Source: Sediminibacterium sp. (lineage in GTDB: Bacteria > Bacteroidota > Bacteroidia > Chitinophagales > Chitinophagaceae). From it: 64,000 nt of DNA. The notes beneath the pieces are model-generated. The model saw only the letters and a program-made list of their open reading frames with translations. It did no database searches and had not been told where the DNA came from. Positions 1-64,000 of the stretch are shown piece after piece (the stretch's first letter is position 1; every line of letters starts with the position of its first letter). The DNA lies in contig JAFWCB010000004.1 of NCBI GenBank assembly GCA_017537025.1, positions 124,001 to 188,000 on the forward strand, in the 5' to 3' direction. Position numbers and translations under genes: made by a program.

Positions 1-1038
1 CGTGCAGAAGGCTTTATAGGTACGGGCTTGAAGAAAGATGAATTCTTATGTGAATGCTCTGATTACGATGATATCATCGCTTTTACTAAGAGCGGTATTA
101 TGAAAGTGGTGAAAGTAAGTGATAAGGTTTTTATTGGGAAAGACATTATTCACGCGGCGGTTTTTCAGAAAAACGATGAGCGTACTACCTATAATATGAT
201 TTATGTGGATGGCAAGAGCGGAGTGAGCTACGCGAAGCGATTTAATGTAACCGGTATTACACGTGATAAGGAATATGATCTTACCAAAGGGTCTGAGAAA
301 AGTAGGGTTCATTATTTTACTGCCAATCCTAACGGAGAAGCAGAAACAGTAAAAATTATCTTAAGTCCGAATTGTACGGCTCGTATCAAAGAATTAGATT
401 TTTATTTTGAAGAACTGGAAATTAAAGGTCGTGGTAGTATGGGTAATCAGGTTACCAAGTATCCCATCAAAACGGTAAAACTCAAAGAAGCAGGAAAAAG
501 TACTTTGCAAGGAAGAAAGCTTTGGTTCGATGATAAATTCGGCAGATTAAACACAGAAGAAAAAGGGCAATATTTAGGAAGTTTTGAAGATGAAAAAATT
601 ATTGTATTCTATATTGATGGCACCTACGAACTAACCGATACTGAAATTACACAACGCTTTGAGGCCGATAAAATAGTATTGATAGAACAATTTGATCCGG
701 AGAAAATAATTTCGGCCGTTTATTTAGACGCAGATAAAAATCAATTCAATATCAAAAGATTTAAAATAGAAACCACTACATTAAAAACACAATTCCAGTT
801 TATTAAAGAAGGGGAAGGAAATAGGCTGGAAGCAGTAACTACAGATCCGGAACCTATATTGGTTGTGCAAACCGGTCGCGGACAACAAGTTCGAAAAGCC
901 AAGTTCAAAGTTGCTAAAATGGTTGAAGTTACCGGATGGAAAACAGTTGGAGCCAAGCTTACCGATTATAGTAAAACTATTGAAATGGAATGGGAGCAGA
1001 AATCGGGCGGAGCCACCCCTCAAACAGAATTGTTCTAA
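1..1038 (+). CDS. parC: DNA topoisomerase IV subunit A, C-terminal part (5'-truncated)
   Basis: The reading frame is open from base 1, so the gene begins upstream of the window; about 345 codons remain. The visible part is the C-terminal beta-pinwheel region of a type IIA topoisomerase A subunit, the part that wraps DNA; the catalytic tyrosine domain is outside the window. Recognisable stretches are AEGFIGTGLKKDEF at the extreme start, repeated blade-like segments such as DIIAFTKSGIMKVVKVSD, and the GRGSMGNQVTKYPIK segment near residue 145. It lacks a clear GyrA box, and the low-complexity tail (KSGGATPQTELF) also fits the ParC side of the family, but gyrase A cannot be excluded without the N-terminus. 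Its stop codon overlaps a promoter-like motif for the next gene. Confidence 0.85.
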   Translation, partial: RAEGFIGTGLKKDEFLCECSDYDDIIAFTKSGIMKVVKVSDKVFIGKDIIHAAVFQKNDERTTYNMIYVDGKSGVSYAKRFNVTGITRDKEYDLTKGSEKSRVHYFTANPNGEAETVKIILSPNCTARIKELDFYFEELEIKGRGSMGNQVTKYPIKTVKLKEAGKSTLQGRKLWFDDKFGRLNTEEKGQYLGSFEDEKIIVFYIDGTYELTDTEITQRFEADKIVLIEQFDPEKIISAVYLDADKNQFNIKRFKIETTTLKTQFQFIKEGEGNRLEAVTTDPEPILVVQTGRGQQVRKAKFKVAKMVEVTGWKTVGAKLTDYSKTIEMEWEQKSGGATPQTELF

Positions 1039-1043
1039 CTTTG
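1036..1043 (+). promoter_or_regulatory. Bacteroidota -7 element for the S1-domain gene
   Basis: TAACTTTG matches the Bacteroidota -7 consensus TAnnTTTG exactly. It starts at the stop codon of the upstream topoisomerase gene and ends 4 bases before the next ATG, so any transcript from it would be leaderless or nearly so. No good TTTG -33 element is visible 19-21 bp upstream, which lowers confidence. Confidence 0.45.
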
Positions 1044-1047
1044 CACA

Positions 1048-1887
1048 ATGAACCCTATACAAGTTGGCAGATATAACAAACTCATTGTTGATAGAAAAGT
1101 AGATTTTGGCTATTATTTGAATGATGGTGCAGAAGGTATTCTACTGCCTAAGCGCTTTGCACCTCGAGATATCAAGAAAGGGGATGAAATCGAAGTATTT
1201 ATATATCATGATTCTGATAATCGATTGATTGCTACAACCCAGCAAGCAAAAGCGCAGGTTGGCGATATTGCTTTAATGAAAGTAGTGTCTGTTACCAAAC
1301 AAGGTGCTTTTTTAGATTGGGGATTGATGAAAGATCTCTTTGTGCCTGTCTCAAAACAGTTAGGCGGCATGCGTGTGGGTGCTGAGTATTTGGTAAAATT
1401 ATATATTGATGAAATGACGGGTAGGGTAGCTGCTACCGAAAAAATAGAAGGCCTTTTGAGTAACGATACACTCACTGTGAAAGAAATGGAAATCGTGAAA
1501 ATGATTGTGTATCGGGAATCGGAATTAGGATATGTGATGATCATCAACCACCAACATACCGGGGTATTACATAGTAACGAAGTTTTTCAAAAATTAAAAA
1601 TAGGTGATCAAGTAGATGGCTTTATTAAAACTATTCGTCCGGATAACAAGATAGATGTGGTGCTTGGTAAACCAGGTTTTCATAAAGTAGAAGACGAGGC
1701 TGCTAAAATTTTGCGTCTGCTACAGGAAAATAATGGCTACTTACCCTATCACGATAAATCCGACCCCGAAGCTATTTACGCATTCTTTGGAATGAGTAAA
1801 AAAACCTTTAAAATGACTACTGGCAACTTGTATAAGCAGCAAAAGATTGTGTTTACCCAAACCGGGATACAATTAGTAGAGGTTTAA
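1048..1887 (+). CDS. CvfB/YitL-like S1 RNA-binding protein
   Basis: A 279-residue cytoplasmic protein with the CvfB-family layout: an N-terminal S1-like domain (about residues 4-65), a canonical S1 domain (about 70-140, with the core VVSVTKQGAFLDWGL), a third S1-like segment (about 150-215), and a C-terminal winged-helix-like region (about 220-278). Members of this family bind RNA, and CvfB in staphylococci affects virulence gene expression; the role in Bacteroidota is not established. The start ATG is 10 bases after the parC stop, next to a TAACTTTG motif. No signal peptide or membrane segment is seen. The family assignment is firm; the function here is not. Confidence 0.85.
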   Translation: MNPIQVGRYNKLIVDRKVDFGYYLNDGAEGILLPKRFAPRDIKKGDEIEVFIYHDSDNRLIATTQQAKAQVGDIALMKVVSVTKQGAFLDWGLMKDLFVPVSKQLGGMRVGAEYLVKLYIDEMTGRVAATEKIEGLLSNDTLTVKEMEIVKMIVYRESELGYVMIINHQHTGVLHSNEVFQKLKIGDQVDGFIKTIRPDNKIDVVLGKPGFHKVEDEAAKILRLLQENNGYLPYHDKSDPEAIYAFFGMSKKTFKMTTGNLYKQQKIVFTQTGIQLVEV

Positions 1888-2003
1888 GCAATATAAAATT
1901 ATTATTAAAAAGAGCTTTCTCTATTTCTTTTTTGGAACTAAGTCCATACTTTGATTGCATAAATCAATCAAATCCTCATTTTTAATTTCCAAAATCTTTC
2001 AAC

Positions 2004-3752
2004 ATGACAACCAATCCAAGTGCCCTTGTAAAAGCAAAAAGCAGTGATAATAAGCTAACACTAAATGCCTATATAGGTGTTGATATGGTAATGCTAGCCA
2101 TGAATCTTGATGAGTCTGAAATAACAAACCTAGCGGGGTTTGCAATTAAATGCACTTCACCCGACGGTAAATCAGATTACCTTTTAAATCGGCTGAGTTT
2201 TAAAAATCAAGCAAATTTTGCAGGATATCATGCAGATACGAAACCCGAAGATAGAAAATGGTTCTCCAGTTTAGAAGCTCCTTTCCAATACTTTCGATGG
2301 CTTCATGTTCCCGGCCAGGTTTTATCGGGTACCTATATTTATGAAGTTAGTGCCATGTATTTACAGGGAGCCAATAATGGATTGAAAGAAAAAACGAAGG
2401 CCAGTGTTTCGGTAGTAATATTTAATAATCACCCTAAAAAATTTGATTTTGGTTTTACCAAAGGATACCTATCCTCTCAAGCCTATGCCGATAAATTTAA
2501 TAATAAAGATATTCGTCCAAAAGGGACTAAAACAATTGATTTCGATACAAAACCTTTTAAATCTCAGTACGAATGGCTTGGTGGTAAAGTGAACAAGATG
2601 TTGTTCGATTTTTTAAAAGAGTGTGCTAATGATAATGCTGAAGTCTGCGCTATGATTTATGATTGTGATCACCCGGATTTCATCCAGTATTTATCAAGTT
2701 TTGGTAAAAAACTTTACGTTATTCTAGACGATGCACCTTTACATACGGATGCGGATAAACCAAAACCTGAAGATCAAGTTTTTGATCTCTTGTATAAAAC
2801 AACACATCAACAAATTGTAAGAGGGCACTTCAACCGTTTCCAGCACAATAAAGTTTTGATAAAGATAGAAAATGGTACTCCCACAAAAGTATTTACAGGT
2901 TCAGCTAATTTTTCTATCCGTGGTTTATATGTACAAGCTAATAACTGTATGGTAATCGAAGATGCAGATGTTGCTAAATTATATACAGATTATTTTGATC
3001 AGGTGTATGAATTGATGCGAAATGGCAGTTCCGGCATAGGTATTACAAAAGAGGAAGTCACTGAAAAATGGTACGACTTTAATAAAACCGAATTGCCTGT
3101 ATTTAGTATTTGTTTATCTCCACATAGTACGGCAGACATTTCTTTAGATAAATTAAAAGAAGCGCTGAATCATGCAGAATCCTCTGTTTTGTTTTCTGTG
3201 ATGCAAATTAATGGTGGAGGTGAGCCACTAAGTTTTTTAAGAAGTATACCTAATGATAGCCCATTATTTCATTACGGTATTGTACAGAGTATTAGCAGTA
3301 AAGATGGAACCGATGAGAAAGGTAATTATGATTTAGTAAAGCAAGGAAAAACCGCGGATACGGTTCCATTTGGATATCTAAAGGATAAAGTTCCTTTTCC
3401 TTTTCAAAAAGAATTTTCCGGCGGCATGGGGCAGGTAATTCATGATAAATTTGTTGTTATCGATTTTACAAGTAAGAACCCTATTGTATTCACCGGCTCC
3501 TCTAATTTATCTGATGGTGGTGAGAAAGCTAATGGCGATAATTTAATTGCTATTTACGACCAAAATATTGCTATTGCGTTTGGTATTGAGGCAGTTCGCT
3601 TATTCGATCACTATAGTTTTAGATACGCAATGAACAATGCCACTGTTGTAAACCCATTAGCTTTAGATAATACCGATAATTGGGTTAAGCCCTTTTATGA
3701 AAAAGATAATCGGAAGTATAGGGATAGACTAGTTTTCGGAGGGAAAAACTAA
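2004..3752 (+). CDS. Phospholipase D-like protein with two HKD domains
   Basis: A 582-residue protein with no signal peptide. The first 150 or so residues are beta-rich and resemble an immunoglobulin or fibronectin-like sandwich. Two PLD-superfamily domains follow. The first motif starts at His281 (HNKVLIKI, then TGSANFSIRG): His and Lys are present but the usual Asp is replaced by Ile. The second starts at His480 (HDKFVVID, then TGSSNLSDGG) and is canonical. PLD enzymes cleave phosphodiesters in lipids or nucleic acids, usually with both HKD motifs forming one active site. The gene stands alone between parC-cvfB and a thiolase gene, with no partner that would fix its substrate. It could be a nuclease, a phospholipase or a transferase. 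Confidence 0.75.
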   Translation: MTTNPSALVKAKSSDNKLTLNAYIGVDMVMLAMNLDESEITNLAGFAIKCTSPDGKSDYLLNRLSFKNQANFAGYHADTKPEDRKWFSSLEAPFQYFRWLHVPGQVLSGTYIYEVSAMYLQGANNGLKEKTKASVSVVIFNNHPKKFDFGFTKGYLSSQAYADKFNNKDIRPKGTKTIDFDTKPFKSQYEWLGGKVNKMLFDFLKECANDNAEVCAMIYDCDHPDFIQYLSSFGKKLYVILDDAPLHTDADKPKPEDQVFDLLYKTTHQQIVRGHFNRFQHNKVLIKIENGTPTKVFTGSANFSIRGLYVQANNCMVIEDADVAKLYTDYFDQVYELMRNGSSGIGITKEEVTEKWYDFNKTELPVFSICLSPHSTADISLDKLKEALNHAESSVLFSVMQINGGGEPLSFLRSIPNDSPLFHYGIVQSISSKDGTDEKGNYDLVKQGKTADTVPFGYLKDKVPFPFQKEFSGGMGQVIHDKFVVIDFTSKNPIVFTGSSNLSDGGEKANGDNLIAIYDQNIAIAFGIEAVRLFDHYSFRYAMNNATVVNPLALDNTDNWVKPFYEKDNRKYRDRLVFGGKN

Positions 3753-3763
3753 AATGCTTTTAC

Positions 3764-3783
3764 CTAACGGTTGTTAGTTTTTT
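3764..3783 (+). terminator. Weak intrinsic terminator after the PLD-like gene
   Basis: CTAAC, loop GGTT, GTTAG, then six T. The 5-bp stem is short and only partly GC, so this is a modest candidate placed correctly 11 bases after the PLD-like stop codon. Confidence 0.4.
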
Positions 3784-3784
3784 G

Positions 3785-3792
3785 TATATTTG
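3785..3792 (+). promoter_or_regulatory. Bacteroidota -7 element for the thiolase gene
   Basis: TATATTTG is an exact TAnnTTTG match, 20 bases upstream of the thiolase ATG and directly after the candidate terminator. The -33 region shows only a degenerate T-rich match. Confidence 0.5.
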
Positions 3793-3812
3793 CGCTCTAA
3801 TAATGCTTATTT

Positions 3813-5003
3813 ATGTCGCAAAAAGTTGTTTGTATCGTTTCTGCTGTTCGCACACCCATGGGTAGTTTTGGGGGTTCTCTGAAAGATTTTACAGCCCCTC
3901 AATTAGGTGCGATTGCTATTAAAGGAGCGATAGAGAAAGCGGGAATTGATGGAAAGATAGTTGATGAAGTGTTAATGGGTTGTGTGATACAAGCCAACAC
4001 CGGTCAGGCCCCTGCACGGCAGGCAGCTAAGTTTGCCGGCTTACCCGATTCAGTAATAGCAACCACGGTGAACAAAGTTTGCGCGAGCGGCATGAAGGCG
4101 ATAGCACAAGGTGCCCAGGCTATTTTATTGGGTGATGCCGATGTTGTTGTAGCCGGTGGTATGGAGAGTATGAGCAATGTGCCTTTTTACAGCCCTAATT
4201 TGCGTTGGGGAAATAAGTATGGTAATGTAAATCTGATAGACGGTTTAGCTAAAGATGGCTTAACGGATGTATATCATAATTATGCCATGGGTAATGCTGC
4301 CGATTTATGTGCGAGAGAATGTAATATTTCTCGTGAAGAACAAGATGCTTTTGCAGTAGAAAGCTATAAGAGAAGTCAGGCCGCATGGAATGAGGGTAAA
4401 TTTGCAGAGGAAGTTATTCCTGTTCCTATTCCGCAACGTAAGGGCGATCCTATTTTGTTTGCAAAAGATGAAGAAGCCTTCAATGTTAAGTTCGATAAAA
4501 TACCGGAATTAAAACCTGCATTTAATAAAGAAGGAACAGTTACCGCTGCTAATGCAAGTACAATGAATGATGGTGCTGCTGCTGTCGTATTAATGAGCAA
4601 AGGAAAAGCAGATGCATTAGGTATTAAACCATTGGCTATTATCAGAAGTTATGCCGATGCAGAGCAAGCACCGGAATGGTTTACTACTACACCCTCTTTG
4701 GCTCTGCCAAAAGCCGTTGCTAAAGCTGGTTTACAAATGAGTGATCTCGATTTTGTAGAATTGAATGAGGCTTTTTCAGTGGTAGGTATTGCTAACACGC
4801 AAAAAATGAAATTGGACCCTGCCAAAGTAAACGTACACGGTGGGGCGGTATCTTTAGGTCACCCCTTAGGCTGCAGTGGTGCACGCATTATTGTAACACT
4901 TATCAATGTACTCAAACAGCATGGCGGAAAAATTGGCGGTGCAGGTATTTGTAATGGTGGTGGTGGTGCCAGTGCTATGGTAATCGAGAATTGTGAATTA
5001 TGA
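3813..5003 (+). CDS. Acetyl-CoA C-acetyltransferase (thiolase)
   Basis: A 396-residue type II thiolase that condenses two acetyl-CoA to acetoacetyl-CoA, or runs the reverse cleavage, in the cytoplasm. All three catalytic signatures are visible: the acyl-accepting Cys90 in NKVCASGMKA, His350 in GHPLGCSG, and Cys380 in ICNGGGGA. Length matches the family (about 390-400). The last residues, ENCEL, are encoded by the beginning of an AT-rich heptad hairpin, so the native C-terminus may have been replaced by repeat sequence; the conserved core ends before this. The gene is monocistronic, with its own -7 element, and converges on the TauE/SafE gene. It may serve fatty acid or ketone metabolism; context does not say which. 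Confidence 0.93.
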   Translation: MSQKVVCIVSAVRTPMGSFGGSLKDFTAPQLGAIAIKGAIEKAGIDGKIVDEVLMGCVIQANTGQAPARQAAKFAGLPDSVIATTVNKVCASGMKAIAQGAQAILLGDADVVVAGGMESMSNVPFYSPNLRWGNKYGNVNLIDGLAKDGLTDVYHNYAMGNAADLCARECNISREEQDAFAVESYKRSQAAWNEGKFAEEVIPVPIPQRKGDPILFAKDEEAFNVKFDKIPELKPAFNKEGTVTAANASTMNDGAAAVVLMSKGKADALGIKPLAIIRSYADAEQAPEWFTTTPSLALPKAVAKAGLQMSDLDFVELNEAFSVVGIANTQKMKLDPAKVNVHGGAVSLGHPLGCSGARIIVTLINVLKQHGGKIGGAGICNGGGGASAMVIENCEL

Positions 5004-5066
5004 ATTAAGAATTAGTAGATAGAGAAAATTCATAATTCATAATTCTTAATTTATAATTTACAATTC
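4988..5066. repeat. Inverted heptad-repeat hairpin between convergent genes
   Basis: Arms at 4988-5014 and 5040-5066 are 27 nt each and complementary except for two positions that would be G-U pairs in + strand RNA. Each arm is a run of 7-bp units (GAATTNN in the left arm; AATTNNN in the right arm and spacer). The thiolase stop codon (5001-5003) lies in the left arm, and the convergent TauE/SafE stop begins at 5071, five bases past the right arm. It probably acts as a bidirectional transcription stop or mRNA 3'-end hairpin. The same heptads occur upstream of hisC. Confidence 0.85.
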
Positions 5067-5070
5067 TTCC

Positions 5071-5865
5071 TCATCTCGGCTTCAAAGTCTCGTGCAATAG
5101 TATATACGTTCCCACCGCCAGTACAAAATAGCCAAAGCCCTTTTTTAAATTGTTGGCACCAATTTTATTGCTTAAAGCATTTCCCACAAAAATTCCTACA
5201 CAACTAATTGAAGAGATTCGCATAAGTAGCGACCAATTATATTGATGTGTAAATAAATCGCCGAGAAAGCCGAATAATGAATTAATAGCGATAATAAATA
5301 AAGAAGTACCAATGGCTTTTTTCATTGGTAGTTTAAAAGAGAAAATTAAAACCGGGATAATTACAAAACCGCCGCCGGCGCCTAATAATCCGGTGAGAGC
5401 GCCAACTTCTAATCCACGTATCAATGCTTTGCGAATGGGGAAGGGACTATTCTCCAATTTACCGGGTGCAATATCTCTTCGAATCATGTGCGTGGCTGCA
5501 ATGATCATCACAATAGAAAACAATACTAATGTCATCAGTGATTTTGTAAAAACTGTTTTCTTAATAGTGAAAAATTCTTCAGGTACCAGTGGTAATAGCT
5601 TATGTCGCACTAACAATACCGTAATAACCGAAGTGAGTCCGAAATATAAAGTGGCCTGTAAATCAACTTGTTTTTGGGTATACTTAATAGCAGCGCCCGC
5701 CAAGCTACTAATACCTACTATAAATAAAGAATAGCCAGTTGCCACAAAAGGGTCTATATTAAACAAATACACCAATACAGGAATGGTTAAAATAGAACCA
5801 CCACCTCCGATTAACCCGAGCGATACACCAACTAATAACGATAAAAAATATCCTACTATTTCCAT
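5071..5865 (-). CDS. TauE/SafE-family membrane permease
   Basis: A 264-residue polytopic protein with about eight hydrophobic segments. It has the two internal half-repeats typical of TauE/SafE: one glycine-rich segment near the N-terminus (SLGLIGGGGSILTIPVLVY) and one in the middle (LTGLLGAGGGFVIIPVLI). Family members export sulfite, sulfoacetate or related organosulfur anions across the cytoplasmic membrane, or are uncharacterised; the substrate cannot be read from sequence. It lies downstream of the NAD(P)-binding protein gene on the same strand, separated by a heptad-repeat gap. No sulfur-metabolism gene is nearby. Confidence 0.85.
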   Translation of the reverse strand: MEIVGYFLSLLVGVSLGLIGGGGSILTIPVLVYLFNIDPFVATGYSLFIVGISSLAGAAIKYTQKQVDLQATLYFGLTSVITVLLVRHKLLPLVPEEFFTIKKTVFTKSLMTLVLFSIVMIIAATHMIRRDIAPGKLENSPFPIRKALIRGLEVGALTGLLGAGGGFVIIPVLIFSFKLPMKKAIGTSLFIIAINSLFGFLGDLFTHQYNWSLLMRISSISCVGIFVGNALSNKIGANNLKKGFGYFVLAVGTYILLHETLKPR

Positions 5866-5882
5866 AATAAATCTTCGATTTT

Positions 5883-5957
5883 AGTGGATAGTGCGAAGTG
5901 TGTGGTACTAATTAAAAAGAGTAGTCACTAACCACTATATACTACTCACTAATCACT
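5883..5957 (-). repeat. Degenerate heptad-repeat array with inverted arms
   Basis: Five tandem 7-bp units of the form NNNNACT occupy 5923-5957, and three opposite-orientation units of the form AGTGNNN occupy 5883-5903. The two sides can pair: CACTAACCACT against AGTGGATAGTG, with one mismatch. The stop codon of the NAD(P)-binding protein gene (5949-5951, minus strand) lies inside the array, so its last residues (KSD) are repeat-encoded. The sequence differs from the 4988 array but the 7-bp period and placement are the same. Confidence 0.65.
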
Positions 5958-6593
5958 TTTTGAGCAAATCCCCACTCGCTCTTTTATAAAATCCCCCTTC
6001 AACCCTGTGTCTAGCATGGCCATAGCTAAATCGCCTGCATTTATTTTATAAGTATTGGGTTCGGGAGGAAAATTAATACTGGTACGATACAATCCGGTTT
6101 CATCTGCATCAATAATATTTGGCGGACAAAAAAAACTCCAATCCAATGAGGAGGACTCGAGTAAACGAAAAGCTTGCAAATGCTCCATGCCAACTGGTTT
6201 ATATTCCTCAGGGTATCCTTCCGCTTCGATCAATAAATGATCATCCGTAGCATTTAATACGCCTAACCCACCTAAGGCAACAATACGTTTTATATCGGTT
6301 GCTTCCATTTGCCCAATAATATTTTTAATACCTAAACTTCTGGTTTTATCGGAACCGTCAAAAGCCCCACCTAAAACAGAAAAAACAATATGGCTTCCCT
6401 TAATTGATTTAGCTACATCTTTAGCATCAAAAATATAACCCTTTTGTGCGGTTAAAAGTTTATTGCGATTGTCTGCATCGATTAATGTTTCAACGTTTCG
6501 CCCAAAAGCTACAACTTCTATTCCCTTATGAAGTGCTAATTGAACAATTCTTTTGCCCACCATACCGGTGGCTCCAAATACGGTTACGCGCAT
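5949..6593 (-). CDS. NAD(P)-binding Rossmann protein, NmrA/atypical SDR type
   Basis: A 214-residue protein opening with a beta-alpha-beta nucleotide-binding motif, GATGMVGKR (from about residue 8), typical of the atypical short-chain dehydrogenase/NmrA-like NAD(P)-binding family. The classical YxxxK catalytic pair is not evident, so it may be a redox sensor or a reductase of unknown substrate. Ten bases upstream on the minus strand is the YtxJ-like gene, so the two probably share a transcript with the downstream permease. The C-terminal SKSD ends inside a heptad array. No substrate can be assigned. Confidence 0.8.
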   Translation of the reverse strand: MRVTVFGATGMVGKRIVQLALHKGIEVVAFGRNVETLIDADNRNKLLTAQKGYIFDAKDVAKSIKGSHIVFSVLGGAFDGSDKTRSLGIKNIIGQMEATDIKRIVALGGLGVLNATDDHLLIEAEGYPEEYKPVGMEHLQAFRLLESSSLDWSFFCPPNIIDADETGLYRTSINFPPEPNTYKINAGDLAMAMLDTGLKGDFIKERVGICSKSD

Positions 6594-6602
6594 AAATAGG
6601 AT

Positions 6603-6938
6603 TTAAGAGGCCAATGCTTGCTCTTCAATTTCACTCATCGTTATGCCTTGATGACTCTCATCATAAATGCATTCTCCGTTTTTAATGAGTAAAACCTGGG
6701 GCGACTCATGATGCACAGAGAACATTTCTGCTACTTCGGTAGAAATATGTCGATATTGAAGTATGTCAAGAAAGTAAAAATCAATTTGATCAGAGGCAGC
6801 CTCACGTTCTAAACGGTTTAGTGCTAATGAGCTGATGCTGCAACGAGTACTGTGCTTAAAAATGACTTGTGAACGAGTATAGGATTGATCCCTAATTAAC
6901 GCAAGCTGCCCGGTTTGGGTGAGCTGGTTCCATTTCAT
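6603..6938 (-). CDS. ytxJ: YtxJ-like bacillithiol-system redox-active protein
   Basis: A 111-residue thioredoxin-fold protein of the YtxJ (DUF2847) family. The diagnostic motif is the single cysteine in KHSTRCSIS, Cys33, as opposed to the CxxC of thioredoxins; SPQVLLIKNGE later in the chain matches the cis-proline loop. In Firmicutes and Bacteroidota this family is linked to bacillithiol and is proposed to remove bacillithiol from oxidised proteins (monothiol bacilliredoxin-like); that role is inferred by family. It is the first gene of a probable minus-strand operon with the NAD(P)-binding protein. Confidence 0.85.
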   Translation of the reverse strand: MKWNQLTQTGQLALIRDQSYTRSQVIFKHSTRCSISSLALNRLEREAASDQIDFYFLDILQYRHISTEVAEMFSVHHESPQVLLIKNGECIYDESHQGITMSEIEEQALAS

Positions 6939-6967
6939 ATAAAATCTTTATACAAAATTAGGCATTT

Positions 6968-7087
6968 TTAGCCTCTGAAATAGCGCGGGTTTGTAGTGGG
7001 GCAGCCTCTGCCCTTCACAGATGCGCAAGAGCTTAAGAAAAGCATCGTGAAACCGGCTAAAATAATGGCGACTATAATCTTTTTCAT
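6968..7087 (-). CDS. Small lipoprotein, 39 residues
   Basis: A short minus-strand ORF: ATG at 7087, stop TAA at 6970-6968. The protein begins MKK, has a hydrophobic stretch (IIVAIILAGFTMLF), then a canonical lipobox LSSC with Cys21 as the lipidation site. The mature part is only 19 residues, CASVKGRGCPTTNPRYFRG, with a second cysteine (Cys29) and a basic/aromatic end. A good -7 element (TATCTTTG) lies 44 bases upstream. I recall similar tiny lipoproteins ending in a GCPxTNPxYFR-like motif in other Bacteroidota, but cannot verify this here. Function unknown; expected in the inner or outer membrane. The lipobox and promoter make it a credible gene despite its size. Confidence 0.75.
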   Translation of the reverse strand: MKKIIVAIILAGFTMLFLSSCASVKGRGCPTTNPRYFRG

Positions 7088-7130
7088 ACGCTTGATATTA
7101 TTATCGGATATGGACTTATTTTGCACTTAA

Positions 7131-7138
7131 CAAAGATA
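7131..7138 (-). promoter_or_regulatory. Bacteroidota -7 element for the small lipoprotein
   Basis: On the minus strand this reads TATCTTTG, an exact TAnnTTTG match, 44 bases upstream of the lipoprotein ATG. No convincing TTTG is seen 19-21 bp further upstream. Confidence 0.5.
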
Positions 7139-7209
7139 CCGGTGCAGGAGGAATTGCTGTCTCTAGACCGTTTTTCTTTTGTTAAAAGTCAAATTCTTTA
7201 CATAAACGT

Positions 7210-8574
7210 ATGAAAATTCATTTTATTTCAATAGGGGGGAGTGTAATGCACCAATTGGCTATAGCGCTAAAAAGGAAAAAATACCTTGTATCTGGTACTG
7301 ATGATGAGATATTTGAACCGGCAAAAGGAAACTTATTAGCGGAGGGGCTTTTACCTAAAAAAATTGGTTGGGATACAAGTTTGATTACCCCAGATCTAGA
7401 TGCTGTTATTTTAGGCATGCATGCAAAGGCCGATAATCCGGAATTGGAAAAAGCTAAAGAATTGGGGTTGCCCATTTATTCTTTTCCTGAATATATTTAT
7501 CAAGAGAGTAAGCATAAAAAGAGAGTTGTTGTTGGGGGCAGTCACGGTAAAACTACAACCACCAGCATGATCATGCATGCTCTAAAAGAAAATAAAAAAT
7601 CTTTTGATTATTTGGTGGGCGCCAAGCTAAATGGCTTTGATCAATCTGTTAATATAACAGATGCTCCTATTATAGTATGTGAGGGAGATGAATATCCGGC
7701 AAGTGTAATTGAGAAAAAACCCAAGTTCCATTTTTTATTTCCGCATATAGCAGTTTTAACAGGTATCGCCTGGGATCATATCAACGTTTTTCCCACTTTT
7801 GATTTTTATTTAGAACAGTTTATCATTTTTATAAATAAGATCGAGCCGGGAGGAATACTTATTTATAACGAAACCGATGATATACTGAAGAAATTAGTTC
7901 AAGATAATAAAAGAGAAGATATTCGATACCAACCATATAGAGTTCCGGAGCACAGCATTTCAAACGGTATTACAACCGTAACTATTGAACGAGTAAGCGG
8001 TGCCTTACGTGTTTTTGGTAATCACAATTTAATGAACTTGCATGCAGCTTATTATGTATGTGCTGAATTGGGTATTGAAGCAAAAGATTTTTTAACATCT
8101 ATGATAAATTTTACTGGGGCAGCAAAACGTTTAGAGTTAATGGCTTCGGGTAATCAAATCAATGTGTATAGAGATTTTGCGCATGCACCCAGTAAAGTAA
8201 AAGCTTCTGTACAGGCGGTAAAACAACAATTTCCGGATAAAAAACTAATTGGTGTACTGGAATTACATACATACAGCAGCTTAAATGCCGAATTCATGGA
8301 AGAATATAATGGTGCATTAGCATTATTAGATGAAGCGGCGGTTTTCTACTCTAAGCATGCACTTGAATTAAAACGGATGCCTGATTTGCAGGTAGATATT
8401 GTACAACGAGGATTTAACAAAGAAGGGTTAGTTGTTTTTACCGATAAAGAAGACCTAGCAGCTTGGTTAAAAACAAGAGATACAAAAAATGCAAATATTC
8501 TATTTATGAGTAGTGGTAATTATGACGGATTAGACATATTTTCGTACGCAGTAACAATTACTAAAAATATCTGA
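7210..8574 (+). CDS. mpl: UDP-MurNAc:L-Ala-gamma-D-Glu-meso-DAP ligase
   Basis: A 454-residue Mur ligase of the Mpl type, which attaches a recycled murein tripeptide to UDP-N-acetylmuramic acid in the cytoplasm (peptidoglycan recycling). The start MKIHFISIGGSVMHQLA is the Mpl/MurC Rossmann segment, and the ATP-binding loop GSHGKTTTTS is at about residues 110-119. EGDEYPAS (about 158) and FAHAPSKVKA (about 323) are the central- and C-terminal-domain signatures that distinguish Mpl from MurC. Length is right for the family. The stop overlaps the next start as TGATG, so it is translationally coupled to the exonuclease. Confidence 0.92.
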   Translation: MKIHFISIGGSVMHQLAIALKRKKYLVSGTDDEIFEPAKGNLLAEGLLPKKIGWDTSLITPDLDAVILGMHAKADNPELEKAKELGLPIYSFPEYIYQESKHKKRVVVGGSHGKTTTTSMIMHALKENKKSFDYLVGAKLNGFDQSVNITDAPIIVCEGDEYPASVIEKKPKFHFLFPHIAVLTGIAWDHINVFPTFDFYLEQFIIFINKIEPGGILIYNETDDILKKLVQDNKREDIRYQPYRVPEHSISNGITTVTIERVSGALRVFGNHNLMNLHAAYYVCAELGIEAKDFLTSMINFTGAAKRLELMASGNQINVYRDFAHAPSKVKASVQAVKQQFPDKKLIGVLELHTYSSLNAEFMEEYNGALALLDEAAVFYSKHALELKRMPDLQVDIVQRGFNKEGLVVFTDKEDLAAWLKTRDTKNANILFMSSGNYDGLDIFSYAVTITKNI

Positions 8575-9341
8575 TGAAATTATCATTATCTCGTCCCCTC
8601 GCTTTTTTAGATCTCGAAACTACAGGTATCAATATCAGTACCGATCGAATTGTTGAAATAGCCATTGTAAAAATTGGTGTAGACGGCACCAAGCAGGTAA
8701 AGAGAAAATTGATAAACCCTCAAATGCCGATACCTGCAGGTGCTACAGAAGTGCATGGTATAACTGATGATATGGTAAAAGATGCACCAACTTTTAAGCA
8801 GGTAGCCAATGAAATCAAACAGTTTATTGAGGGATGCGATTTGGGCGGATATAATAGTAATCGATTTGATATTCCTATGCTAATAGAAGAATTTTTAAGA
8901 GCCGGAATAGATTTCTCTGTTGACGGTAAAAAATTTGTAGATGTTCAAAAAGTATTTCATTTAATGGAACAGCGCACATTAAGTGCTGCCTATAAGTTTT
9001 ATTGTAATAAATCACTGGATGGTGCACATAGTGCGGAAATTGATGCAACTGCTACTTGGGAAGTATTAGAGGCTCAAATAGAAAGATACCCTCAAATAGG
9101 CGATACCGTAGAGTCTATCGTTAAATTTACCGGGGAAGATGATATTGTAGATTTTGCCCGTCGTTTTATAAAAGATAAAGGAGTGGAGATTTTTAATTTC
9201 GGAAAACATAAAGGGAAACCCGTAGTTCAGGTTTTGAAAGAAGAACCACAATATTATGACTGGATGATGAAAGGCGATTTTCCTATGAATACCAAACAAA
9301 AGCTTACCGAAATATTGAATCGAACACTCGTTAAAAAATAA
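8574..9341 (+). CDS. DEDDh 3'-5' exonuclease, DnaQ/PolC-epsilon-like
   Basis: A 255-residue exonuclease domain protein. ExoI is FLDLETTG (Asp13, Glu15), ExoII includes GGYNSNRFDIPML, and ExoIII is HSAEIDATAT, giving the HxAxxD form of the DEDDh class. This is the fold of the DNA polymerase III epsilon proofreading subunit and related nucleases. After the catalytic domain a C-terminal segment (about 205-250, FGKHKGKPV...YYDWMMKGDF) resembles the C-terminal domain of exonuclease X-like proteins. It may be the replicative proofreader or a repair nuclease. Translationally coupled to mpl by a TGATG overlap. Confidence 0.87.
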   Translation: MKLSLSRPLAFLDLETTGINISTDRIVEIAIVKIGVDGTKQVKRKLINPQMPIPAGATEVHGITDDMVKDAPTFKQVANEIKQFIEGCDLGGYNSNRFDIPMLIEEFLRAGIDFSVDGKKFVDVQKVFHLMEQRTLSAAYKFYCNKSLDGAHSAEIDATATWEVLEAQIERYPQIGDTVESIVKFTGEDDIVDFARRFIKDKGVEIFNFGKHKGKPVVQVLKEEPQYYDWMMKGDFPMNTKQKLTEILNRTLVKK

Positions 9342-9460
9342 CTATATATTACCATAAACTGTATTTACTGTTAATTCTATATATTATTTTCAAGATTAGA
9401 CGTATTAATAATAGTTACAAGTTGGCTATTTTGTATTTTCGCCCAAACCTTTAGGGCAAT

Positions 9461-10249
9461 TTGGAGAAAATTGTAATCATACCTACTTATAATGAACGGG
9501 AAAATATTACACCTATCATTCGTGCCGTCTTTGATTTACAGGAAGGCTATCATGTGTTGGTAATTGATGATGGATCGCCGGATGGTACAGCAGATATTGT
9601 GAAAACACTGATTTCAAATGAATATTCCGGGAAGCTTTTTTTAGAGGAAAGAAAAGGTAAATTAGGCTTAGGAACAGCTTATATACATGGGTTTAAATGG
9701 AGCATTGAAAAAGGGTATGCATTTATTTTTGAAATGGATGCTGATTTTTCGCATGATCCTCATGATCTGGAAAGGCTTTATCAAACTTGTAAAACAGGTG
9801 GTGCCGATTTAGCAGTTGGCAGCCGATATGTGAAAGGCGGTAGTACCGAGAATTGGCCGATAGATAGGCATATTTATTCTCGCGGTGGAGCTCTTTATAC
9901 CCGCATGCTTACTTGGATGCCTATTAAAGACCCCACTGCCGGCTTTGTTTGTTATAAAAAAGAAGTGCTTGAAGCCATTAATTTTGAAATGATTTCTTTT
10001 GTGGGGTATGCCTTTCAAATAGAAATGAAATTTGCTATCTGGAAGTTAGGTTTTGTAATAAAAGAAATACCTATCATCTTCCGAGATAGAAAAATTGGGG
10101 TTAGTAAAATGAATAAAGGGATTATTAAAGAAGGTGTTTTAGGTGTAATATCAATACAGTGGCAAAGTTTCTTCAAAAATTATAGAAATAGGTTAAAGAG
10201 TGCCAACACCGACGATGATGAAACAATTAGTGCTGCCAAAGCCAGTTAA
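9461..10249 (+). CDS. Polyprenol monophosphomannose synthase-like GT2 glycosyltransferase
   Basis: A 262-residue family-2 glycosyltransferase of the DPM1 type. It starts IVIIPTYNERENI, has the DDGSPDGTAD nucleotide-sugar motif (about residues 38-47), the catalytic EMDADFSHDP segment (about 92-101), and the GSRYVKGG motif. Such enzymes transfer mannose or another sugar from a nucleotide sugar to a polyprenyl phosphate at the membrane; there is no clear C-terminal membrane segment. The start must be TTG at 9461: it gives the conserved N-terminus, and the next ATG would delete the first half of the domain. It converges on the ABC permease gene with a 4-bp overlap. Confidence 0.85.
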   Translation: MEKIVIIPTYNERENITPIIRAVFDLQEGYHVLVIDDGSPDGTADIVKTLISNEYSGKLFLEERKGKLGLGTAYIHGFKWSIEKGYAFIFEMDADFSHDPHDLERLYQTCKTGGADLAVGSRYVKGGSTENWPIDRHIYSRGGALYTRMLTWMPIKDPTAGFVCYKKEVLEAINFEMISFVGYAFQIEMKFAIWKLGFVIKEIPIIFRDRKIGVSKMNKGIIKEGVLGVISIQWQSFFKNYRNRLKSANTDDDETISAAKAS

Positions 10250-11949
10250 TCCTCTCGATACTTCCCGTTAAAATATTTCCAACCTCTTTGAGCAATACTT
10301 CCTGCTACCAGCCAATTTGCAATAATTGATAGTGCTAACAGTATGAATACAGGTACGGTAAACTTAAATATCATATAATGTAGAAACGCTAACAAGAAAG
10401 GGATAAACAAACTAATTAATCCCTTGATAAAAGTTCCTCCTTTTCTTTTTCCGGTTTCCATTTGTGAAAATGGAAATTCTCTATAACCTATATATGCAAT
10501 CGTAAACGATACTAATAATTGATTGCTGATGCCTAATAGTAAATTAGGAATAATGCCGGGGCCTACAAAAACAAGCCCCGCAAGAGTAATAATGATTGCA
10601 ATCGGAAGATAAAATTTACAGATAGCTGCTTTTACCGACCCTGAAATCAATTCTCCGGGCATTCTAACGGGTGTAGTATAATATATCCAGGATGCTTTAT
10701 ACTTATCGGAAAAACTTAGTTGAGCAAGTACCTGCATGATTGCAAAGCTAACGAAGTAAATAAGTGAAAGTATGAGCAGAATACTTCCTGTATTCTTAAG
10801 ATCAATATTGGTGAAGCGATCTTTTTTTGATCGAAAAATAGTTAAAAAAATTAAGACTGCCAGATAGCCGAATCCCGGATAAATCTTCATTTTAAAATCC
10901 CTGCTACGGCCTGTCATAAACCAAGTTTGCAAAAAACCGGCTTTTTCAACACTTGTTTTGGTTACCCATGCGGCTAGCCTGTATACCCATGAATGTGGTA
11001 TGTATGTTTTTTTGGATTGTTTTACAACGGGTGCTTGTTCTGAGCCACTAATCAGGGCAAGTTTTCGATTGAACGAAGGCGCAAAGTATTTTATGACAAT
11101 TAAAATTGATAAAATTGGCATTACGATACTGAGTATAAAAGCACTTATGAAGTACCAATCTCCAGAGGGGCTCGTTAAAAATTTCCAAGCACCGGCAAAC
11201 CAACAAGATGGGATCAATAAAGAGTAAATGTTTTTTGGTATGGTATATTTTTCAAAAAAAGCATTTCCCATTAATCGCGGTATAACTTGATAAGCCGCAT
11301 AAATACCAACGCTGAAAAAGATTTGAAAGGAACTAATCAAATTCTTAAATTTTTCTGGAGTGGTCAATTTCAATACTAATACATAAATGGAGTTAATCAG
11401 GAAAATCGTGAAAAGTGTTGCCGGAAGAAAAAGAAAAAATAAAACTAAGGTTGCCAGCAGTCCGTATTTAACACCTACCATAATTAACCCGGATAAGGTT
11501 AATGGTAGGATTACTTTTGTACAATGGATGGCTATGTGTAAAAGGCGAGACAATAATACGGTTTTATCGTTTACTGGTTTAGGAAGAATGATATAGTTAT
11601 CTCTAATATCAATTAATACGGAAGTGAAATCGGTGATTAAAGTTGCAGCAAGGATGAAAATATAAAATGAGAAATAGATAGTGAACTGTGTAAGGCTATT
11701 ATCGGTAACAAGAAAAGCGAATAGAAACAATAACCCAAGAAAGGCACTGGCAATAATAGTACCCCAGCTAGCACCGCTAACCGGTTTATCTGTTTTTTTC
11801 TTTCTGGCATATTGTATGGACGCAGGTCGTCGATCATCCATTACTAGCTTGGCACTTAAGATAGCCTTAAGCTGCAAACTGTTTACTCCTATTTTTCTAT
11901 AGAAAGCGGTTGGCAATAAAGCCATTTTAATAAAGAAACGATTGATCAT
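10246..11949 (-). CDS. ABC transporter permease, multi-spanning membrane protein
   Basis: A 567-residue integral membrane protein with about 12 hydrophobic segments clustered in two halves, and a hydrophilic loop around residues 290-345. It lies 6 bases downstream of an ABC ATPase gene on the same strand, so it is almost certainly the permease partner of that exporter. I see no family motif that identifies the substrate; the organisation resembles ABC-2 type exporters. It converges with the GT2 gene, overlapping by 4 bases. Confidence 0.75.
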   Translation of the reverse strand: MINRFFIKMALLPTAFYRKIGVNSLQLKAILSAKLVMDDRRPASIQYARKKKTDKPVSGASWGTIIASAFLGLLFLFAFLVTDNSLTQFTIYFSFYIFILAATLITDFTSVLIDIRDNYIILPKPVNDKTVLLSRLLHIAIHCTKVILPLTLSGLIMVGVKYGLLATLVLFFLFLPATLFTIFLINSIYVLVLKLTTPEKFKNLISSFQIFFSVGIYAAYQVIPRLMGNAFFEKYTIPKNIYSLLIPSCWFAGAWKFLTSPSGDWYFISAFILSIVMPILSILIVIKYFAPSFNRKLALISGSEQAPVVKQSKKTYIPHSWVYRLAAWVTKTSVEKAGFLQTWFMTGRSRDFKMKIYPGFGYLAVLIFLTIFRSKKDRFTNIDLKNTGSILLILSLIYFVSFAIMQVLAQLSFSDKYKASWIYYTTPVRMPGELISGSVKAAICKFYLPIAIIITLAGLVFVGPGIIPNLLLGISNQLLVSFTIAYIGYREFPFSQMETGKRKGGTFIKGLISLFIPFLLAFLHYMIFKFTVPVFILLALSIIANWLVAGSIAQRGWKYFNGKYRED

Positions 11950-11955
11950 GGATAT

Positions 11956-12732
11956 TTAATTATCAAAAGCTTTAATTAATTGATCAGCTGTATCGCTAAG
12001 TGCTTCCTGAGCCGTAAGCTGGGCAAATATTTTCTCTAAACTTTTATTTCCCTGTTGCGATTGTAATTCATGGAAACTACCATCTGCTATTACTTCTCCA
12101 TTATTTATTAAAATAATCCGGTCACTTACTTTTTCTACTACATCCATCATGTGACTACAGTAGAAAATAGTTTTACCCTCTTTGGCCAGCCTATTGATCA
12201 ATTCCTTTACAATAATTACCGAATTCGCATCTAGTCCACTTAATGGTTCATCTAAAATTATAATTTCAGGATTATGCAACAAGCCCGAGCTTATCAAAAC
12301 CTTTTGCTTCATTCCCTTACTGAATGTATCCATACGCTGATTGATGTTATCAGACAAGCCAAAAGCTTGCATCATTTTATGAATACGTTCGGTGGCAATA
12401 GCTTCATCTATTTCATATAAGTTAGCCATTAATCCTAAAAACTCTAAAGGAGTAAGTACGTCATATAGTTCAGCAAGTTCAGGAACATACCCGATCATTT
12501 TTTTTACGGCAATAGGATTTTCTTTGAGATTGATTCCATTTACGAGCACGGTACCATCGTAATCACTTATCAATCCACATAATATTTTTACTGTGGTACT
12601 TTTACCTGCTCCGTTTGGACCAATATACCCAATTACCTGACCGGCATCTATATCTAAATTGATATTTTTTAAAACTTCTTTGTACCCGTAATTTTTATAT
12701 ACTTGCTTGATTGAGATTATGGGGTTCGCCAT
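11956..12732 (-). CDS. ABC transporter ATP-binding protein
   Basis: A 258-residue ABC ATPase. Walker A is GPNGAGKST (residues 38-46), the signature region is FSKGMKQKV, Walker B is IIILDEPLSGLD, and the switch histidine is in FYCSHMMD. The shortened domain with a C-terminal tail of about 40 residues is typical of CcmA/NatA-type ABC-2 exporters. It pairs with the permease 6 bases downstream. Divergent from the DMT permease across a 45-bp gap that must hold both promoters; no consensus -7 element is obvious there. Substrate unknown. Confidence 0.92.
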   Translation of the reverse strand: MANPIISIKQVYKNYGYKEVLKNINLDIDAGQVIGYIGPNGAGKSTTVKILCGLISDYDGTVLVNGINLKENPIAVKKMIGYVPELAELYDVLTPLEFLGLMANLYEIDEAIATERIHKMMQAFGLSDNINQRMDTFSKGMKQKVLISSGLLHNPEIIILDEPLSGLDANSVIIVKELINRLAKEGKTIFYCSHMMDVVEKVSDRIILINNGEVIADGSFHELQSQQGNKSLEKIFAQLTAQEALSDTADQLIKAFDN

Positions 12733-12777
12733 AGATATTATTTAGTTCCGTAAGATATAAAAGTTTAGTTTTAGAAT

Positions 12778-13659
12778 GTGAAAATAGCTTTAATAAAATT
12801 ACATGTTGCCGTTTTTCTAGTTGGGTTTACGGCTATTTTAGGAGCATTGATTAGTTTAAGTGGAATGGTATTGGTTTGGTATCGATTATTGTTAACCGTC
12901 CTTAGTTTATACGCTTATTTACGGGTTACCAATAAGCTTCAAAAACTTTCTAAGGAAGCCTATATAAGGCTTATGGTATTTGGTATTATAATAGCCTTAC
13001 ATTGGGTATTTTTTTATTCCAGTATTAAGCTTACCAATGTTTCTATTGCTTTGGTATGTTTTTCGGCTACAGGTTTTTTTACCGCTATAATTGAACCATT
13101 GCTAATTACGAAAAAAGTAAAGATTGCTGAGCTTGGTTTAGGTTTGCTAAGTATAGCTGGTATCTATTTGATTTTTCATTTCGATACACGGTATAAAACC
13201 GGGATAGCAGTTGGTATTATTTCTGCTTTGTTAGCAGCTTTATTTTCCGTGTTAAATAAAAAAAATATTTCATTAGCTAATGCGCAAACCACTATATTCT
13301 ATGAGCTCTTAGGAGGTATCATAGTACTTAGTATATTAATGCCTTTGTATTTGTATTGGTTTCCCGGAACGGCTTTGATACCTTCTTTATCTGATTGGGG
13401 ATGGCTTTTGATATTAAGTTGGGTATGTACGGCATTAGCCATGCAATTAATGTTGGAGGCATTGCAAAAAGTGTCGGCTTTTACACAAAACTTAAGTTTA
13501 AATCTGGAACCTGTATATGGGATTGTGATGGCTTTTTTTCTATTTCATGAAAATGAACAGGTGCATTCTTCCTTTTATGTAGGTGTTTCTCTGATTATTT
13601 TTTCTGTGTTACTTCAAATTTGGTTATTACGGAGAGCACACCGTTTATCAAATACATGA
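12778..13659 (+). CDS. DMT-superfamily (EamA) permease
   Basis: A 293-residue protein with about ten hydrophobic segments forming two EamA repeats (about residues 5-130 and 145-285), the arrangement of drug/metabolite transporters such as RhaT or YdcZ relatives. The start is GTG at 12778: an in-frame TAG sits two codons upstream, and the GTG preserves the typical LHVAVFLVGFTAILG first helix. Transport direction and substrate cannot be inferred. Followed 61 bases later by an S9 peptidase gene. Confidence 0.87.
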   Translation: MKIALIKLHVAVFLVGFTAILGALISLSGMVLVWYRLLLTVLSLYAYLRVTNKLQKLSKEAYIRLMVFGIIIALHWVFFYSSIKLTNVSIALVCFSATGFFTAIIEPLLITKKVKIAELGLGLLSIAGIYLIFHFDTRYKTGIAVGIISALLAALFSVLNKKNISLANAQTTIFYELLGGIIVLSILMPLYLYWFPGTALIPSLSDWGWLLILSWVCTALAMQLMLEALQKVSAFTQNLSLNLEPVYGIVMAFFLFHENEQVHSSFYVGVSLIIFSVLLQIWLLRRAHRLSNT

Positions 13660-13720
13660 AGAAGAAAAATAATAATTGTCTTTTGTTTAATTATCTTCGG
13701 AGATATTAAAATTACTGTAC

Positions 13721-16693
13721 ATGAGAGTTCGCTTAATCCTCTTTTTTTTAGTAAGTATTTCTATTACTGTGATCGCACAAAAAAAGCCGCTTGACCATAG
13801 TGTTTACGACGGTTGGCAAAATATTGGGGAACGTTTGGTAAGTAATAATGGGAAGTATATTGCTTTTACAGTTAACCCACAAGAGGGTGATGGTGAATTG
13901 TGGGTTAAAACCCCCGATGGTTCTATTATTGCTCAAATTGCGAGAGGGTACGGTGCAGCCATCACTGATAATAGTGATTTTTTAGTATGTAGAATTCGCC
14001 CTTTTTTTAAGGAAACTCGCGACGCAAGAATCAAAAAACGCAGACCGGATGAAATGCCGAAGGATAGCTTAGCTATTGTAGCATTGAATACCGGAAAAAT
14101 TACTCGTATTGCAAGGATAAAAAGTTTTAAAGTACCGGATGAAGGAACTGCCTATGTTGCCTACCTTTTAGAAAAAGCTTTGCCTGAAACACCACGAGCA
14201 AGAACAGAACCCGATTCAGCAACACGTGTAGCAATGTATAATAAATTGGTTGATAGTTTAACACATGTAACAGACAGTATTAAAACAGTATTATTAAATG
14301 TAAAAACAAATGGTATCAGCGCTTTACAAGTAAAAAAAGCAGACAATAAGCCGGCCACACCAAAAGCACCTGAAGATCCCATTGAAGAGGGAACAGATTT
14401 GGTAGTAAAAAATTTAGCTACAGGGGAATCCCAAACCTATAAATTAGTTAGTGAGTATTTCTTTAATAAAAAAGGGACACATATTATATACGAAACCACG
14501 CGTAAAAATGGTGATGTTGCATCTAAAGCAGCCGTAGTAAAAGTAAACTTGGGTGCTTGGAAATCACAAACAATTTTAACCGGATTTAATGACGCTAAAG
14601 GGTATCGAATGGATGAAGCAGGGTTACAAACTGCTTTTGTGGCAGATAGAGATAGTAGCACCAAAGCACTACAAAAATATTTCAAACTATACTATCATAA
14701 AGATGGAGCAGATAGCGCAATAGCGATTGCCGATAAGAAAACTAATGGAATGCCCGTTAGCTGGGGAGTAAGTGAGTTTTCTACTATTAGTTTTAGTAAA
14801 TCGGGGAAGCGACTATTTTTTGGTACTGCTCCAATACTCGCTCCTAAAGACACATCTTTACCCGAATTCGAAAGAGTTAGTGTAGATATTTGGAATCATA
14901 AGGACGACTATCTGCAACCTGTGCAATTGAGAAATCTCGAAAATGAGTTAAGAAGAAATTTCTTGGCTCGTTATGATTTTGATAGCAAATCAATTATACA
15001 ACTTGGTACTCCTGCTTACAGAAATGTAATGCAAACCAATGATGGTGATGGTGACTATTTTTATGCAGGATCTGATGAAGGCAAACGTATTGCTTCGCAA
15101 TGGCAGGGATTTAGTTTGAATGACGTATACGTTATCAATCCGCTTACAGGTAACCGTAAACTAATTGTAGCAGATTTTAAAGGCAATATGTTTCCCTCAT
15201 CAACAGGCTCTTATTTATTATTGTATAATGATAAAACAAAAAATTATAGTGCCTATAATGCAGCTACCGGGAAAATAAATGTCTTAGCCAAAGATGTTAA
15301 GGTAGCTTTATACGATGAAGAGAATGATGTGCCGGATGATCCTAATCCTTATGGTATTATGGGATGGATGGATAATGATGAATCTGTATTTGTTTATGAT
15401 TATTATGATATCTGGCAACTAGATCCGAATGGTGTAAAGCCCTCTGCGAGTCTTACTAATGGGTTAGGAAGGAAAAATAAACTTACTTTTAGAAATATTA
15501 TATTAGACAGGGAGGAGCGTGCGTTAAAACCAGGGCAGCAATTATTATTTACTATTTTTAATAATGAAGATAAAGGCAGTGGATTAAAATACCATGCGCT
15601 AGGAACAAATTTTGAATTAACGAACGGCTTGCGTCAAACTTATCCTGTTCGTATTACCAATATTGTAAAAGCTAAGGATGCAGCCACATTAACCTATAGT
15701 TCAGAAACTTATCTACGATCACCCGATATTAAAGTATTAACTGGTATTGATACTGCTACTATTCAAGGAAGAAAAGAGATTACTGGTGGTAAATCTTTAT
15801 ATCAACCTAATCTGCAGCAAGCTCAATATAATTGGGGTACTGCCGAGTTATTTAGATGGAAGGCATATACCGGTAAAGAAACAGAGGGCATACTGTATAA
15901 ACCGGAGGATTTTGATCCTAAGAAAAAATATCCTATGATCGTCTACTTCTATGAAAGAAATAATAATACTTTACATGCCTATCAGGCACCTTCGCCAACT
16001 CCCTCTCGATTAAATATTTCCTTTTTCGTTAGCAGGGGCTACATCGTGTTTGTTCCTGATATTTGGTATAAAATAGGCTACCCCGGTAAAAGTGCATATG
16101 ATTATATTGTTAGTGGTACTAGAGCAGTGGTAGCTAAAGGCTTTGTGGATAGTACAAAAATTGGTTTGCAGGGACAAAGTTGGGGAGGATATCAAATTGT
16201 ATATCTGATTACAAAAACAAATCTCTATGCTGCTGCGTGGGCAGGTGCGCCTGTAGCTAATATGACAAGTGCATATGGGGGTATACGTTGGGGAACCGGA
16301 CTGAATCGCCAATTTCAATACGAGAAAACACAAAGTAGAATAGGTGCTACACTTTGGGAAAAACCAAACTTATATATTGAGAATTCAGCCCTATTTGCTA
16401 TTCCTAAAATTAAAACACCATTGGTAGTAATGGCCAATGATGCAGATGATGCAGTGCCTTGGTATCAGGGTATTGAAATGTTTACAGCCATGCGTCGATT
16501 AAATAAACCTGTTTGGATGTTGAATTATAATAATGAGGCTCATAACTTAGTTGAACGTAAGAACAGAAAAGATATTCAAATACGCGAACAACAATTCTTC
16601 GACTATTTATTAAAAGGTGATAAACCCGCTAAATGGATATCCGAAGGGGTGCCAGCAATTATGAAAGGAAGAGATTGGGGATTGGGGTATTGA
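13721..16693 (+). CDS. S9-family (prolyl oligopeptidase-like) serine peptidase, secreted
   Basis: A 990-residue protein with a cleavable signal peptide (hydrophobic residues 3-20, VIAQ cleavage region) and the two-part S9 architecture: an N-terminal beta-propeller-like region (about 30-700) and a C-terminal alpha/beta hydrolase (about 720-985). The catalytic triad is visible: Ser820 in GQSWGG, Asp909 in DADDAVP, and His941 in EAHNL. The protein is longer than typical 700-800-residue dipeptidyl peptidases. It is expected in the periplasm or cell envelope, where it would trim peptides. The final residues (MKGRDWGLGY) recall other Bacteroidota S9 peptidases. Specificity cannot be assigned. Confidence 0.88.
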   Translation: MRVRLILFFLVSISITVIAQKKPLDHSVYDGWQNIGERLVSNNGKYIAFTVNPQEGDGELWVKTPDGSIIAQIARGYGAAITDNSDFLVCRIRPFFKETRDARIKKRRPDEMPKDSLAIVALNTGKITRIARIKSFKVPDEGTAYVAYLLEKALPETPRARTEPDSATRVAMYNKLVDSLTHVTDSIKTVLLNVKTNGISALQVKKADNKPATPKAPEDPIEEGTDLVVKNLATGESQTYKLVSEYFFNKKGTHIIYETTRKNGDVASKAAVVKVNLGAWKSQTILTGFNDAKGYRMDEAGLQTAFVADRDSSTKALQKYFKLYYHKDGADSAIAIADKKTNGMPVSWGVSEFSTISFSKSGKRLFFGTAPILAPKDTSLPEFERVSVDIWNHKDDYLQPVQLRNLENELRRNFLARYDFDSKSIIQLGTPAYRNVMQTNDGDGDYFYAGSDEGKRIASQWQGFSLNDVYVINPLTGNRKLIVADFKGNMFPSSTGSYLLLYNDKTKNYSAYNAATGKINVLAKDVKVALYDEENDVPDDPNPYGIMGWMDNDESVFVYDYYDIWQLDPNGVKPSASLTNGLGRKNKLTFRNIILDREERALKPGQQLLFTIFNNEDKGSGLKYHALGTNFELTNGLRQTYPVRITNIVKAKDAATLTYSSETYLRSPDIKVLTGIDTATIQGRKEITGGKSLYQPNLQQAQYNWGTAELFRWKAYTGKETEGILYKPEDFDPKKKYPMIVYFYERNNNTLHAYQAPSPTPSRLNISFFVSRGYIVFVPDIWYKIGYPGKSAYDYIVSGTRAVVAKGFVDSTKIGLQGQSWGGYQIVYLITKTNLYAAAWAGAPVANMTSAYGGIRWGTGLNRQFQYEKTQSRIGATLWEKPNLYIENSALFAIPKIKTPLVVMANDADDAVPWYQGIEMFTAMRRLNKPVWMLNYNNEAHNLVERKNRKDIQIREQQFFDYLLKGDKPAKWISEGVPAIMKGRDWGLGY

Positions 16694-16701
16694 GTATGGA
16701 C

Positions 16702-17100
16702 CTAGTGAATATTTGCTTTAAAAGCTAAACCCAGTATCATTAATGATAGGGCCACGAAATAACCAAACATCCATTTTGATAAGGCAAATTTTGTTTCCGA
16801 GAGCTTTGTATTAAGTGACCCTTCTACTTCTTTTACCTCTACTTTTAATTCAAGTAATTGTTGCTGAAATAAATCGAAACGAGTATTTTGATCATCAAAT
16901 TTTTTTAAAAGTTCCGAATGTCGGTGATCCATTTTTTCTTCGAAGCGATCCATTCTTTTTTCAAACCCATCCATTTTTTCTTCGAAGCGACTCATTCTTT
17001 TTTCAAACCCATCCAATTTTTCATTGAAGCGAACTTGATTTATTTCAAACTGATTTTGTTTTTCGTTTAATTTAGAAAGGTCTACGTGGCTGATTTCCAT
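16702..17100 (-). CDS. Coiled-coil protein with C-terminal membrane anchor
   Basis: A 132-residue protein from the ATG at 17100. Most of it is a charged coiled coil with 14-residue units of the type FEKRMDRFEEKMDG, encoded by a 42-bp DNA repeat. One membrane segment (KWMFGYFVALSLMILGLAF) sits at the C-terminus. The layout resembles DUF1640/CCDC90-like small proteins. The frame is open further upstream, to a TTG at 17142 and an ATG at 17136. However, an exact -7 element on this strand (TAACTTTG, 17147-17140) covers that TTG, which favours the ATG at 17100. Function unknown. Confidence 0.65.
   Translation of the reverse strand: MEISHVDLSKLNEKQNQFEINQVRFNEKLDGFEKRMSRFEEKMDGFEKRMDRFEEKMDHRHSELLKKFDDQNTRFDLFQQQLLELKVEVKEVEGSLNTKLSETKFALSKWMFGYFVALSLMILGLAFKANIH
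16927..17032 (-). repeat. 42-bp tandem repeat inside the coiled-coil gene
   Basis: Two full 42-bp units (16927-16968 and 16969-17010) differ at two positions, and a diverged partial third follows (17011-17032). Each unit encodes 14 residues, so copy-number change would keep the frame and lengthen or shorten the coil by four helical turns. Confidence 0.85.
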
Positions 17101-17139
17101 TATGTTTGATTTTATAAGTGAGTAAGTTGCATTCATTCC

Positions 17140-17147
17140 CAAAGTTA
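17140..17147 (-). promoter_or_regulatory. Bacteroidota -7 element for the coiled-coil gene
   Basis: TAACTTTG on the minus strand is an exact TAnnTTTG match. Transcription from it would start near 17134 and leave a 5' leader of about 30 bases before the ATG at 17100, arguing against the longer reading frame. The -33 region is only a weak match. Confidence 0.5.
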
Positions 17148-17170
17148 CTCATCTCATTATTGCACACATA

Positions 17171-17193
17171 GCGTATTTATACGCATTTTTTTT
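17171..17193 (+). terminator. Stem-loop with T-tract
   Basis: GCGTA, loop TTTA, TACGC, followed by ATTTTTTTT reading on the + strand. It lies between the trehalase stop and the coiled-coil gene promoter. The T-tract orientation would stop rightward transcripts coming through from the S9 peptidase gene, antisense to the coiled-coil gene; on the minus strand there is no T-tract after the stem. Confidence 0.35.
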
Positions 17194-17195
17194 AC

Positions 17196-18680
17196 TTATT
17201 TGACGGTAGTTAATCCAAGAAAAACGCCGTTCGTCCAGCCGAAACCATCTTGATTAGGATATTCGCCGCCTCCGGCGGCGATAGTAATGTCTTCTACATT
17301 ATACTTCTCCATCATCTTACCGGTTTGCTCGTATGTTTTTTCATTCAATGAGCACCAATTCGTTTTTATTTTATGGGCAATATCTGTAAAACCATGTTGT
17401 GAAAGCCCCTTATAAGTAATCCATTGTAACGGTGCCCATCCATTTGGAGCATCCCATTGCTGACCCGTGGTTTCGGTAGTTGTTACTAGTCCGCCCGATT
17501 TTAAAAAATGTTGTTCAACATAAGTAGCAACCTCTTTAGCCTCTTCCAAATCGCAGATATGAAAGAAGACTGGAAATGTACCGGCTAATGTTTTTGACTT
17601 AGTATGTATTCGATTTACAAAATGGTAATCAAAAAAATAACCTTCTTCTTGGTTCCAAAAAAAATATCGGATCGCTGCTTTTCTTCTCTCCGCTTTTTGT
17701 TGCATCATCTTACCCTTTGCCGTATCACCCATATTAAAATATCCCATTGAGATACTGACCTCCAAATAGTATAGTAAACAATTCAGATCTACCGGAATAA
17801 TAGCTGTTGTTTCAATCGTTTCCATTTTTTGTGGATCTGCAAACCATCTGCTACTAAAATCCCAGCCCGATTCTGCAGCTGCACGAATATGCTTATATAC
17901 CTTTTCTTTATCATGGCTTGCTAATGAAGCAATGTGCAGGTCTTCTGTATAAGCCTCCGGTCGGGGGCCTTCTTTATCATCCCAATACCTGTTTAATACC
18001 GTACCATTGAATAATCGAACCACTCTTCTATGGGTATTATTATCAGCATCCAAACGATCTGCTCCATCCATCCAAAAAGCATATTCTTTTTCAAGCTGTG
18101 GTAAATACTGTTCTAAAACTTGCACACCTTTGCCATCCATTAAAACCGATACCATCAGCGCAAAAAATGGGGGTTGTGATCTTCCCAAATAATAAGTTCT
18201 ATTTCCATTAGGAATAAAACCAAAACGATCGATAAGTGACGCAAAATTCTTTACCATTTGTTCAATCAAATCTATACGCCCGCTTTCTAATAAGCCTAAC
18301 ATGGTAAAATAACTATCCCAGTAATAGATCTCTCTGAAACGCCCACCGGGCACAATATAAGGATGAGGAAGTTGAATTAATGTTCCTGATGCTGTAGTAG
18401 GTTGCCTCGTTAATTCATCCCATAAAGCTTGTAAATGTTCGCCAATCGGCTTATTCGCCGATTGATAGGAACTCTCTTGTGCGGGGGGAAAATCAAAATA
18501 TTTTTCAATAAAGTTATACAAGTCAAAATCTGCAGTTTGTTTTGTTGCTGCATATGCCTGTAGGATCTCACTGATGTCGAATTTGGGGGTACAGTCAACA
18601 AAAAACTTGGAGTCGCTAAAAATACCGCTTAGCTGAACATCTTCATAGAGTGGCGACAATTGTTCAATAAATAGTTCCAT
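17196..18680 (-). CDS. treF: Alpha,alpha-trehalase, GH37, cytoplasmic form
   Basis: A 494-residue GH37 trehalase that hydrolyses trehalose to two glucose. Both family signatures are clear: PGGRFREIYYWDSYF (about residues 111-125) and QWDAPNGWAPLQW (about 407-419), plus a glycine-rich GGGGEYPNQDGFGWTNG near the end that carries catalytic-site residues. No signal peptide is present, so it resembles cytoplasmic TreF rather than periplasmic TreA. It lies 2 bases downstream of an MFS permease gene on the same strand, which suggests uptake of trehalose (or a related disaccharide) followed by intracellular hydrolysis. Confidence 0.92.
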   Translation of the reverse strand: MELFIEQLSPLYEDVQLSGIFSDSKFFVDCTPKFDISEILQAYAATKQTADFDLYNFIEKYFDFPPAQESSYQSANKPIGEHLQALWDELTRQPTTASGTLIQLPHPYIVPGGRFREIYYWDSYFTMLGLLESGRIDLIEQMVKNFASLIDRFGFIPNGNRTYYLGRSQPPFFALMVSVLMDGKGVQVLEQYLPQLEKEYAFWMDGADRLDADNNTHRRVVRLFNGTVLNRYWDDKEGPRPEAYTEDLHIASLASHDKEKVYKHIRAAAESGWDFSSRWFADPQKMETIETTAIIPVDLNCLLYYLEVSISMGYFNMGDTAKGKMMQQKAERRKAAIRYFFWNQEEGYFFDYHFVNRIHTKSKTLAGTFPVFFHICDLEEAKEVATYVEQHFLKSGGLVTTTETTGQQWDAPNGWAPLQWITYKGLSQHGFTDIAHKIKTNWCSLNEKTYEQTGKMMEKYNVEDITIAAGGGEYPNQDGFGWTNGVFLGLTTVK

Positions 18681-18682
18681 TG

Positions 18683-19909
18683 CTACGATGCTTTTGATTG
18701 TAATTTTTTAAACAAGAATAAACCAATTACTAAAATTGCGATGGGTACCAAAGAAAAATAAAATGCTGCTTGTCCGCCATAATGCTGAAAAATATTTCCG
18801 GTAATGATAGAGCCTGTAGTACCTCCAAGCGCGGAGAATACAATAATCAAACCCGACATTAATCCATGTTTCTTAGCCGGTAGCGTACTTAGTATTACTG
18901 AATTAATAGCAGGATAAATAGGTGCCAATAATAATCCTATTAGTGGAAAAATAAATGCAGCTATCGGTGCATTTCCCCAACCTGTTACAGGCTTAGCTCC
19001 TGCATTATCGGCTAAAGGAATCGCTAATAAAACAAGTGCCGATGCTGCCAGTAAACAACCTACAAGTGCAAATAACCAATTCACTTTCTTCAAAACGATA
19101 CCGGCTAAAAATCTGCCCAAAGCAGTAGATCCTGCTAAAATACTAGCCATTTGAATACTGAGTGCGGCAGGTAATAACAACACTTTATTGTTAAACGTAG
19201 GTAACCAACTCATAATACTTTGTTCAATCAACACATAAAAAAAAGCACAGCTAATGAATACTAATACTAATGGATTACGCAATAACAAAAACATGTCCGT
19301 GAAATTCGTTCCGGTTGTTGTATTCTCTTTTTTTAGTAGCGATTCATCGAGTGGAGTAGTTAATAAAAGTAAAAATGCTAATCCGGATAATGCACCTAAA
19401 AAATAGTATACTTTCAGCCAACCGGTAGATGGCGTTGCACTATCATTTACGAAATAACTAAAGATAAAATAGCCTGTTAAGATACCGACCATAAAGAATG
19501 ATTCAATAAAACTCATGAAGCTGATATGCTCTTTTTCTGATTTTGTAATCAGGCCAATGGTGCTGTATACACTCATCTTTATGAGCGCAAAACAAGAACC
19601 TATTGCGGCAAATAAAAACTTAGTAGCCCAAAAACCGGTCAAGCTAGGCATTACTAGCGCAACAAGTGTAATAAACCCTAAAGCTATGAGCATGGCGTTT
19701 CGATAACCAATGCGAACTATGAAAGAAGAAACTAAAAAAGATACGGTAGCAATACTTAAGTCTTTAAAAGCCTCTAAAACAGAAGCACTACTTTCACTGA
19801 TGCCATAAGTATTTTGAACTTGCAGGATTACCGTTCCTACACTATTCAGTAATATGGCAAAAACAAAATAATTAAGAAATAAGGCAACTTTAATTTTCCA
19901 GGTACTCAT
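18683..19909 (-). CDS. MFS transporter, probable trehalose/sugar permease
   Basis: A 408-residue major facilitator with 12 hydrophobic segments. Its stop is 2 bases from the trehalase start, so the two form one operon, permease first. Sequence alone identifies only the superfamily; the sugar, probably trehalose, is inferred from the trehalase. The gene is divergent from the PPC-domain lipoprotein gene over a 51-bp gap. Confidence 0.8.
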   Translation of the reverse strand: MSTWKIKVALFLNYFVFAILLNSVGTVILQVQNTYGISESSASVLEAFKDLSIATVSFLVSSFIVRIGYRNAMLIALGFITLVALVMPSLTGFWATKFLFAAIGSCFALIKMSVYSTIGLITKSEKEHISFMSFIESFFMVGILTGYFIFSYFVNDSATPSTGWLKVYYFLGALSGLAFLLLLTTPLDESLLKKENTTTGTNFTDMFLLLRNPLVLVFISCAFFYVLIEQSIMSWLPTFNNKVLLLPAALSIQMASILAGSTALGRFLAGIVLKKVNWLFALVGCLLAASALVLLAIPLADNAGAKPVTGWGNAPIAAFIFPLIGLLLAPIYPAINSVILSTLPAKKHGLMSGLIIVFSALGGTTGSIITGNIFQHYGGQAAFYFSLVPIAILVIGLFLFKKLQSKAS

Positions 19910-19960
19910 AAGGCAAGTATATTAGTTCCTGAAAATACAACTTTATTGTAACCTTTGTAT

Positions 19961-20419
19961 ATGAAACTAAGTATACTTCTAGTTGTTCTTTTACTGGCAT
20001 TTTCTTGTAAAGAAAGTAATATGAATCAAACAATAGCTTTCCGCTTAAAGCCCGGAGAAGATTTGAAAAATGGTATTGAAAGAGTAGTGTTAGAAAATAA
20101 GATACAGGCAGGCTGGATTATTACTGCTGTTGGTAGTTTAACCGATTATCATATTCGCTTCGCCAACCAGGCTGCAGGCACAAAAAATAGCGGTCACTTC
20201 GAAATTGTTTCCCTAACCGGAACACTTGGAATGGCAGGTAATCATATTCATATTGCTGTAAGTGATAGTACCGGTAAAACAATTGGTGGGCATCTACTGG
20301 AAGATAACAAAGTGTATACCACTGCCGAAATTGTTATTGGTATTTCCGGTATATATAAATTTTCCAGGGAGAATGATGGTTCTACTCCCTGGAAAGAATT
20401 ACAAATAAATAAGCAATAA
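19961..20419 (+). CDS. PPC/DUF296-domain lipoprotein
   Basis: A 152-residue protein from the ATG at 19961. A frame opening at a TTG two codons upstream is less likely because it overlaps a TAACCTTTG promoter-like sequence. It starts with a lipoprotein-type signal (MKLSILLVVLLLAFSC, Cys16, relaxed lipobox) followed by a PPC (plants and prokaryotes conserved, DUF296) domain over about residues 23-145. The domain's metal-binding type histidines are present: GNHIHIAV (His95, His97) and GGHLLE (His111). PPC domains are best known in plant AT-hook DNA-binding proteins; stand-alone bacterial copies are uncharacterised. An exported, lipidated copy cannot be a nucleoid protein. It converges on an S9 peptidase gene, 2 bases apart. 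Confidence 0.78.
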   Translation: MKLSILLVVLLLAFSCKESNMNQTIAFRLKPGEDLKNGIERVVLENKIQAGWIITAVGSLTDYHIRFANQAAGTKNSGHFEIVSLTGTLGMAGNHIHIAVSDSTGKTIGGHLLEDNKVYTTAEIVIGISGIYKFSRENDGSTPWKELQINKQ

Positions 20420-20421
20420 TC

Positions 20422-22839
20422 TTACTTCGCGTTTTTTACATATTTCTCAAGCCATTGATATTGCTCCCATAAGAGGTGTAGAATATTTTCTTTACCACGA
20501 TATCCATGAGCTTCATAGGGTAGGTATACAAAACGTACTGTACCACCATTACCCTTAATGGCTGCAAATAATCGTTCACTATTTATGGGGAAAGTACCTG
20601 TATTATCATCGGCTTCACCGTGTATCAATAAAATTGGTGTTTTAATTTTATCGGCATAGCTAAAAGGACTCATTTCATAATAGAGTTGAGGAGCTTGCCA
20701 ATAGGTTCTGTCTTCATTCTGAAAACCGAATGGAGTTAGCGTTCTATTATAGGCGCCACTTCTGGCAATGCCGGCTTTAAATAAATTAGTATGTGCTAAT
20801 AAATTCGCAGTCATAAAAGCTCCGTAACTATGTCCGCCTACGGCTACTCTGTTTTTATCACCTACACCCATAGCAGCAACAGCATTAATGGCTGCCTCTG
20901 CATTCATTGTTAATTGGGAAACAAAATTATCATTTGGTTTTTTATCGGCACTGGTGGCAACAATGGGCATTTCTGCATTATCTAATACAGCATAACCTTG
21001 TGTTACATAAAAGATAGGTGAACCCCAGTTAAGGGCAGTAAAACGATCTTTGCTTCCTCGCACCTGTGCTGCATCTGCCGCTGAATTAAACTCACGAGGG
21101 TATGCCCATATAATGAAGGGTAAGGGGCCATCTTTGTCTTTATTATATCCTTTAGGTAAATATAAGTCGCCTGTTAGATCTACTCCGTCAGCTCTTTTAT
21201 ATTTTACTTTTTCTTTCGTTACGCCCTCCAGAGCCGGGTATGGATTGCTGAAATTAGTAATAGGCCTGTCTGCAATTTTCAGCATCAAGTCTTTAAGATA
21301 ATAATTTGGAACATCGGTTTGAGATTCTTTGCGCGTAAGTAAACTCAATTTATTGGGGTCTAAAACATCTACTACGAATTCAAATTTACCCTCCTGAGAA
21401 CGCCAAATAATTTCATTCTGCTTTGTTTGCAGATCAAATTTAGCTAAGAAAGGTAAGTCGCCTTTTGGGGAAGACCCCGTTGTATTATTCATTAATAATT
21501 TAGTGCCATTATCAACAGTAGTAATGACACTTCTTCCGAAATTATTTTTTGTTGTTACGGGTGATCCCGGGTTATTGTAGGCATCTGTTTGATTGCGCTC
21601 ATAAAGTAGCTCGATAGAACCGGTAGTGGTATTAAATCTACTAATTCTGCCTATTTGTTTCGCTCTGGAAATCTCTTGAACGAGAGCCAATGTTTGATTA
21701 CCCCAACTTGTGCCTGCGTAACGCATTTTTGTTTTAAACAACTCCTTTGCAGTTCCTGTGAATGGGGCACTTAAGCTATAAACTGCATCGTGGTATTCAA
21801 CGTTCTTACGAATTAATCCACTATCCAAAGGTATGGCCCAGGTAATGGTAGCAGCTTCATCGTCTCTCCAATCAAAACCGCGTGGTACATTCTGTGTATT
21901 ATCGTAGCCAGATGGGGTACCTTCAGTAGATGGTAACTCAGCCAATACTTTTACTACTTTTCCACTAAGATCGGTGATGCTTACGGTTGAGGGAAATCCA
22001 TTTGCTGTAACTAAATAAGAGAATGGTTTTTGTATCATTCTCTGAAGTAAATATTTTTTATCTGGAGATAAGGTGAAACTACTCAAAATAGCAGGTTTAC
22101 CAATTACAGTTTCAACCCCATTTTTATTTTGAATTAATTGCGCTGTAGCAAAAAACTCAAATACTTGTTCATCATACGGACTTTTAATTAAATCTTGGAA
22201 AGTGGGGCTGGGAGCAGCTTTCCCAAGATTCTGTTGAACAGTAGGTCCTTTTGGCGTAATGGGTTTTTTAGGAGCAGCAGAAGGAGCTTGTGTAGTTGCT
22301 TTGTATAAAATGGTATTATCATCTACCCATGTATAAGATTGACCGAGAACTGCATTAACAGCTCGCTTATTGATTTTTGTTGCTTTTTTGGTTGCTACAT
22401 CTATCACATATAGATCTACTTGGGGTCCGGAAGTATGTGTAAAAGCTATTTTGCTTTCAGAAGGGCTCCAGCTTACCGCACTTGCTAAAAGATTGGCGGG
22501 TAAGCCTGTTACCGGATATTCTTTACCTTCTTTAATATTTTTGAGTGTGAAATTATTGATGAAATTTTGTCGACTTAAGGAAAAATTATTCGGGTTCAAG
22601 CGTAAGCCTGCTACACGCATTTCCGGTTGACCTAATTCTTCTACTGTAGGGTAGGAGTTCCTCTCACTCAAAAGCATCCAGGTGGCTTTCCCGTCTACAC
22701 TCACTCCGGGAGTTGGTTTAGCTAATAATAAATCTGCTACTGCCTTTGGTGGAGTTTGATAAGAAACGGCATCTTGTGCTTGTATCTGTGTAGTTGCCAG
22801 TAATAATAGGCATAACAGGGTTTTGGTGCTGCGTATCAT
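20422..22839 (-). CDS. S9-family serine peptidase, glutamyl-endopeptidase-like, secreted
   Basis: An 805-residue protein with a signal peptide (MIRSTKTLLCLLLLATTQIQAQ). After an N-terminal beta-propeller region (to about residue 540) comes an alpha/beta-hydrolase domain with Ser671 in GGHSYGAF, a likely acid in HGEADDNTG, and the histidine in YEAHGYRG. The GHSYGA nucleophile elbow and the DDNTGTFP segment resemble the plant chloroplast glutamyl endopeptidase-like S9 subgroup more than the DPP4-like one. Expected in the periplasm or envelope. It is the second gene after the GH16 glycosidase on the same strand, with a 35-bp gap. Confidence 0.88.
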   Translation of the reverse strand: MIRSTKTLLCLLLLATTQIQAQDAVSYQTPPKAVADLLLAKPTPGVSVDGKATWMLLSERNSYPTVEELGQPEMRVAGLRLNPNNFSLSRQNFINNFTLKNIKEGKEYPVTGLPANLLASAVSWSPSESKIAFTHTSGPQVDLYVIDVATKKATKINKRAVNAVLGQSYTWVDDNTILYKATTQAPSAAPKKPITPKGPTVQQNLGKAAPSPTFQDLIKSPYDEQVFEFFATAQLIQNKNGVETVIGKPAILSSFTLSPDKKYLLQRMIQKPFSYLVTANGFPSTVSITDLSGKVVKVLAELPSTEGTPSGYDNTQNVPRGFDWRDDEAATITWAIPLDSGLIRKNVEYHDAVYSLSAPFTGTAKELFKTKMRYAGTSWGNQTLALVQEISRAKQIGRISRFNTTTGSIELLYERNQTDAYNNPGSPVTTKNNFGRSVITTVDNGTKLLMNNTTGSSPKGDLPFLAKFDLQTKQNEIIWRSQEGKFEFVVDVLDPNKLSLLTRKESQTDVPNYYLKDLMLKIADRPITNFSNPYPALEGVTKEKVKYKRADGVDLTGDLYLPKGYNKDKDGPLPFIIWAYPREFNSAADAAQVRGSKDRFTALNWGSPIFYVTQGYAVLDNAEMPIVATSADKKPNDNFVSQLTMNAEAAINAVAAMGVGDKNRVAVGGHSYGAFMTANLLAHTNLFKAGIARSGAYNRTLTPFGFQNEDRTYWQAPQLYYEMSPFSYADKIKTPILLIHGEADDNTGTFPINSERLFAAIKGNGGTVRFVYLPYEAHGYRGKENILHLLWEQYQWLEKYVKNAK

Positions 22840-22874
22840 GTTTGCTCTTGTTTATTTAGAAATTGAAAAATAAT

Positions 22875-23651
22875 TTATTGGTATACACGTACATAATCTA
22901 CTAACATTCGATTTGGGAAAATGGTATCGTCTACCCCTTTTTGTCCACCCCAAAAACCGCCTACCGCTACATTTAATAACAAATGAAATGGCTTATCAAA
23001 AGGCCATTCTGCATTTGTTTTATGTTCGTTTGTAAAAGTAAACCGCGGTTTTTGATCTACTGTTATGGTGATTTTTTCTTTGGTCCATATCAGCCCATAT
23101 ACATGAAATTGCGAATCATAATCTTTCACAATGCTGGAATCTGTTTTTTGGGTATGTTGGATATGATTATAGGCTTTGGTATGAACCGAATAATGGATAT
23201 TTCCGGGGTCGAAGCCTACATGCTCCATGATATCAATTTCCCCATCATCAGGCCAACGTAATGGGGTGGTGGAGGCTAACATCCAGATGGCCGGCCAGCT
23301 TCCTCTTCCGGATGGGATTTTAGCACGAACTTCAATTCTTCCATAAGTCCAATCGCCTTTACCCTTTGTAACTAATCGGGCAGAGCTATAATTCATGCCC
23401 TCTATTTTTTCTTTAATAGCTTCAATGACTAACATACCGTTAGATACCCTTGCGTTTTTTAATTTTTTATGGGTGTAATACTCTAATTCCGCATTCCCCC
23501 ATCCATGTCCGCCTACATCATAGCTCCATTTAGTTGAATCAGGCAATCCATTGTAGTTGAATTCATCGGCCCAAACTAACTTGTTGAATGGTTGGGCATA
23601 TAATCCGTCAATAGTAATAAACAGTAGTAAGATGGTAGTTATCGTTCTCAT
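22875..23651 (-). CDS. GH16 family glycoside hydrolase (laminarinase-like)
   Basis: A 258-residue secreted glycosidase. The start is taken at the ATG at 23651, which gives a proper signal peptide (MRTITTILLLFITIDGLYA); the frame stays open to a GTG at 23702. The GH16 catalytic signature EIDIME is present with Glu138 (nucleophile), Asp140 and Glu143 (acid/base), preceded by the substrate-binding WPAIWML segment. GH16 enzymes cut beta-1,3(4)-glucans, agarose, carrageenan or xyloglucan; the motif without an inserted residue and the sequence WPDDGEIDIME fit beta-1,3-glucanases best. No SusC/D pair is beside it. Confidence 0.9.
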   Translation of the reverse strand: MRTITTILLLFITIDGLYAQPFNKLVWADEFNYNGLPDSTKWSYDVGGHGWGNAELEYYTHKKLKNARVSNGMLVIEAIKEKIEGMNYSSARLVTKGKGDWTYGRIEVRAKIPSGRGSWPAIWMLASTTPLRWPDDGEIDIMEHVGFDPGNIHYSVHTKAYNHIQHTQKTDSSIVKDYDSQFHVYGLIWTKEKITITVDQKPRFTFTNEHKTNAEWPFDKPFHLLLNVAVGGFWGGQKGVDDTIFPNRMLVDYVRVYQ

Positions 23652-23727
23652 GTAATGGGGACTAAAAGCGGAAATTAAGTAGAAAAATAACGATAAAAGC
23701 ACTTAAAGGATGAATGGGTGAAAAAAA

Positions 23728-23759
23728 TTTGCTGATATCTCCCGCAGGTAGTAGCTTTG
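23728..23759 (+). promoter_or_regulatory. Histidine operon promoter
   Basis: TTTG at 23728-23731, a 20-bp spacer, then TAGCTTTG at 23752-23759: both elements match the Bacteroidota promoter consensus. The leader-peptide ATG is at 23767, so the transcript should begin only a few bases before it. Confidence 0.8.
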
Positions 23760-23766
23760 CAACGCA

Positions 23767-23814
23767 ATGAATAAAAATATCCATACACATCATCATTTCT
23801 TACCTATCGGGTAG
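23767..23814 (+). CDS. hisL: Histidine operon leader peptide
   Basis: A 15-codon ORF reading MNKNIHTHHHFLPIG and then TAG, with four His codons (23782, 23788, 23791, 23794), three of them consecutive. It begins 8 bases after a strong -7 element and sits 73 bases upstream of hisG with a terminator between. This is the classic arrangement of a ribosome-mediated attenuator: stalling at His codons when His-tRNA is scarce leaves downstream RNA free to form an antiterminator. Last His codon to predicted antiterminator arm: 13 nt. Confidence 0.85.
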   Translation: MNKNIHTHHHFLPIG

Positions 23815-23870
23815 GCATTGGTGTGTAATCAAATCATACAGCAAGGGCTTACCAAATGGTAAGCCTTTTT
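23810..23870 (+). promoter_or_regulatory. Histidine attenuator: antiterminator and terminator
   Basis: The terminator is GGCTTACC (23846-23853), loop AAAT, GGTAAGCC (23858-23865), then five T. The alternative antiterminator pairs GGTAGGC (23810-23816) with GCTTACC (23847-23853, the terminator's left arm), seven pairs including one G-U. The GGTAGGC arm overlaps the leader stop codon (23812-23814). A ribosome that finishes the leader covers this arm and the terminator forms; one stalled at the His codons leaves it free and hisG is transcribed. Pairings were read by eye; energies were not computed. Confidence 0.8.
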
Positions 23871-23887
23871 GTTTTAAATAAAAAAAG

Positions 23888-24757
23888 ATGAACAACAACG
23901 AAGTAAAATTAAAATTAGCCATCCAAAAAAGTGGTAGACTATACGACGATTCTATCCGCCTTTTAAAAGAATGTGGGATTGACATATCAAACGGCGTAAA
24001 TAAATTGAAAGCCGATGCTATGAATTTTCCATTGGAGGTATTTTTCTTGCGTGATGATGATATTCCGCAATATGTTGAAGATGGCGTAGCGGATATCGGG
24101 TTTGTGGGGGAGAATGTAGTATTTGAAAAAAATAAAAAAGTAGCGATTGTAGAGAAACTTGGCTTTGGTAAATGCAGGTTAAGTATAGCGGTTAAAAAAA
24201 GCGAAAACTATACCGATGCTAATTTTCTGAATCAAAAAAAGATTGCAACCAGTTATCCGGTTATTGTAGGTAATTTTTTAGCAGAAAAAGGGATAGATGC
24301 AGAAATTCACGAAATCAGTGGTAGTGTTGAAATTGCTCCCGGTATTGGTTTGGCGGATGTTATTTGTGATTTGGTAAGTAGCGGATCTACTTTATTTATG
24401 AACGGGTTAAAAGAAGCGGAAGTGATTTTACAATCCCAGGCAGTGCTCGTAAAAAATACCCAATTAGCCGCAGATAAAGAAGCGTTGATTCAAAAAATAT
24501 TATTCCGAATAGATTCCGTTAAAAAAGCAAAGAACAATAAATACATTTTGATGAATGCGCCAAATGATAAGCTCGACGAAATCATTCAATTATTACCGGG
24601 AATGAAAAGTCCCACAGTACTGCCATTGGCAAAGAAGGGTTGGAGTAGTGTACACAGCGTAATTAATGAGAATGATTTCTGGGATATGATTGAGCAACTT
24701 AAAAAAGCCGGTGCAGAAGGTATTCTTGTTGTGCCTATTGAAAAAATGATTGTATGA
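23888..24757 (+). CDS. hisG: ATP phosphoribosyltransferase, long form
   Basis: A 289-residue enzyme for the first step of histidine synthesis: ATP plus PRPP to N1-(5-phosphoribosyl)-ATP. The catalytic body (KLAIQKSGRLYDDS, FVGENV, the PRPP-binding DLVSSGSTL near residue 160) is followed from about residue 215 by a C-terminal ACT-like regulatory domain (SPTVLPLAKKGWSSVHSVI, EGILVVPIEKM). This is the long HisG type that works as a hexamer, is feedback-inhibited by histidine and needs no HisZ. First gene after the His attenuator; its stop overlaps the hisD start (ATGA). Confidence 0.95.
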   Translation: MNNNEVKLKLAIQKSGRLYDDSIRLLKECGIDISNGVNKLKADAMNFPLEVFFLRDDDIPQYVEDGVADIGFVGENVVFEKNKKVAIVEKLGFGKCRLSIAVKKSENYTDANFLNQKKIATSYPVIVGNFLAEKGIDAEIHEISGSVEIAPGIGLADVICDLVSSGSTLFMNGLKEAEVILQSQAVLVKNTQLAADKEALIQKILFRIDSVKKAKNNKYILMNAPNDKLDEIIQLLPGMKSPTVLPLAKKGWSSVHSVINENDFWDMIEQLKKAGAEGILVVPIEKMIV

Positions 24758-26055
24758 AAAAATGGATGAACCCTCCCAAACAAGAATGGGATAGTTTATT
24801 AGCACGCCCTAGTTTAAGCTATGCAGGTTTATTGCAAACAGTTACTGATGTGCTGGAAACCGTTAGGCAAGAGGGAGATACAGCGTTGAAAAGATATACC
24901 GGTCAGTTTGATAAGGTAGCACTAAACAAGCTTTATTTAGATGAAAAGGAACTTATAACCTTATCTGAAACGGTTTCTGATAGCTTGAAGCATGCCATAA
25001 CATTAGCTGCGAACAATATCCGTTTTTTCCATGAGAAGCAGGTTCTGCCTATTGAAAAAAATGAAACGATGCCGGGTGTGATTTGCTGGCGTAAGTCGGT
25101 TGCGATAGACAAAGTAGGGCTCTATATACCGGGTGGGTCTGCACCTCTTTTTTCAACTATTCTAATGTTAGGTATTCCCGCTGCTATTGCAGGATGTAAG
25201 GAAATTATTTTATGTACCCCTCCTGATAAAAATGGCGATGTTAATCCCGCTATTGCTTTTGCAGCATTAACGGTTGGTATACGTAAAATATATACCGTTG
25301 GTGGTGTACAAGCCATTGCTGCTATGGCTTTTGGAACGGCAACCATTCCTGCAGTATATAAAATTTTCGGACCCGGTAATCAATATGTTACGCTTGCCAA
25401 GCAGCTGGTACAACAGTATGGTATAGCCATCGATATGCCGGCCGGACCTAGTGAAGTATGTGTGTTAGCTGATGATACAGCTATACCGGAATTTGTGGCT
25501 GCTGATTTATTAAGTCAGGCTGAACATGGTGGGGATAGTCAGGTATTATTAGTAACCACACAAGAATCAATAGTAGATAAAGTAACCACTTGTTTATCTG
25601 ATCAATTAGCAACACTGCCCCGTGCAGATATTGCTAAGGCTGCCATATTGAATAGTAAGGCAATTATCATGGATACAATGGATAAAGCCATTGCAGTAGT
25701 GAATGAATACGCAGCGGAGCATTTAATTATAGCTTGTAAGGACGCAGAAGCTATTGCTTCCAAAATAACCAATGCAGGCTCCGTATTTTTAGGGAATTAT
25801 TCTCCTGAATCAGTGGGCGACTATGCCAGTGGTACTAACCATACTTTACCTACAAATGGTTTTGCACGTGCCTATAGTGGAGTGAGTGTTGATTCTTTTG
25901 TTAAGAAAATTACTTACCAGCAATTATCTGAAACAGGGCTTCGTGATATCGGAAATGCTGTAATGGAAATGGCCAAAGCAGAAGGACTAGAAGCACATAG
26001 CAGGGCAGTGGAATTGAGAATTAAGAATTATGAATTAAAAATTAAGAATTCATAA
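24754..26055 (+). CDS. hisD: Histidinol dehydrogenase
   Basis: A 433-residue NAD-dependent, zinc enzyme for the last two steps of histidine synthesis, histidinol to histidine. Conserved stretches include YIPGGSAPLFST, IFGPGNQYV, IDMPAGPSEV, the zinc-site LSQAEHGGDSQ, and GDYASGTNHTLPT. Residues 420-433 (ELRIKNYELKIKNS) are encoded exactly by six 7-bp repeat units of a heptad array that also contains the stop codon, so the natural C-terminus has been replaced or extended by repeat sequence; all active-site segments lie upstream. Translationally coupled to hisG. Confidence 0.95.
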   Translation: MKKWMNPPKQEWDSLLARPSLSYAGLLQTVTDVLETVRQEGDTALKRYTGQFDKVALNKLYLDEKELITLSETVSDSLKHAITLAANNIRFFHEKQVLPIEKNETMPGVICWRKSVAIDKVGLYIPGGSAPLFSTILMLGIPAAIAGCKEIILCTPPDKNGDVNPAIAFAALTVGIRKIYTVGGVQAIAAMAFGTATIPAVYKIFGPGNQYVTLAKQLVQQYGIAIDMPAGPSEVCVLADDTAIPEFVAADLLSQAEHGGDSQVLLVTTQESIVDKVTTCLSDQLATLPRADIAKAAILNSKAIIMDTMDKAIAVVNEYAAEHLIIACKDAEAIASKITNAGSVFLGNYSPESVGDYASGTNHTLPTNGFARAYSGVSVDSFVKKITYQQLSETGLRDIGNAVMEMAKAEGLEAHSRAVELRIKNYELKIKNS

Positions 26056-26108
26056 TTCCTAACTCATAATTCATAATTCCTAATTTATAACTCATAATTC
26101 ATAATTCT
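26011..26108 (+). repeat. Fourteen-unit heptad-repeat array between hisD and hisC
   Basis: Fourteen contiguous 7-bp units: six of the GAATTNN type (26011-26052) followed by eight of the TAAYTNN type (26053-26108), two bases before the hisC ATG. The two halves are in opposite orientation and can fold into a long AT-rich hairpin. The first six units are translated as the end of HisD; the seventh holds its stop codon. The same unit (AATTCAT and variants) makes the hairpin at 4988-5066, 21 kb away. Confidence 0.9.
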
Positions 26109-26110
26109 TC

Positions 26111-27169
26111 ATGTTCCATCTTCAATCTCTGATACGTGATAATATCAAAAACCTGGTAGCCTACTCATCGGCAAGAGATGAATTTAGTGGGGAGGCCAAG
26201 GTATTTTTAGATGCCAATGAAAATAGCTTGGGGTCGCCTCTGACCAAATGGTATAACCGTTATCCGGATCCGCATCAATTGGCTATTAAGCAAAAATTGG
26301 CGATCATAAAATCGATACCCGTAGAACATATTTTTTTAGGAAATGGCAGTGATGAATGTATCGATTTACTATTCCGATCTTTCTGTAATCCCGGAAAAGA
26401 TAATGTGGTTATTTGTCCACCTACTTATGGGATGTACCAAGTAAGTGCCAATATCAATGATGTGGGTATAAAAAAAGTGCCCCTTACAGAAGATTTTCAG
26501 CTTGATCTTATCCATTTAGAAAATGTAGTTGATGCAAATACTAAGATGATCTGGCTTTGTTCTCCTAACAATCCAACAGGTAACTCACTGAACAGAGCCG
26601 ACATTGAAATAGTTTTAAATAATTTTAATGGATTGGTTGTAGTAGATGAAGCCTATATTAACTTTTCAAAGCAAAAAAGTTTTTTGCAAGAGCTAGCAGA
26701 TTACCCTAATTTGGTAGTATTGCAAACCTTAAGCAAAGCCTGGGGTTTAGCCGGGTTAAGGTTGGGTATGGCATTTGCATCGGCGGCTATAATAGAGGTG
26801 CTGAATAAGGTGAAGCCCCCATACAATATTTCACAAGCTACGCAGGAATTGGTGCTAAAAGCTTTGGACGAAGTAGGACAAGTAAACGATATGATAAAAC
26901 TACTAGTAGATATGCGAGATGCATTAGCCGATGTTTTCCGCTCTATGCCTACTGTTGAAAAAGTATACCCTTCGGATGGTAATTTTATTTTGGTAAAAGT
27001 GAAAGATGCCCGAAAATTGTACGAATTTTTGATCACTAAAGGTATCGTACTGAGGGATAGAAGTAATGTTCAGCTTTGTGAGGATTGTTTACGTATTACC
27101 GTTGGCTCTGAAAAAGATAATACCATATTGATAGATGCTATGCAAGATTGGTATCAAATCAATGCTTAA
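26111..27169 (+). CDS. hisC: Histidinol-phosphate aminotransferase
   Basis: A 352-residue fold-type I PLP enzyme that converts imidazole-acetol phosphate and glutamate to histidinol phosphate. Typical HisC features are LDANENSLG near the N-terminus, RYPDPHQ, GNGSDECIDLL, SPNNPTGN, VDEAYINF and the PLP-lysine motif LSKAWGLAGLRLG with Lys209. The length is standard. The start follows the heptad array by two bases; translation initiation therefore happens next to a potentially structured RNA. Next gene: a sugar dehydrogenase not involved in histidine synthesis. Confidence 0.94.
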   Translation: MFHLQSLIRDNIKNLVAYSSARDEFSGEAKVFLDANENSLGSPLTKWYNRYPDPHQLAIKQKLAIIKSIPVEHIFLGNGSDECIDLLFRSFCNPGKDNVVICPPTYGMYQVSANINDVGIKKVPLTEDFQLDLIHLENVVDANTKMIWLCSPNNPTGNSLNRADIEIVLNNFNGLVVVDEAYINFSKQKSFLQELADYPNLVVLQTLSKAWGLAGLRLGMAFASAAIIEVLNKVKPPYNISQATQELVLKALDEVGQVNDMIKLLVDMRDALADVFRSMPTVEKVYPSDGNFILVKVKDARKLYEFLITKGIVLRDRSNVQLCEDCLRITVGSEKDNTILIDAMQDWYQINA

Positions 27170-27189
27170 TTTCACCAAAAATTATATGT

Positions 27190-28434
27190 ATGAGAATGCT
27201 ATTTAGTATCGTTGCAAATGCGATTTTGTGTACCGCCTGTGTAGCACAAAAAGCCGAAGAAGTGACCATCAAAACTCCTACGGGCTTTAGTACTATCAAT
27301 GTAGTGAAAGATTTTGGTCGGGTTCGGCATATTGCTGTAAACACGAATGGTGATCTGTATTTGAAATTGGAGCGATTAGAAAAGGGGAAGGGAATTATTC
27401 GACTAAGAGATACGAATAAAGATGGGATTTATGATGATACGCTGGCTTTTGGTAACTATATAGGTACTGGAATAGCATTGAAAAATGGATTCCTATATGC
27501 ATCTTCCAATACCACTGTATATCGTTACAAATTAGATGCTAACCAAAATATTACGGATATCAATAACCCCGAAACTATTGTAACGGGATTGGTAGACAAA
27601 CGTCAGCACAGCTCTAAGTCAATCACATTAGATAATGCCGGTAATATTTATGTGAATATTGGCGCACCTTCTAATGTTTGTCAGGAACAGGATCGTCAGC
27701 AAGGGTCTAAGGGCATGATGCCTTGCCCCATTTTAGAAACTGCCGGAGGTATCTGGCAATTTAAGGCCGATAAACTTAATCAATCTTATGCAGAAGGGGT
27801 ACGGTATGCAACGGGTTTGAGAAATGTTGTTGGTTTAGATTGGAATGATGAAGTAAATGAGTTGTTTGTTACTGTACATGGAAGAGACATGTTATTTCAA
27901 CACTATCCGCAACTGTATAATCAAAAAGCAGGAGCAGAATTACCATCTGAAACCATGTATATGATTAAGAAAGGTGATGATGGCGGATGGCCCTATGTAT
28001 ATTGGGATCATTTACAAAAGAAAAAAATCTTATCACCTGAATATGGAGGAGATGGTAAAAAAACAGGGGCACCACAGGCGATTGAACCACTTGTAGGGTT
28101 CCCCGGACATATGGCACCAAACGCCCTTTTGTTCTATAAAGGCAATCAATTCCCCGCTAAGTATAAACAAGGTGCTTTCATTGCTTTCCATGGCAGTTGG
28201 AACCGTTCTCCTGAGCCTCAAGAAGGGTTTTACGTAGTTTTTGTACCTATGAAGAATGGTAAGCCCTCAGGTAACTGGGAGGTTTTTGCAAACGGTTTTT
28301 CAGGGTTTGAAAAAGTGGATAATTTAGGAGCTGTGAAACACCGCCCTTGTGGTTTGGCTGAGGGTTCGGATGGCTCACTTTACGTATCCGATGATAATAA
28401 AGGATATGTTTGGAAAATTTCCTATAAAAAATAG
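27190..28434 (+). CDS. PQQ-dependent-type soluble sugar dehydrogenase (GDH/sorbosone family)
   Basis: A 414-residue exported six-bladed propeller of the glucose/sorbosone dehydrogenase family. Supporting segments are FGRVRHIAVNTNGDLYL, GLRNVVGLDWN, KGDDGGWPYVYWDH, FIAFHGSWNRSPE and HRPCGLAEGSDGSLYVSDD, which ends the propeller. The start at 27190 gives a signal peptide (MRMLFSIVANAILCTACVAQ); an in-frame upstream ATG at 27148 overlaps hisC and is less likely. Such enzymes oxidise sugars in the periplasm with PQQ. A cytochrome c gene follows 2 bases later, a natural electron acceptor. The pair sits inside the histidine operon; the substrate is unknown. Confidence 0.85.
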   Translation: MRMLFSIVANAILCTACVAQKAEEVTIKTPTGFSTINVVKDFGRVRHIAVNTNGDLYLKLERLEKGKGIIRLRDTNKDGIYDDTLAFGNYIGTGIALKNGFLYASSNTTVYRYKLDANQNITDINNPETIVTGLVDKRQHSSKSITLDNAGNIYVNIGAPSNVCQEQDRQQGSKGMMPCPILETAGGIWQFKADKLNQSYAEGVRYATGLRNVVGLDWNDEVNELFVTVHGRDMLFQHYPQLYNQKAGAELPSETMYMIKKGDDGGWPYVYWDHLQKKKILSPEYGGDGKKTGAPQAIEPLVGFPGHMAPNALLFYKGNQFPAKYKQGAFIAFHGSWNRSPEPQEGFYVVFVPMKNGKPSGNWEVFANGFSGFEKVDNLGAVKHRPCGLAEGSDGSLYVSDDNKGYVWKISYKK

Positions 28435-28436
28435 AT

Positions 28437-28850
28437 ATGAAGAAATTTAGCGTTTTTATAGTGATTATTTTTTCGGCTATTGTTTATTTATTCGCGCAAA
28501 CAGGAACTGTTGATATAAAAGCAAGTGTTCAAAGAGGTAAAAAAGTATATACCCAATATTGTTTGGCTTGTCATCAAGCCGATGGCGGCGGGGTTCCCCG
28601 AATGAATCCTCCATTACAAAAAACAGAATATGTATTAGGTGATAAAAAAAGGCTGATCAATATTGTTTTAAAGGGATCGAATGATCCTATTGAAATTAAT
28701 GGCGAAGAATATGTGAATCCAATGGCGTCGCATGCGCATCTAAGCGATCAGCAAATAGCAGATGTACTCACATTTGTGAGAAATAGTTTTGGAAATAAAG
28801 CGTCGGGTATAACTCCAGCCGAAGTAAAACAAGCAAGAGCAAAAAAATAG
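28437..28850 (+). CDS. Class I cytochrome c, secreted
   Basis: A 137-residue exported monohaem cytochrome c. After an uncleaved or cleaved N-terminal hydrophobic segment (residues 4-20) comes the haem-binding CLACH at about residues 42-46, and a probable Met ligand in YVNPMASH, followed by the C-terminal helix DQQIADVLTFVRNSF. It is encoded 2 bases after the sugar dehydrogenase and most likely takes electrons from it towards the respiratory chain. Followed 4 bases later by hisB. Confidence 0.9.
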   Translation: MKKFSVFIVIIFSAIVYLFAQTGTVDIKASVQRGKKVYTQYCLACHQADGGGVPRMNPPLQKTEYVLGDKKRLINIVLKGSNDPIEINGEEYVNPMASHAHLSDQQIADVLTFVRNSFGNKASGITPAEVKQARAKK

Positions 28851-28854
28851 TTTC

Positions 28855-29985
28855 ATGAAACCTGTTTTGTTTATTGATAGAGATGGGGTGATTTTACAGG
28901 AGCCGCCGACTGATTTTCAGGTTGATAGTGTTGATAAAACAAGATTTGTAAAAAAATCAATTTCTGTTCTTTCTCGTATTGCGAAAGACTTTGATTTTTA
29001 TAAGGTAATGGTTACAAATCAGGATGGACTGGGAACAGCAAGTTACCCGGAAACCGATTTTTGGCCTTATCAACAACTCATGATTGATACATTAGCAGGA
29101 GAGGGGTTTTTATTCGATGAAGTTCATATAGATAAAACTTTTGCTGTTGACAATAAACCTACCCGTAAACCGGGTACTGCATTATTGACACATCTTATCA
29201 ATAACCCCCAATTCGATCTTCATAATTCCTATGTAATTGGGGATAGATGGAGTGATATTGAATTGGCCAAGAACCTAGGGGCGAAAGCTATTTATTTAAA
29301 ATCCGGATTGCATTCACTTACAGCCGAGCAATATGCTGCATACCAATCCGTAATCGCATTGGAAACAGACGACTGGGATGCGATTTATAATTTTTTAAAA
29401 CTTGGTTTGCGGGTAGTTGAACATGAACGTAACACCAACGAAACCAAGATTCATATTCGACTGAATATGGATGGTACCGGGAAAGCTAATATTCAAACAG
29501 GATTAGGTTTTTTCGACCACATGCTTGAGCAAATTGCCCGTCACGGAAGTATTGATTTAGAAATAATGGCTAAAGGAGATTTGCATATCGACGAACACCA
29601 TACTATTGAGGATACCGGTATTGCATTAGGGGAAGCTTTTGCAAAAGCCCTACTCGATAAGCGCGGTATTACAAGATACGGATTTGCTTTACCTATGGAC
29701 GAGGCAGAAGCTAAAGTATTAATTGATTTTGGGGGTAGGAATTGGATAGTTTGGGATGCGGATTTTAAAAGAGAAAAAATTGGGGAGGTGCCAACCGAAA
29801 TGTTCTTTCATTTCTTTAAATCTTTTAGTGATGCTGCCAAATGTAATCTGAATATTTTTTGCGCCGGCGAGAACGAACATCATAAAATTGAAGCCATATT
29901 CAAAGCTTTTGCGAAAGCTATACGAATGGCCGTTAAAAGAGACCCTTTTAACGAACAATTACCTAGTACAAAAGGGGTTCTTTAG
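28855..29985 (+). CDS. hisB: Bifunctional histidinol-phosphatase/imidazoleglycerol-phosphate dehydratase
   Basis: A 376-residue fusion. Residues 1-165 are a HAD phosphatase with FIDRDGV (Asp8, Asp10) that dephosphorylates histidinol phosphate; residues about 180-376 are the IGP dehydratase, with the metal-binding histidines in FFDHMLEQIARHG, DEHHTIEDTG and the terminal ENEHHKIEAIFKA. This bifunctional form is typical of enterobacteria and Bacteroidota. It is the last gene of the first his transcript; 17 bases later the convergent DUF2147 gene ends, and no strong terminator is visible between them. Confidence 0.95.
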   Translation: MKPVLFIDRDGVILQEPPTDFQVDSVDKTRFVKKSISVLSRIAKDFDFYKVMVTNQDGLGTASYPETDFWPYQQLMIDTLAGEGFLFDEVHIDKTFAVDNKPTRKPGTALLTHLINNPQFDLHNSYVIGDRWSDIELAKNLGAKAIYLKSGLHSLTAEQYAAYQSVIALETDDWDAIYNFLKLGLRVVEHERNTNETKIHIRLNMDGTGKANIQTGLGFFDHMLEQIARHGSIDLEIMAKGDLHIDEHHTIEDTGIALGEAFAKALLDKRGITRYGFALPMDEAEAKVLIDFGGRNWIVWDADFKREKIGEVPTEMFFHFFKSFSDAAKCNLNIFCAGENEHHKIEAIFKAFAKAIRMAVKRDPFNEQLPSTKGVL

Positions 29986-30001
29986 CTTAATATAATCACC
30001 A

Positions 30002-30466
30002 CTATTTTACCGGTATTGTTTGTCGCTTCCAAGTATCGGTTTTACCAATCAAGGAAATACCTACATAGCCTCTTACCTCTATCGTATTCATATCTATCAT
30101 GGTAATTTTGCAACTATAGTCGTTACCTGTCTTAGGATCATAAATCTTACCTTCCTTCCAAGAGTCTTTCTTGATAAATTTAAAATCACGAAGGTTAACT
30201 AATCCTAATATGGGTTTTGTTTTTGCTATCGGATCGTCATTCTTAGTATCAAGTTTGGGCTTGCCTGTCTTGGGATCGTTTGGTTCTTGGAGCCAAACAA
30301 TTTTACCAAAATAAGCATCTCCTTGTTTATATACTTGCACCACGCCTTTGCCATCCCCTGTTTTCCAAAATCCAATAATGGCATCCGGGTTATCCGCTAG
30401 GCTATATCCGGAAGTTGAAATATTTACTGTTAAAATCGATAAGAAAATCAGTACTACTTTTTTCAT
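30002..30466 (-). CDS. DUF2147 domain secreted protein
   Basis: A 154-residue protein with a signal peptide (MKKVVLIFLSILTVNIST) and a DUF2147 domain: IIGFWKTGDGKGVVQV near the N-terminus, KIVWLQEPND, ILGLVNLRDFKF, and a closing RGYVGISLIGKTDTWKR. The domain is a lipocalin-like beta-barrel of unknown function, common in Bacteroidota and Proteobacteria. It is the only minus-strand gene in the his/trp region. Its start lies next to the trp promoter, so the two are divergently transcribed over about 40 bases. Confidence 0.88.
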   Translation of the reverse strand: MKKVVLIFLSILTVNISTSGYSLADNPDAIIGFWKTGDGKGVVQVYKQGDAYFGKIVWLQEPNDPKTGKPKLDTKNDDPIAKTKPILGLVNLRDFKFIKKDSWKEGKIYDPKTGNDYSCKITMIDMNTIEVRGYVGISLIGKTDTWKRQTIPVK

Positions 30467-30470
30467 ATTT

Positions 30471-30502
30471 TTTTGTTTTTTAAATCAAATTAACACATAT
30501 TT
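30471..30502 (+). promoter_or_regulatory. Tryptophan operon promoter
   Basis: TTTG at 30471-30474, a 20-bp spacer, then CATATTTG at 30495-30502, seven of eight matches to TAnnTTTG. The leader-peptide ATG follows at 30507, so the predicted transcript is leaderless or has only a few leader bases. The -33 element is 5 bases from the DUF2147 start codon. Confidence 0.75.
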
Positions 30503-30506
30503 GCAT

Positions 30507-30563
30507 CATGAATTTAATAAATAAGCATTGGTGGTGGCATACAAACTCCGTTCGGGGATTGTA
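30507..30563 (+). CDS. trpL: Tryptophan operon leader peptide with flanking His codons
   Basis: An 18-codon ORF reading MNLINKHWWWHTNSVRGL and then TAA. Three consecutive Trp codons (30528-30536) are flanked on both sides by His codons (30525 and 30537). It starts 5 bases after the promoter -7 element and precedes an intrinsic terminator and trpE, the classic leader for Trp-tRNA sensing. The spacing from the last Trp codon to the predicted antiterminator arm (14 nt) is nearly the same as in the histidine leader (13 nt). Confidence 0.87.
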
Positions 30564-30623
30564 ATGGCTATGCCAGTACTTTTTTGATAATATCAAGGCC
30601 CCGACTTTTTAGTCGGGGTTTTT
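30551..30623 (+). promoter_or_regulatory. Tryptophan attenuator: antiterminator and terminator
   Basis: Terminator: CCCCGAC (30598-30604), loop TTTTTA, GTCGGGG (30611-30617), then six T. Antiterminator: TCGGGG (30551-30556) is fully complementary to CCCCGA (30598-30603), the left arm of the terminator. The TCGGGG arm lies in the last codons of the leader ORF, where a ribosome at the stop codon would cover it and allow termination; stalling on the Trp codons would leave it free. A small TGGC-TAT-GCCA hairpin lies between. Pairings read by eye. Confidence 0.82.
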
Positions 30624-30638
30624 TATTTAAAACTATGT

Positions 30639-32054
30639 ATGAAACGAATTAATATAACAACTGAATGTAAGAAAATGCTAGGGGATGTGTACACACCTGT
30701 AGGTATTTATCTTCGTTTAAGAGACCGCTTTAGAGATACTATTTTATTAGAGAGTACTGATCATCATGTATCTGAAAACAGCTATTCTTTTATTTGTATT
30801 AATGCAATTGCTGGTATTGAGATCAGCTCGTCAAATAGTGTTGAGTTCAAGTTACCGGGGGAACAGCCGGAAAAGCAATCCATCAATAGCAGTACCAATA
30901 TCCCTAAACTAGTTTGGCAATTTATTCAACGATTTTCATATAATAAGGAATCGCATAAAGAGCTGGATTTTGCGCAAGGTCTATATGGCTATACTAATTT
31001 TGAAGCAGTTCAGTTTTTTGATACCGTTCAATTACAGTCGCCGCAAACATACCCTATCCCTTTAATGCGATACAGACTTTATCAATACGTGATTGCATGT
31101 AATCATTTTAAAGATGAATTATATCTCTGCGAAAATAAAATTGGAGGGATAGAGTCTGAGTTTTCTGTGGTTGAATCATTGATTAAAAGTAAAGACGTTC
31201 CTGTATTCCCATTTGCCTTAGTAGGAGATGAGCGCTCTAACTTCTCAGATGATGCGTATCAGCAAATGGTTAAGAAAGGTATTGATTCATGTTTACGGGG
31301 GGATGTTTTCCAAATTGTTTTGAGCAGAAGATTTGAACAGCATTTTACCGGAGATGAGTTTAATGTATATCGCGCATTACGAAATATCAACCCCTCACCT
31401 TATTTATTTTTCTTCGACTACGGCGATTATAAATTGATTGGATCCTCTCCTGAAGCCCAGCTGGTAGTAGCTAATGGTAAAGCGATCGTACACCCAATTG
31501 CGGGTACTTTCAAACGTACAGGTGATGAGGCTGCTGATTTGAAAGAAACAGAACGTTTACTGGCCGATCCAAAAGAAAATGCAGAACATGTAATGTTAGT
31601 AGATCTCGCCCGAAACGATTTGAGTAGGGTTTGTGATGATGTTACCGTAAGTCATTATCGTCAGGTTCATTATTACAGTCATGTCATTCATTTGGTAAGC
31701 GAGGTAACAGGATCTGTAAAACCTGATCATAACCCTTTTGAGTTATTAGCTAAAACATTTCCTGCAGGTACCTTAAGTGGTGCACCTAAAATAAAAGCCA
31801 TGGAGTTGATTGATACATACGAATCCTCTGCTAGAGGTTTCTATGGTGGAGCTATCGGATTTGTAGGATTTAATGGCAATTTTAATCATGCTATTATGAT
31901 ACGAACATTCCTTAGTAAAAATAATACGTTGATTTCTCAGGCAGGTGCGGGAGTGGTAGCTGCCAGTAAACCGGAACTGGAACTACAAGAAGTAAATAAC
32001 AAATTAGGTGCTTTAAAGAAAGCTGCTTTTGTAGCACAATCTATTAATGGGTAA
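30639..32054 (+). CDS. trpE: Anthranilate synthase component I
   Basis: A 471-residue chorismate-using enzyme that makes anthranilate with ammonia delivered by TrpG. The tryptophan feedback-site motif LLES is at residues 36-39 (TILLESTDHH), so the enzyme is probably inhibited by tryptophan. The chorismate-binding half contains FQIVLSRRFEQ, GSSPEAQL, HPIAGTFKRTGD, LVDLARNDLSRV, FPAGTLSGAPKIKAM and QAGAGVVAAS. First structural gene after the Trp attenuator; trpG follows 5 bases later. Confidence 0.95.
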   Translation: MKRINITTECKKMLGDVYTPVGIYLRLRDRFRDTILLESTDHHVSENSYSFICINAIAGIEISSSNSVEFKLPGEQPEKQSINSSTNIPKLVWQFIQRFSYNKESHKELDFAQGLYGYTNFEAVQFFDTVQLQSPQTYPIPLMRYRLYQYVIACNHFKDELYLCENKIGGIESEFSVVESLIKSKDVPVFPFALVGDERSNFSDDAYQQMVKKGIDSCLRGDVFQIVLSRRFEQHFTGDEFNVYRALRNINPSPYLFFFDYGDYKLIGSSPEAQLVVANGKAIVHPIAGTFKRTGDEAADLKETERLLADPKENAEHVMLVDLARNDLSRVCDDVTVSHYRQVHYYSHVIHLVSEVTGSVKPDHNPFELLAKTFPAGTLSGAPKIKAMELIDTYESSARGFYGGAIGFVGFNGNFNHAIMIRTFLSKNNTLISQAGAGVVAASKPELELQEVNNKLGALKKAAFVAQSING

Positions 32055-32059
32055 ATGAT

Positions 32060-32626
32060 ATGAAAATACTAGTATTTGATAATTACGATTCCTTTACCTA
32101 TAATTTGGTTCATTTAATTGCAAAAGAACCGGGAATAACCGTTACCGTAAAGCGCAATGATGAGATTCCCTTAGAGATAGTAAAAGAATATGATAAAATA
32201 GTACTATCTCCTGGTCCGGGTATTCCGCAAGAAGCAGGGCTATTATTGCCATTAATAAAGGAGTATGCTGCTTCAAAACCTATATTGGGCGTATGTTTAG
32301 GGCATCAGGCTATCGGGGAATCTTTTGGCGCCGGGTTAGTAAATCTTACACAGGTATATCATGGCGTAGCAACACCCATCACACATAGAGATAATAGTTA
32401 TCTCTTTAAAGGATTATCTAAAACACTAACTGTGGGGAGATATCATAGCTGGGTTGTAAGTGATCAATTGCTACCTGAAAGTTTAGCTATTACTGCCATT
32501 GATGATAATGGTTTCATCATGGGTTTACAACATCGGGAATATGATATTCAGGGGGTACAATTTCATCCTGAAAGTGTATTAACACCGGATGGTGCTACCA
32601 TCATAAAAAACTGGCTTACTTATTAA
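32060..32626 (+). CDS. trpG: Anthranilate synthase component II (glutamine amidotransferase)
   Basis: A 188-residue class I glutamine amidotransferase that supplies ammonia to TrpE. Catalytic Cys79 lies in GVCLGHQAIGE; the His/Glu pair is in VQFHPESVLTPDG. The oxyanion loop LSPGPGIP is present. It is not fused to TrpD or TrpC, unlike in enteric bacteria. TrpG often also serves 4-amino-4-deoxychorismate synthase in bacteria with one copy; that cannot be judged here. Confidence 0.95.
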   Translation: MKILVFDNYDSFTYNLVHLIAKEPGITVTVKRNDEIPLEIVKEYDKIVLSPGPGIPQEAGLLLPLIKEYAASKPILGVCLGHQAIGESFGAGLVNLTQVYHGVATPITHRDNSYLFKGLSKTLTVGRYHSWVVSDQLLPESLAITAIDDNGFIMGLQHREYDIQGVQFHPESVLTPDGATIIKNWLTY

Positions 32627-32635
32627 TAGGAATCT

Positions 32636-33628
32636 ATGAAAAAGATATTACAACAATTATTTGAACATAAAACACTTAGCCGTATACAAGCGAAAGATAT
32701 TTTAATGCAGATGTCGGGTGGTGCATACAATGAATCTGAAATTGCTGCTTTTATAACCGTTTTTCTGATGCGCAGTATTACCATCGAAGAATTGCAAGGG
32801 TTTAGAGATGCTTTGTTGGAGTTGGCGGTACCGGTTGTATTAGATAATTCCGAAACTATTGATATTGTAGGAACAGGAGGCGATGGTAAAAATACTTTCA
32901 ATATTTCCACCCTTGCCTGCTTAATTGTTGCCGGTGCCGGCGTAAAAGTTACTAAACATGGCAATTACGGTGCTTCCTCAATAAGCGGTGCATCTAATGT
33001 AATGGAACAATTAGGGTATCGATTTAAAAATGATACAAATGTTTTGCAAAAAGAATTAGATGAAGCTAATATATGTTTCTTACATGCGCCATTATTTCAT
33101 CCTGCTTTGAAAATAGTTGCTCCGATTCGTAAAAATCTTGGCGTTCGTACCTTCTTTAATATGTTAGGGCCTATGGTAAATCCGGCAAAACCCGCTTTTC
33201 AACTCGTAGGGGTTTACAATTTAGAAATGGCAAGAATTTATAATTATCTCTTACAACAAACTAAATCCCGATTTACTATTATTCATGGATTAGATGGGTA
33301 TGATGAAATTTCACTTACCAATGATACTAAAGTAATTACCCAACAAGGAGAGGCCATTTATACACCTGAACAACTTGGAAAAAGAATGGTGATGGCAGAA
33401 GATATTTATGGAGGGAATACCGTGGAAGCATCTGCTAAATTATTTGCTAAAATAATCAAAGGAGAAGGGTCATGGTCGCAACATGCAGTAGTATTGGCCA
33501 ATGCAGCCATGGCATTATATGGTTTAGGTAAGTATCAAAAATATGATGATGCGTATGCTGCGGCGATTGAGAGTTTAGAGTCCGGTAGTGCTTATGCATG
33601 TTTGCAAAAACTAATTAGTTTACAGTAA
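32636..33628 (+). CDS. trpD: Anthranilate phosphoribosyltransferase
   Basis: A 330-residue enzyme that transfers phosphoribose from PRPP to anthranilate. The PRPP loop GTGGDGKNTFNIST (about residues 80-93) and the KHGNYGASSISGASNVMEQLG anthranilate-binding region, broken here as KHGNYGASS plus SGASNVMEQLG, are both present; RKNLGVRTFFNMLGPM follows. Standard single-domain length. Lies between trpG (9-bp gap) and trpC (7-bp gap) in a tightly packed operon. Confidence 0.95.
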   Translation: MKKILQQLFEHKTLSRIQAKDILMQMSGGAYNESEIAAFITVFLMRSITIEELQGFRDALLELAVPVVLDNSETIDIVGTGGDGKNTFNISTLACLIVAGAGVKVTKHGNYGASSISGASNVMEQLGYRFKNDTNVLQKELDEANICFLHAPLFHPALKIVAPIRKNLGVRTFFNMLGPMVNPAKPAFQLVGVYNLEMARIYNYLLQQTKSRFTIIHGLDGYDEISLTNDTKVITQQGEAIYTPEQLGKRMVMAEDIYGGNTVEASAKLFAKIIKGEGSWSQHAVVLANAAMALYGLGKYQKYDDAYAAAIESLESGSAYACLQKLISLQ

Positions 33629-33635
33629 TAATTTT

Positions 33636-34436
33636 ATGATGAATATATTAGATACCATAGTTGCCACAAAAAGAAAAGAGGTGGAAGAGCAGAAGAAGCG
33701 GGTTTCTTTTGAAGAACTTAGTATACAACTGTTGAGTACTGAAAAGGTGTATTCTCTCAAAGAAAATTTAATTAACCCCGGGAGTACAGGAATAATTGCT
33801 GAATTTAAAAGAAAATCGCCAAGTAAGGGAATTATTAATAATGAGGCGTTGGTTACCGAAGTAACAAGTGCCTATTGTAAGTATGGTGCCGCCGCAATTT
33901 CTGTACTAACCGATCAACCTTTTTTTGGAGGTAGTATGGAAGATCTACTGGCAGTAACCCAGTTGCCGATTCCTGTGCTGCGAAAAGATTTTATGATTGA
34001 TCCTTATCAAATATTGGAGGCTAAACTTGCTGGAGCTTCGGTTATTTTATTAATAGCAGCATGTTTATCACCTACTGAGGTAGGTATGATGACAGAAAAG
34101 GCACATGAGGTTGGATTAGAGGTTTTACTCGAGATACATAATGAAGAGGAATTGGGGCATATTTCTAAGGAGATTGATTTGGTTGGAGTGAATAACAGAA
34201 ATCTCAAAGATTTTAGCGTGAATCTCGAACACTCTATTCGATTATCACAAAAAATCCCTGCCTATATACCCGCTATCGCAGAAAGTGGTATTCATAGTGC
34301 TGATACTGTTGTAACTTTAAAGCGTGCCGGTTTCAAAGGTTTTTTAATGGGCGAATACTTTATGAAAGAGGCTTCACCCGCGATTGCTTTTGCCAATTTT
34401 ATGAATGAATTAAAAGTAAAGCAGTATGCGGATTAA
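33636..34436 (+). CDS. trpC: Indole-3-glycerol-phosphate synthase
   Basis: A 266-residue TIM-barrel enzyme that converts carboxyphenylamino-deoxyribulose phosphate to indole-3-glycerol phosphate. Signatures: IIAEFKRKSPSKG (beta-1 lysine), AAAISVLTDQPFFGG, PVLRKDFMIDPYQ, VGVNNRNLKDF and AESGIHSADT. It is a stand-alone TrpC, not fused to TrpF. The annotated start has two ATG codons in a row; either may be used. The end overlaps trpF by 11 bases. Confidence 0.95.
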   Translation: MMNILDTIVATKRKEVEEQKKRVSFEELSIQLLSTEKVYSLKENLINPGSTGIIAEFKRKSPSKGIINNEALVTEVTSAYCKYGAAAISVLTDQPFFGGSMEDLLAVTQLPIPVLRKDFMIDPYQILEAKLAGASVILLIAACLSPTEVGMMTEKAHEVGLEVLLEIHNEEELGHISKEIDLVGVNNRNLKDFSVNLEHSIRLSQKIPAYIPAIAESGIHSADTVVTLKRAGFKGFLMGEYFMKEASPAIAFANFMNELKVKQYAD

Positions 34437-35064
34437 AGTATGTGGTTTAACCAACATTGATCAATTCAATGAACTGGATGGATTAGGAGTTGATTTTGGT
34501 GGATTTATTTTCTATCACAAATCTCCACGATATGTATTTAAGCATTTGCCAAGAATGGCTATCAAGAAAGCAAAAGGAAAAAACATTAATAAGGTTGGGG
34601 TATTTGTAAACGAAGAAGCAGATGAAGTACTACAAACAGTGGATGACTGCGGACTGTATTTAGTGCAGTTACATGGTGATGAAACTCCCCGATATTGCGA
34701 AAAAATATCAAACTATGTTTCTGTAATTAAAGCTTTTAGGATTCGTGAAGACGATAATATTGAGTGGAAGATTAAAGATTATCAAGATGCTGCTGATATG
34801 TTTTTATTTGATACTGCCGGCACAGCATATGGAGGTACCGGGCAACAATTTAATTGGGAAAAACTAGCATCGGCAGATATTAAAAAACCATTTTTTTTAA
34901 GTGGTGGAATTGGATTGGAAGATGTAGCAGCTATTCAACAATTTGCTACAACACCTGTTGCAAAGGATTTATTTTCTCTGGATATCAATAGCAAGTTTGA
35001 AACGGCACCAGGTATAAAGAATATTCCATTAATCGAAAATTTTATTAAAGCCTTTCCGCGATGA
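34426..35064 (+). CDS. trpF: Phosphoribosylanthranilate isomerase
   Basis: A 212-residue TIM-barrel isomerase. The catalytic start MRIKVCGLTN (general base Cys, residue 6) and GGFIFYHKSPRYV, the LVQLHGDETP strand, and LFDTAGTAYGGTGQQFNW and LSGGIGLEDV phosphate-site segments are all present. Overlaps trpC by 11 bases and shares ATGA with the next ORF. HisA, which catalyses a mechanistically similar Amadori rearrangement, is encoded later on the same transcript. Confidence 0.93.
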   Translation: MRIKVCGLTNIDQFNELDGLGVDFGGFIFYHKSPRYVFKHLPRMAIKKAKGKNINKVGVFVNEEADEVLQTVDDCGLYLVQLHGDETPRYCEKISNYVSVIKAFRIREDDNIEWKIKDYQDAADMFLFDTAGTAYGGTGQQFNWEKLASADIKKPFFLSGGIGLEDVAAIQQFATTPVAKDLFSLDINSKFETAPGIKNIPLIENFIKAFPR

Positions 35065-35570
35065 AAAAGATATATCTTCTAGTTTTATTAGTCTCTTGCT
35101 TGGCGGCTTCTGCTTATACCCAACAACTTAGTAATGTTTATCTGAATCAAAACGGTCATGCCTCCTATCGTATTTCTCTCAACAATATCTATATTGTTAT
35201 TAGTGAAGCAGGTAAATTAAAAGAAATTAAAACAGACGCACAAGGCACAATTGTATATAGTACTACAAAACGAGTAGAACAAATAGGCAATACCAAAATA
35301 GGATTTAATTATCAAGGCTGGGTAAACACTATTGGTGAAGTGAGCGTACAATACGATTATAGTGGAAGGGTAGATAGGATCGGAAATTTAGTAATTCGAT
35401 ATAACTATAATGGTATCGTACAATCTATCGGTTCTCAAAATATCGTGTATAATGGAGATAATAGTATGGATAGGTTCGATAGATATAAGATAGTCTATAA
35501 CTATAACAAACAGGTACAACAGGTAGATAATAGCAACGGATTAATATTGTTAGAACTTAATTATAATTAA
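35061..35570 (+). CDS. Secreted beta-repeat protein of unknown function inside the trp operon
   Basis: A 169-residue protein with a clear signal peptide ([21 protein letters not shown]). The mature part is rich in Tyr, Asn, Ile and Gly and consists of short repeats of about 18-20 residues with a common form: IGNxxIxYNYxGxVxxIG (for example [18 protein letters not shown]), suggesting a flat beta sheet. I do not recognise the family. It is coupled by an ATGA overlap to trpF and ends 2 bases before trpB, so it must be co-transcribed with tryptophan genes. There is no cysteine in the mature part and no enzyme motif. Confidence 0.75.
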
Positions 35571-35572
35571 AA

Positions 35573-36763
35573 ATGAGTGTCATAATAGATTACCAAAAAC
35601 CAAGTGTGCAGGGATATTACGGCGATTTCGGCGGAGCTTATATTCCTGAAATGCTACATGCCAATGTTGCAGAATTGCGCGAGCAGTATTTAAATATTAT
35701 GCAAGAAGATTCTTTTCAAGAAGAGTTTCAAGCTTTGCTACGGGATTATGTGGGAAGACCAACCCCATTATTTTATGCAGCAAGACTTAGTGAAAAGTAT
35801 AACACAAATATCTATTTAAAAAGAGAAGATCTTTGTCATACCGGGGCACATAAAATCAACAATACGGTAGGGCAAATTTTATTAGCTCGCCGATTAGGTA
35901 AAACAAGAATTATTGCGGAAACAGGTGCGGGGCAGCATGGTGTAGCCACGGCTACGGTATGTGCGCTCAAGGGAATGCAATGTATTGTATATATGGGAGA
36001 AAAAGATATTGAGCGACAGGCACCGAATGTGGCTCGAATGAAAATGTTAGGTGCGGAAGTAAGGCCTGCAACCAGTGGCAGTAAAACACTAAAAGATGCT
36101 ACTAATGAAGCGATCCGCGATTGGATTAACCACCCTCAAGATACCCATTATATTATCGGGAGCGTTGTTGGGCCACATCCGTATCCCGATATGGTGGCAC
36201 GTTTTCAAAGTGTCATTAGTGAGGAAATAAAGAAACAATTGCAAGCTAAAACTGGCTCCGAACTTCCTACCCATGTAATTGCTTGTGTTGGAGGCGGAAG
36301 TAATGCGGCGGGTGCTTTTTATCATTTCTTAAATGATGTAACAGTAAAATTAATTGCTGTTGAAGCTGCCGGAGAGGGAGTACAATCAGGTAAAACAGCA
36401 GCTACCACTGCATTAGGAACAATGGGTATTTTGCATGGCAGTAAAAGCTTACTGATGCAAACTGCCGATGGACAAGTAGTGGAACCACACAGTATTTCTG
36501 CAGGCTTAGATTATCCCGGTATTGGTCCGCTTCACGCCAATTTATTTAAATCGGGCAGAGGTATTTTTATAAGTGCTACAGACGAAGAAGCACTAGAAGC
36601 TGCTTTTATGGTTAGTAAAACGGAAGGTATCATACCTGCTTTAGAAACGGCACATGCATTTGCGGCTTTAGATCAACTAATATTCGACAAAAACGATCAG
36701 GTCGTAATTTGTTTGAGTGGTAGGGGTGATAAAGATCTCGCAACTTATATGGCTAGATTATGA
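35573..36763 (+). CDS. trpB: Tryptophan synthase beta chain
   Basis: A 396-residue PLP enzyme that condenses indole with serine. The PLP lysine is Lys94 in HTGAHKINN, the phosphate-binding loop is [10 protein letters not shown], and the conserved E in [11 protein letters not shown] lies upstream. The sequence belongs to the TrpB1 type that pairs with TrpA. It starts 2 bases after the secreted protein gene and is separated from trpA by 48 bases that hold an 8-bp tandem repeat. Confidence 0.96.
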
Positions 36764-36767
36764 ACTG

Positions 36768-36791
36768 ACTTGGCGTCTTAGCGTCTTTGCG
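36768..36791 (+). repeat. Three 8-bp tandem repeats between trpB and trpA
   Basis: Units ACTTGGCG, TCTTAGCG and TCTTTGCG lie head to tail, 4 bases after the trpB stop codon and 20 bases before the trpA ATG. Consensus TCTTNGCG. GC content is higher than in the surrounding gap. I recall similar CTTTGCGTCTTAGCG-like intergenic arrays in unrelated bacteria; not verified. Confidence 0.75.
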
Positions 36792-36811
36792 TTTAAGAAA
36801 AACAGTAAAAA

Positions 36812-37591
36812 ATGAACAATCGCTTACAAAAAATATTCGAGCAAGAGAAGAAGATTCTAAATGTATACTTCACTGCCGGTTATCCGGAATTAGAATCTAC
36901 GATTCCCATTATGGAATTACTGGCGAAGCATGGCGCAGATATTATCGAGTTAGGAATGCCTTATAGCGATCCCTTAGCCGATGGTCCTGTAATACAGGCA
37001 AGTAGTACCATAGCATTAGGAAATGGGATGAGTATTGAAAAACTATTTGAGCAACTTGCAGCTTTTAGAGAAAATAGTCAGTTGCAAAATACAGGTGTTA
37101 TTCTAATGGGTTATATGAACCCTATTTTGCAGTATGGGTTTGAAGCTTTCTGTGCTAAAGCCTCAGCAGTGGGTATAGACGGACTTATACTCCCCGATTT
37201 GCCGGAATATGAATTTGAGAAGATATACGGAGAAATCATAAAAAAATATGGATTAAATTTTATTTTTTTAATAACACCGGAAACAAGTGAACAAAGAATA
37301 AGAAAACTGGATGAGCTAAGTAGCGGTTTTTTATATGCTGTATCTTCATCTTCAACAACAGGCTCAGCAACTAATAAAGAATTTGTTACTGCTTACCTAC
37401 AGCGGTTAGCTACTTATAAACTTAGTAATCCTATACTTGTTGGCTTTGGTATTAAAGATAAAGAAAGCTTTACCATGGCTGCAGAATACACCAGCGGTGC
37501 CATCATTGGTTCAGCTTTTATTCAGGCATTAGGTACAGGGAAAGATATTAATGAAATTATCCCGGCTTTTTTAAACCCAATTATTACTTAA
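36812..37591 (+). CDS. trpA: Tryptophan synthase alpha chain
   Basis: A 259-residue TIM barrel that cleaves indole-3-glycerol phosphate to indole. The catalytic pair is Glu46 in IIELGMPYSDP and Asp57 in PLADGPVIQ; the product loop includes GLILPDLPEYE and SSSSTTGSA. Its TAA stop overlaps the hisH ATG by one base (TAATG), which directly couples tryptophan and histidine genes. Confidence 0.95.
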   Translation: MNNRLQKIFEQEKKILNVYFTAGYPELESTIPIMELLAKHGADIIELGMPYSDPLADGPVIQASSTIALGNGMSIEKLFEQLAAFRENSQLQNTGVILMGYMNPILQYGFEAFCAKASAVGIDGLILPDLPEYEFEKIYGEIIKKYGLNFIFLITPETSEQRIRKLDELSSGFLYAVSSSSTTGSATNKEFVTAYLQRLATYKLSNPILVGFGIKDKESFTMAAEYTSGAIIGSAFIQALGTGKDINEIIPAFLNPIIT

Positions 37592-38190
37592 TGGAATTAG
37601 CCATCATACAATATAATGCGGGAAATATTCAATCGGTTTTATATGCGTTGGAGAGAATAGGTATTACGGCTCTAGTAACCGATGATCCAGAAACCATTAG
37701 TGCTGCCGATAAAGTTATTTTTCCCGGGGTTGGAGAAGCCAGTTCGGCTATGCGATATCTGAAAGAAAGATCATTGGATAAACTAATAGTTTCTTTACAG
37801 CAGCCTGTATTAGGTATTTGCTTGGGTATGCAGTTGATGTGCAGCTATAGTGAAGAGAATGATACAGATTGTTTGGGCATTTTTAGTGAACAGGTAAAAC
37901 AATTTGCTAATCAAACACCAACAGGTGACGTACTAAAAGTACCTCAAATTGGATGGAATCAGATTTATGATACAAAAACGGAACTTTTTGCTAATATACC
38001 TGCGAATAGTTATTGTTATTTTGTGCATGGCTATTATGCAGCTAAAGGGGCAGATACCATTGCTACCGCTAATTATGGGATTGATTATAGTGCCGCTTTA
38101 CATAAAAAAAATTTTTATGGCACACAATTTCACCCTGAAAAAAGTGCATTGATAGGAGAAAAAATATTATCCAACTTTCTATCTCTATAA
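37591..38190 (+). CDS. hisH: Imidazole glycerol phosphate synthase, glutaminase subunit
   Basis: A 199-residue class I amidotransferase that feeds ammonia to HisF. Catalytic Cys77 is in GICLGMQLM; the His/Glu pair is in FHPEKSALIG. The N-terminal IIQYNAGNIQSV and FPGVGEASSAM are typical. Coupled to trpA by a 1-base overlap, and so probably controlled by the Trp attenuator. The stop codon lies in the first unit of a heptad array. Confidence 0.95.
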   Translation: MELAIIQYNAGNIQSVLYALERIGITALVTDDPETISAADKVIFPGVGEASSAMRYLKERSLDKLIVSLQQPVLGICLGMQLMCSYSEENDTDCLGIFSEQVKQFANQTPTGDVLKVPQIGWNQIYDTKTELFANIPANSYCYFVHGYYAAKGADTIATANYGIDYSAALHKKNFYGTQFHPEKSALIGEKILSNFLSL

Positions 38191-38212
38191 CCTATAACCT
38201 ATCACCTACAAC
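38185..38212 (+). repeat. Four-unit heptad array between hisH and hisA
   Basis: CTATAAC, CTATAAC, CTATCAC, CTACAAC, ending exactly at the hisA ATG. The hisH stop codon (38188-38190) is inside the first unit. All units have the same orientation, so no hairpin is expected. Confidence 0.8.
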
Positions 38213-38926
38213 ATGCAAATCATTCCCGCAATAGATATAATAAATGGTAAATGTGTTCGCCTCACGCAAGGAGATTATGCACAAATGAAAGTGTATAATG
38301 AAAATCCATTGGATGTTGCTAAACAGTTTGAAGATGCCGGATTAGAGCGATTGCATTTAGTTGATTTAGATGGCGCTAGGGCGGGGTCGGTTAAAAACTG
38401 GAAAGTATTAGAAGCTATTTCTCGTGATACTAAATTAAGCATTGATTTTGGTGGTGGTATAAAACAGCAATCAGATCTTGAAACAGTATTTGAAGCCGGT
38501 GCAACCTTTGCTACCATTGGTAGCTTAGCGGTAAAATCGCCGGAAATTTTTAAAAACTGGATAGAAATATACGGAGCAAACAAGTTTTTATTGGGTGCAG
38601 ATGTAAAAGATGAAAAAATTGCTGTAGGAGGCTGGTTAGAAACAACAGATATAAATCTGTTTGATTTTATAATTGATTATGCAGCTAAAGGTATTACACA
38701 GGTATTTTGTACAGATATCAGTAAAGATGGAAAACTAGAGGGTCCGGCTATTTCATTATATGAAAAGATTGTAAGTCATTTTCCGGATCTTTTTTTTATA
38801 GCCAGCGGTGGTATAAGTTCAATTGAAGATGTTATTCAACTAAGAAACATAGGGTGTAAAGGAGTAATAATTGGAAAGGCAATATATGAAGGAAGAATAA
38901 CTTTAGATCAACTAAAAGACTATTAA
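38213..38926 (+). CDS. hisA: ProFAR isomerase
   Basis: A 237-residue half-barrel-duplicated TIM barrel that isomerises ProFAR to PRFAR. Landmarks: IIPAIDIINGKCVRLTQGDY with the catalytic Asp (residue 7), VDLDGA, the DFGGGIKQQ phosphate site and the second Asp in [23 protein letters not shown] forms the second phosphate site. Located 22 bases after hisH and 31 bases before hisF, both gaps being heptad-like. Confidence 0.95.
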   Translation: MQIIPAIDIINGKCVRLTQGDYAQMKVYNENPLDVAKQFEDAGLERLHLVDLDGARAGSVKNWKVLEAISRDTKLSIDFGGGIKQQSDLETVFEAGATFATIGSLAVKSPEIFKNWIEIYGANKFLLGADVKDEKIAVGGWLETTDINLFDFIIDYAAKGITQVFCTDISKDGKLEGPAISLYEKIVSHFPDLFFIASGGISSIEDVIQLRNIGCKGVIIGKAIYEGRITLDQLKDY

Positions 38927-38952
38927 ATAACCGTAGCTCGTAACTCATATCT
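38925..38952 (+). repeat. Degenerate heptad array between hisA and hisF
   Basis: AAATAAC, CGTAGCT, CGTAACT, CATATCT, followed by CAACC and the hisF ATG. The units are diverged but the TAACTCAT core also occurs in the hisD-hisC array. The hisA stop codon (38924-38926) touches the first unit. Period is suggestive rather than certain. Confidence 0.5.
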
Positions 38953-38957
38953 CAACC

Positions 38958-39716
38958 ATGTTAACAAAACGCATTATACCTTGTTTGGATATTAAAGACG
39001 GAAGAACTGTTAAAGGCATCAACTTCGAAAATATCAGAGATGCTGGTGACCCCGTGAAATTGGGGGCATTATATGCATCACAAGGTGCTGATGAGTTGGT
39101 TTTTTTAGATATTACAGCCACTAATGAAAAAAGGAAAACGCTTAGTGCGCTAGTGAATAAAATTGCACATCATATTAATATACCCTTTACGGTTGGCGGT
39201 GGTATAAGCTCCATAGAAGATGTATATACTTTATTACAAAATGGGGCCGACAAAATTTCGGTAAATACATCTGCATTTAAAAACCCTTCTCTGATAGAAG
39301 CGCTTGCAAAAGAATTCGGTAGTCAGTGTATTGTATTGGCAATCGATACAAAAAAAGAAGCCGACAATAATTGGTATGTGTATTTGAATGGGGGTAAAGT
39401 AAAAACAGAGACATTTTGTATCGATTGGGCAAAACGAGGTGTTGATTTGGGTGCCGGAGAAATTTTACTTACTTCTATGAATAACGATGGAACTAAAGAA
39501 GGCTTTGCTTTAGATATCACTAAGGCTTTGTCAACTTCACTACCTGTTCCCGTAATTGCCTCCGGCGGAGCCGGCACTATCGAGCATTTCGAGGACGTAT
39601 TTCTTACCGCTAAAGCCGATGCAGCACTTGCTGCAAGTATTTTTCATTTTAAAGAAATAGAAATCCCCACACTTAAAAAAAGCCTGCAAAAAAAAGGTAT
39701 TCCAATGCGATTCTAA
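38958..39716 (+). CDS. hisF: Imidazole glycerol phosphate synthase, cyclase subunit
   Basis: A 252-residue TIM barrel that uses ammonia from HisH to form IGP and AICAR. Landmarks: [16 protein letters not shown] with the catalytic Asp11, [33 protein letters not shown] (second catalytic Asp region), [16 protein letters not shown] and [12 protein letters not shown]. Last-but-one enzyme gene of the his part; hisIE follows 17 bases later. Confidence 0.95.
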
Positions 39717-39733
39717 TAACCGAACTTTAGAAT

Positions 39734-40330
39734 ATGAAAGTAGATTTTTCAAAATACTCAGATGGACTTGTTCCTGCTATTATTCAAGATTTTGATACCC
39801 ACAAGGTGTTAATGCTTGGTTTTATGAACGAAACGGCATTGCAAAAAACAGAAGAAACAGGTAAAGTAACATTTTATAGCAGGTCTAAAAAACGTTTGTG
39901 GACAAAAGGCGAAGAGAGTGGTCATTTTTTAATACTAAAATCAATAGCAGTAGATTGTGATAATGATACCCTACTTGTAAAGGCACATCCGGAGGGACCA
40001 ACCTGCCATACCGGAGCAGATACCTGCTGGAGCGAGCCAAATCATAGCGAAGATTTCTTGTTGTATTTGCAAGATATCATCAATCTGAGGAAACAAGTTA
40101 GCCCCTCAGAATCCTATGTAGCTTCTATGTTCGCAAAAGGTATAAATAAAATTGCCCAAAAAGTAGGTGAGGAGGCGGTAGAGTTAGTGATTGAAGCTAA
40201 AGACGATAATAAAGAACTTTTTTTAGGTGAGGCAGCAGATCTGCTTTTTCATTATTTGCTTTTACTTAACGCTAAAGGATATACTTTAGCGGATGTTTTA
40301 GCCGTACTTCGTAAACGACATTCAAAATAA
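39734..40330 (+). CDS. hisI: Bifunctional phosphoribosyl-AMP cyclohydrolase/phosphoribosyl-ATP pyrophosphatase
   Basis: A 198-residue HisIE fusion for steps 2 and 3 of histidine synthesis. Residues about 1-105 are the zinc/magnesium cyclohydrolase (MLGFMNETAL, FYSRSKKRLWTKGE, the CDNDTLL aspartates and GPTCHTG cysteine); residues about 112-198 are the all-alpha pyrophosphatase with KVGEEAVELVIEA and EAADLLFHYLLLL. With hisG, hisD, hisC and hisB upstream, and hisH, hisA and hisF here, the full histidine pathway from PRPP is present in the window. Confidence 0.95.
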   Translation: MKVDFSKYSDGLVPAIIQDFDTHKVLMLGFMNETALQKTEETGKVTFYSRSKKRLWTKGEESGHFLILKSIAVDCDNDTLLVKAHPEGPTCHTGADTCWSEPNHSEDFLLYLQDIINLRKQVSPSESYVASMFAKGINKIAQKVGEEAVELVIEAKDDNKELFLGEAADLLFHYLLLLNAKGYTLADVLAVLRKRHSK

Positions 40331-40333
40331 TAT

Positions 40334-41413
40334 ATGCGTCATTTATTTATTATCTCAATTCTGTTCATTACTGTTACGCTACAGGCGCAACAAGGATTTT
40401 CAATTAAAGGGAATATTCAAAATCTTAAATCCGGAACACTTGTTTTTTTAATGAATGGTTCGGATGGTAAAACTATTGCTACAGATACGGTTAAAAATGG
40501 TCAGTTTCAATTGAAAGGTAAAGTGGTAGAGCCGGATATTTTCCAAGTAGGTTTTGTTGGATTTAAAGAGGCCATTGATTTATTTATGGAGAATGGTATC
40601 ATTACAATCGATGGCGATTTTAATAACTTGAATAACATAATAATTAAAGGATCTGCACTAGAACAAGATTATCTTGACTTTAAAAATTCTTTCAACCCGC
40701 TTCGCGATACGTTAAATAAATTAGTGAACCTGATCAATCCTGAGAAAACACAACTGCGTAGAGATTCACTCATTCGTGTTTTTGAAGCTACTAAAGTTAA
40801 TGTGGTTAATAACGCAACAAACTATACACAGGCTCGCAGAAACTCCCCTGTAAGTTCTTTTGTTTTGTTTGTTATCAGCCCCTTATTAAATGGATTAACA
40901 GATGTAGAAGCGCGCTATAATGCTTTACTCCCTGAGGCAAAAAGAGGATCTTTTGCGAGAATTTTGGAAAAAGGAATTGCTGATGCAAAGATCGGAGCCG
41001 TTGGAACAATGGCCATCAATTTCACCCAAAAAGATACTTTGGGTAAAATCATTAGTTTGGCTTCTTTTAAAGGTAAATATGTATTGGTAGATTTTTGGGC
41101 AAGTTGGTGTGGGCCCTGCAGACAAGAAAACCCGAATGTAGTCGCAGCATATCAAAAATATAAGGCTAAAAATTTTACGGTACTTGGTATATCATTAGAT
41201 GAAAACAGAAATAATTGGATACAGGCAATCAGAAAAGATAAGCTAACCTGGACCCACGTTAGCGACTTAAAATATTTTGAAAACGAGGTAGCTAAATTGT
41301 ACCATATTAATAGCATCCCTGCTAATTTTTTAATAGACCCGAGCGGTAAAATTATTGCGCGGAACTTAAGGGGTGAAGAATTAAGCCAAACACTAGCTAA
41401 TATTCTCAGATAG
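40334..41413 (+). CDS. TlpA-like thiol-disulfide protein with N-terminal DUF4369-like domain
   Basis: A 359-residue exported protein: signal peptide (MRHLFIISILFITVTLQAQ), an N-terminal beta-rich DUF4369-like domain (about residues 24-120), a helical linker, and a C-terminal thioredoxin-fold domain (about 225-358) with FWASWCGPCRQE (Cys259, Cys262) and the cis-proline segment NSIPANFLI. The CGPC site suggests a periplasmic reductant or resacetylase-like thiol role; the substrate is unknown. It starts 4 bases after hisIE and so probably rides on the trp-his transcript. Confidence 0.85.
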   Translation: MRHLFIISILFITVTLQAQQGFSIKGNIQNLKSGTLVFLMNGSDGKTIATDTVKNGQFQLKGKVVEPDIFQVGFVGFKEAIDLFMENGIITIDGDFNNLNNIIIKGSALEQDYLDFKNSFNPLRDTLNKLVNLINPEKTQLRRDSLIRVFEATKVNVVNNATNYTQARRNSPVSSFVLFVISPLLNGLTDVEARYNALLPEAKRGSFARILEKGIADAKIGAVGTMAINFTQKDTLGKIISLASFKGKYVLVDFWASWCGPCRQENPNVVAAYQKYKAKNFTVLGISLDENRNNWIQAIRKDKLTWTHVSDLKYFENEVAKLYHINSIPANFLIDPSGKIIARNLRGEELSQTLANILR

Positions 41414-41443
41414 TCCAATCATCCTTTAATTCCCCCAAAAATA

Positions 41444-41473
41444 CTCACTTATCTTTATTTTTACATAAGTGAG
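41444..41473 (+). promoter_or_regulatory. Perfect 9-bp inverted repeat covering a GTG start codon
   Basis: CTCACTTAT (41444-41452) and ATAAGTGAG (41465-41473) are perfectly complementary, with a 12-base loop. The right arm contains the GTG start (41469-41471) of the beta-barrel gene, and TATCTTTA (41450-41457, seven of eight to TAnnTTTG) spans the left arm and loop. It could be a protein operator over the promoter or an RNA hairpin that hides the start. Confidence 0.5.
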
Positions 41474-43925
41474 ATTTATTGCTATAATACTAACTGTCTT
41501 CCTTGGACAAAACTTGCTAAATGCGCAAGGTAAAACTGTTTCCCAAAGACAAGATTTCGGAATCATAATCGGGAACCTTATTGGTGCTGATAAGGGCAAT
41601 GCCGTTTCCTTTGCAAAGGTTGAATTAAGGAATACAAAAACAGATAGTTTAATAAGAACTAGTTTAAGTGATAAAAATGGTGCATTTGAGTTTGATAAAC
41701 TTCCTTTCGGATATTATACTTTGGCTATTTCAGCCGTAGGTTACGCGAAAACAACAATAGATAGTATTTATTTGAGAGTAGAACGTTACGATTTTAATAT
41801 GGGTGATATCAAAGTAAAAGTAGTTGAACAATTATTGAACGAAGTAATTGTATATGCCGAAAAGCCTTTGATAGAAGCAAAGGACGATAAACTTATATAC
41901 AATGTTGGGGAGAGTGCTTTAAGTGGAGGAGCTACTACCGCTGAGTTACTTAAAAATATTCCTTTAGTAAATAACGATCCCAACGGGCGGATTTTATTAA
42001 AAGGCAAAGAGCCTAAAATTTTAATTGATGATAAGCCTACAGAGCTTACTGCCCAACAACTACAGGATTTACTCGAAAGTTTACCAGGCAGTAGTATTGA
42101 AAAAATAGAAATCATGACCAATCCACCTCCTCAATATGCAACTGAAACCGGAGGAGTTATTAATATTATTACTAAGAAAGGGAAGATAGGTTGGGTTGGA
42201 AAACTTACCCTCAGTGGTGGAACCAGAGGTGAGGGAAATATTAGTGGGAACATCAGCTACAGAAATAAAAAAATATCTTTTAATCAAACGATTGGCTCTG
42301 GTTGGAGCCAGCAAAAAGGAAATAGCTACAGCAACAGATCTAACTTTTATGGTGATTCAACAAATTATTTTAAAACAACAGGTAGTTATACCAATATTAA
42401 TACTCGACCTAATGTAAGGAGCCAGATAGATTATGAGTTTGATAAAAATAACCAACTTGGTTTTGTGTATCAGGGTAACCTAAATTATTATGATAATAAT
42501 AGTTTTAATTCATACAGTAATATTAATCGACTCAACGAAACATACAAATATAGTACACGAGAAAATCATAGTGTAGGGGAAGGATATACACATGCCGTAA
42601 CGCTATCATACACGCATAAGGGAAAGAACCCCATTGAGATTTTACGCCTTATTGCAATAGGGAATACGAGTAAAAATGATAACGACCGAGATTTTTATCA
42701 GCAGTTTTTGCAAAATAATATGCAACCTACAGGGTTAGACTCTACCCAATCGCAATATTTTGATAATAAAAATAAATCGGCAAACTTAAGACTGGAATAC
42801 ACTAAGCCTTTTAATAAAAATGCCAATACATTTTCAGGTGGTGCTACCTATAATATATCGAGGTTTCATAATAGTTTAAATACTGCTTTTTTACGAAAAA
42901 CAGACGGTGTTTTAGTTAATAACGATAAACTGAGTAACGATTTTTATTTCGATCAAAGTATTGCTACTATTCGAGCAGGAATTAGTTTACTTCTTTCCAA
43001 AACCACAAGATTAAGTTTGGGTGCGCAAGCGGAATACACGAATATGCAATTCAATTTTATAAAAGGTAATGTTGCCAGCGTTTCTAATAATTATTGGAAT
43101 CTATTGCCCAATTTCACCATCAGAAAGGAATTCTCTAAACAGGTAAATACAGCATTGGTATATCGTGCCACTATTCGCAGACCCGGAATTGGTGAACTGA
43201 ATCCCAATGTAGATTATAGTGACCCTTATAATTTGAGATTTGGCAACCCTTTTTTACAACCATCATTAGCGCATAATTTCGATTGGAATGTGAGTATTAC
43301 AAAAGGTAAATATTATATTAATACCTCTCTGGGTTTTAATAAAGTGCAAAATATTTTCAATACTATTCGAACACTGATAGATAATGGAATAACACAAATT
43401 ACTTGGTTCAATATTGCCGATAGAAATGAATATGAAGCCAGTGTGTTTGGCGGGTATACCTTTACTAAGAAATTCAGGATGAATGCCAGTGCCGGATTAA
43501 CCTATAACGAATATAGTGAGCGAGAAAAAATTTTATTTCTTTATAGAAACGGTAGTACTTTTTATACAAGTTTAAATTATACATTCACGCCTACACCGGT
43601 TTGGAATATTGAAGGAAGTGCCCGGTTTAATAATTTTGCTGATCCACAGGGGAGAAGCAGGAGTAATGTAAGTAGTAACTTCGGGGTACAAAGGAAATTT
43701 TTTGATCGTAGATTGATAATTGGATTTAATATTATTGATCCTTTTATGGTTCAACAATATCTTACCGTTACACAAGGTCAACGTTTCTATATTGAATCAG
43801 TTAGTAACACTAATACACGTAATTACAGACTCACTATAAGTTATCAACTGAATCGCCTCGTACAAAAAAGTGCATTATCTGAAAAGCAAAAACAAGAGGC
43901 TTTGAATAAGCTTATAAAACGGTAA
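41469..43925 (+). CDS. Outer-membrane beta-barrel protein, TonB-dependent-receptor-like
   Basis: An 818-residue outer-membrane protein: signal peptide (RFIAIILTVFLGQNLLNAQ), a carboxypeptidase-regulatory-like domain (about residues 30-105), a plug-like domain (about 120-235, with LLKNIPLVNNDPNGRILLKG-type sequence), and a long beta-barrel of the OMP_b-brl_3 type. The start is GTG at 41469, embedded in an inverted repeat; no upstream ATG is available. No TonB box is obvious, so energy coupling is uncertain. A paralogue of the same family is at 59542-62229. The 3' end overlaps the convergent gene by 14 bases. Confidence 0.85.
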   Translation: MRFIAIILTVFLGQNLLNAQGKTVSQRQDFGIIIGNLIGADKGNAVSFAKVELRNTKTDSLIRTSLSDKNGAFEFDKLPFGYYTLAISAVGYAKTTIDSIYLRVERYDFNMGDIKVKVVEQLLNEVIVYAEKPLIEAKDDKLIYNVGESALSGGATTAELLKNIPLVNNDPNGRILLKGKEPKILIDDKPTELTAQQLQDLLESLPGSSIEKIEIMTNPPPQYATETGGVINIITKKGKIGWVGKLTLSGGTRGEGNISGNISYRNKKISFNQTIGSGWSQQKGNSYSNRSNFYGDSTNYFKTTGSYTNINTRPNVRSQIDYEFDKNNQLGFVYQGNLNYYDNNSFNSYSNINRLNETYKYSTRENHSVGEGYTHAVTLSYTHKGKNPIEILRLIAIGNTSKNDNDRDFYQQFLQNNMQPTGLDSTQSQYFDNKNKSANLRLEYTKPFNKNANTFSGGATYNISRFHNSLNTAFLRKTDGVLVNNDKLSNDFYFDQSIATIRAGISLLLSKTTRLSLGAQAEYTNMQFNFIKGNVASVSNNYWNLLPNFTIRKEFSKQVNTALVYRATIRRPGIGELNPNVDYSDPYNLRFGNPFLQPSLAHNFDWNVSITKGKYYINTSLGFNKVQNIFNTIRTLIDNGITQITWFNIADRNEYEASVFGGYTFTKKFRMNASAGLTYNEYSEREKILFLYRNGSTFYTSLNYTFTPTPVWNIEGSARFNNFADPQGRSRSNVSSNFGVQRKFFDRRLIIGFNIIDPFMVQQYLTVTQGQRFYIESVSNTNTRNYRLTISYQLNRLVQKSALSEKQKQEALNKLIKR

Positions 43926-44421
43926 TCTTCAATTTGCTTGCTAGCCATGTATTTTTCAGCGGTGTAATCCAATTATTCAATAGCGATTTTTTATCGGCTA
44001 CTAAATTATTAAAATATAAAGTGTCTGCATGAATAAAACCATTTTCCAGCGCATAAGAGAGCTGTGCCATGGGTATAATTTGTACTTTTTCTTTTATATA
44101 AAAAGCCAAGTTTTGCCTGTTGAATAAGTCAACCTTAAAACGACTCTCAATTTCTTTCATAAGATGCACTGAACTATCGGTGCTGCAACCACTAACACCT
44201 GTTGCTGTTTCGTCGGCCATCAAAATGATAAATTGCCCGAATAATAAATTGGCATAACCTTTCACCGGGGTACCGTGACTTTTCCAATCTGCTACAAATT
44301 GATGCAGCATATCTTCGATAACAAAGGCTTCTTGCAGCGTAAATAGGGTACTGCTCTGGTATATCCATACCCTCGAGTTATCATTAAAATCCGCTGGAAT
44401 TATAGTTGTTAAGTCTATCAT
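43912..44421 (-). CDS. Conserved hypothetical cytoplasmic protein
   Basis: A 169-residue soluble protein with no signal or membrane segment and no motif I can name. It contains VWIYQSSTLFTLQEA at the start and a central segment FIILMADETATGVSGCSTD with one cysteine. I recall comparable Bacteroidota proteins of about this length carrying a similar GVSGCSTDSS stretch, often mislabelled as ABC transporter ATPases, though there is no Walker motif here. It starts 1 base after the stop of the Fe-S oxidoreductase gene, so they share a transcript. Function unknown. Confidence 0.75.
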   Translation of the reverse strand: MIDLTTIIPADFNDNSRVWIYQSSTLFTLQEAFVIEDMLHQFVADWKSHGTPVKGYANLLFGQFIILMADETATGVSGCSTDSSVHLMKEIESRFKVDLFNRQNLAFYIKEKVQIIPMAQLSYALENGFIHADTLYFNNLVADKKSLLNNWITPLKNTWLASKLKITVL

Positions 44422-44422
44422 A

Positions 44423-45202
44423 TTATACCATACTTTCTACGATCATTTCAGCAATATCTAAAACAGCAACCTCATTTTCTTTTTCCCGGTTTTTAACACC
44501 ATCACTCATCATCGTGTTACAAAAGGGGCAAGCTGCTGCTATAATACCGGCACCAGTTGCAAGAGCTTCGTCGGTTCTCTCAATATTGATACGCTTATCG
44601 CCCGGTTCATCTTCTTTAAACATTTGTGCCCCACCAGCCCCACAGCATAAACCATTTTTACGGCACCGCTTCATTTCCACTAATTCAGCATCTAAAGCTT
44701 CTAATACTTTTCGGGGAGCTTCGTAAATATTATTTGCGCGACCAAGGTAGCAACTATCATGATAGGATATTTTCTTCCCTTTGAAACTGCCAGCTTCTTT
44801 CATTTTTATTTTACCCTCATCAATCAATTGTTGCAGGAGGCTTGTATGATGAATAACTTCATAGTTACCTCCTAATTCAGGATATTCATTTTTAAGTGTA
44901 TTAAAGCAATGCGGACAAGTTGTAACGATTTTTTTGATACCATACCCATTGAGTATTTGAATATTTTGGTACGCCATCATTTGGAATAGAAATTCATTAC
45001 CTGCTCTGCGTGCAGGATCTCCCGTACAAACCTCTTCTTTGCCTAGTATAGCAAATTTATATCCTACTTTATCGAGAATAGTGGCAAATGCTTTGGTAAT
45101 TTTCTGAGCTCGCTGATCAAAGCTGCCGGCGCAACCCACCCAAAATAAAATATCCGGTGTTTCACCATTCATCATCATTTCAGCCATCGTATTCACTTGC
45201 AT
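44423..45202 (-). CDS. HdrD/GlpC-like Fe-S oxidoreductase (CCG domains)
   Basis: A 259-residue cytoplasmic protein with two CCG (cysteine-rich) domains as found in heterodisulfide reductase HdrB/HdrD, GlpC and LutA. The first domain has Cys in VGCAGSFD and TTCPHCF; the second has DSCYLGR, the paired cysteines in NGLCCGAGG, and ACPFCNTM. These domains bind non-cubane Fe-S clusters in electron transfer. The likely partner is the 4Fe-4S membrane protein at 47265-48572. Another ATG lies five codons inside (MAEMMM), so the exact start is uncertain. Confidence 0.85.
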   Translation of the reverse strand: MQVNTMAEMMMNGETPDILFWVGCAGSFDQRAQKITKAFATILDKVGYKFAILGKEEVCTGDPARRAGNEFLFQMMAYQNIQILNGYGIKKIVTTCPHCFNTLKNEYPELGGNYEVIHHTSLLQQLIDEGKIKMKEAGSFKGKKISYHDSCYLGRANNIYEAPRKVLEALDAELVEMKRCRKNGLCCGAGGAQMFKEDEPGDKRINIERTDEALATGAGIIAAACPFCNTMMSDGVKNREKENEVAVLDIAEMIVESMV

Positions 45203-45262
45203 ACAAAAGATTTGACCAAAAATACGTAGAAAACCAAAGAAGAATTACCCTATTTTGCGGAT

Positions 45263-45898
45263 ATGGAAATAGTGGTTATTCTTTGGTTAGGTTTTATTGT
45301 GAGCTTTTTAGGGCAGTTACCTTTAGGGAATATGAGTTTTACTAGTACACAAATTGGCCTGCAAGAAGGGTTTCAAAAAGCTTGGCAATTTGCTATAGGG
45401 GTGGCTATCGTTGAAATGATTTATTTGCGTTTTGCGCTCACAGGGATGGACTGGGTCATACAACACAGACTTTGGTTTTTGGCTTTGGGTTGGTTAACAG
45501 TAATATTATTTTTAGTGTTAGGTATAGTTTCTTTTATTACAGCACGTAAACAGGCTGTTGAAAAAAAGCCGGTGTTATTGAATAATAAATTAAACCGTTT
45601 TATTTTAGGGTTAACGATGAGCGCTTTAAATCCTGTACAAATACCTTTCTGGTTTTTATGGACTTCCACATTAATTCAAACAAAAGCGTTGCCCATAGAA
45701 ACATATGCATATAACTGTTTTACAGGAGGGGCAGGGGTAGGTACTATCACAGGATTGGCTGTATATATACATGGCGGTAATTGGCTGGTTGCCAAACTTA
45801 ATGCCAGCAATAAAACCCTCAATAAAATCATGGGAATCATTTTTATCATCACTGCTTGTATTCAGTTATGGCGTATGATTTATAAACCTTTTGTGTAG
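45263..45898 (+). CDS. LysE-family transporter
   Basis: A 211-residue membrane protein with six or so hydrophobic segments. The opening (LWLGFIVSFLGQLPLGNMSF) and the ALNPVQIPFWFLW segment around residue 115 match the LysE/RhtB exporter superfamily, where family members export amino acids or other small molecules. It stands alone on the + strand between two minus-strand redox genes, so it interrupts what may once have been one operon. Substrate unknown. Converges on the DoxX-like gene. Confidence 0.82.
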   Translation: MEIVVILWLGFIVSFLGQLPLGNMSFTSTQIGLQEGFQKAWQFAIGVAIVEMIYLRFALTGMDWVIQHRLWFLALGWLTVILFLVLGIVSFITARKQAVEKKPVLLNNKLNRFILGLTMSALNPVQIPFWFLWTSTLIQTKALPIETYAYNCFTGGAGVGTITGLAVYIHGGNWLVAKLNASNKTLNKIMGIIFIITACIQLWRMIYKPFV

Positions 45899-45911
45899 GT
45901 GATCTCACGCA

Positions 45912-47213
45912 CTACCTATTCGTTTCGCTGATCCAATGAAACTGTTTTTCTGCCAATGGAAACGGTTTTTGCCTTCTTCGTAATAAAAGATAAATAGCTT
46001 CCTTATTATCAGTGCTAGAAAAAATTATAGTTTCAGGGTCTTTTATCTGAAAATGAAATTGTACAATCGGAATGGAATCTGCAGTGCTTTTAAATAATGA
46101 TATATGTTGATGTACAGTATCTATTTTATAATTAAAATAAGCCCTGCCATAACGCAATCTAAAACGGGAATCAACACTCTTTATACTTCCCCCTGAAATA
46201 TTATCAATAACAATATTTTGCCAATATGTAGAATCACCACCGGCAATAGTAATGGTATCTTTTCCTTTAGCATGTACCAAAACATCGTAATACCCGACCG
46301 GGATGATAGCAGCAGAAACCAAATCTTTCCCTCTTTTTTCTAAGGTTTGTATGGATAGCATGGTGGGAACAACAATCCAAAATATTACCATAATCCACTT
46401 TGTTAACCTTGCTATGATGCGACCTCTTTTTGTACTAAATGGGAAAACCAACATCTTGCTTGGTAAGGCACGATTGAAAAAGAAAAATTGAAAGAGCCTT
46501 GGCATTTCTTCTGTCAGCAACCATAAACACAATATTACAAGCGTTATAGAATTTATTTTTACCGGAATATCATAGCTAAGGTTTAGCATCATTACATTTC
46601 CAAATACCCCCAACGAAACTAAAATACCAAGTGTAGCTGTGGGCCTGAATAAAAGTAATAGGGCAGCTAATACTTCTATAAATCCTGAAAATACTTGATA
46701 ACTATGCGAATAACCAATAAACATCCACGATAAACGCATTGGTAAAAAATCTCCTAATGGAGTAGCCAACTGACTTAAATTCGGAAATGGCATTTGTACA
46801 GCAAACAACTTGAAAATACCATAACTAAATCCATTTGATATTACGAAATAGCGGATAGCCAAAAAAAGCCAATAATTTAATTTGGTATATTCTTTCCTTT
46901 TGCGATCGATAATACTCCATATAATACAACCTATTAAAGCCAGCAAAAGTGATGTATACAGGGTCATCCATTGCTCCGGATAATCGCCATTGCCATTTGG
47001 TACTTTGGTATTGGGTACAATATGGAAAATCCATTTGTTAAATTGTAAACAAATAGCTTCATATGCATTAAAATAATAACCCAGTATACTGTCGATAACC
47101 GGAATGCTTTGCAAAAAACTAAAAGGAGTAATAAATAGAACACAGATAAGGAAGAAAAAACGAAAGAAAATTTTCTTCATATTTCCCCATGGTTCTGAGG
47201 CGGCTAGTTCCAT
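45912..47213 (-). CDS. DoxX-like polytopic membrane protein
   Basis: A 433-residue protein from the ATG at 47213 (MELAASEPWGN); the frame is open to a GTG at 47240 inside a heptad array. It has about seven hydrophobic segments in residues 15-290 and a C-terminal soluble domain of about 140 residues (from about 290) rich in beta strands. The membrane part resembles DoxX/DoxD-like proteins (GFIEVLAALLLLFRP and the Leu-Ser-Tyr-Asp-Ile-Pro-Val-Lys segment). A redox role is possible because it follows a 4Fe-4S membrane protein gene by 51 bases on the same strand. Identity at family level is moderately sure. Confidence 0.6.
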   Translation of the reverse strand: MELAASEPWGNMKKIFFRFFFLICVLFITPFSFLQSIPVIDSILGYYFNAYEAICLQFNKWIFHIVPNTKVPNGNGDYPEQWMTLYTSLLLALIGCIIWSIIDRKRKEYTKLNYWLFLAIRYFVISNGFSYGIFKLFAVQMPFPNLSQLATPLGDFLPMRLSWMFIGYSHSYQVFSGFIEVLAALLLLFRPTATLGILVSLGVFGNVMMLNLSYDIPVKINSITLVILCLWLLTEEMPRLFQFFFFNRALPSKMLVFPFSTKRGRIIARLTKWIMVIFWIVVPTMLSIQTLEKRGKDLVSAAIIPVGYYDVLVHAKGKDTITIAGGDSTYWQNIVIDNISGGSIKSVDSRFRLRYGRAYFNYKIDTVHQHISLFKSTADSIPIVQFHFQIKDPETIIFSSTDNKEAIYLLLRRRQKPFPLAEKQFHWISETNR

Positions 47214-47231
47214 ATTGTTAGTTTGTAATTT

Positions 47232-47273
47232 ACTACTCACCGTCTACGGCCAATCGTCTCGAGCCTATTGCCT
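47232..47273 (-). repeat. Degenerate heptad array upstream of the DoxX-like gene
   Basis: Read on the + strand as units ACTACTC, ACCGTCT, ACGGCCA, ATCGTCT, CGAGCCT, ATTGCCT: six 7-bp units with a loose common form. The stop codon of the 4Fe-4S protein gene (minus strand, 47267-47265) is in the last of these. Period and placement match the other arrays, but the units have diverged. Confidence 0.4.
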
Positions 47274-48572
47274 CACCCACGCATCTCGATCGTCGGGAGA
47301 AAACTTCCAAGGAGCGAAATTATTTTCAATATTACTAAATGTACCATTCCATTCCTGTGGGGCATTGCTCTCTTCCATGATTAAGGAACGACGGAGCTCC
47401 ACAATAATTTCGAGAGGAGAAATACTTACAGGGCATTCTTCTACACAAGCATTACAAGTGGTGCAGGCCCTTAATTCTTCTACCGAAATATAATCATGTA
47501 ATAAGGATTTACCATCTTCTTTAAATTCTTTATTTGCGTTGATATTCTTACCTACTTCTTCAAGCCTGTCGCGAGTGGCCATCATTATTTTACGTGGACT
47601 TAATAATTTCCCGGTACTATTAGCCGGGCAAGCGGTAGAACATCTCCCACATTCGGTACAACTATAGGCATCCAACAAATTTTTCCAACTTAAATCAAAT
47701 ACATCTTTTGCACCAAAACGTGCGGGTGGAGTAGCATCAGTAGGTGCCAACTCAGGCTGCATAGCGTATAGTACTTCGTTTTGAACAGCCGGCATATTTT
47801 TTATTTTCCCGGGAACTTCTAAACGTGCATAATAGGCATTAGGAAAGGCTAACAAAATATGTAAATGCTTAGAATAAGGTAGATAATTTAAGAAAGCAAA
47901 AATGCCTGCGATATGTAGCCACCAGGCTGTTCTTTCTAAACTAATCAAAGCATTCGTAGAAAAATTTTCAAAAAAAGGAGATAACAAAGATGATATAACA
48001 AAGTGACCGGTTACATAGTAGTGTTCTGCACCCCTAGCTTGTAATACTTGATCCATGGCATTCATCTTCAGAAATAAACCCATTAAAATTATTTCAGTAA
48101 TTAAAATGTAGTTGGCATCCGATCTGGGCCATCCATTCAAATCCTTACTAAGAAAACGTTTGAGTTTCAATATATTTCTTCTTACTAAAAAAATGATACA
48201 TACCACCAGCACACCTGTAGCCAGTATTTCAAAACTATTGATGAGAACATTGTATAACCCACCCAAATGAGGGGCGAATAAGCGATGCGTTCCTAATAAT
48301 CCATCTAAAACGATTTCCAATACTTCTATGTTGATGATAATAAAGCCAGAATAGATAATAAAATGCATGATGGCCACAAGGGGGTTATTGAACATCTTTT
48401 TTTGCCCCAGTGCCAATAAAATCAGATTTCTCCAGCGAAGAGCGGGGTTATCGCTTAAATCTTCATCTTTCCCCAATAAAATATTTCTCCTTATGTCGCC
48501 AGCCTTTTTAGAAAATAACCAAACAGCAACGCCGGATAACAATAAAAAGGCTATTTGAGGTAAATAATGCAT
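47265..48572 (-). CDS. 4Fe-4S membrane oxidoreductase subunit, HdrD/GlpC-like
   Basis: A 435-residue protein with about five membrane helices in the first 250 residues (an NarI-like b-type region is possible) and a C-terminal ferredoxin module with two 4Fe-4S motifs: CTECGRCSTACP (about residue 300) and CTTCNACVEECP (about residue 375). Such proteins pass electrons between quinones and a CCG-domain partner; the CCG protein is encoded at 44423-45202. On this strand the order is 4Fe-4S protein, DoxX-like, (LysE on the opposite strand), CCG protein. Acceptor and donor unknown. Confidence 0.82.
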   Translation of the reverse strand: MHYLPQIAFLLLSGVAVWLFSKKAGDIRRNILLGKDEDLSDNPALRWRNLILLALGQKKMFNNPLVAIMHFIIYSGFIIINIEVLEIVLDGLLGTHRLFAPHLGGLYNVLINSFEILATGVLVVCIIFLVRRNILKLKRFLSKDLNGWPRSDANYILITEIILMGLFLKMNAMDQVLQARGAEHYYVTGHFVISSLLSPFFENFSTNALISLERTAWWLHIAGIFAFLNYLPYSKHLHILLAFPNAYYARLEVPGKIKNMPAVQNEVLYAMQPELAPTDATPPARFGAKDVFDLSWKNLLDAYSCTECGRCSTACPANSTGKLLSPRKIMMATRDRLEEVGKNINANKEFKEDGKSLLHDYISVEELRACTTCNACVEECPVSISPLEIIVELRRSLIMEESNAPQEWNGTFSNIENNFAPWKFSPDDRDAWVRQ

Positions 48573-48642
48573 AGCAGAAAGTTATTGCTGCTAAGATAAC
48601 TAATTCATTTAATCTTACTATTTTACACTTAAATTTTACGTT

Positions 48643-49140
48643 TTGGGAAAACGACCTATCTTAAACGCTTCTGAGGCTTACAGTAAATTAGAGAGAATGG
48701 TACTGGAATTGGCTGAAAATTTGAGTGGAAATCAGGCACCAATTATATTGATTGGTGTACGTAATAGTGGAACAGTTATAGCTCAAAAAGCTGCTGAGCT
48801 GCTTAAAAAATACGTTCCTAATACCATTTCCGTTAGTTCCGTATTACTAGACAAAAATCTCCCCAAAGAAGTGGTTTTGGCTGATGCGCTTGATCTCAAT
48901 GATGTAAATATTGTTTTGATCGATGATGTAATTAATAGTGGTAGAACATTATTGTACGCGCTTAAACCCTTACTTGATTTTATGCCACGCACTATTCAAA
49001 CTTTTGTTTTGGTAGAAAGGATGCATAAATTGTTTCCGGTAAAACCAGATTACGTGGGGCTTTCTGTGGCTACTACTCCAGAAGATCATATTAAAGTAGA
49101 AACCACAAATGGCAACATAACCGGTGCGGTGGTTGTTTAA
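48643..49140 (+). CDS. PyrR-like phosphoribosyltransferase
   Basis: A 165-residue type I phosphoribosyltransferase with the PRPP motif IVLIDDVINSGRT (about residues 90-102) and the IGVRNSGTVIAQ phosphate loop. Fold and length fit PyrR, the uracil phosphoribosyltransferase/regulator, but the sequence is diverged and could be another PRTase. The start is TTG at 48643, which preserves the N-terminal helix expected for PyrR; the nearest ATG (48697) would remove it. However, TACGTTTTG, a promoter-like sequence, overlaps the TTG, so the start is not certain. Confidence 0.75.
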   Translation: MGKRPILNASEAYSKLERMVLELAENLSGNQAPIILIGVRNSGTVIAQKAAELLKKYVPNTISVSSVLLDKNLPKEVVLADALDLNDVNIVLIDDVINSGRTLLYALKPLLDFMPRTIQTFVLVERMHKLFPVKPDYVGLSVATTPEDHIKVETTNGNITGAVVV

Positions 49141-49242
49141 TTTTAACGCACAGGTTTTTCACTATTCCTATCCTTTAAAAAGCTCACTAGAAATCCAAAC
49201 ATTTATTGAGGAAACCGATATAGGTAAATAATATTGGAATCA

Positions 49243-52200
49243 ATGCGTCGATTTTTACTGCTTTTTCTTGGTGTTTTATTTTTTCTGTTAGGTAATGGGC
49301 AAAGCAATCAGGTAAAATCTGTATGTAGCGGTGGTACTGTAACATTATCACCTGTGCAAGTAGGTCTTGTTTCAGGAACAACATTTAAATGGACTGCAGA
49401 TGTAATAGCTGGGGCTGTAACAGGTAATGCTAATGAATTGGTTGGAGCTACTTCATTAAGCCAAACTTTAAGCAATACCGGAACAACAGTAGGTACTGTG
49501 GTATATTCAATCACACCATCTGCCGGTAACCCTTTTACAATGACGGTAACTGTAAATCCTACAGGAATTAATGTGGATGCATCGGGAATTACGCCCACCA
49601 TTTGTAGTGGTAGTAATTTTTATGCAAATGTTACCGGTGTTCCAGCAGGTACAACGTATACATGGGGTGTTCCTACAATGAGCACAAATGTAAGTGGTGG
49701 CGCTGCGCAAGCCACAGCTCAGCCGTATATAGTACAGCCTTTAACATATACCGGTGCCGCCAATACTACCGGTACAGCTACTTATATCGCAACCCCTTAT
49801 GTTGGTGGATGTGCGAACCCAAGTTTTAGTTTTACCGTTACCGTAAAACCGGCAGCAGGTACTGCACCTGTAATAAATAATGCCGGTACTATTACAACAA
49901 AATGCAGTGGAACCAGTTTTGTATTTAATGCAACAGCGAACCCTGCCGGTGGTACAACTTTTACGGGTTGGACAAGACCCTTGAATGCAGGGATAAGTCA
50001 GGCAGTTGGTACTGGTTCAAATGCATCTATAAACGAAATACTAAATAACACAACCACTTCGCCGGTAATAGTTCCCTATTTTTATACCCTTTCATATGGG
50101 GGGGCTGCAGCTTGTGCTACCACACAAGTAGTTAATGTAACCTACAATCCTGTTGCTAGCATTACTGCAAAAAGCACCACTATTTGCAGTGGCACCGGAT
50201 TTACAATTCCGATAACAGATTTGGTTCCTGCTGACACAAGATTTACATGGACTACTCCTACAGTTTCAGGCGCTGTTACTGGAGCAGTGGCGCAAACTAC
50301 ACCCGTAACCATAATTGGTCAGACTTTAACTAATAACCCAACAAATAGAACAGTTCCTGTTACTTTGAATTATACAGTAACACCAATTGCTGTTTCTGGT
50401 GCTCAAAGCTGCCTAGGCGCAACGTTTCCGGTAACAGTAACTCTAAATCCGGTATCAACGGTAACCGCTCAACAAAATACAACTACCTGTAGTGGTCAGC
50501 CATTTAATTTTTCGGTAGCTGCCTTCCCTCCAAATACAACTTTTACATGGGCATTAGCACCAACCATTGCACCGGTTAATGGAGCACTTACAGGCGGCTC
50601 ACCTCAAACAACAGGATCCAGTGCCATCAGCCAAACTTTAACCAATACAACTATTGCAGATGCAACGGCAACATATGTTGTTACACCAACAACAGGTGGA
50701 TGCCAGGGACCCAATTTTAATGCAGTAGTAACTGTGAACGCAACTCCTTCTGTTACTCCTGTAGCACAAACGAAAACGATTTGTAGCGGAACTACTTTTA
50801 CAAACACTTATACAGGCCAGCCTTCGGGAACAATGTATAGTTGGACGGTACCAACAATTACTCCTGCTAATGCTATTACAGGTCAAACTTCTTTAAATAG
50901 TCAATCTGCTGTTGTTCAAACTTTAACCAATACAACAAATGCTCCTGCTATTGCCTCCTATACTATTGTTCCTGTAGCCGGATCCTGTGCAGGAACTCCC
51001 TTTACCTTGGATGTAACCGTGAATCCTACCCCTAATTTCAATACACAATCGGCTACAACTTGCAGTGGTAGTGCTTTTAAAATTGAACCCCCGAATGCAC
51101 CTACTGGTACAACTTATTTGTGGACGGCCCCAACACAGTCAACAGGAATCAGTGGGGGTACAGAACAAACCGTTGCTCAAAACAATATTAGTCAGGTGCT
51201 AACCAACAGTTCAACTACCATTACAACAGCTACGTATACCGTAACTGCTTCGGCCAATGGTTGTAGTGGTACTTCTTTTAATGCAGTTATCACTGTCAAT
51301 CCTTTACCGATAGTTGCTAATTATGCCAATAGTAGTTGCAGTGGGAGCTCATTTACTTCAACTCCCTCCAGTAGTTTACCCAATACAACGTATACATGGG
51401 CATTGCCTGTAAGTACGGTAAGTGGAGCCGTTACAGGAGGAGCTGTTCAAACAGTGCCACAAACAAGTATATCCGATGTTTTAACCAATACAACAACGAT
51501 ATCTAATAATTATATTTATACTATTACGCCTTCTGCAAATGGGTGCTCAGGTAATACTTTCACCTTAACACAAACTGTAAATCCAACCCCGATCGTAACA
51601 CCTATAAGAACAGAAGTTTGTAGTAGATCGCCGCTTTCTATTACACCATCTAATGTACCTTTTGGAACAACCTATACTTGGGGTGCGCCTATTATTGCAC
51701 CAGCCGGTACAATAACCGGTAGTACAGCCAATGGGGCACAACTCTCAGTGTTTAGCCAAACCCTTACGAATACGAGTGGATCGAATGGAGTTGCTTTATA
51801 TACCGTTACACCTAGTACGAATGGATGTGTTGGTTCAAATTTTTCCATTGAAGTTACCGTTAAAATCGCCGCCAATTTAAGTACACAAAGTGTTTCAATA
51901 TGCAGTGGACAATCATTCAATATAAAACCAACCGGCGTTCCTCTTGGTACTACGTATACTTGGACAGATCCCCAAAGATCGGCTAATGTTTTAGGTGGTT
52001 CTTCTCAAAATGTGGAGCAAACCAATATTGCTCAAGTTCTAAATTATAATAATATAGCCGGAGGACTAGGAACAGCCACTTATTCTGTAACACCCAATAG
52101 TAATGGCTGCTTAGGGCTTCCATTCAATTTAGTGGTAAGTATTAAACCTTTGCCTATCGTTCCGGATATTAGTAATTCGGTTTGCAGTGGGGTTAATTTT

Positions 52201-55200
52201 ACGCAAACACCTGCTAGTAACTTATCCGGAACATTATATACTTGGCCAACCCCGGTTCAAAGTCCGGTGGGATCAGTTATTGGAGCATTAGAAAGAACCA
52301 CTCCTGTACAAAATATCAGTCAAACATTAACTAACAATACTAATTCTCCTGTAACTATAACTTATATCGTTACACCTGTAACCGATGGTTGCACAGGTAG
52401 TAATTTTACATTTGTTCAAACGGTAAAGCCGAGTCCGGCAATTGAAACCCAAATAACAAAAATTTGTAGTAACACTTCATTCAATGTGGCTCCAACAAAC
52501 GTACCTATCGGAGCAACTACTTTGTATACCTGGTCTGCACCTGTAATTAACCCTGTGGCATCGTTAAGTGGAGCCGGGGCACAAACTAATGCTGTAACAG
52601 TAATTAGTCAGTCGCTCACAAATACTACTAATGCGATTACAACGGCCACTTATGATGTAACTCCTGTTTCCGGAACATGTATCGGATCTACATTTAAAGT
52701 AGTGGTAACGGTAACACCTAAAGCTGTAATTTCTGCTCAAACAACAACAGTGTGCAGTGGAAGTTCTTTTAATGTTTTACCGGCTAATGCACCTGCAGGT
52801 ACATTATATACTTGGGCCGAGCCAACAGTTTCAAATGGAATCCTGGGCGCCTCTGTACAAAATTCTCCACAAAGCTCAATTAGTCAGAAATTAACCAATT
52901 CTAATTTAAATATACTGACCGGAAATGCCAATTACATTGTAACTCCAATAACAGATGGCTGTACGGGTAATAGTTTTACTGTTGGGGTAACTATTAATTC
53001 GAGCAACTCTACTTTGAGTAGTACATTATCGCCACCTGCTATATGCAGTGGTACCAGCTTTGTGTATAATCCTACAAGTACTAACGCAGGAACTGCTTTT
53101 GCATGGACAAGAGCAGCAGTAACAGGTATTAGTAATACAGAATTAAACAGCTTTGGAAATATCAACGAAGTGCTGAATAACGCTACTGATGCAACTATAA
53201 CGGTTACCTATACTTTTACGCTATCTACTAATGGATGTACTAATTTGAACAAACAAGTAGTCAATGTGCAAGTAAAACCTGCACCCAAATTGAGTAGTAC
53301 CTTAACTCCTCCGGCTATATGTTCCGGTGCTACTTTTAGTTATGCAGCTACAAGTAATACATTCAATGTAGTATTTAATTGGTCGCGTACTTCCGTGGTA
53401 GGAATTAATGAGCCTGTAACTTCCGGAATCGGTAATATTAATGAAACATTGAGCAATCCTACCTATTCGGCAGTTATTGTACCCTATAACTTTACATTAA
53501 ATGCAAATGGATGCACCAATGTGCAATCCGTATTTGTAACTGTTAATCCGGTTCTCACTGTGCCGGATCAAACCTCCTCTACTTGCAGTAATTCTAATTT
53601 TAGTTTTAAAGCGCCCAATACACCAGACAACACAGTATATACCTGGTCATCACCCACACAATCTCCAGGCGTAAGCGGAGGATCGCCTCAAACACTAGTT
53701 GCTCAAAACACTTTAACACAATTACTCATTAATAATTCAAATGCAATAGGTACTGCATCCTATATAGTAACACCTATCATTCCTGCAACCTTTACAGCAG
53801 GGTGTGTAGGACGACCATTTAATTTAACAGTATCTGTTAGTCCACTACCGGTGCTTACTTCTAATTTAAATCCAACAGCTGTTTGCAGTAATACCGAATT
53901 CAACTATATCCCTACGAGCAATATTCCTTCTGCGGGATTTTCTTGGACGAGAGATGCAATTGATGGCATCAGTAATGTAAGATCTTCAGGATTCAATACC
54001 ATTAAAGAAACTCTCTTAGATACAACGGCTAGGTCAATTGTTGTTTCTTATAGATATACATTAAGTGCATTTGGATGTTCAGACACAAGTTCAATTGTTA
54101 AGGTTACGATCAATGCTTCTCCTATTTTAAAAACACAAGCGTTTTCCATTTGCAGTGGGTCAGCGTTTGTATTTCCGAATGATCTAATGCCTTCGAGAAC
54201 TTTTTATACGTGGGCCAGCCCGGTAGTAATTCCAATATCAAGTATTTCTGGTGCAAAAAGCGTATCTAATCCTTTATCTGTTGTGAGTGACACTTTAATC
54301 AACAATGGTATCACTACCGGTACTGCTAATTATATCATTCAACCAATCGGTGCCCTGTGTTCTATAGCCCCATTTAATTTAGTTGTAACGGTAAAACCTT
54401 CCCCCTCTATTACACAACAAGAAACCAGTTCATGCAGTGGCGCTTCGTTTTCCTTTACTCCTTCAAATATCCCAACAGGAACAACATTCACTTGGAATAT
54501 TCCCACCATTGCGCCTTTTGGGGTAATTACAGGATTTACTGCGGATACGAGTGGTCATTCAAATATCAATCAACAATTAATTAATTTAAGTATTAATAAC
54601 GCCTATGCAACCTATACCGTTTTGCCGGTTAGTAATGGGTGTGTGGGTAATAGTTTCAAATTGAAAGTGAACGTCAATCCCATTCCAACTACTCGGATTT
54701 CTGGCCCTGTAGGGTTGTGTAGTAACAGCACCGATTCTATTTTGGTTAATTTTTCAGGCACCGGGCCATGGTCGGTAAGTTATAATGATTCAAAAAACGG
54801 TCTTCCTACAACTATTACCGACATAAAAACATCTTCATATACAATCTATGCTTCTAATTTACCCAATGCAAATTCATACACATTTAAATTGTTAAGGGTT
54901 AAAGATGCTTATTGTTCTAATGATACCAGTACAGTTTCACTTACACAAGATCTATATCCTTTACCCTATGATTCGGTTATAGCACCTAGGGGGAATCAAT
55001 TGTGCGTAGGCGCTACATTACCGCTCTCTGTAAATACAGTAAGTTCAGGCTATCAGTGGTTTAGAAATGACACATTAATAAGCGGAGCTGTGGGTGCTGT
55101 TTATAACGCTTTGTTGCCGGGATTATATAAAGGGGGAACCATGAATTCTTTTGGATGCTTTAATAAAACGGTTAATGCTATTAAAATGGTGCAGGTATTT

Positions 55201-55977
55201 AATAATCCTGTGATTAATTTTAGTTATGATAGCACTTGTGTGAATACCCCTATTAAGTTTAAAAATTTAACCGACACAAGTACTACAGGTGTTATCGATT
55301 GGAAATGGATTTTTGGAGGTAAAGATTCTGTAGCAGGAAGTAATACCATTTATGCTTTTCAAAATGCAGGCCTTCAGAATGTAAAATTATTTGCAACATC
55401 TACATATTGCGGGTATTCTGTATTTAAAGACTCGAATATTTTGATCAGGCGTCCGGAAGTGTCTATTAATATGCCTAATATCTTCACCAACAAAAACAGG
55501 CCTACTCCACTCATGGCCAGAATATTTACTGGTAGTATTTATAAATATAAATGGGTTCCATCATTTGGTTTAGATAATGGATATATCAATAACCCGGTTT
55601 TTAATTTTAATACCAATCAAACTTATTATATCAATATTATTTCCGAGTATGGTTGCGTAACTACTGATACACTAAAAGTTTTTGTATTTGAGGATGGATT
55701 GATTGACATTTTTGTACCCAAATCATTCTCTCCGAACAGAGATGGTATCAACGATCAATTATTTGTTTATTTAGCAGGTATTCGTGATTTTAAATATTTC
55801 AAAATATTCAATAAGTATGGCCAATTGATGTTTGAGACAAAAACTTCGGATAAAGCTTGGGATGGCAGAGTAAATGGAGTTGATCAACCGCTGGGAGCCT
55901 ATGTATGGGTTGCAGAGGGTATCGATATAAATGGAAAAACGATAATTCAAAAGGGAACAGTTATGTTATTACGATAA
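49243..55977 (+). CDS. Giant PKD/Ig-repeat surface protein with T9SS type-B C-terminal domain
   Basis: A 2244-residue secreted protein. A signal peptide (MRRFLLLFLGVLFFLLGNGQ) starts at the ATG at 49243; a TTG three codons earlier is less likely. Residues about 25-1815 hold 19 tandem PKD-like/Ig-like domains of 85-95 residues, each opening with a CSG-type Cys (for example TICSGTTF, TVCSGSSF), then GTxYTWxxP, TN and ending in GCxGxxFxxxVTVNPxP. A further Ig-like stretch, a PKD domain (about 1996-2080), and a C-terminal CHU_C/gliding-motility-associated domain (about 2150-2244: FVPKSFSPNRDGIND, KIFNKYGQLMFE, PLGAYVWVAEG) follow. The two conserved cysteines per repeat may form a disulfide. The C-terminal domain is a type-B signal for the type IX secretion system; the PorP/SprF partner is directly downstream. 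Probably a cell-surface adhesin. Confidence 0.9.
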   Translation: MRRFLLLFLGVLFFLLGNGQSNQVKSVCSGGTVTLSPVQVGLVSGTTFKWTADVIAGAVTGNANELVGATSLSQTLSNTGTTVGTVVYSITPSAGNPFTMTVTVNPTGINVDASGITPTICSGSNFYANVTGVPAGTTYTWGVPTMSTNVSGGAAQATAQPYIVQPLTYTGAANTTGTATYIATPYVGGCANPSFSFTVTVKPAAGTAPVINNAGTITTKCSGTSFVFNATANPAGGTTFTGWTRPLNAGISQAVGTGSNASINEILNNTTTSPVIVPYFYTLSYGGAAACATTQVVNVTYNPVASITAKSTTICSGTGFTIPITDLVPADTRFTWTTPTVSGAVTGAVAQTTPVTIIGQTLTNNPTNRTVPVTLNYTVTPIAVSGAQSCLGATFPVTVTLNPVSTVTAQQNTTTCSGQPFNFSVAAFPPNTTFTWALAPTIAPVNGALTGGSPQTTGSSAISQTLTNTTIADATATYVVTPTTGGCQGPNFNAVVTVNATPSVTPVAQTKTICSGTTFTNTYTGQPSGTMYSWTVPTITPANAITGQTSLNSQSAVVQTLTNTTNAPAIASYTIVPVAGSCAGTPFTLDVTVNPTPNFNTQSATTCSGSAFKIEPPNAPTGTTYLWTAPTQSTGISGGTEQTVAQNNISQVLTNSSTTITTATYTVTASANGCSGTSFNAVITVNPLPIVANYANSSCSGSSFTSTPSSSLPNTTYTWALPVSTVSGAVTGGAVQTVPQTSISDVLTNTTTISNNYIYTITPSANGCSGNTFTLTQTVNPTPIVTPIRTEVCSRSPLSITPSNVPFGTTYTWGAPIIAPAGTITGSTANGAQLSVFSQTLTNTSGSNGVALYTVTPSTNGCVGSNFSIEVTVKIAANLSTQSVSICSGQSFNIKPTGVPLGTTYTWTDPQRSANVLGGSSQNVEQTNIAQVLNYNNIAGGLGTATYSVTPNSNGCLGLPFNLVVSIKPLPIVPDISNSVCSGVNFTQTPASNLSGTLYTWPTPVQSPVGSVIGALERTTPVQNISQTLTNNTNSPVTITYIVTPVTDGCTGSNFTFVQTVKPSPAIETQITKICSNTSFNVAPTNVPIGATTLYTWSAPVINPVASLSGAGAQTNAVTVISQSLTNTTNAITTATYDVTPVSGTCIGSTFKVVVTVTPKAVISAQTTTVCSGSSFNVLPANAPAGTLYTWAEPTVSNGILGASVQNSPQSSISQKLTNSNLNILTGNANYIVTPITDGCTGNSFTVGVTINSSNSTLSSTLSPPAICSGTSFVYNPTSTNAGTAFAWTRAAVTGISNTELNSFGNINEVLNNATDATITVTYTFTLSTNGCTNLNKQVVNVQVKPAPKLSSTLTPPAICSGATFSYAATSNTFNVVFNWSRTSVVGINEPVTSGIGNINETLSNPTYSAVIVPYNFTLNANGCTNVQSVFVTVNPVLTVPDQTSSTCSNSNFSFKAPNTPDNTVYTWSSPTQSPGVSGGSPQTLVAQNTLTQLLINNSNAIGTASYIVTPIIPATFTAGCVGRPFNLTVSVSPLPVLTSNLNPTAVCSNTEFNYIPTSNIPSAGFSWTRDAIDGISNVRSSGFNTIKETLLDTTARSIVVSYRYTLSAFGCSDTSSIVKVTINASPILKTQAFSICSGSAFVFPNDLMPSRTFYTWASPVVIPISSISGAKSVSNPLSVVSDTLINNGITTGTANYIIQPIGALCSIAPFNLVVTVKPSPSITQQETSSCSGASFSFTPSNIPTGTTFTWNIPTIAPFGVITGFTADTSGHSNINQQLINLSINNAYATYTVLPVSNGCVGNSFKLKVNVNPIPTTRISGPVGLCSNSTDSILVNFSGTGPWSVSYNDSKNGLPTTITDIKTSSYTIYASNLPNANSYTFKLLRVKDAYCSNDTSTVSLTQDLYPLPYDSVIAPRGNQLCVGATLPLSVNTVSSGYQWFRNDTLISGAVGAVYNALLPGLYKGGTMNSFGCFNKTVNAIKMVQVFNNPVINFSYDSTCVNTPIKFKNLTDTSTTGVIDWKWIFGGKDSVAGSNTIYAFQNAGLQNVKLFATSTYCGYSVFKDSNILIRRPEVSINMPNIFTNKNRPTPLMARIFTGSIYKYKWVPSFGLDNGYINNPVFNFNTNQTYYINIISEYGCVTTDTLKVFVFEDGLIDIFVPKSFSPNRDGINDQLFVYLAGIRDFKYFKIFNKYGQLMFETKTSDKAWDGRVNGVDQPLGAYVWVAEGIDINGKTIIQKGTVMLLR

Positions 55978-55981
55978 GATC

Positions 55982-56992
55982 ATGAGAAAACTTAAAATGT
56001 ATATACCTGTCAGTTTGATGATTTTACAATTTTGTACGATCAAGCATGTTATTGCACAGGATCCTAATTTTTCTCAATTCTTTCATTCTCCTTTATCGAT
56101 TAGCCCTACATTGGCAGGCAATGGCGATAATAAATGGAGGGCAATGGCAACATTTAGAAATCAATCTTTAGGATTTGGAACTAATTATAGTACGAAGTCG
56201 ATATCTGTGGATGGTAGAATCTATCAACCGTCTGAATCATCTTCATACGTTGGCATAGGTGCATTATTTATGCAAGATGCTGCCATGGAAGGAATATATA
56301 AAAGCACATTTATTACGTTGAATGCCGCTGTGCACCTGTCGCTGGATAAAGACGAAATACACGGTATTACCGGAGGTTTAGGATATATTTATAATAAAAC
56401 TAATATCAATTTTGATGAGCTTACATCTGCTCAGCAATTGAATTCAGGAGGTTTTAACAGAGCACTTCCAACCGGTGAACCCGGGTTAACTAATATTCCC
56501 GGTTATTCTTCTGTGTGTGCAGGTTTACTGTATACTTTTACAACAGATGAAATGATAGCAGACTTTGGATTAGCTGGATTTCGGTTTGTTAAATCCAAGC
56601 AATCTGTTTATGACGCCGGTTCTCAAATGAATAATCCTAGATATGATGCTCATTTCAATATCGGGAAGCTATTAACTGATAAGGTTGATGTTAATATCAG
56701 CGGACTATATCAATTTCAAAGTGGGGTAAATGGTTTTATAGGTGGTGGCTATTTTGGTTTTTCACATTCAAATGATCCAGAATCTCCTAAAATTTTTAAT
56801 ATAGGATCATATTATAGGGTAGGGGATGCCATCATTCCATATGTTGGTTATGTATTCAAAGATTTTCAGTTTGCTGTTACCTATGATGTGAGAATGTCTG
56901 CTACAAAATCGGGCTCCGTAAGTTCAAATGCTTTTGAATTATCTTTGATATACAGGAATTATAGAACCAGTAGAAACCCATTATTGTGGTAA
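55982..56992 (+). CDS. PorP/SprF-family type IX secretion membrane protein
   Basis: A 336-residue outer-membrane protein starting 4 bases after the repeat protein. It has a signal peptide (residues 1-25, ending KHVIAQ), the family opening QDPNFSQFFHSPLSISPTLAG, FMQDAAMEG and a long series of barrel strands. PorP/SprF proteins accept type-B cargo proteins of the T9SS and hold them at the cell surface; gene pairing with a large CHU_C protein, as here, is typical. Core T9SS genes are not in the window. Confidence 0.92.
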   Translation: MRKLKMYIPVSLMILQFCTIKHVIAQDPNFSQFFHSPLSISPTLAGNGDNKWRAMATFRNQSLGFGTNYSTKSISVDGRIYQPSESSSYVGIGALFMQDAAMEGIYKSTFITLNAAVHLSLDKDEIHGITGGLGYIYNKTNINFDELTSAQQLNSGGFNRALPTGEPGLTNIPGYSSVCAGLLYTFTTDEMIADFGLAGFRFVKSKQSVYDAGSQMNNPRYDAHFNIGKLLTDKVDVNISGLYQFQSGVNGFIGGGYFGFSHSNDPESPKIFNIGSYYRVGDAIIPYVGYVFKDFQFAVTYDVRMSATKSGSVSSNAFELSLIYRNYRTSRNPLLW

Positions 56993-57028
56993 TTAGGCGC
57001 TGTTCTAATAATGTTGATACCCTGCTTG

Positions 57029-57036
57029 TATGTTTG
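57029..57036 (+). promoter_or_regulatory. Candidate -7 element for the phosphosugar mutase gene
   Basis: TATGTTTG matches TAnnTTTG exactly, 88 bases upstream of the mutase ATG. No TTTG is visible at the correct distance, and the implied leader is long, so confidence is low. Confidence 0.3.
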
Positions 57037-57124
57037 ATGAAGCCGCTTCTATTTAATTAAGGTCACAACTGCATTTCGTAGAAATAGAGAAAATAACTAT
57101 CATTGTTAAATAAATATTACAAAT

Positions 57125-58852
57125 ATGGATGCTGCCGTTTTAGAGAAAGTAAATGTTTGGTTAAACGGAAATTATGATGCCCAAACCAAAGCTGAAGTTT
57201 TAGACTTACAGAAAAATAACCCCGACGAGTTAGCCGATTCTTTTTACAGAAACCTAGAATTCGGTACCGGTGGCTTACGCGGATGTATGGGTGTTGGCAC
57301 CAATAGAGTAAATAAATATACTATTGGTATGGCTACTCAGGGTTTTGCAAACTATTTGAAGAAAACATATGGCAGTGCTCCCATAAAAGTTGTAGTGGGT
57401 CATGATAGTAGGAATAATAGCCGTTTTTTCGCTGAAACCACAGCCCATGTATTTGCTGCGAATGGTATCCATGTATTTCTTTTTGAAGCTCTACGCCCTA
57501 CACCGGAACTTAGTTTTGCCATTCGGCATTTGGGTTGTAACGGAGGTGTAGTGTGTACTGCCTCTCACAATCCGAAAGAGTATAACGGATATAAAGCTTA
57601 TTGGAATGATGGTGGACAATTAGTACCCCCTCATGATAAAAATGTTATTACCGAAGTAGAGGCTATTACCAGTGTGGATGAAGTAAAATGGAGTGGAGGA
57701 GAAGCGAATATTACCATATTAGGTAAAGAGATGGATAATGCCTATTTGGATATGGTAAAAAGTTTGAGTGTGTATCCCGATGTAATAGAAAAGCAAAAAG
57801 ATCTCAAAATTGTATACACCCCCATACATGGTACCGGAATTACTTTAGTGCCTGAGGTATTAAAACGTTTTGGTTTTACCAATGTTACAATTGTTGAAGA
57901 ACAAGCCACACCCGATGGTAATTTTCCAACGGTAGGGTACCCCAACCCTGAAGAGAGTGAAACAATGAGTATTGGCTTGCAAAAAGCAAAAGCACTGGAT
58001 GCAGATATTTTATTAGGTACCGACCCGGATGCAGACAGAGTAGGCATTGGTGTGAAAAACCACAAAGGAGAATGGGTACTTATGAATGGAAATCAAACGG
58101 CTGTACTGGCTTTTGCTTATATGATGGAAGCCCGTAAAGCTAAAGGAATTGCACAGCCCAATGATATGGTAGTTACTACTATTGTAACTACTGAAATGAT
58201 AAATGAAGTTGCCAAACAAAATAAAGTGGGTTGCTATAATGTACTCACCGGATTTAAATGGATTGCTGAAAAAATAAAAGAATTAGAAGGAAAAGAAAAC
58301 TATGTAATTGGTGGAGAAGAGAGCTTCGGATTGATGATTGGCGATCAAATACGAGATAAAGATGCCGTAAGTGCGGTGGCTCTCATGTGCGAAATGGCAG
58401 CTTATGAAAAAGATAAAGGGAGAACCTTATTCGATAAAATGATTGATTTGTACATGCAGTATGGATTCTATTACGAGAATCTCATAAGTATTACAAAGAA
58501 GGGCATGAACGGACAAAAAGAAATTGCAGCCATGATGGAAGACTATAGATCTAATCCACCAAAACAAATAAATGGCGCCGATGTGGTTACGCTCTTAGAT
58601 TATCAACTCCAAAAAGGAACTAATATTCAAACTGGAGAAACATGGCCGATAGCTTTGCCAAAAAGTAATGTGCTCCAATTTATTACAGCAGATGGCAGCA
58701 AAATTTCAGCCCGGCCTTCAGGTACTGAACCTAAAATTAAATTTTACTTTAGCGTACACACAACACTTGCTACAAAGGATGCGTTTGAGGATACACAAAG
58801 AGTTTTAGAAAACAGAATTAAAGGGATTATACAAAGTATGGGATTGCAATAG
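57125..58852 (+). CDS. Phosphosugar mutase (phosphoglucomutase/phosphomannomutase, PGM2-like)
   Basis: A 575-residue alpha-D-phosphohexomutase with all four domains: the phosphoserine loop TASHNPKEYNGYK with Ser147, the metal-binding DPDADRVG, the sugar-specificity GGEESFG, and the phosphate-binding RPSGTEPKIKFYFS near the C-terminus. It interconverts hexose 1- and 6-phosphates in the cytoplasm. The length and the FRNLEFGTGGLRGCMGVGTNR opening, split here as FGTGGLRG and GVGTNR, match PGM2-like mutases. Followed 17 bases later by pcm. Confidence 0.93.
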   Translation: MDAAVLEKVNVWLNGNYDAQTKAEVLDLQKNNPDELADSFYRNLEFGTGGLRGCMGVGTNRVNKYTIGMATQGFANYLKKTYGSAPIKVVVGHDSRNNSRFFAETTAHVFAANGIHVFLFEALRPTPELSFAIRHLGCNGGVVCTASHNPKEYNGYKAYWNDGGQLVPPHDKNVITEVEAITSVDEVKWSGGEANITILGKEMDNAYLDMVKSLSVYPDVIEKQKDLKIVYTPIHGTGITLVPEVLKRFGFTNVTIVEEQATPDGNFPTVGYPNPEESETMSIGLQKAKALDADILLGTDPDADRVGIGVKNHKGEWVLMNGNQTAVLAFAYMMEARKAKGIAQPNDMVVTTIVTTEMINEVAKQNKVGCYNVLTGFKWIAEKIKELEGKENYVIGGEESFGLMIGDQIRDKDAVSAVALMCEMAAYEKDKGRTLFDKMIDLYMQYGFYYENLISITKKGMNGQKEIAAMMEDYRSNPPKQINGADVVTLLDYQLQKGTNIQTGETWPIALPKSNVLQFITADGSKISARPSGTEPKIKFYFSVHTTLATKDAFEDTQRVLENRIKGIIQSMGLQ

Positions 58853-58869
58853 CAAGGGGGATAATTATT

Positions 58870-59538
58870 ATGCATGCAAAAAGAAAATACGAAGATTTAC
58901 ATACACATAAAGGCATGCGCAAATTGTTAGTTGAGGAATTACGCGCAAAAGGTATCACGGATGAAGCTGTTTTAACTGCTATAAATAATGTGCCACGGCA
59001 TTATTTTCTGGATACCGCATTTGAAAAAATTGCTTATGAAAATCGCGCATTCCCAATCGCAGCTGATCAAACCATTTCCCATCCGTATACCGTGGCTTAT
59101 CAAACTCAATTATTGCAAATTCAAAAAACAGATCGGGTTTTAGAAATTGGTACAGGAAGTATATATCAAACTTCCATTTTAGCAGAAATGGGTGTTCAGA
59201 AGATTTTCACGATAGAGCGACAAAAAAAACTCTATGATTTACATAGCGTGTACGTCTTTAAAACCAAGTACCTCAATATCCAGTTTTTTTACGGAGATGG
59301 ATTTGCCGGATTACCTACGTATGGTCCGTTTACTAAAATTTTAATTACTTGTGGAGCTCCACACATCCCCGAAAAATTAATAGAGCAACTCGCCCCCGGC
59401 GGTATTATGGTAATACCGGTTGACGAAGGGGAAGCGCAGCGAATGTTGCGAATAAAAAAACTCCCCGATGGCTCTTTATTAGAAGAACGCTTCGAGGAGT
59501 TTTCATTCGTACCTATGTTAGCAGGTAAGAATCATTAA
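58870..59538 (+). CDS. pcm: Protein-L-isoaspartate O-methyltransferase
   Basis: A 222-residue SAM-dependent methyltransferase that initiates repair of isoaspartyl residues in damaged proteins. Landmarks: FEKIAYENRAFPIAADQTISHP with the substrate-binding DQTIS, ILITCGAPHIPE, and LAPGGIMVIPVDEG. Motif I, normally GTGSGYQ, is GTGSIYQ here, with Ile98 instead of the second Gly. That change faces the SAM pocket, so reduced or altered activity is possible; the rest of the core is intact. Converges on the beta-barrel gene 3 bases away. Confidence 0.9.
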   Translation: MHAKRKYEDLHTHKGMRKLLVEELRAKGITDEAVLTAINNVPRHYFLDTAFEKIAYENRAFPIAADQTISHPYTVAYQTQLLQIQKTDRVLEIGTGSIYQTSILAEMGVQKIFTIERQKKLYDLHSVYVFKTKYLNIQFFYGDGFAGLPTYGPFTKILITCGAPHIPEKLIEQLAPGGIMVIPVDEGEAQRMLRIKKLPDGSLLEERFEEFSFVPMLAGKNH

Positions 59539-59541
59539 AAT

Positions 59542-62229
59542 TTATTGCTGCATCATATCCAAGCCACCACCTTGGTCGGCCTTGGTATTTTTTCTTTTGA
59601 AAAGATTCAAATCAAATTTACCAAAACGATAACTGAAATTTAAACGTATTACTTGAGGGTCTCTTCTTCTTTGTGTTACTTGGTTAAAAAAGCTGCTTTC
59701 TGAATATTGTTCAAAAACCTGAGAACGGAAAATATCATTAATACTCAAAGTTATATTTCCGCTCTGACCATTCTTCCAAGTGAACTCCTTGCGTATGGCA
59801 AAATCTACGCCAAAACGAGGGAGGTTATACCCTTGAGCGCCAGACTGAGGGCCACCGCCGAACATCATACCGCCTCCACCAAAACCACCACCACGTCCAC
59901 CACCACCTGAACTTGGAGGTAATACCGTTTTAGCTTGATAATCTCCACTCAACTGTACCGATAATCCTTTTACAATTTTGAAAGTATTGTTGAATTTCAA
60001 AAACCAGCTTAGCTGCTCCTGTGTAAGATTCGACTGTCCGGGCACACTAGCGTTGATTTTTGAGTTGAAGAGATTAACATTAATAGTATTTTCCCACCAT
60101 TTCACCGGCGAAAATTTGTTTGTTAACTCTAATCCATATGTATAGGCATCATTTGCATTGATGTAGGTACTAAAAAAGGCACTATCTCCCGGAACCAAAG
60201 CATTCTTATCGCGATACACGTAACGGGTAATCAAATTATTTGAATATTTGAAGAATGCGGTTACTAAAAAATTCGCACCTGGTTTATAAGCATTATTCCA
60301 CGACATTTCGAAGGACTGTGTAAACTCGGGCTTTAGGTTAGCATTCCCGATATTGATATTCTGAGGATCTGAATAATCCGGGAAAGGCATTAACTGAAAG
60401 AAGTTCGGACGGTTAACTCTTCTTGAATAGTTAATCTGAAAATCTTGCTTCGGATTTATTTTATAAGTTACAAACGCACTAGGGAATAAACTCAATGGGA
60501 AGTCTACTTTGAATGTTGCAGAATCCGCGCCTTTTGAGTTTAACAGGGTACCAGTATAATTAGAGCTTTCGACCCTCAAGCCTAATTGGTAACTCCAGTT
60601 TTTCACTTTAAAGCTATAGGTACTGTAAGCAGCATAAACCTGATCGTTAAATTTATAACGGCTGCTAATCAGCGGAACCTGTACATATTGATTGGTAGCA
60701 CTATTGTATCGATATTGATCTAATACGTTATTAAAATCACGAATGGCTGCGCGGGTACCTGCTTCAAATTTAGAGTCATCGGATAATGGATTCTCATAAT
60801 CGATTTGTGCGGTATGATTAATGGTTGTACCCGACCCAATTCCTTTCTGTAAGAGAGGCGACTGCTTAGATGTTCCATCTAAATTATAAGTATAACTACC
60901 GATATCTGAATTATTACTATTCTGGCTATTATTATAATTATAATCGGCAGAAAGATTATGACCGTTCTTAGCGAAATTATGCTTATAACTAAATTGAGTT
61001 CCTAAATTCTCAAAAATAGAAGAAGAATGTGTATTGATATTCGTATAAGAGGTTTTAGTACCTTTTATAGTTGAATCTACAATCTGTGTTTGATCGTTTT
61101 TAAATTCACCGCGCACATAGTTACCTGCAATGGAGAAAGTATTTCTGTTATCTACGAAATAATCGATACCACCCCTAAAAAAAGCGAATGAACCTGTGTT
61201 TTTGCCATCTTGGGTGTTATAAATATTGCTTGGTGTGCTTAAAAAATTATTACGGTCGGTTAAATTTTGTGAAATCGATTTCCTTTGATTGTAATTCCCG
61301 CTCACAGTTACATTTAATTTACCTTGACGTACATTAAGATCACCGCCACCATTTAACATAGCACGAGAATCTATACCTGCACGTAAGCCTCCGTTATAAC
61401 CTGCTTTTTTATTTTTCTTCAACACGATATTCAAAATACCGGCATTACCGCCGGAGGCATCATATTTTGCGGACGGGTTGGTTATTAATTCTACTTTATC
61501 GATTACATCAGCAGGAATTTGATCTAAAGTAATTGTAGTTGGGCGGCCATCAATGAAAATGGTTGGAGCTGCATTTCGTAATGTTACATTGCCATCAATA
61601 TCTACGTTTAATGCGGGGATGTTTCGCATGAGTTCCGTAGCCGTTTGTCCGGCACCAACTAAGTTTTTATCTACATTAAAGATCTTTCTATCAATTCCCA
61701 ATTCAAACTGAGGCTTAGAAGAAGCTGTTACTGTTACGTTGGCTAAGTTAGCGGCATCTTCTTCCATTTTAATATTACCTAAATCTTTATCTGCCATTCC
61801 AAGCATTTGTTGGAAATTACCCCCGCCATTACTGGCTGCACCGCCCCCTTGTGGAAATTTGATTCCAAAGTTGATGGTTTGTTCAACCGGTTTGTAGTTT
61901 AATGCAGTAAGCTTTAATTTAAAATTTCCAAAAAGTGAAAGCCCTTCAAAACTAAAATCTCCATTCGATTTTGTAATTAAAGTACCCAAAGCAACTTCTT
62001 TCAATTTTTTTGTAGCAGTATCAAATTTGTTACCTCTGATCTGTACGGTTACGCCCTCTACACCTTTATTAGTTTTACTGTCAACAATTTTTCCGTAAAA
62101 ATGACCAATATTGGTATTCTGAGCCCCCCCGGCACTCCCGCGAGCTCCACCGGCACCCGGAAACTGAGCCTCAAGGGATAAAAAGCAGATACTCAACACA
62201 AAAACAGATAGAAATTTTACCATATTCAT
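59542..62229 (-). CDS. Outer-membrane beta-barrel protein with carboxypeptidase-regulatory-like domain
   Basis: An 895-residue protein with signal peptide (MVKFLSVFVLSICFLSLEAQ, the ATG at 62223 is an equally good start), a glycine-rich entry, a carboxypeptidase-regulatory-like domain (about residues 45-125), a plug-like domain (about 165-270, ending ITNPSAKYDASGGNAGI) and a barrel of the OMP_b-brl_3 type. A Gly-rich loop (SSGGGGRGGGFGGGG) near residue 775 is unusual. It resembles the barrel protein at 41469-43925. Ligand unknown. Promoter candidate: CAACTTTG on the minus strand (62251-62244), seven of eight. Confidence 0.85.
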   Translation of the reverse strand: MNMVKFLSVFVLSICFLSLEAQFPGAGGARGSAGGAQNTNIGHFYGKIVDSKTNKGVEGVTVQIRGNKFDTATKKLKEVALGTLITKSNGDFSFEGLSLFGNFKLKLTALNYKPVEQTINFGIKFPQGGGAASNGGGNFQQMLGMADKDLGNIKMEEDAANLANVTVTASSKPQFELGIDRKIFNVDKNLVGAGQTATELMRNIPALNVDIDGNVTLRNAAPTIFIDGRPTTITLDQIPADVIDKVELITNPSAKYDASGGNAGILNIVLKKNKKAGYNGGLRAGIDSRAMLNGGGDLNVRQGKLNVTVSGNYNQRKSISQNLTDRNNFLSTPSNIYNTQDGKNTGSFAFFRGGIDYFVDNRNTFSIAGNYVRGEFKNDQTQIVDSTIKGTKTSYTNINTHSSSIFENLGTQFSYKHNFAKNGHNLSADYNYNNSQNSNNSDIGSYTYNLDGTSKQSPLLQKGIGSGTTINHTAQIDYENPLSDDSKFEAGTRAAIRDFNNVLDQYRYNSATNQYVQVPLISSRYKFNDQVYAAYSTYSFKVKNWSYQLGLRVESSNYTGTLLNSKGADSATFKVDFPLSLFPSAFVTYKINPKQDFQINYSRRVNRPNFFQLMPFPDYSDPQNINIGNANLKPEFTQSFEMSWNNAYKPGANFLVTAFFKYSNNLITRYVYRDKNALVPGDSAFFSTYINANDAYTYGLELTNKFSPVKWWENTINVNLFNSKINASVPGQSNLTQEQLSWFLKFNNTFKIVKGLSVQLSGDYQAKTVLPPSSGGGGRGGGFGGGGMMFGGGPQSGAQGYNLPRFGVDFAIRKEFTWKNGQSGNITLSINDIFRSQVFEQYSESSFFNQVTQRRRDPQVIRLNFSYRFGKFDLNLFKRKNTKADQGGGLDMMQQ

Positions 62230-62340
62230 TTAATTATACATTGCAAAGTTGCATTCTTGCATATTTTAGTGGCATCTCCATTATACAAGCGGTAATAAGA
62301 CAAATTTGAGTGGGTAAAGTTTAGGAGCTATGCACCGACT

Positions 62341-62360
62341 TCACCGATTTATTTCGGTGA
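62341..62360. other. Stem-loop between DUF445 and the beta-barrel gene
   Basis: TCACCGA, loop TTTATT, TCGGTGA: a 7-bp perfect stem ending at the base before the DUF445 stop codon. No T-tract follows on the minus strand, so it is an RNA 3' structure or operator rather than a clear intrinsic terminator. Confidence 0.4.
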
Positions 62361-62969
62361 TTAAGAGATAATGGTAAGTAATACCTGTAGTAAGCCTATT
62401 AGAAATCCTAATACACCCCCGATGATCTCTACAAAACGGAATTCCTTAGACATGATAGCGTTCAGGATATTTTCGAGCTTATCCGTTGAAAAAAGAGCAA
62501 CTTTAGCTGTTACTATTTTTTCTAAGTCTAAATCTTGTTTCAAATTACCCATATAGTTTTGCATAATTACAGGAAACAAGTTCTCCAATTCGGCGGTAAA
62601 TACCGACTTTAGCTGCTGAATGGTTTTATCCCCGATAAACATACTAATAACCGGCATTTGCTCGGCCAGTTTCACTCTTAAAAATTGGTCTATATGCTCT
62701 TCTATAAAAGGCATAAGCTTGGCTACATTTGCTGGATTTGTAATTTTTTGTTCGATATCCGAGAACGAAAGCAATTCAGCACTTACTAATTTGCCTAATT
62801 TTTCAGCAAATTGCTTTTGCCTTTTAGGAAAAATACCTTGAAAACGGATACCCAATATTTTTTTTGATTCTCTCGGATGGAAGAGCATTTTAATGGCAAT
62901 CCAATTCGTAAACCATCCAATGAATGCAGATATAAATGGTATCAGGTATAATAGCTTCATGCTGAGCAT
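62361..62969 (-). CDS. DUF445 family membrane-anchored protein
   Basis: A 202-residue protein with a hydrophobic N-terminus (LLYLIPFISAFIGWFTNWIAIKMLFHP) carrying the DUF445 signature GWxTNWxAIKMLFxP, a helical middle, the GIFPKRQKQFAEKLG segment, and a C-terminal membrane segment (FVEIIGGVLGFLIGLLQVLLTI). Members are widespread and short forms like this one have unknown function. It starts 5 bases after the stem of the tRNA-His terminator. An alternative start is ATG at 62960 (MKLLYL). Confidence 0.87.
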   Translation of the reverse strand: MLSMKLLYLIPFISAFIGWFTNWIAIKMLFHPRESKKILGIRFQGIFPKRQKQFAEKLGKLVSAELLSFSDIEQKITNPANVAKLMPFIEEHIDQFLRVKLAEQMPVISMFIGDKTIQQLKSVFTAELENLFPVIMQNYMGNLKQDLDLEKIVTAKVALFSTDKLENILNAIMSKEFRFVEIIGGVLGFLIGLLQVLLTIIS

Positions 62970-62971
62970 TT

Positions 62972-62997
62972 AAAAACCCGTAAAAAATTACGGGTTT
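62972..62997 (-). terminator. Intrinsic terminator after tRNA-His
   Basis: Minus strand: AAACCCGTAA, loop TTTT, TTACGGGTTT and continuing T residues: a 10-bp perfect stem. It is 7 bases after the tRNA 3' end and 3-5 bases before the DUF445 start codon, so it separates the tRNA from the protein gene. Confidence 0.8.
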
Positions 62998-63004
62998 AAT
63001 GAGG

Positions 63005-63079
63005 GGAGAACGATGGGTCTCGAACCCACGGCCTTCAGTGCCACAAACTGACGCTCTAACCAACTGAGCTACGCTCTCC
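63005..63079 (-). tRNA. tRNA-His (GTG anticodon)
   Basis: Minus-strand cloverleaf: acceptor GAGAGCG/CGTTCTC (one G-U), D arm GCTC...GAGC, anticodon stem TCAGT/ACTGA with loop TTGTGGC (anticodon GUG), T arm GTGGG/CCCAT with loop TTCGAGA. The base before the acceptor is G (63079) opposite discriminator C73 (63005), the G-1:C73 pair that identifies tRNA-His. CCA is not encoded. A match to the Bacteroidota promoter lies just upstream. Confidence 0.96.
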
Positions 63080-63091
63080 GTTTTGGGGTTG

Positions 63092-63122
63092 CAAAAATAC
63101 AAAAAAATATAATGTTAGCAAA
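63092..63122 (-). promoter_or_regulatory. tRNA-His promoter
   Basis: On the minus strand TTTG (63122-63119), a 19-bp spacer, then TATTTTTG (63099-63092): both match the Bacteroidota consensus exactly. The -7 element ends 12 bases before the tRNA 5' end. Confidence 0.8.
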
Positions 63123-63205
63123 AACAGTCAGTAGTTTTCAACAATATTGCTTTACAAACCTTTGTTAATTAGAATTAAGCTGGATTTTTAGGCGTATTTT
63201 TCAGT

Positions 63206-63213
63206 TATTTTTG
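63206..63213 (+). promoter_or_regulatory. Bacteroidota -7 element for the tail-specific protease gene
   Basis: TATTTTTG is an exact TAnnTTTG match, 8 bases before the ATG at 63222, again implying a very short leader. No good TTTG at the -33 distance. Confidence 0.45.
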
Positions 63214-63221
63214 AAGGCATC

Positions 63222-64000
63222 ATGAAAAAACTTGTAGTATTTATGAAGAGTAGAAATGGTTTAATTTTGGCCTTTATTCTTTTGTTCGGCGGATTGTTTT
63301 TTGCTTTTAGAACAGTATCGGCTAAAGATGATTCGAATGAATTACTTACCCAACAACAGCGCTTATTGAGTGCAGTTGCTTCCTTATTAAAAGAACAGCA
63401 TTACAGCCCTAAACAAATTAATGATGATTTTTCTAGAAAAGTATTCAAAGGTTATTTTGAACAATTAGATAACGACAAAAGTATTTTTTTACAATCTGAT
63501 ATCAACGCGTTAAAAAAATTTGAAACAACTATTGATGAAGAAATCAATGGTGCCCCTTTGCAATTTCAACCTGCCGTTAGTGCCATCTATTCCAAAAGAT
63601 TAGCAGAAGCCGAAGCGATGGCGAAGAAAATATTAGCGTCACCATTTGATTTTTCGGTAAATGAATCCATTCAATTAGATGGTGAAAAATTAAACTTCCC
63701 TAAAGATGCGGCAGAACAAAACGACAGATGGCGTAAAAAAATAAAATATTTTGTATTAGAGCGATATATTGATTTAGTAGAACAACAAGAGAAGAGTAAA
63801 GACAAAAAAGATTTTGTGGCTAAGCCAAAAGATAGTTTAGAGCTCGAGGCAAGAAATAACGTACTTAAAATAATGGAGAGAAATTTTAATCGCACCAAAA
63901 AAGCATTTACCGAGGAGCAGCGATTTAACTCTTTTATTAATGTGGTTACAAATTTGATGGATCCACATACCGACTATTATCCTCCACTTGAAAAACGTTC
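63222..64000 (+). CDS. prc: Tail-specific protease (S41, Prc-like), N-terminal part
   Basis: The frame is open from the ATG at 63222 to the window end, 259 full codons. After an N-terminal membrane segment or signal (NGLILAFILLFGGLFFAF) comes the long helical N-terminal domain of carboxy-terminal processing proteases: YFEQLDNDKSIFLQSDI, then RWRKKIKYFVLERYI and the start of the next segment, MDPHTDYYPP, at the very end. The PDZ and S41 catalytic Ser/Lys domains are outside the window. Prc proteins degrade C-terminally tagged or misfolded periplasmic proteins and process cell-envelope enzymes. Confidence 0.88.
   Translation, partial: MKKLVVFMKSRNGLILAFILLFGGLFFAFRTVSAKDDSNELLTQQQRLLSAVASLLKEQHYSPKQINDDFSRKVFKGYFEQLDNDKSIFLQSDINALKKFETTIDEEINGAPLQFQPAVSAIYSKRLAEAEAMAKKILASPFDFSVNESIQLDGEKLNFPKDAAEQNDRWRKKIKYFVLERYIDLVEQQEKSKDKKDFVAKPKDSLELEARNNVLKIMERNFNRTKKAFTEEQRFNSFINVVTNLMDPHTDYYPPLEKR

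What the first reader, a model, noticed from the sequence alone, without database searches (positions are those of the whole stretch)
30471..30623. Tryptophan leader reads His-Trp-Trp-Trp-His ahead of a mixed trp-his operon
The leader peptide MNLINKHWWWHTNSVRGL has His codons on both sides of the Trp run, and the downstream transcript contains hisH, hisA, hisF and hisIE. Stalling at the first His codon, 23 nt before the antiterminator arm, or at the Trp codons, 14 nt before it, would leave the arm free. This could let one attenuator sense either amino acid. The second His, 11 nt from the arm, may partly block it.
Basis: partly seen in the sequence, partly recalled or inferred. Interest (0 to 1): 0.75.

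Follow-up and report, generated by a model that had tools for sequence, protein, structure and literature searches.

The report
Tryptophan attenuator that also reads histidine
In a family of soil and water bacteria the tryptophan genes often sit inside the histidine operon, and the small switch in front of them carries a histidine codon next to its tryptophan codons, kept where histidine genes lie downstream and often lost where they do not, so one switch probably answers to shortage of either amino acid.

Summary
In detail: a leader ORF (30508-30564, MNLINKHWWWHTNSVRGL) and a terminator precede trpEGDCF-trpBA-hisHAF-IE. Of 105 family loci with his genes behind trpA (window included), all 105 leaders have His within two codons of the Trp run, 102 right after it. 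Of 34 loci without, 15 do; 19 have Gln, Leu, Ser, Tyr or Asn. Sixty genomes fetched later repeat this (42/42 against 6/12). A tree-based test gives p about 1e-5; His is lost some 30 times faster in unlinked operons. The conserved codon is the second His, not the first (23 of 104). A ribosome stalled there should leave the antiterminator arm free. Best reading: a bivalent Trp/His attenuator, kept because the trp genes lie inside the his operon. That gene order is published for two species; I found no report of the leader. Against: His persists in 15 unlinked operons, its third base pairs in a stem, the Asn two codons on is also associated, one linked operon outside the family lacks His, and there are no expression data.

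The parts
30472..30503 (+). promoter-like pair: TTTG (30472-30475) and CATATTTG (30496-30503), 4 nt before the leader ATG
   Evidence: in 132 of 159 leaders a TTTG ends 3-10 nt before the ATG, with a second peak about 28 nt further up; the full TAnnTTTG within 45 nt in 31 of 159, shuffled mean 5.9; the Bacteroidota consensus is recalled, not from a call
30508..30564 (+). leader ORF MNLINKHWWWHTNSVRGL with stop
   Evidence: conserved in the family
30526..30528 (+). first His codon (CAT), before the Trp run
   Evidence: His at this place in 23 of 104 linked and 0 of 34 unlinked leaders
30529..30537 (+). three Trp control codons
30538..30540 (+). second His codon (CAT), the proposed His sensor
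   Evidence: His here in 102 of 105 linked, 15 of 34 unlinked; footprint model
30518..30586 (+). predicted 1:2 protector hairpin: Trp/His codons pair with the sequence after the leader stop
   Evidence: at least 4 Trp-run bases paired beyond the stop in 103 of 103 linked and 28 of 34 unlinked leaders folded
30552..30561 (+). antiterminator arm TCGGGGATTG (inside the last codons of the leader ORF)
   Evidence: predicted
30594..30604 (+). partner of the antiterminator arm, shared with the terminator 5' arm
   Evidence: predicted
30595..30624 (+). intrinsic terminator (core stem 30599-30605/30612-30618) with T run
   Evidence: 97.2% of cells paired in 71 leaders, 19 cells changed on both sides against 3.8 in shuffles
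30639..37591 (+). trpE, trpG, trpD, trpC, trpF, unnamed ORF 35061-35570, trpB, trpA
37591..40330 (+). hisH, hisA, hisF, hisIE; hisH start overlaps the trpA stop by one base
23767..23814 (+). leader ORF MNKNIHTHHHFLPIG of the upstream his operon (His codons, no Trp)
23846..23870 (+). terminator of that his leader (GGCTTACC/GGTAAGCC and T run)
   Evidence: read by eye
23888..29985 (+). hisG, hisD, hisC, two non-his genes, hisB

Best explanation
This is a ribosome-mediated transcription attenuator that works as an OR gate for two amino acids. With Trp and His both plentiful the ribosome runs to the leader stop, covers the arm at 30552-30561, and the terminator forms. With charged tRNA-Trp or tRNA-His short, it stalls on a Trp codon or on the His right after them; its front edge then lies just before the arm, the 1:2 hairpin is broken by the ribosome itself, the arm pairs with the 5' side of the terminator, and transcription goes on into trpEGDCFBA and hisHAF-IE. 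The His codon is kept because the trp genes, with their attenuator, lie inside the his operon: without it, ample Trp would shut off the distal half of the His pathway during His shortage. Shown here: sequence, gene order, predicted structures, conservation and association. Inferred: stalling on the His codon, the response to His, and the selective reason.
For: His within two codons of the Trp run in 105/105 linked and 15/34 unlinked leaders by the same rule. Discovery set 59/62 against 9/22 right after the run, p=3.0e-7; held-out genomes 41/41 against 5/11, p=2.3e-5 (42/42 and 6/12 with two leaders found by wider reading); named non-duplicates 22/22 linked, 2/3 unlinked. Phylogenetic test: LRT 28.65, df 4, p=9.2e-6; loss rate 2.09 unlinked, 0.062 linked; without the deep clade p=1.5e-4; held-out alone p=3.4e-4. 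Double dissociation: His stays in linked leaders whose other residues have diverged (WWHVSRAYAV, WWWHNISS, WWHGISD, SWHLNSDQG) and is lost in unlinked ones that keep the rest (WWWQTNAERGL, WWWQTNVQRGL). The three linked leaders without His at +1 have WWWQH, HWWWQ and HWWWQ. Stall model (93 of 105 linked leaders, first free base +13): mean antiterminator pairs 8.65 at first Trp, 8.34 at the codon after the run, then 6.70, 2.13, 0.70, and 0 at stop. In 17 of 22 unlinked discovery genomes hisG and hisH lie within 5 kb on one strand elsewhere, as in an intact his operon (my reading of the tables). Outside the family a linked leader has His inside the Trp cluster (TWHIWW, L334).
Against: His remains in 15/34 unlinked operons, and in 7 of the 17 discovery genomes with hisG and hisH close together elsewhere. 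L104 and L107, unlinked, have His two codons after a later single Trp. L335, linked but outside the family, has no His; L337 and L347 there have His without established linkage. The control Asn at +3 is also associated (p=4.5e-4); Thr, Ser and the end motif are not (p=0.22, 0.08, 0.08). The His third base pairs in the 1:2 hairpin in 93/103 linked leaders. One or two His codons are a weak signal beside three Trp codons. Antiterminator covariation is weak. The tree is of TrpE only. No expression data.
Confidence: 0.72

Rival explanations
1. The His codon is kept for RNA pairing or by ancestry, not for sensing: CAT is the tip of the 1:2 hairpin, and unlinked operons merely belong to lineages whose leaders changed.
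For: Third base of the codon is predicted paired in 93/103 linked leaders; CAT 88 against CAC 12. His-keeping unlinked operons lie nearer to linked relatives on the tree (median 0.552 against 0.72, p=0.0013). Asn at +3 is also associated.
Against: The hairpin persists in unlinked leaders (28/34 have at least 4 Trp-run bases paired). Pairing gives no reason to follow gene order. The association holds on the tree, and in the three exceptions His sits at another adjacent place.
Confidence: 0.17
2. An ordinary Trp attenuator; hisHAF-IE are simply carried along and follow Trp supply, His being a neutral or pace-setting codon.
For: Three Trp codons dominate; the upstream his operon has its own His leader; 15/34 unlinked leaders have His.
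Against: A neutral codon should not show a loss rate of 0.062 in linked against 2.09 in unlinked lineages.
Confidence: 0.11

Closest known systems
Classical leader-peptide attenuators of trp and his operons (E. coli trp, Salmonella his; passages of PMC1183508 read)
   Same: short ORF with control codons, terminator, competing antiterminator, protector hairpin, biosynthesis genes downstream
   Different: control codons for two unrelated amino acids; antiterminator arm lies inside the end of the leader ORF; other phylum
Multivalent attenuators (ilvGEDA; Lawther and Hatfield 1980, seen only as a title in the reference list of PMC3783181)
   Same: one leader said to respond to more than one amino acid
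   Different: there the amino acids belong to one connected pathway (recalled); here two separate pathways joined by gene insertion, with the second codon following gene order
his operon interrupted by trp genes in Thermoflavifilum thermophilum and Filimonas lacunae (PMC8305728, section 3.2.6 read whole)
   Same: trp genes inside the his operon; both species are Chitinophagaceae
   Different: a term search of the main text found 'leader' nowhere and 'attenuat' once, in a general account of his regulation; supplements not read
Rfam Bacteroid-trp (RF01692; table entry seen in PMC2864571)
   Same: cis-regulatory candidate in Bacteroidetes, tied to trp by name
   Different: not among the matches in the leader region even at E up to 10

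Membership tests
ribosome-mediated transcription attenuator | short ORF with a run of control codons before the cognate genes | tested here: met
ribosome-mediated transcription attenuator | intrinsic terminator between leader ORF and first gene | tested here: met
   window; relatives: found in 215 of 218 leaders entered; covariation
ribosome-mediated transcription attenuator | alternative antiterminator sharing the 5' arm of the terminator | tested here: met
   predicted duplexes; covariation alone inconclusive (82.1% paired, but sliding by +1 gives a similar covariation score)
ribosome-mediated transcription attenuator | expression rises on limitation of the cognate amino acid | not testable with these tools
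   needs an experiment
multivalent attenuator | control codons for more than one amino acid at places where stalling frees the antiterminator | tested here: met
   (model only)
multivalent attenuator | second control codon goes with its biosynthesis genes downstream | tested here: met
   one-sided, since 15/34 unlinked keep His; one exception outside the family (L335)
multivalent attenuator | response to each amino acid separately | not testable with these tools
   needs an experiment
Rfam Bacteroid-trp RF01692 | match to the covariance model | tested here: not met
   absent from the 25 matches at E up to 10; no Rfam match at gathering score in 20 further loci
Rfam Trp_leader RF00513 | match at gathering score (41 bits) | tested here: not met
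   18.4 bits

The most novel reading that the evidence does not exclude
Insertion of the trp operon with its attenuator into the his operon placed the distal his genes under Trp control; across the Chitinophagaceae the leader then became a two-pathway OR gate (Trp or His), and the His codon decays when the his genes leave. An attenuator leader would thus be a readable record of operon fusion and fission.
Probability: 0.6. Interest if true: 0.75.

Novelty: new variant of a known kind. Interest (0 to 1): 0.62.

Why it matters
Gene fusions between operons should create regulatory conflict: here ample Trp would starve the cell of the last His enzymes. The leader suggests how such a conflict may be settled by one codon, and a family with at least 11 changes of gene order by parsimony lets this be tested. 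It also gives codon-level evidence for leader-peptide attenuation in Bacteroidota: a 2010 survey (PMC2965389, passages read) knew of leader-peptide systems only in Proteobacteria and Actinobacteria besides its own in Firmicutes, and a 2020 transcriptome map of Bacteroides (PMC7366714, passages read) speaks only of short ORFs reminiscent of leader peptides.

Tried and rejected
Considered and rejected: the first His as main sensor (23 of 104 linked leaders only); membership in a known Rfam family; that the unlinked class is an artefact of short contigs (loci needed more than 1500 nt beyond trpA, others were called unknown; 17 of 22 unlinked discovery genomes have hisG and hisH close together elsewhere, and of the other five G118 (L048) has hisH on the same strand at 105200, beyond the fetched stretch, while hisG, hisH or both were not found in G095, G048, G134 and G044; L048 was also tested recoded as linked). 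Led nowhere: antiterminator covariation on the alignment, probably because two leader classes have the G run shifted by a base. Other families of the order (20 loci): 16 with a leader, 2 linked, of which one has His among the Trp codons and one none; of the other 14, L337 and L347 have His right after the run and L348 right before it, linkage not established.

Dropped before counts: family set 168 of 169 loci kept (L108 starts inside trpE); 21 unknown loci (19 with His at +1, 2 without) and 8 split loci (5 with, 2 without, 1 without leader) left out of the linked/unlinked counts; L110 (trpE in pieces) left out of the tree only. The window itself is one of the 105 linked loci. The 60 held-out genomes were picked by place in a capped match list and assembly quality, before their leaders were seen., 80 named loci: 35 had a TrpE identical to one held, 3 lay at contig edges, 42 were used, some of them close to ones held (L198 is 97% identical to the window). 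One search used 116 of 139 leaders (duplex below -9 kcal and arm at +9 to +19).

Full report
What is there. A leader ORF 30508-30564 reads MNLINKHWWWHTNSVRGL, followed by a terminator at 30595-30624 and by trpE, trpG, trpD, trpC, trpF, an unnamed ORF, trpB, trpA, hisH, hisA, hisF and hisIE. Upstream lies a second operon, hisG, hisD, hisC, two other genes, hisB, whose own leader MNKNIHTHHHFLPIG has His codons and no Trp. A DUF2147 gene on the other strand (30002-30466) separates hisB from the Trp leader here; in L198 it is absent and the leader follows hisB closely.

Gene order is a natural experiment. I searched TrpE in 147 genomes of the family; 109 had a match. I fetched their loci, ordered the genes by tblastn and read the leaders. 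Some operons have hisH, hisA or hisF behind trpA (linked), others none (unlinked), others are split or undecided. In 17 of the 22 unlinked discovery genomes hisG and hisH lie within 5 kb of each other on one strand, as in an intact his operon elsewhere; 7 of these 17 have His after the Trp run, 10 do not.

The test. In the discovery set the residue right after the Trp run was His in 59 of 62 linked and 9 of 22 unlinked leaders (Fisher p=3.0e-7). I then fetched 60 further genomes from the capped match list before seeing their leaders: 41 of 41 linked and 5 of 11 unlinked (p=2.3e-5). Leaders missed at first were found by wider reading, giving 42/42 and 6/12. In total 102 of 105 linked and 15 of 34 unlinked leaders have His at +1; counted within two codons on either side, 105 of 105 and 15 of 34. 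The three linked exceptions have His one codon later (WWWQH) or before the run (HWWWQ twice). Eighty named loci gave 42 non-duplicates: 22 of 22 linked and 2 of 3 unlinked with His. The first His of the window leader is less common: 23 of 104 linked and 0 of 34 unlinked leaders have it.

Phylogeny. On a TrpE tree of 138 linked and unlinked operons, a model in which gene order and His change together beats independence: LRT 28.65, df 4, p=9.2e-6 (first run with 135 operons). The estimated His loss rate is 2.09 in unlinked and 0.062 in linked lineages. It holds without the deep clade (p=1.5e-4), with L048 also recoded (p=1.0e-4) and in held-out genomes alone (p=3.4e-4). Unlinked operons fall into 12 maximal clades: 6 without His, 5 with, 1 mixed. 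Controls: Thr +2 p=0.22, Ser +4 p=0.08, end motif p=0.08, but Asn +3 p=4.5e-4. So the control is not wholly clean, though the ratio of loss rates is larger at His (2.09/0.062) than at Asn (4.25/0.68). The first His gives p=0.007.

How it works. In 116 linked leaders with His (family and named) the antiterminator arm starts a median 13 nt after the first base of the His codon; most lie at 9 to 19, with two at 1 and one at 23. I took the first free base as 13 nt beyond the first base of the A-site codon (ribosome footprint recalled) and folded the emerged RNA of 93 linked leaders. Mean antiterminator pairs are 8.65 for a stall at the first Trp, 8.66 at the last Trp, 8.34 at the next codon (the His), then 6.70, 2.13 and 0.70, 0 at the stop, and 2.54 without ribosome. 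For the window: 5.95, 5.95, 5.88, 4.02, 0.02, 0.01, 0 and 0.48. With a footprint of 15 the His gives 7.53 and the next codon 3.83; with 11 the codon after the His is also nearly free (8.05). So the His lies at the edge of the permissive zone, and is the last nearly free codon for footprints of 13 and 15. Unlinked leaders have a similar profile; what differs is the codon. The terminator is well supported by covariation, the antiterminator only weakly.

Rivals. The His third base takes part in the predicted 1:2 hairpin in 93 of 103 linked and 17 of 34 unlinked leaders, so RNA pairing may contribute to the choice of CAT. But the hairpin remains in 28 of 34 unlinked leaders, and pairing would not follow gene order. 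His in 15 of 34 unlinked operons shows that it decays slowly or has another use; those operons lie nearer to linked relatives. Outside the family one linked operon has His among its Trp codons (L334), another none (L335).

What is known. A 2021 paper reports trp genes inside the his operon in two Chitinophagaceae (PMC8305728, section 3.2.6 read whole; taxonomy) and says no expression data exist. A term search of its main text found no leader and one general mention of attenuation. My ten literature searches, seen as listings, showed no paper on a Trp/His leader by title or abstract start; most subscription journals are missing from that library. Multivalent attenuation itself is old (Lawther and Hatfield 1980, title seen). 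Hence: a new variant of a known kind.

Noticed in passing
window 30472-30508 and the same place in relatives: A TTTG ends 3-10 nt before the leader ATG in 132 of 159 leaders, with a second TTTG peak about 28 nt further up, and only 3 of 159 have an SD-like G run: the leader ORF may be translated from a nearly leaderless mRNA.
   Followed up: partly
window 23767-23870: Leader of the upstream his operon, MNKNIHTHHHFLPIG, with terminator; of 30 hisG loci of the family 16 show a His-rich leader by the simple rule used; one of these (L290) ends in a Trp codon, the others have none.
   Followed up: partly
window 30002-30466: DUF2147 gene on the minus strand between hisB and the Trp leader; present in several close relatives, absent in L198.
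   Followed up: no
L334 (G506), leader upstream of trpE: Linked trp-his operon outside the family with leader MTINITWHIWWNSLHKGR: His inside the Trp cluster, perhaps an independent origin.
   Followed up: no
window 35061-35570: ORF between trpF and trpB without a Pfam match at E 1e-6, found at the same place in several relatives.
   Followed up: no
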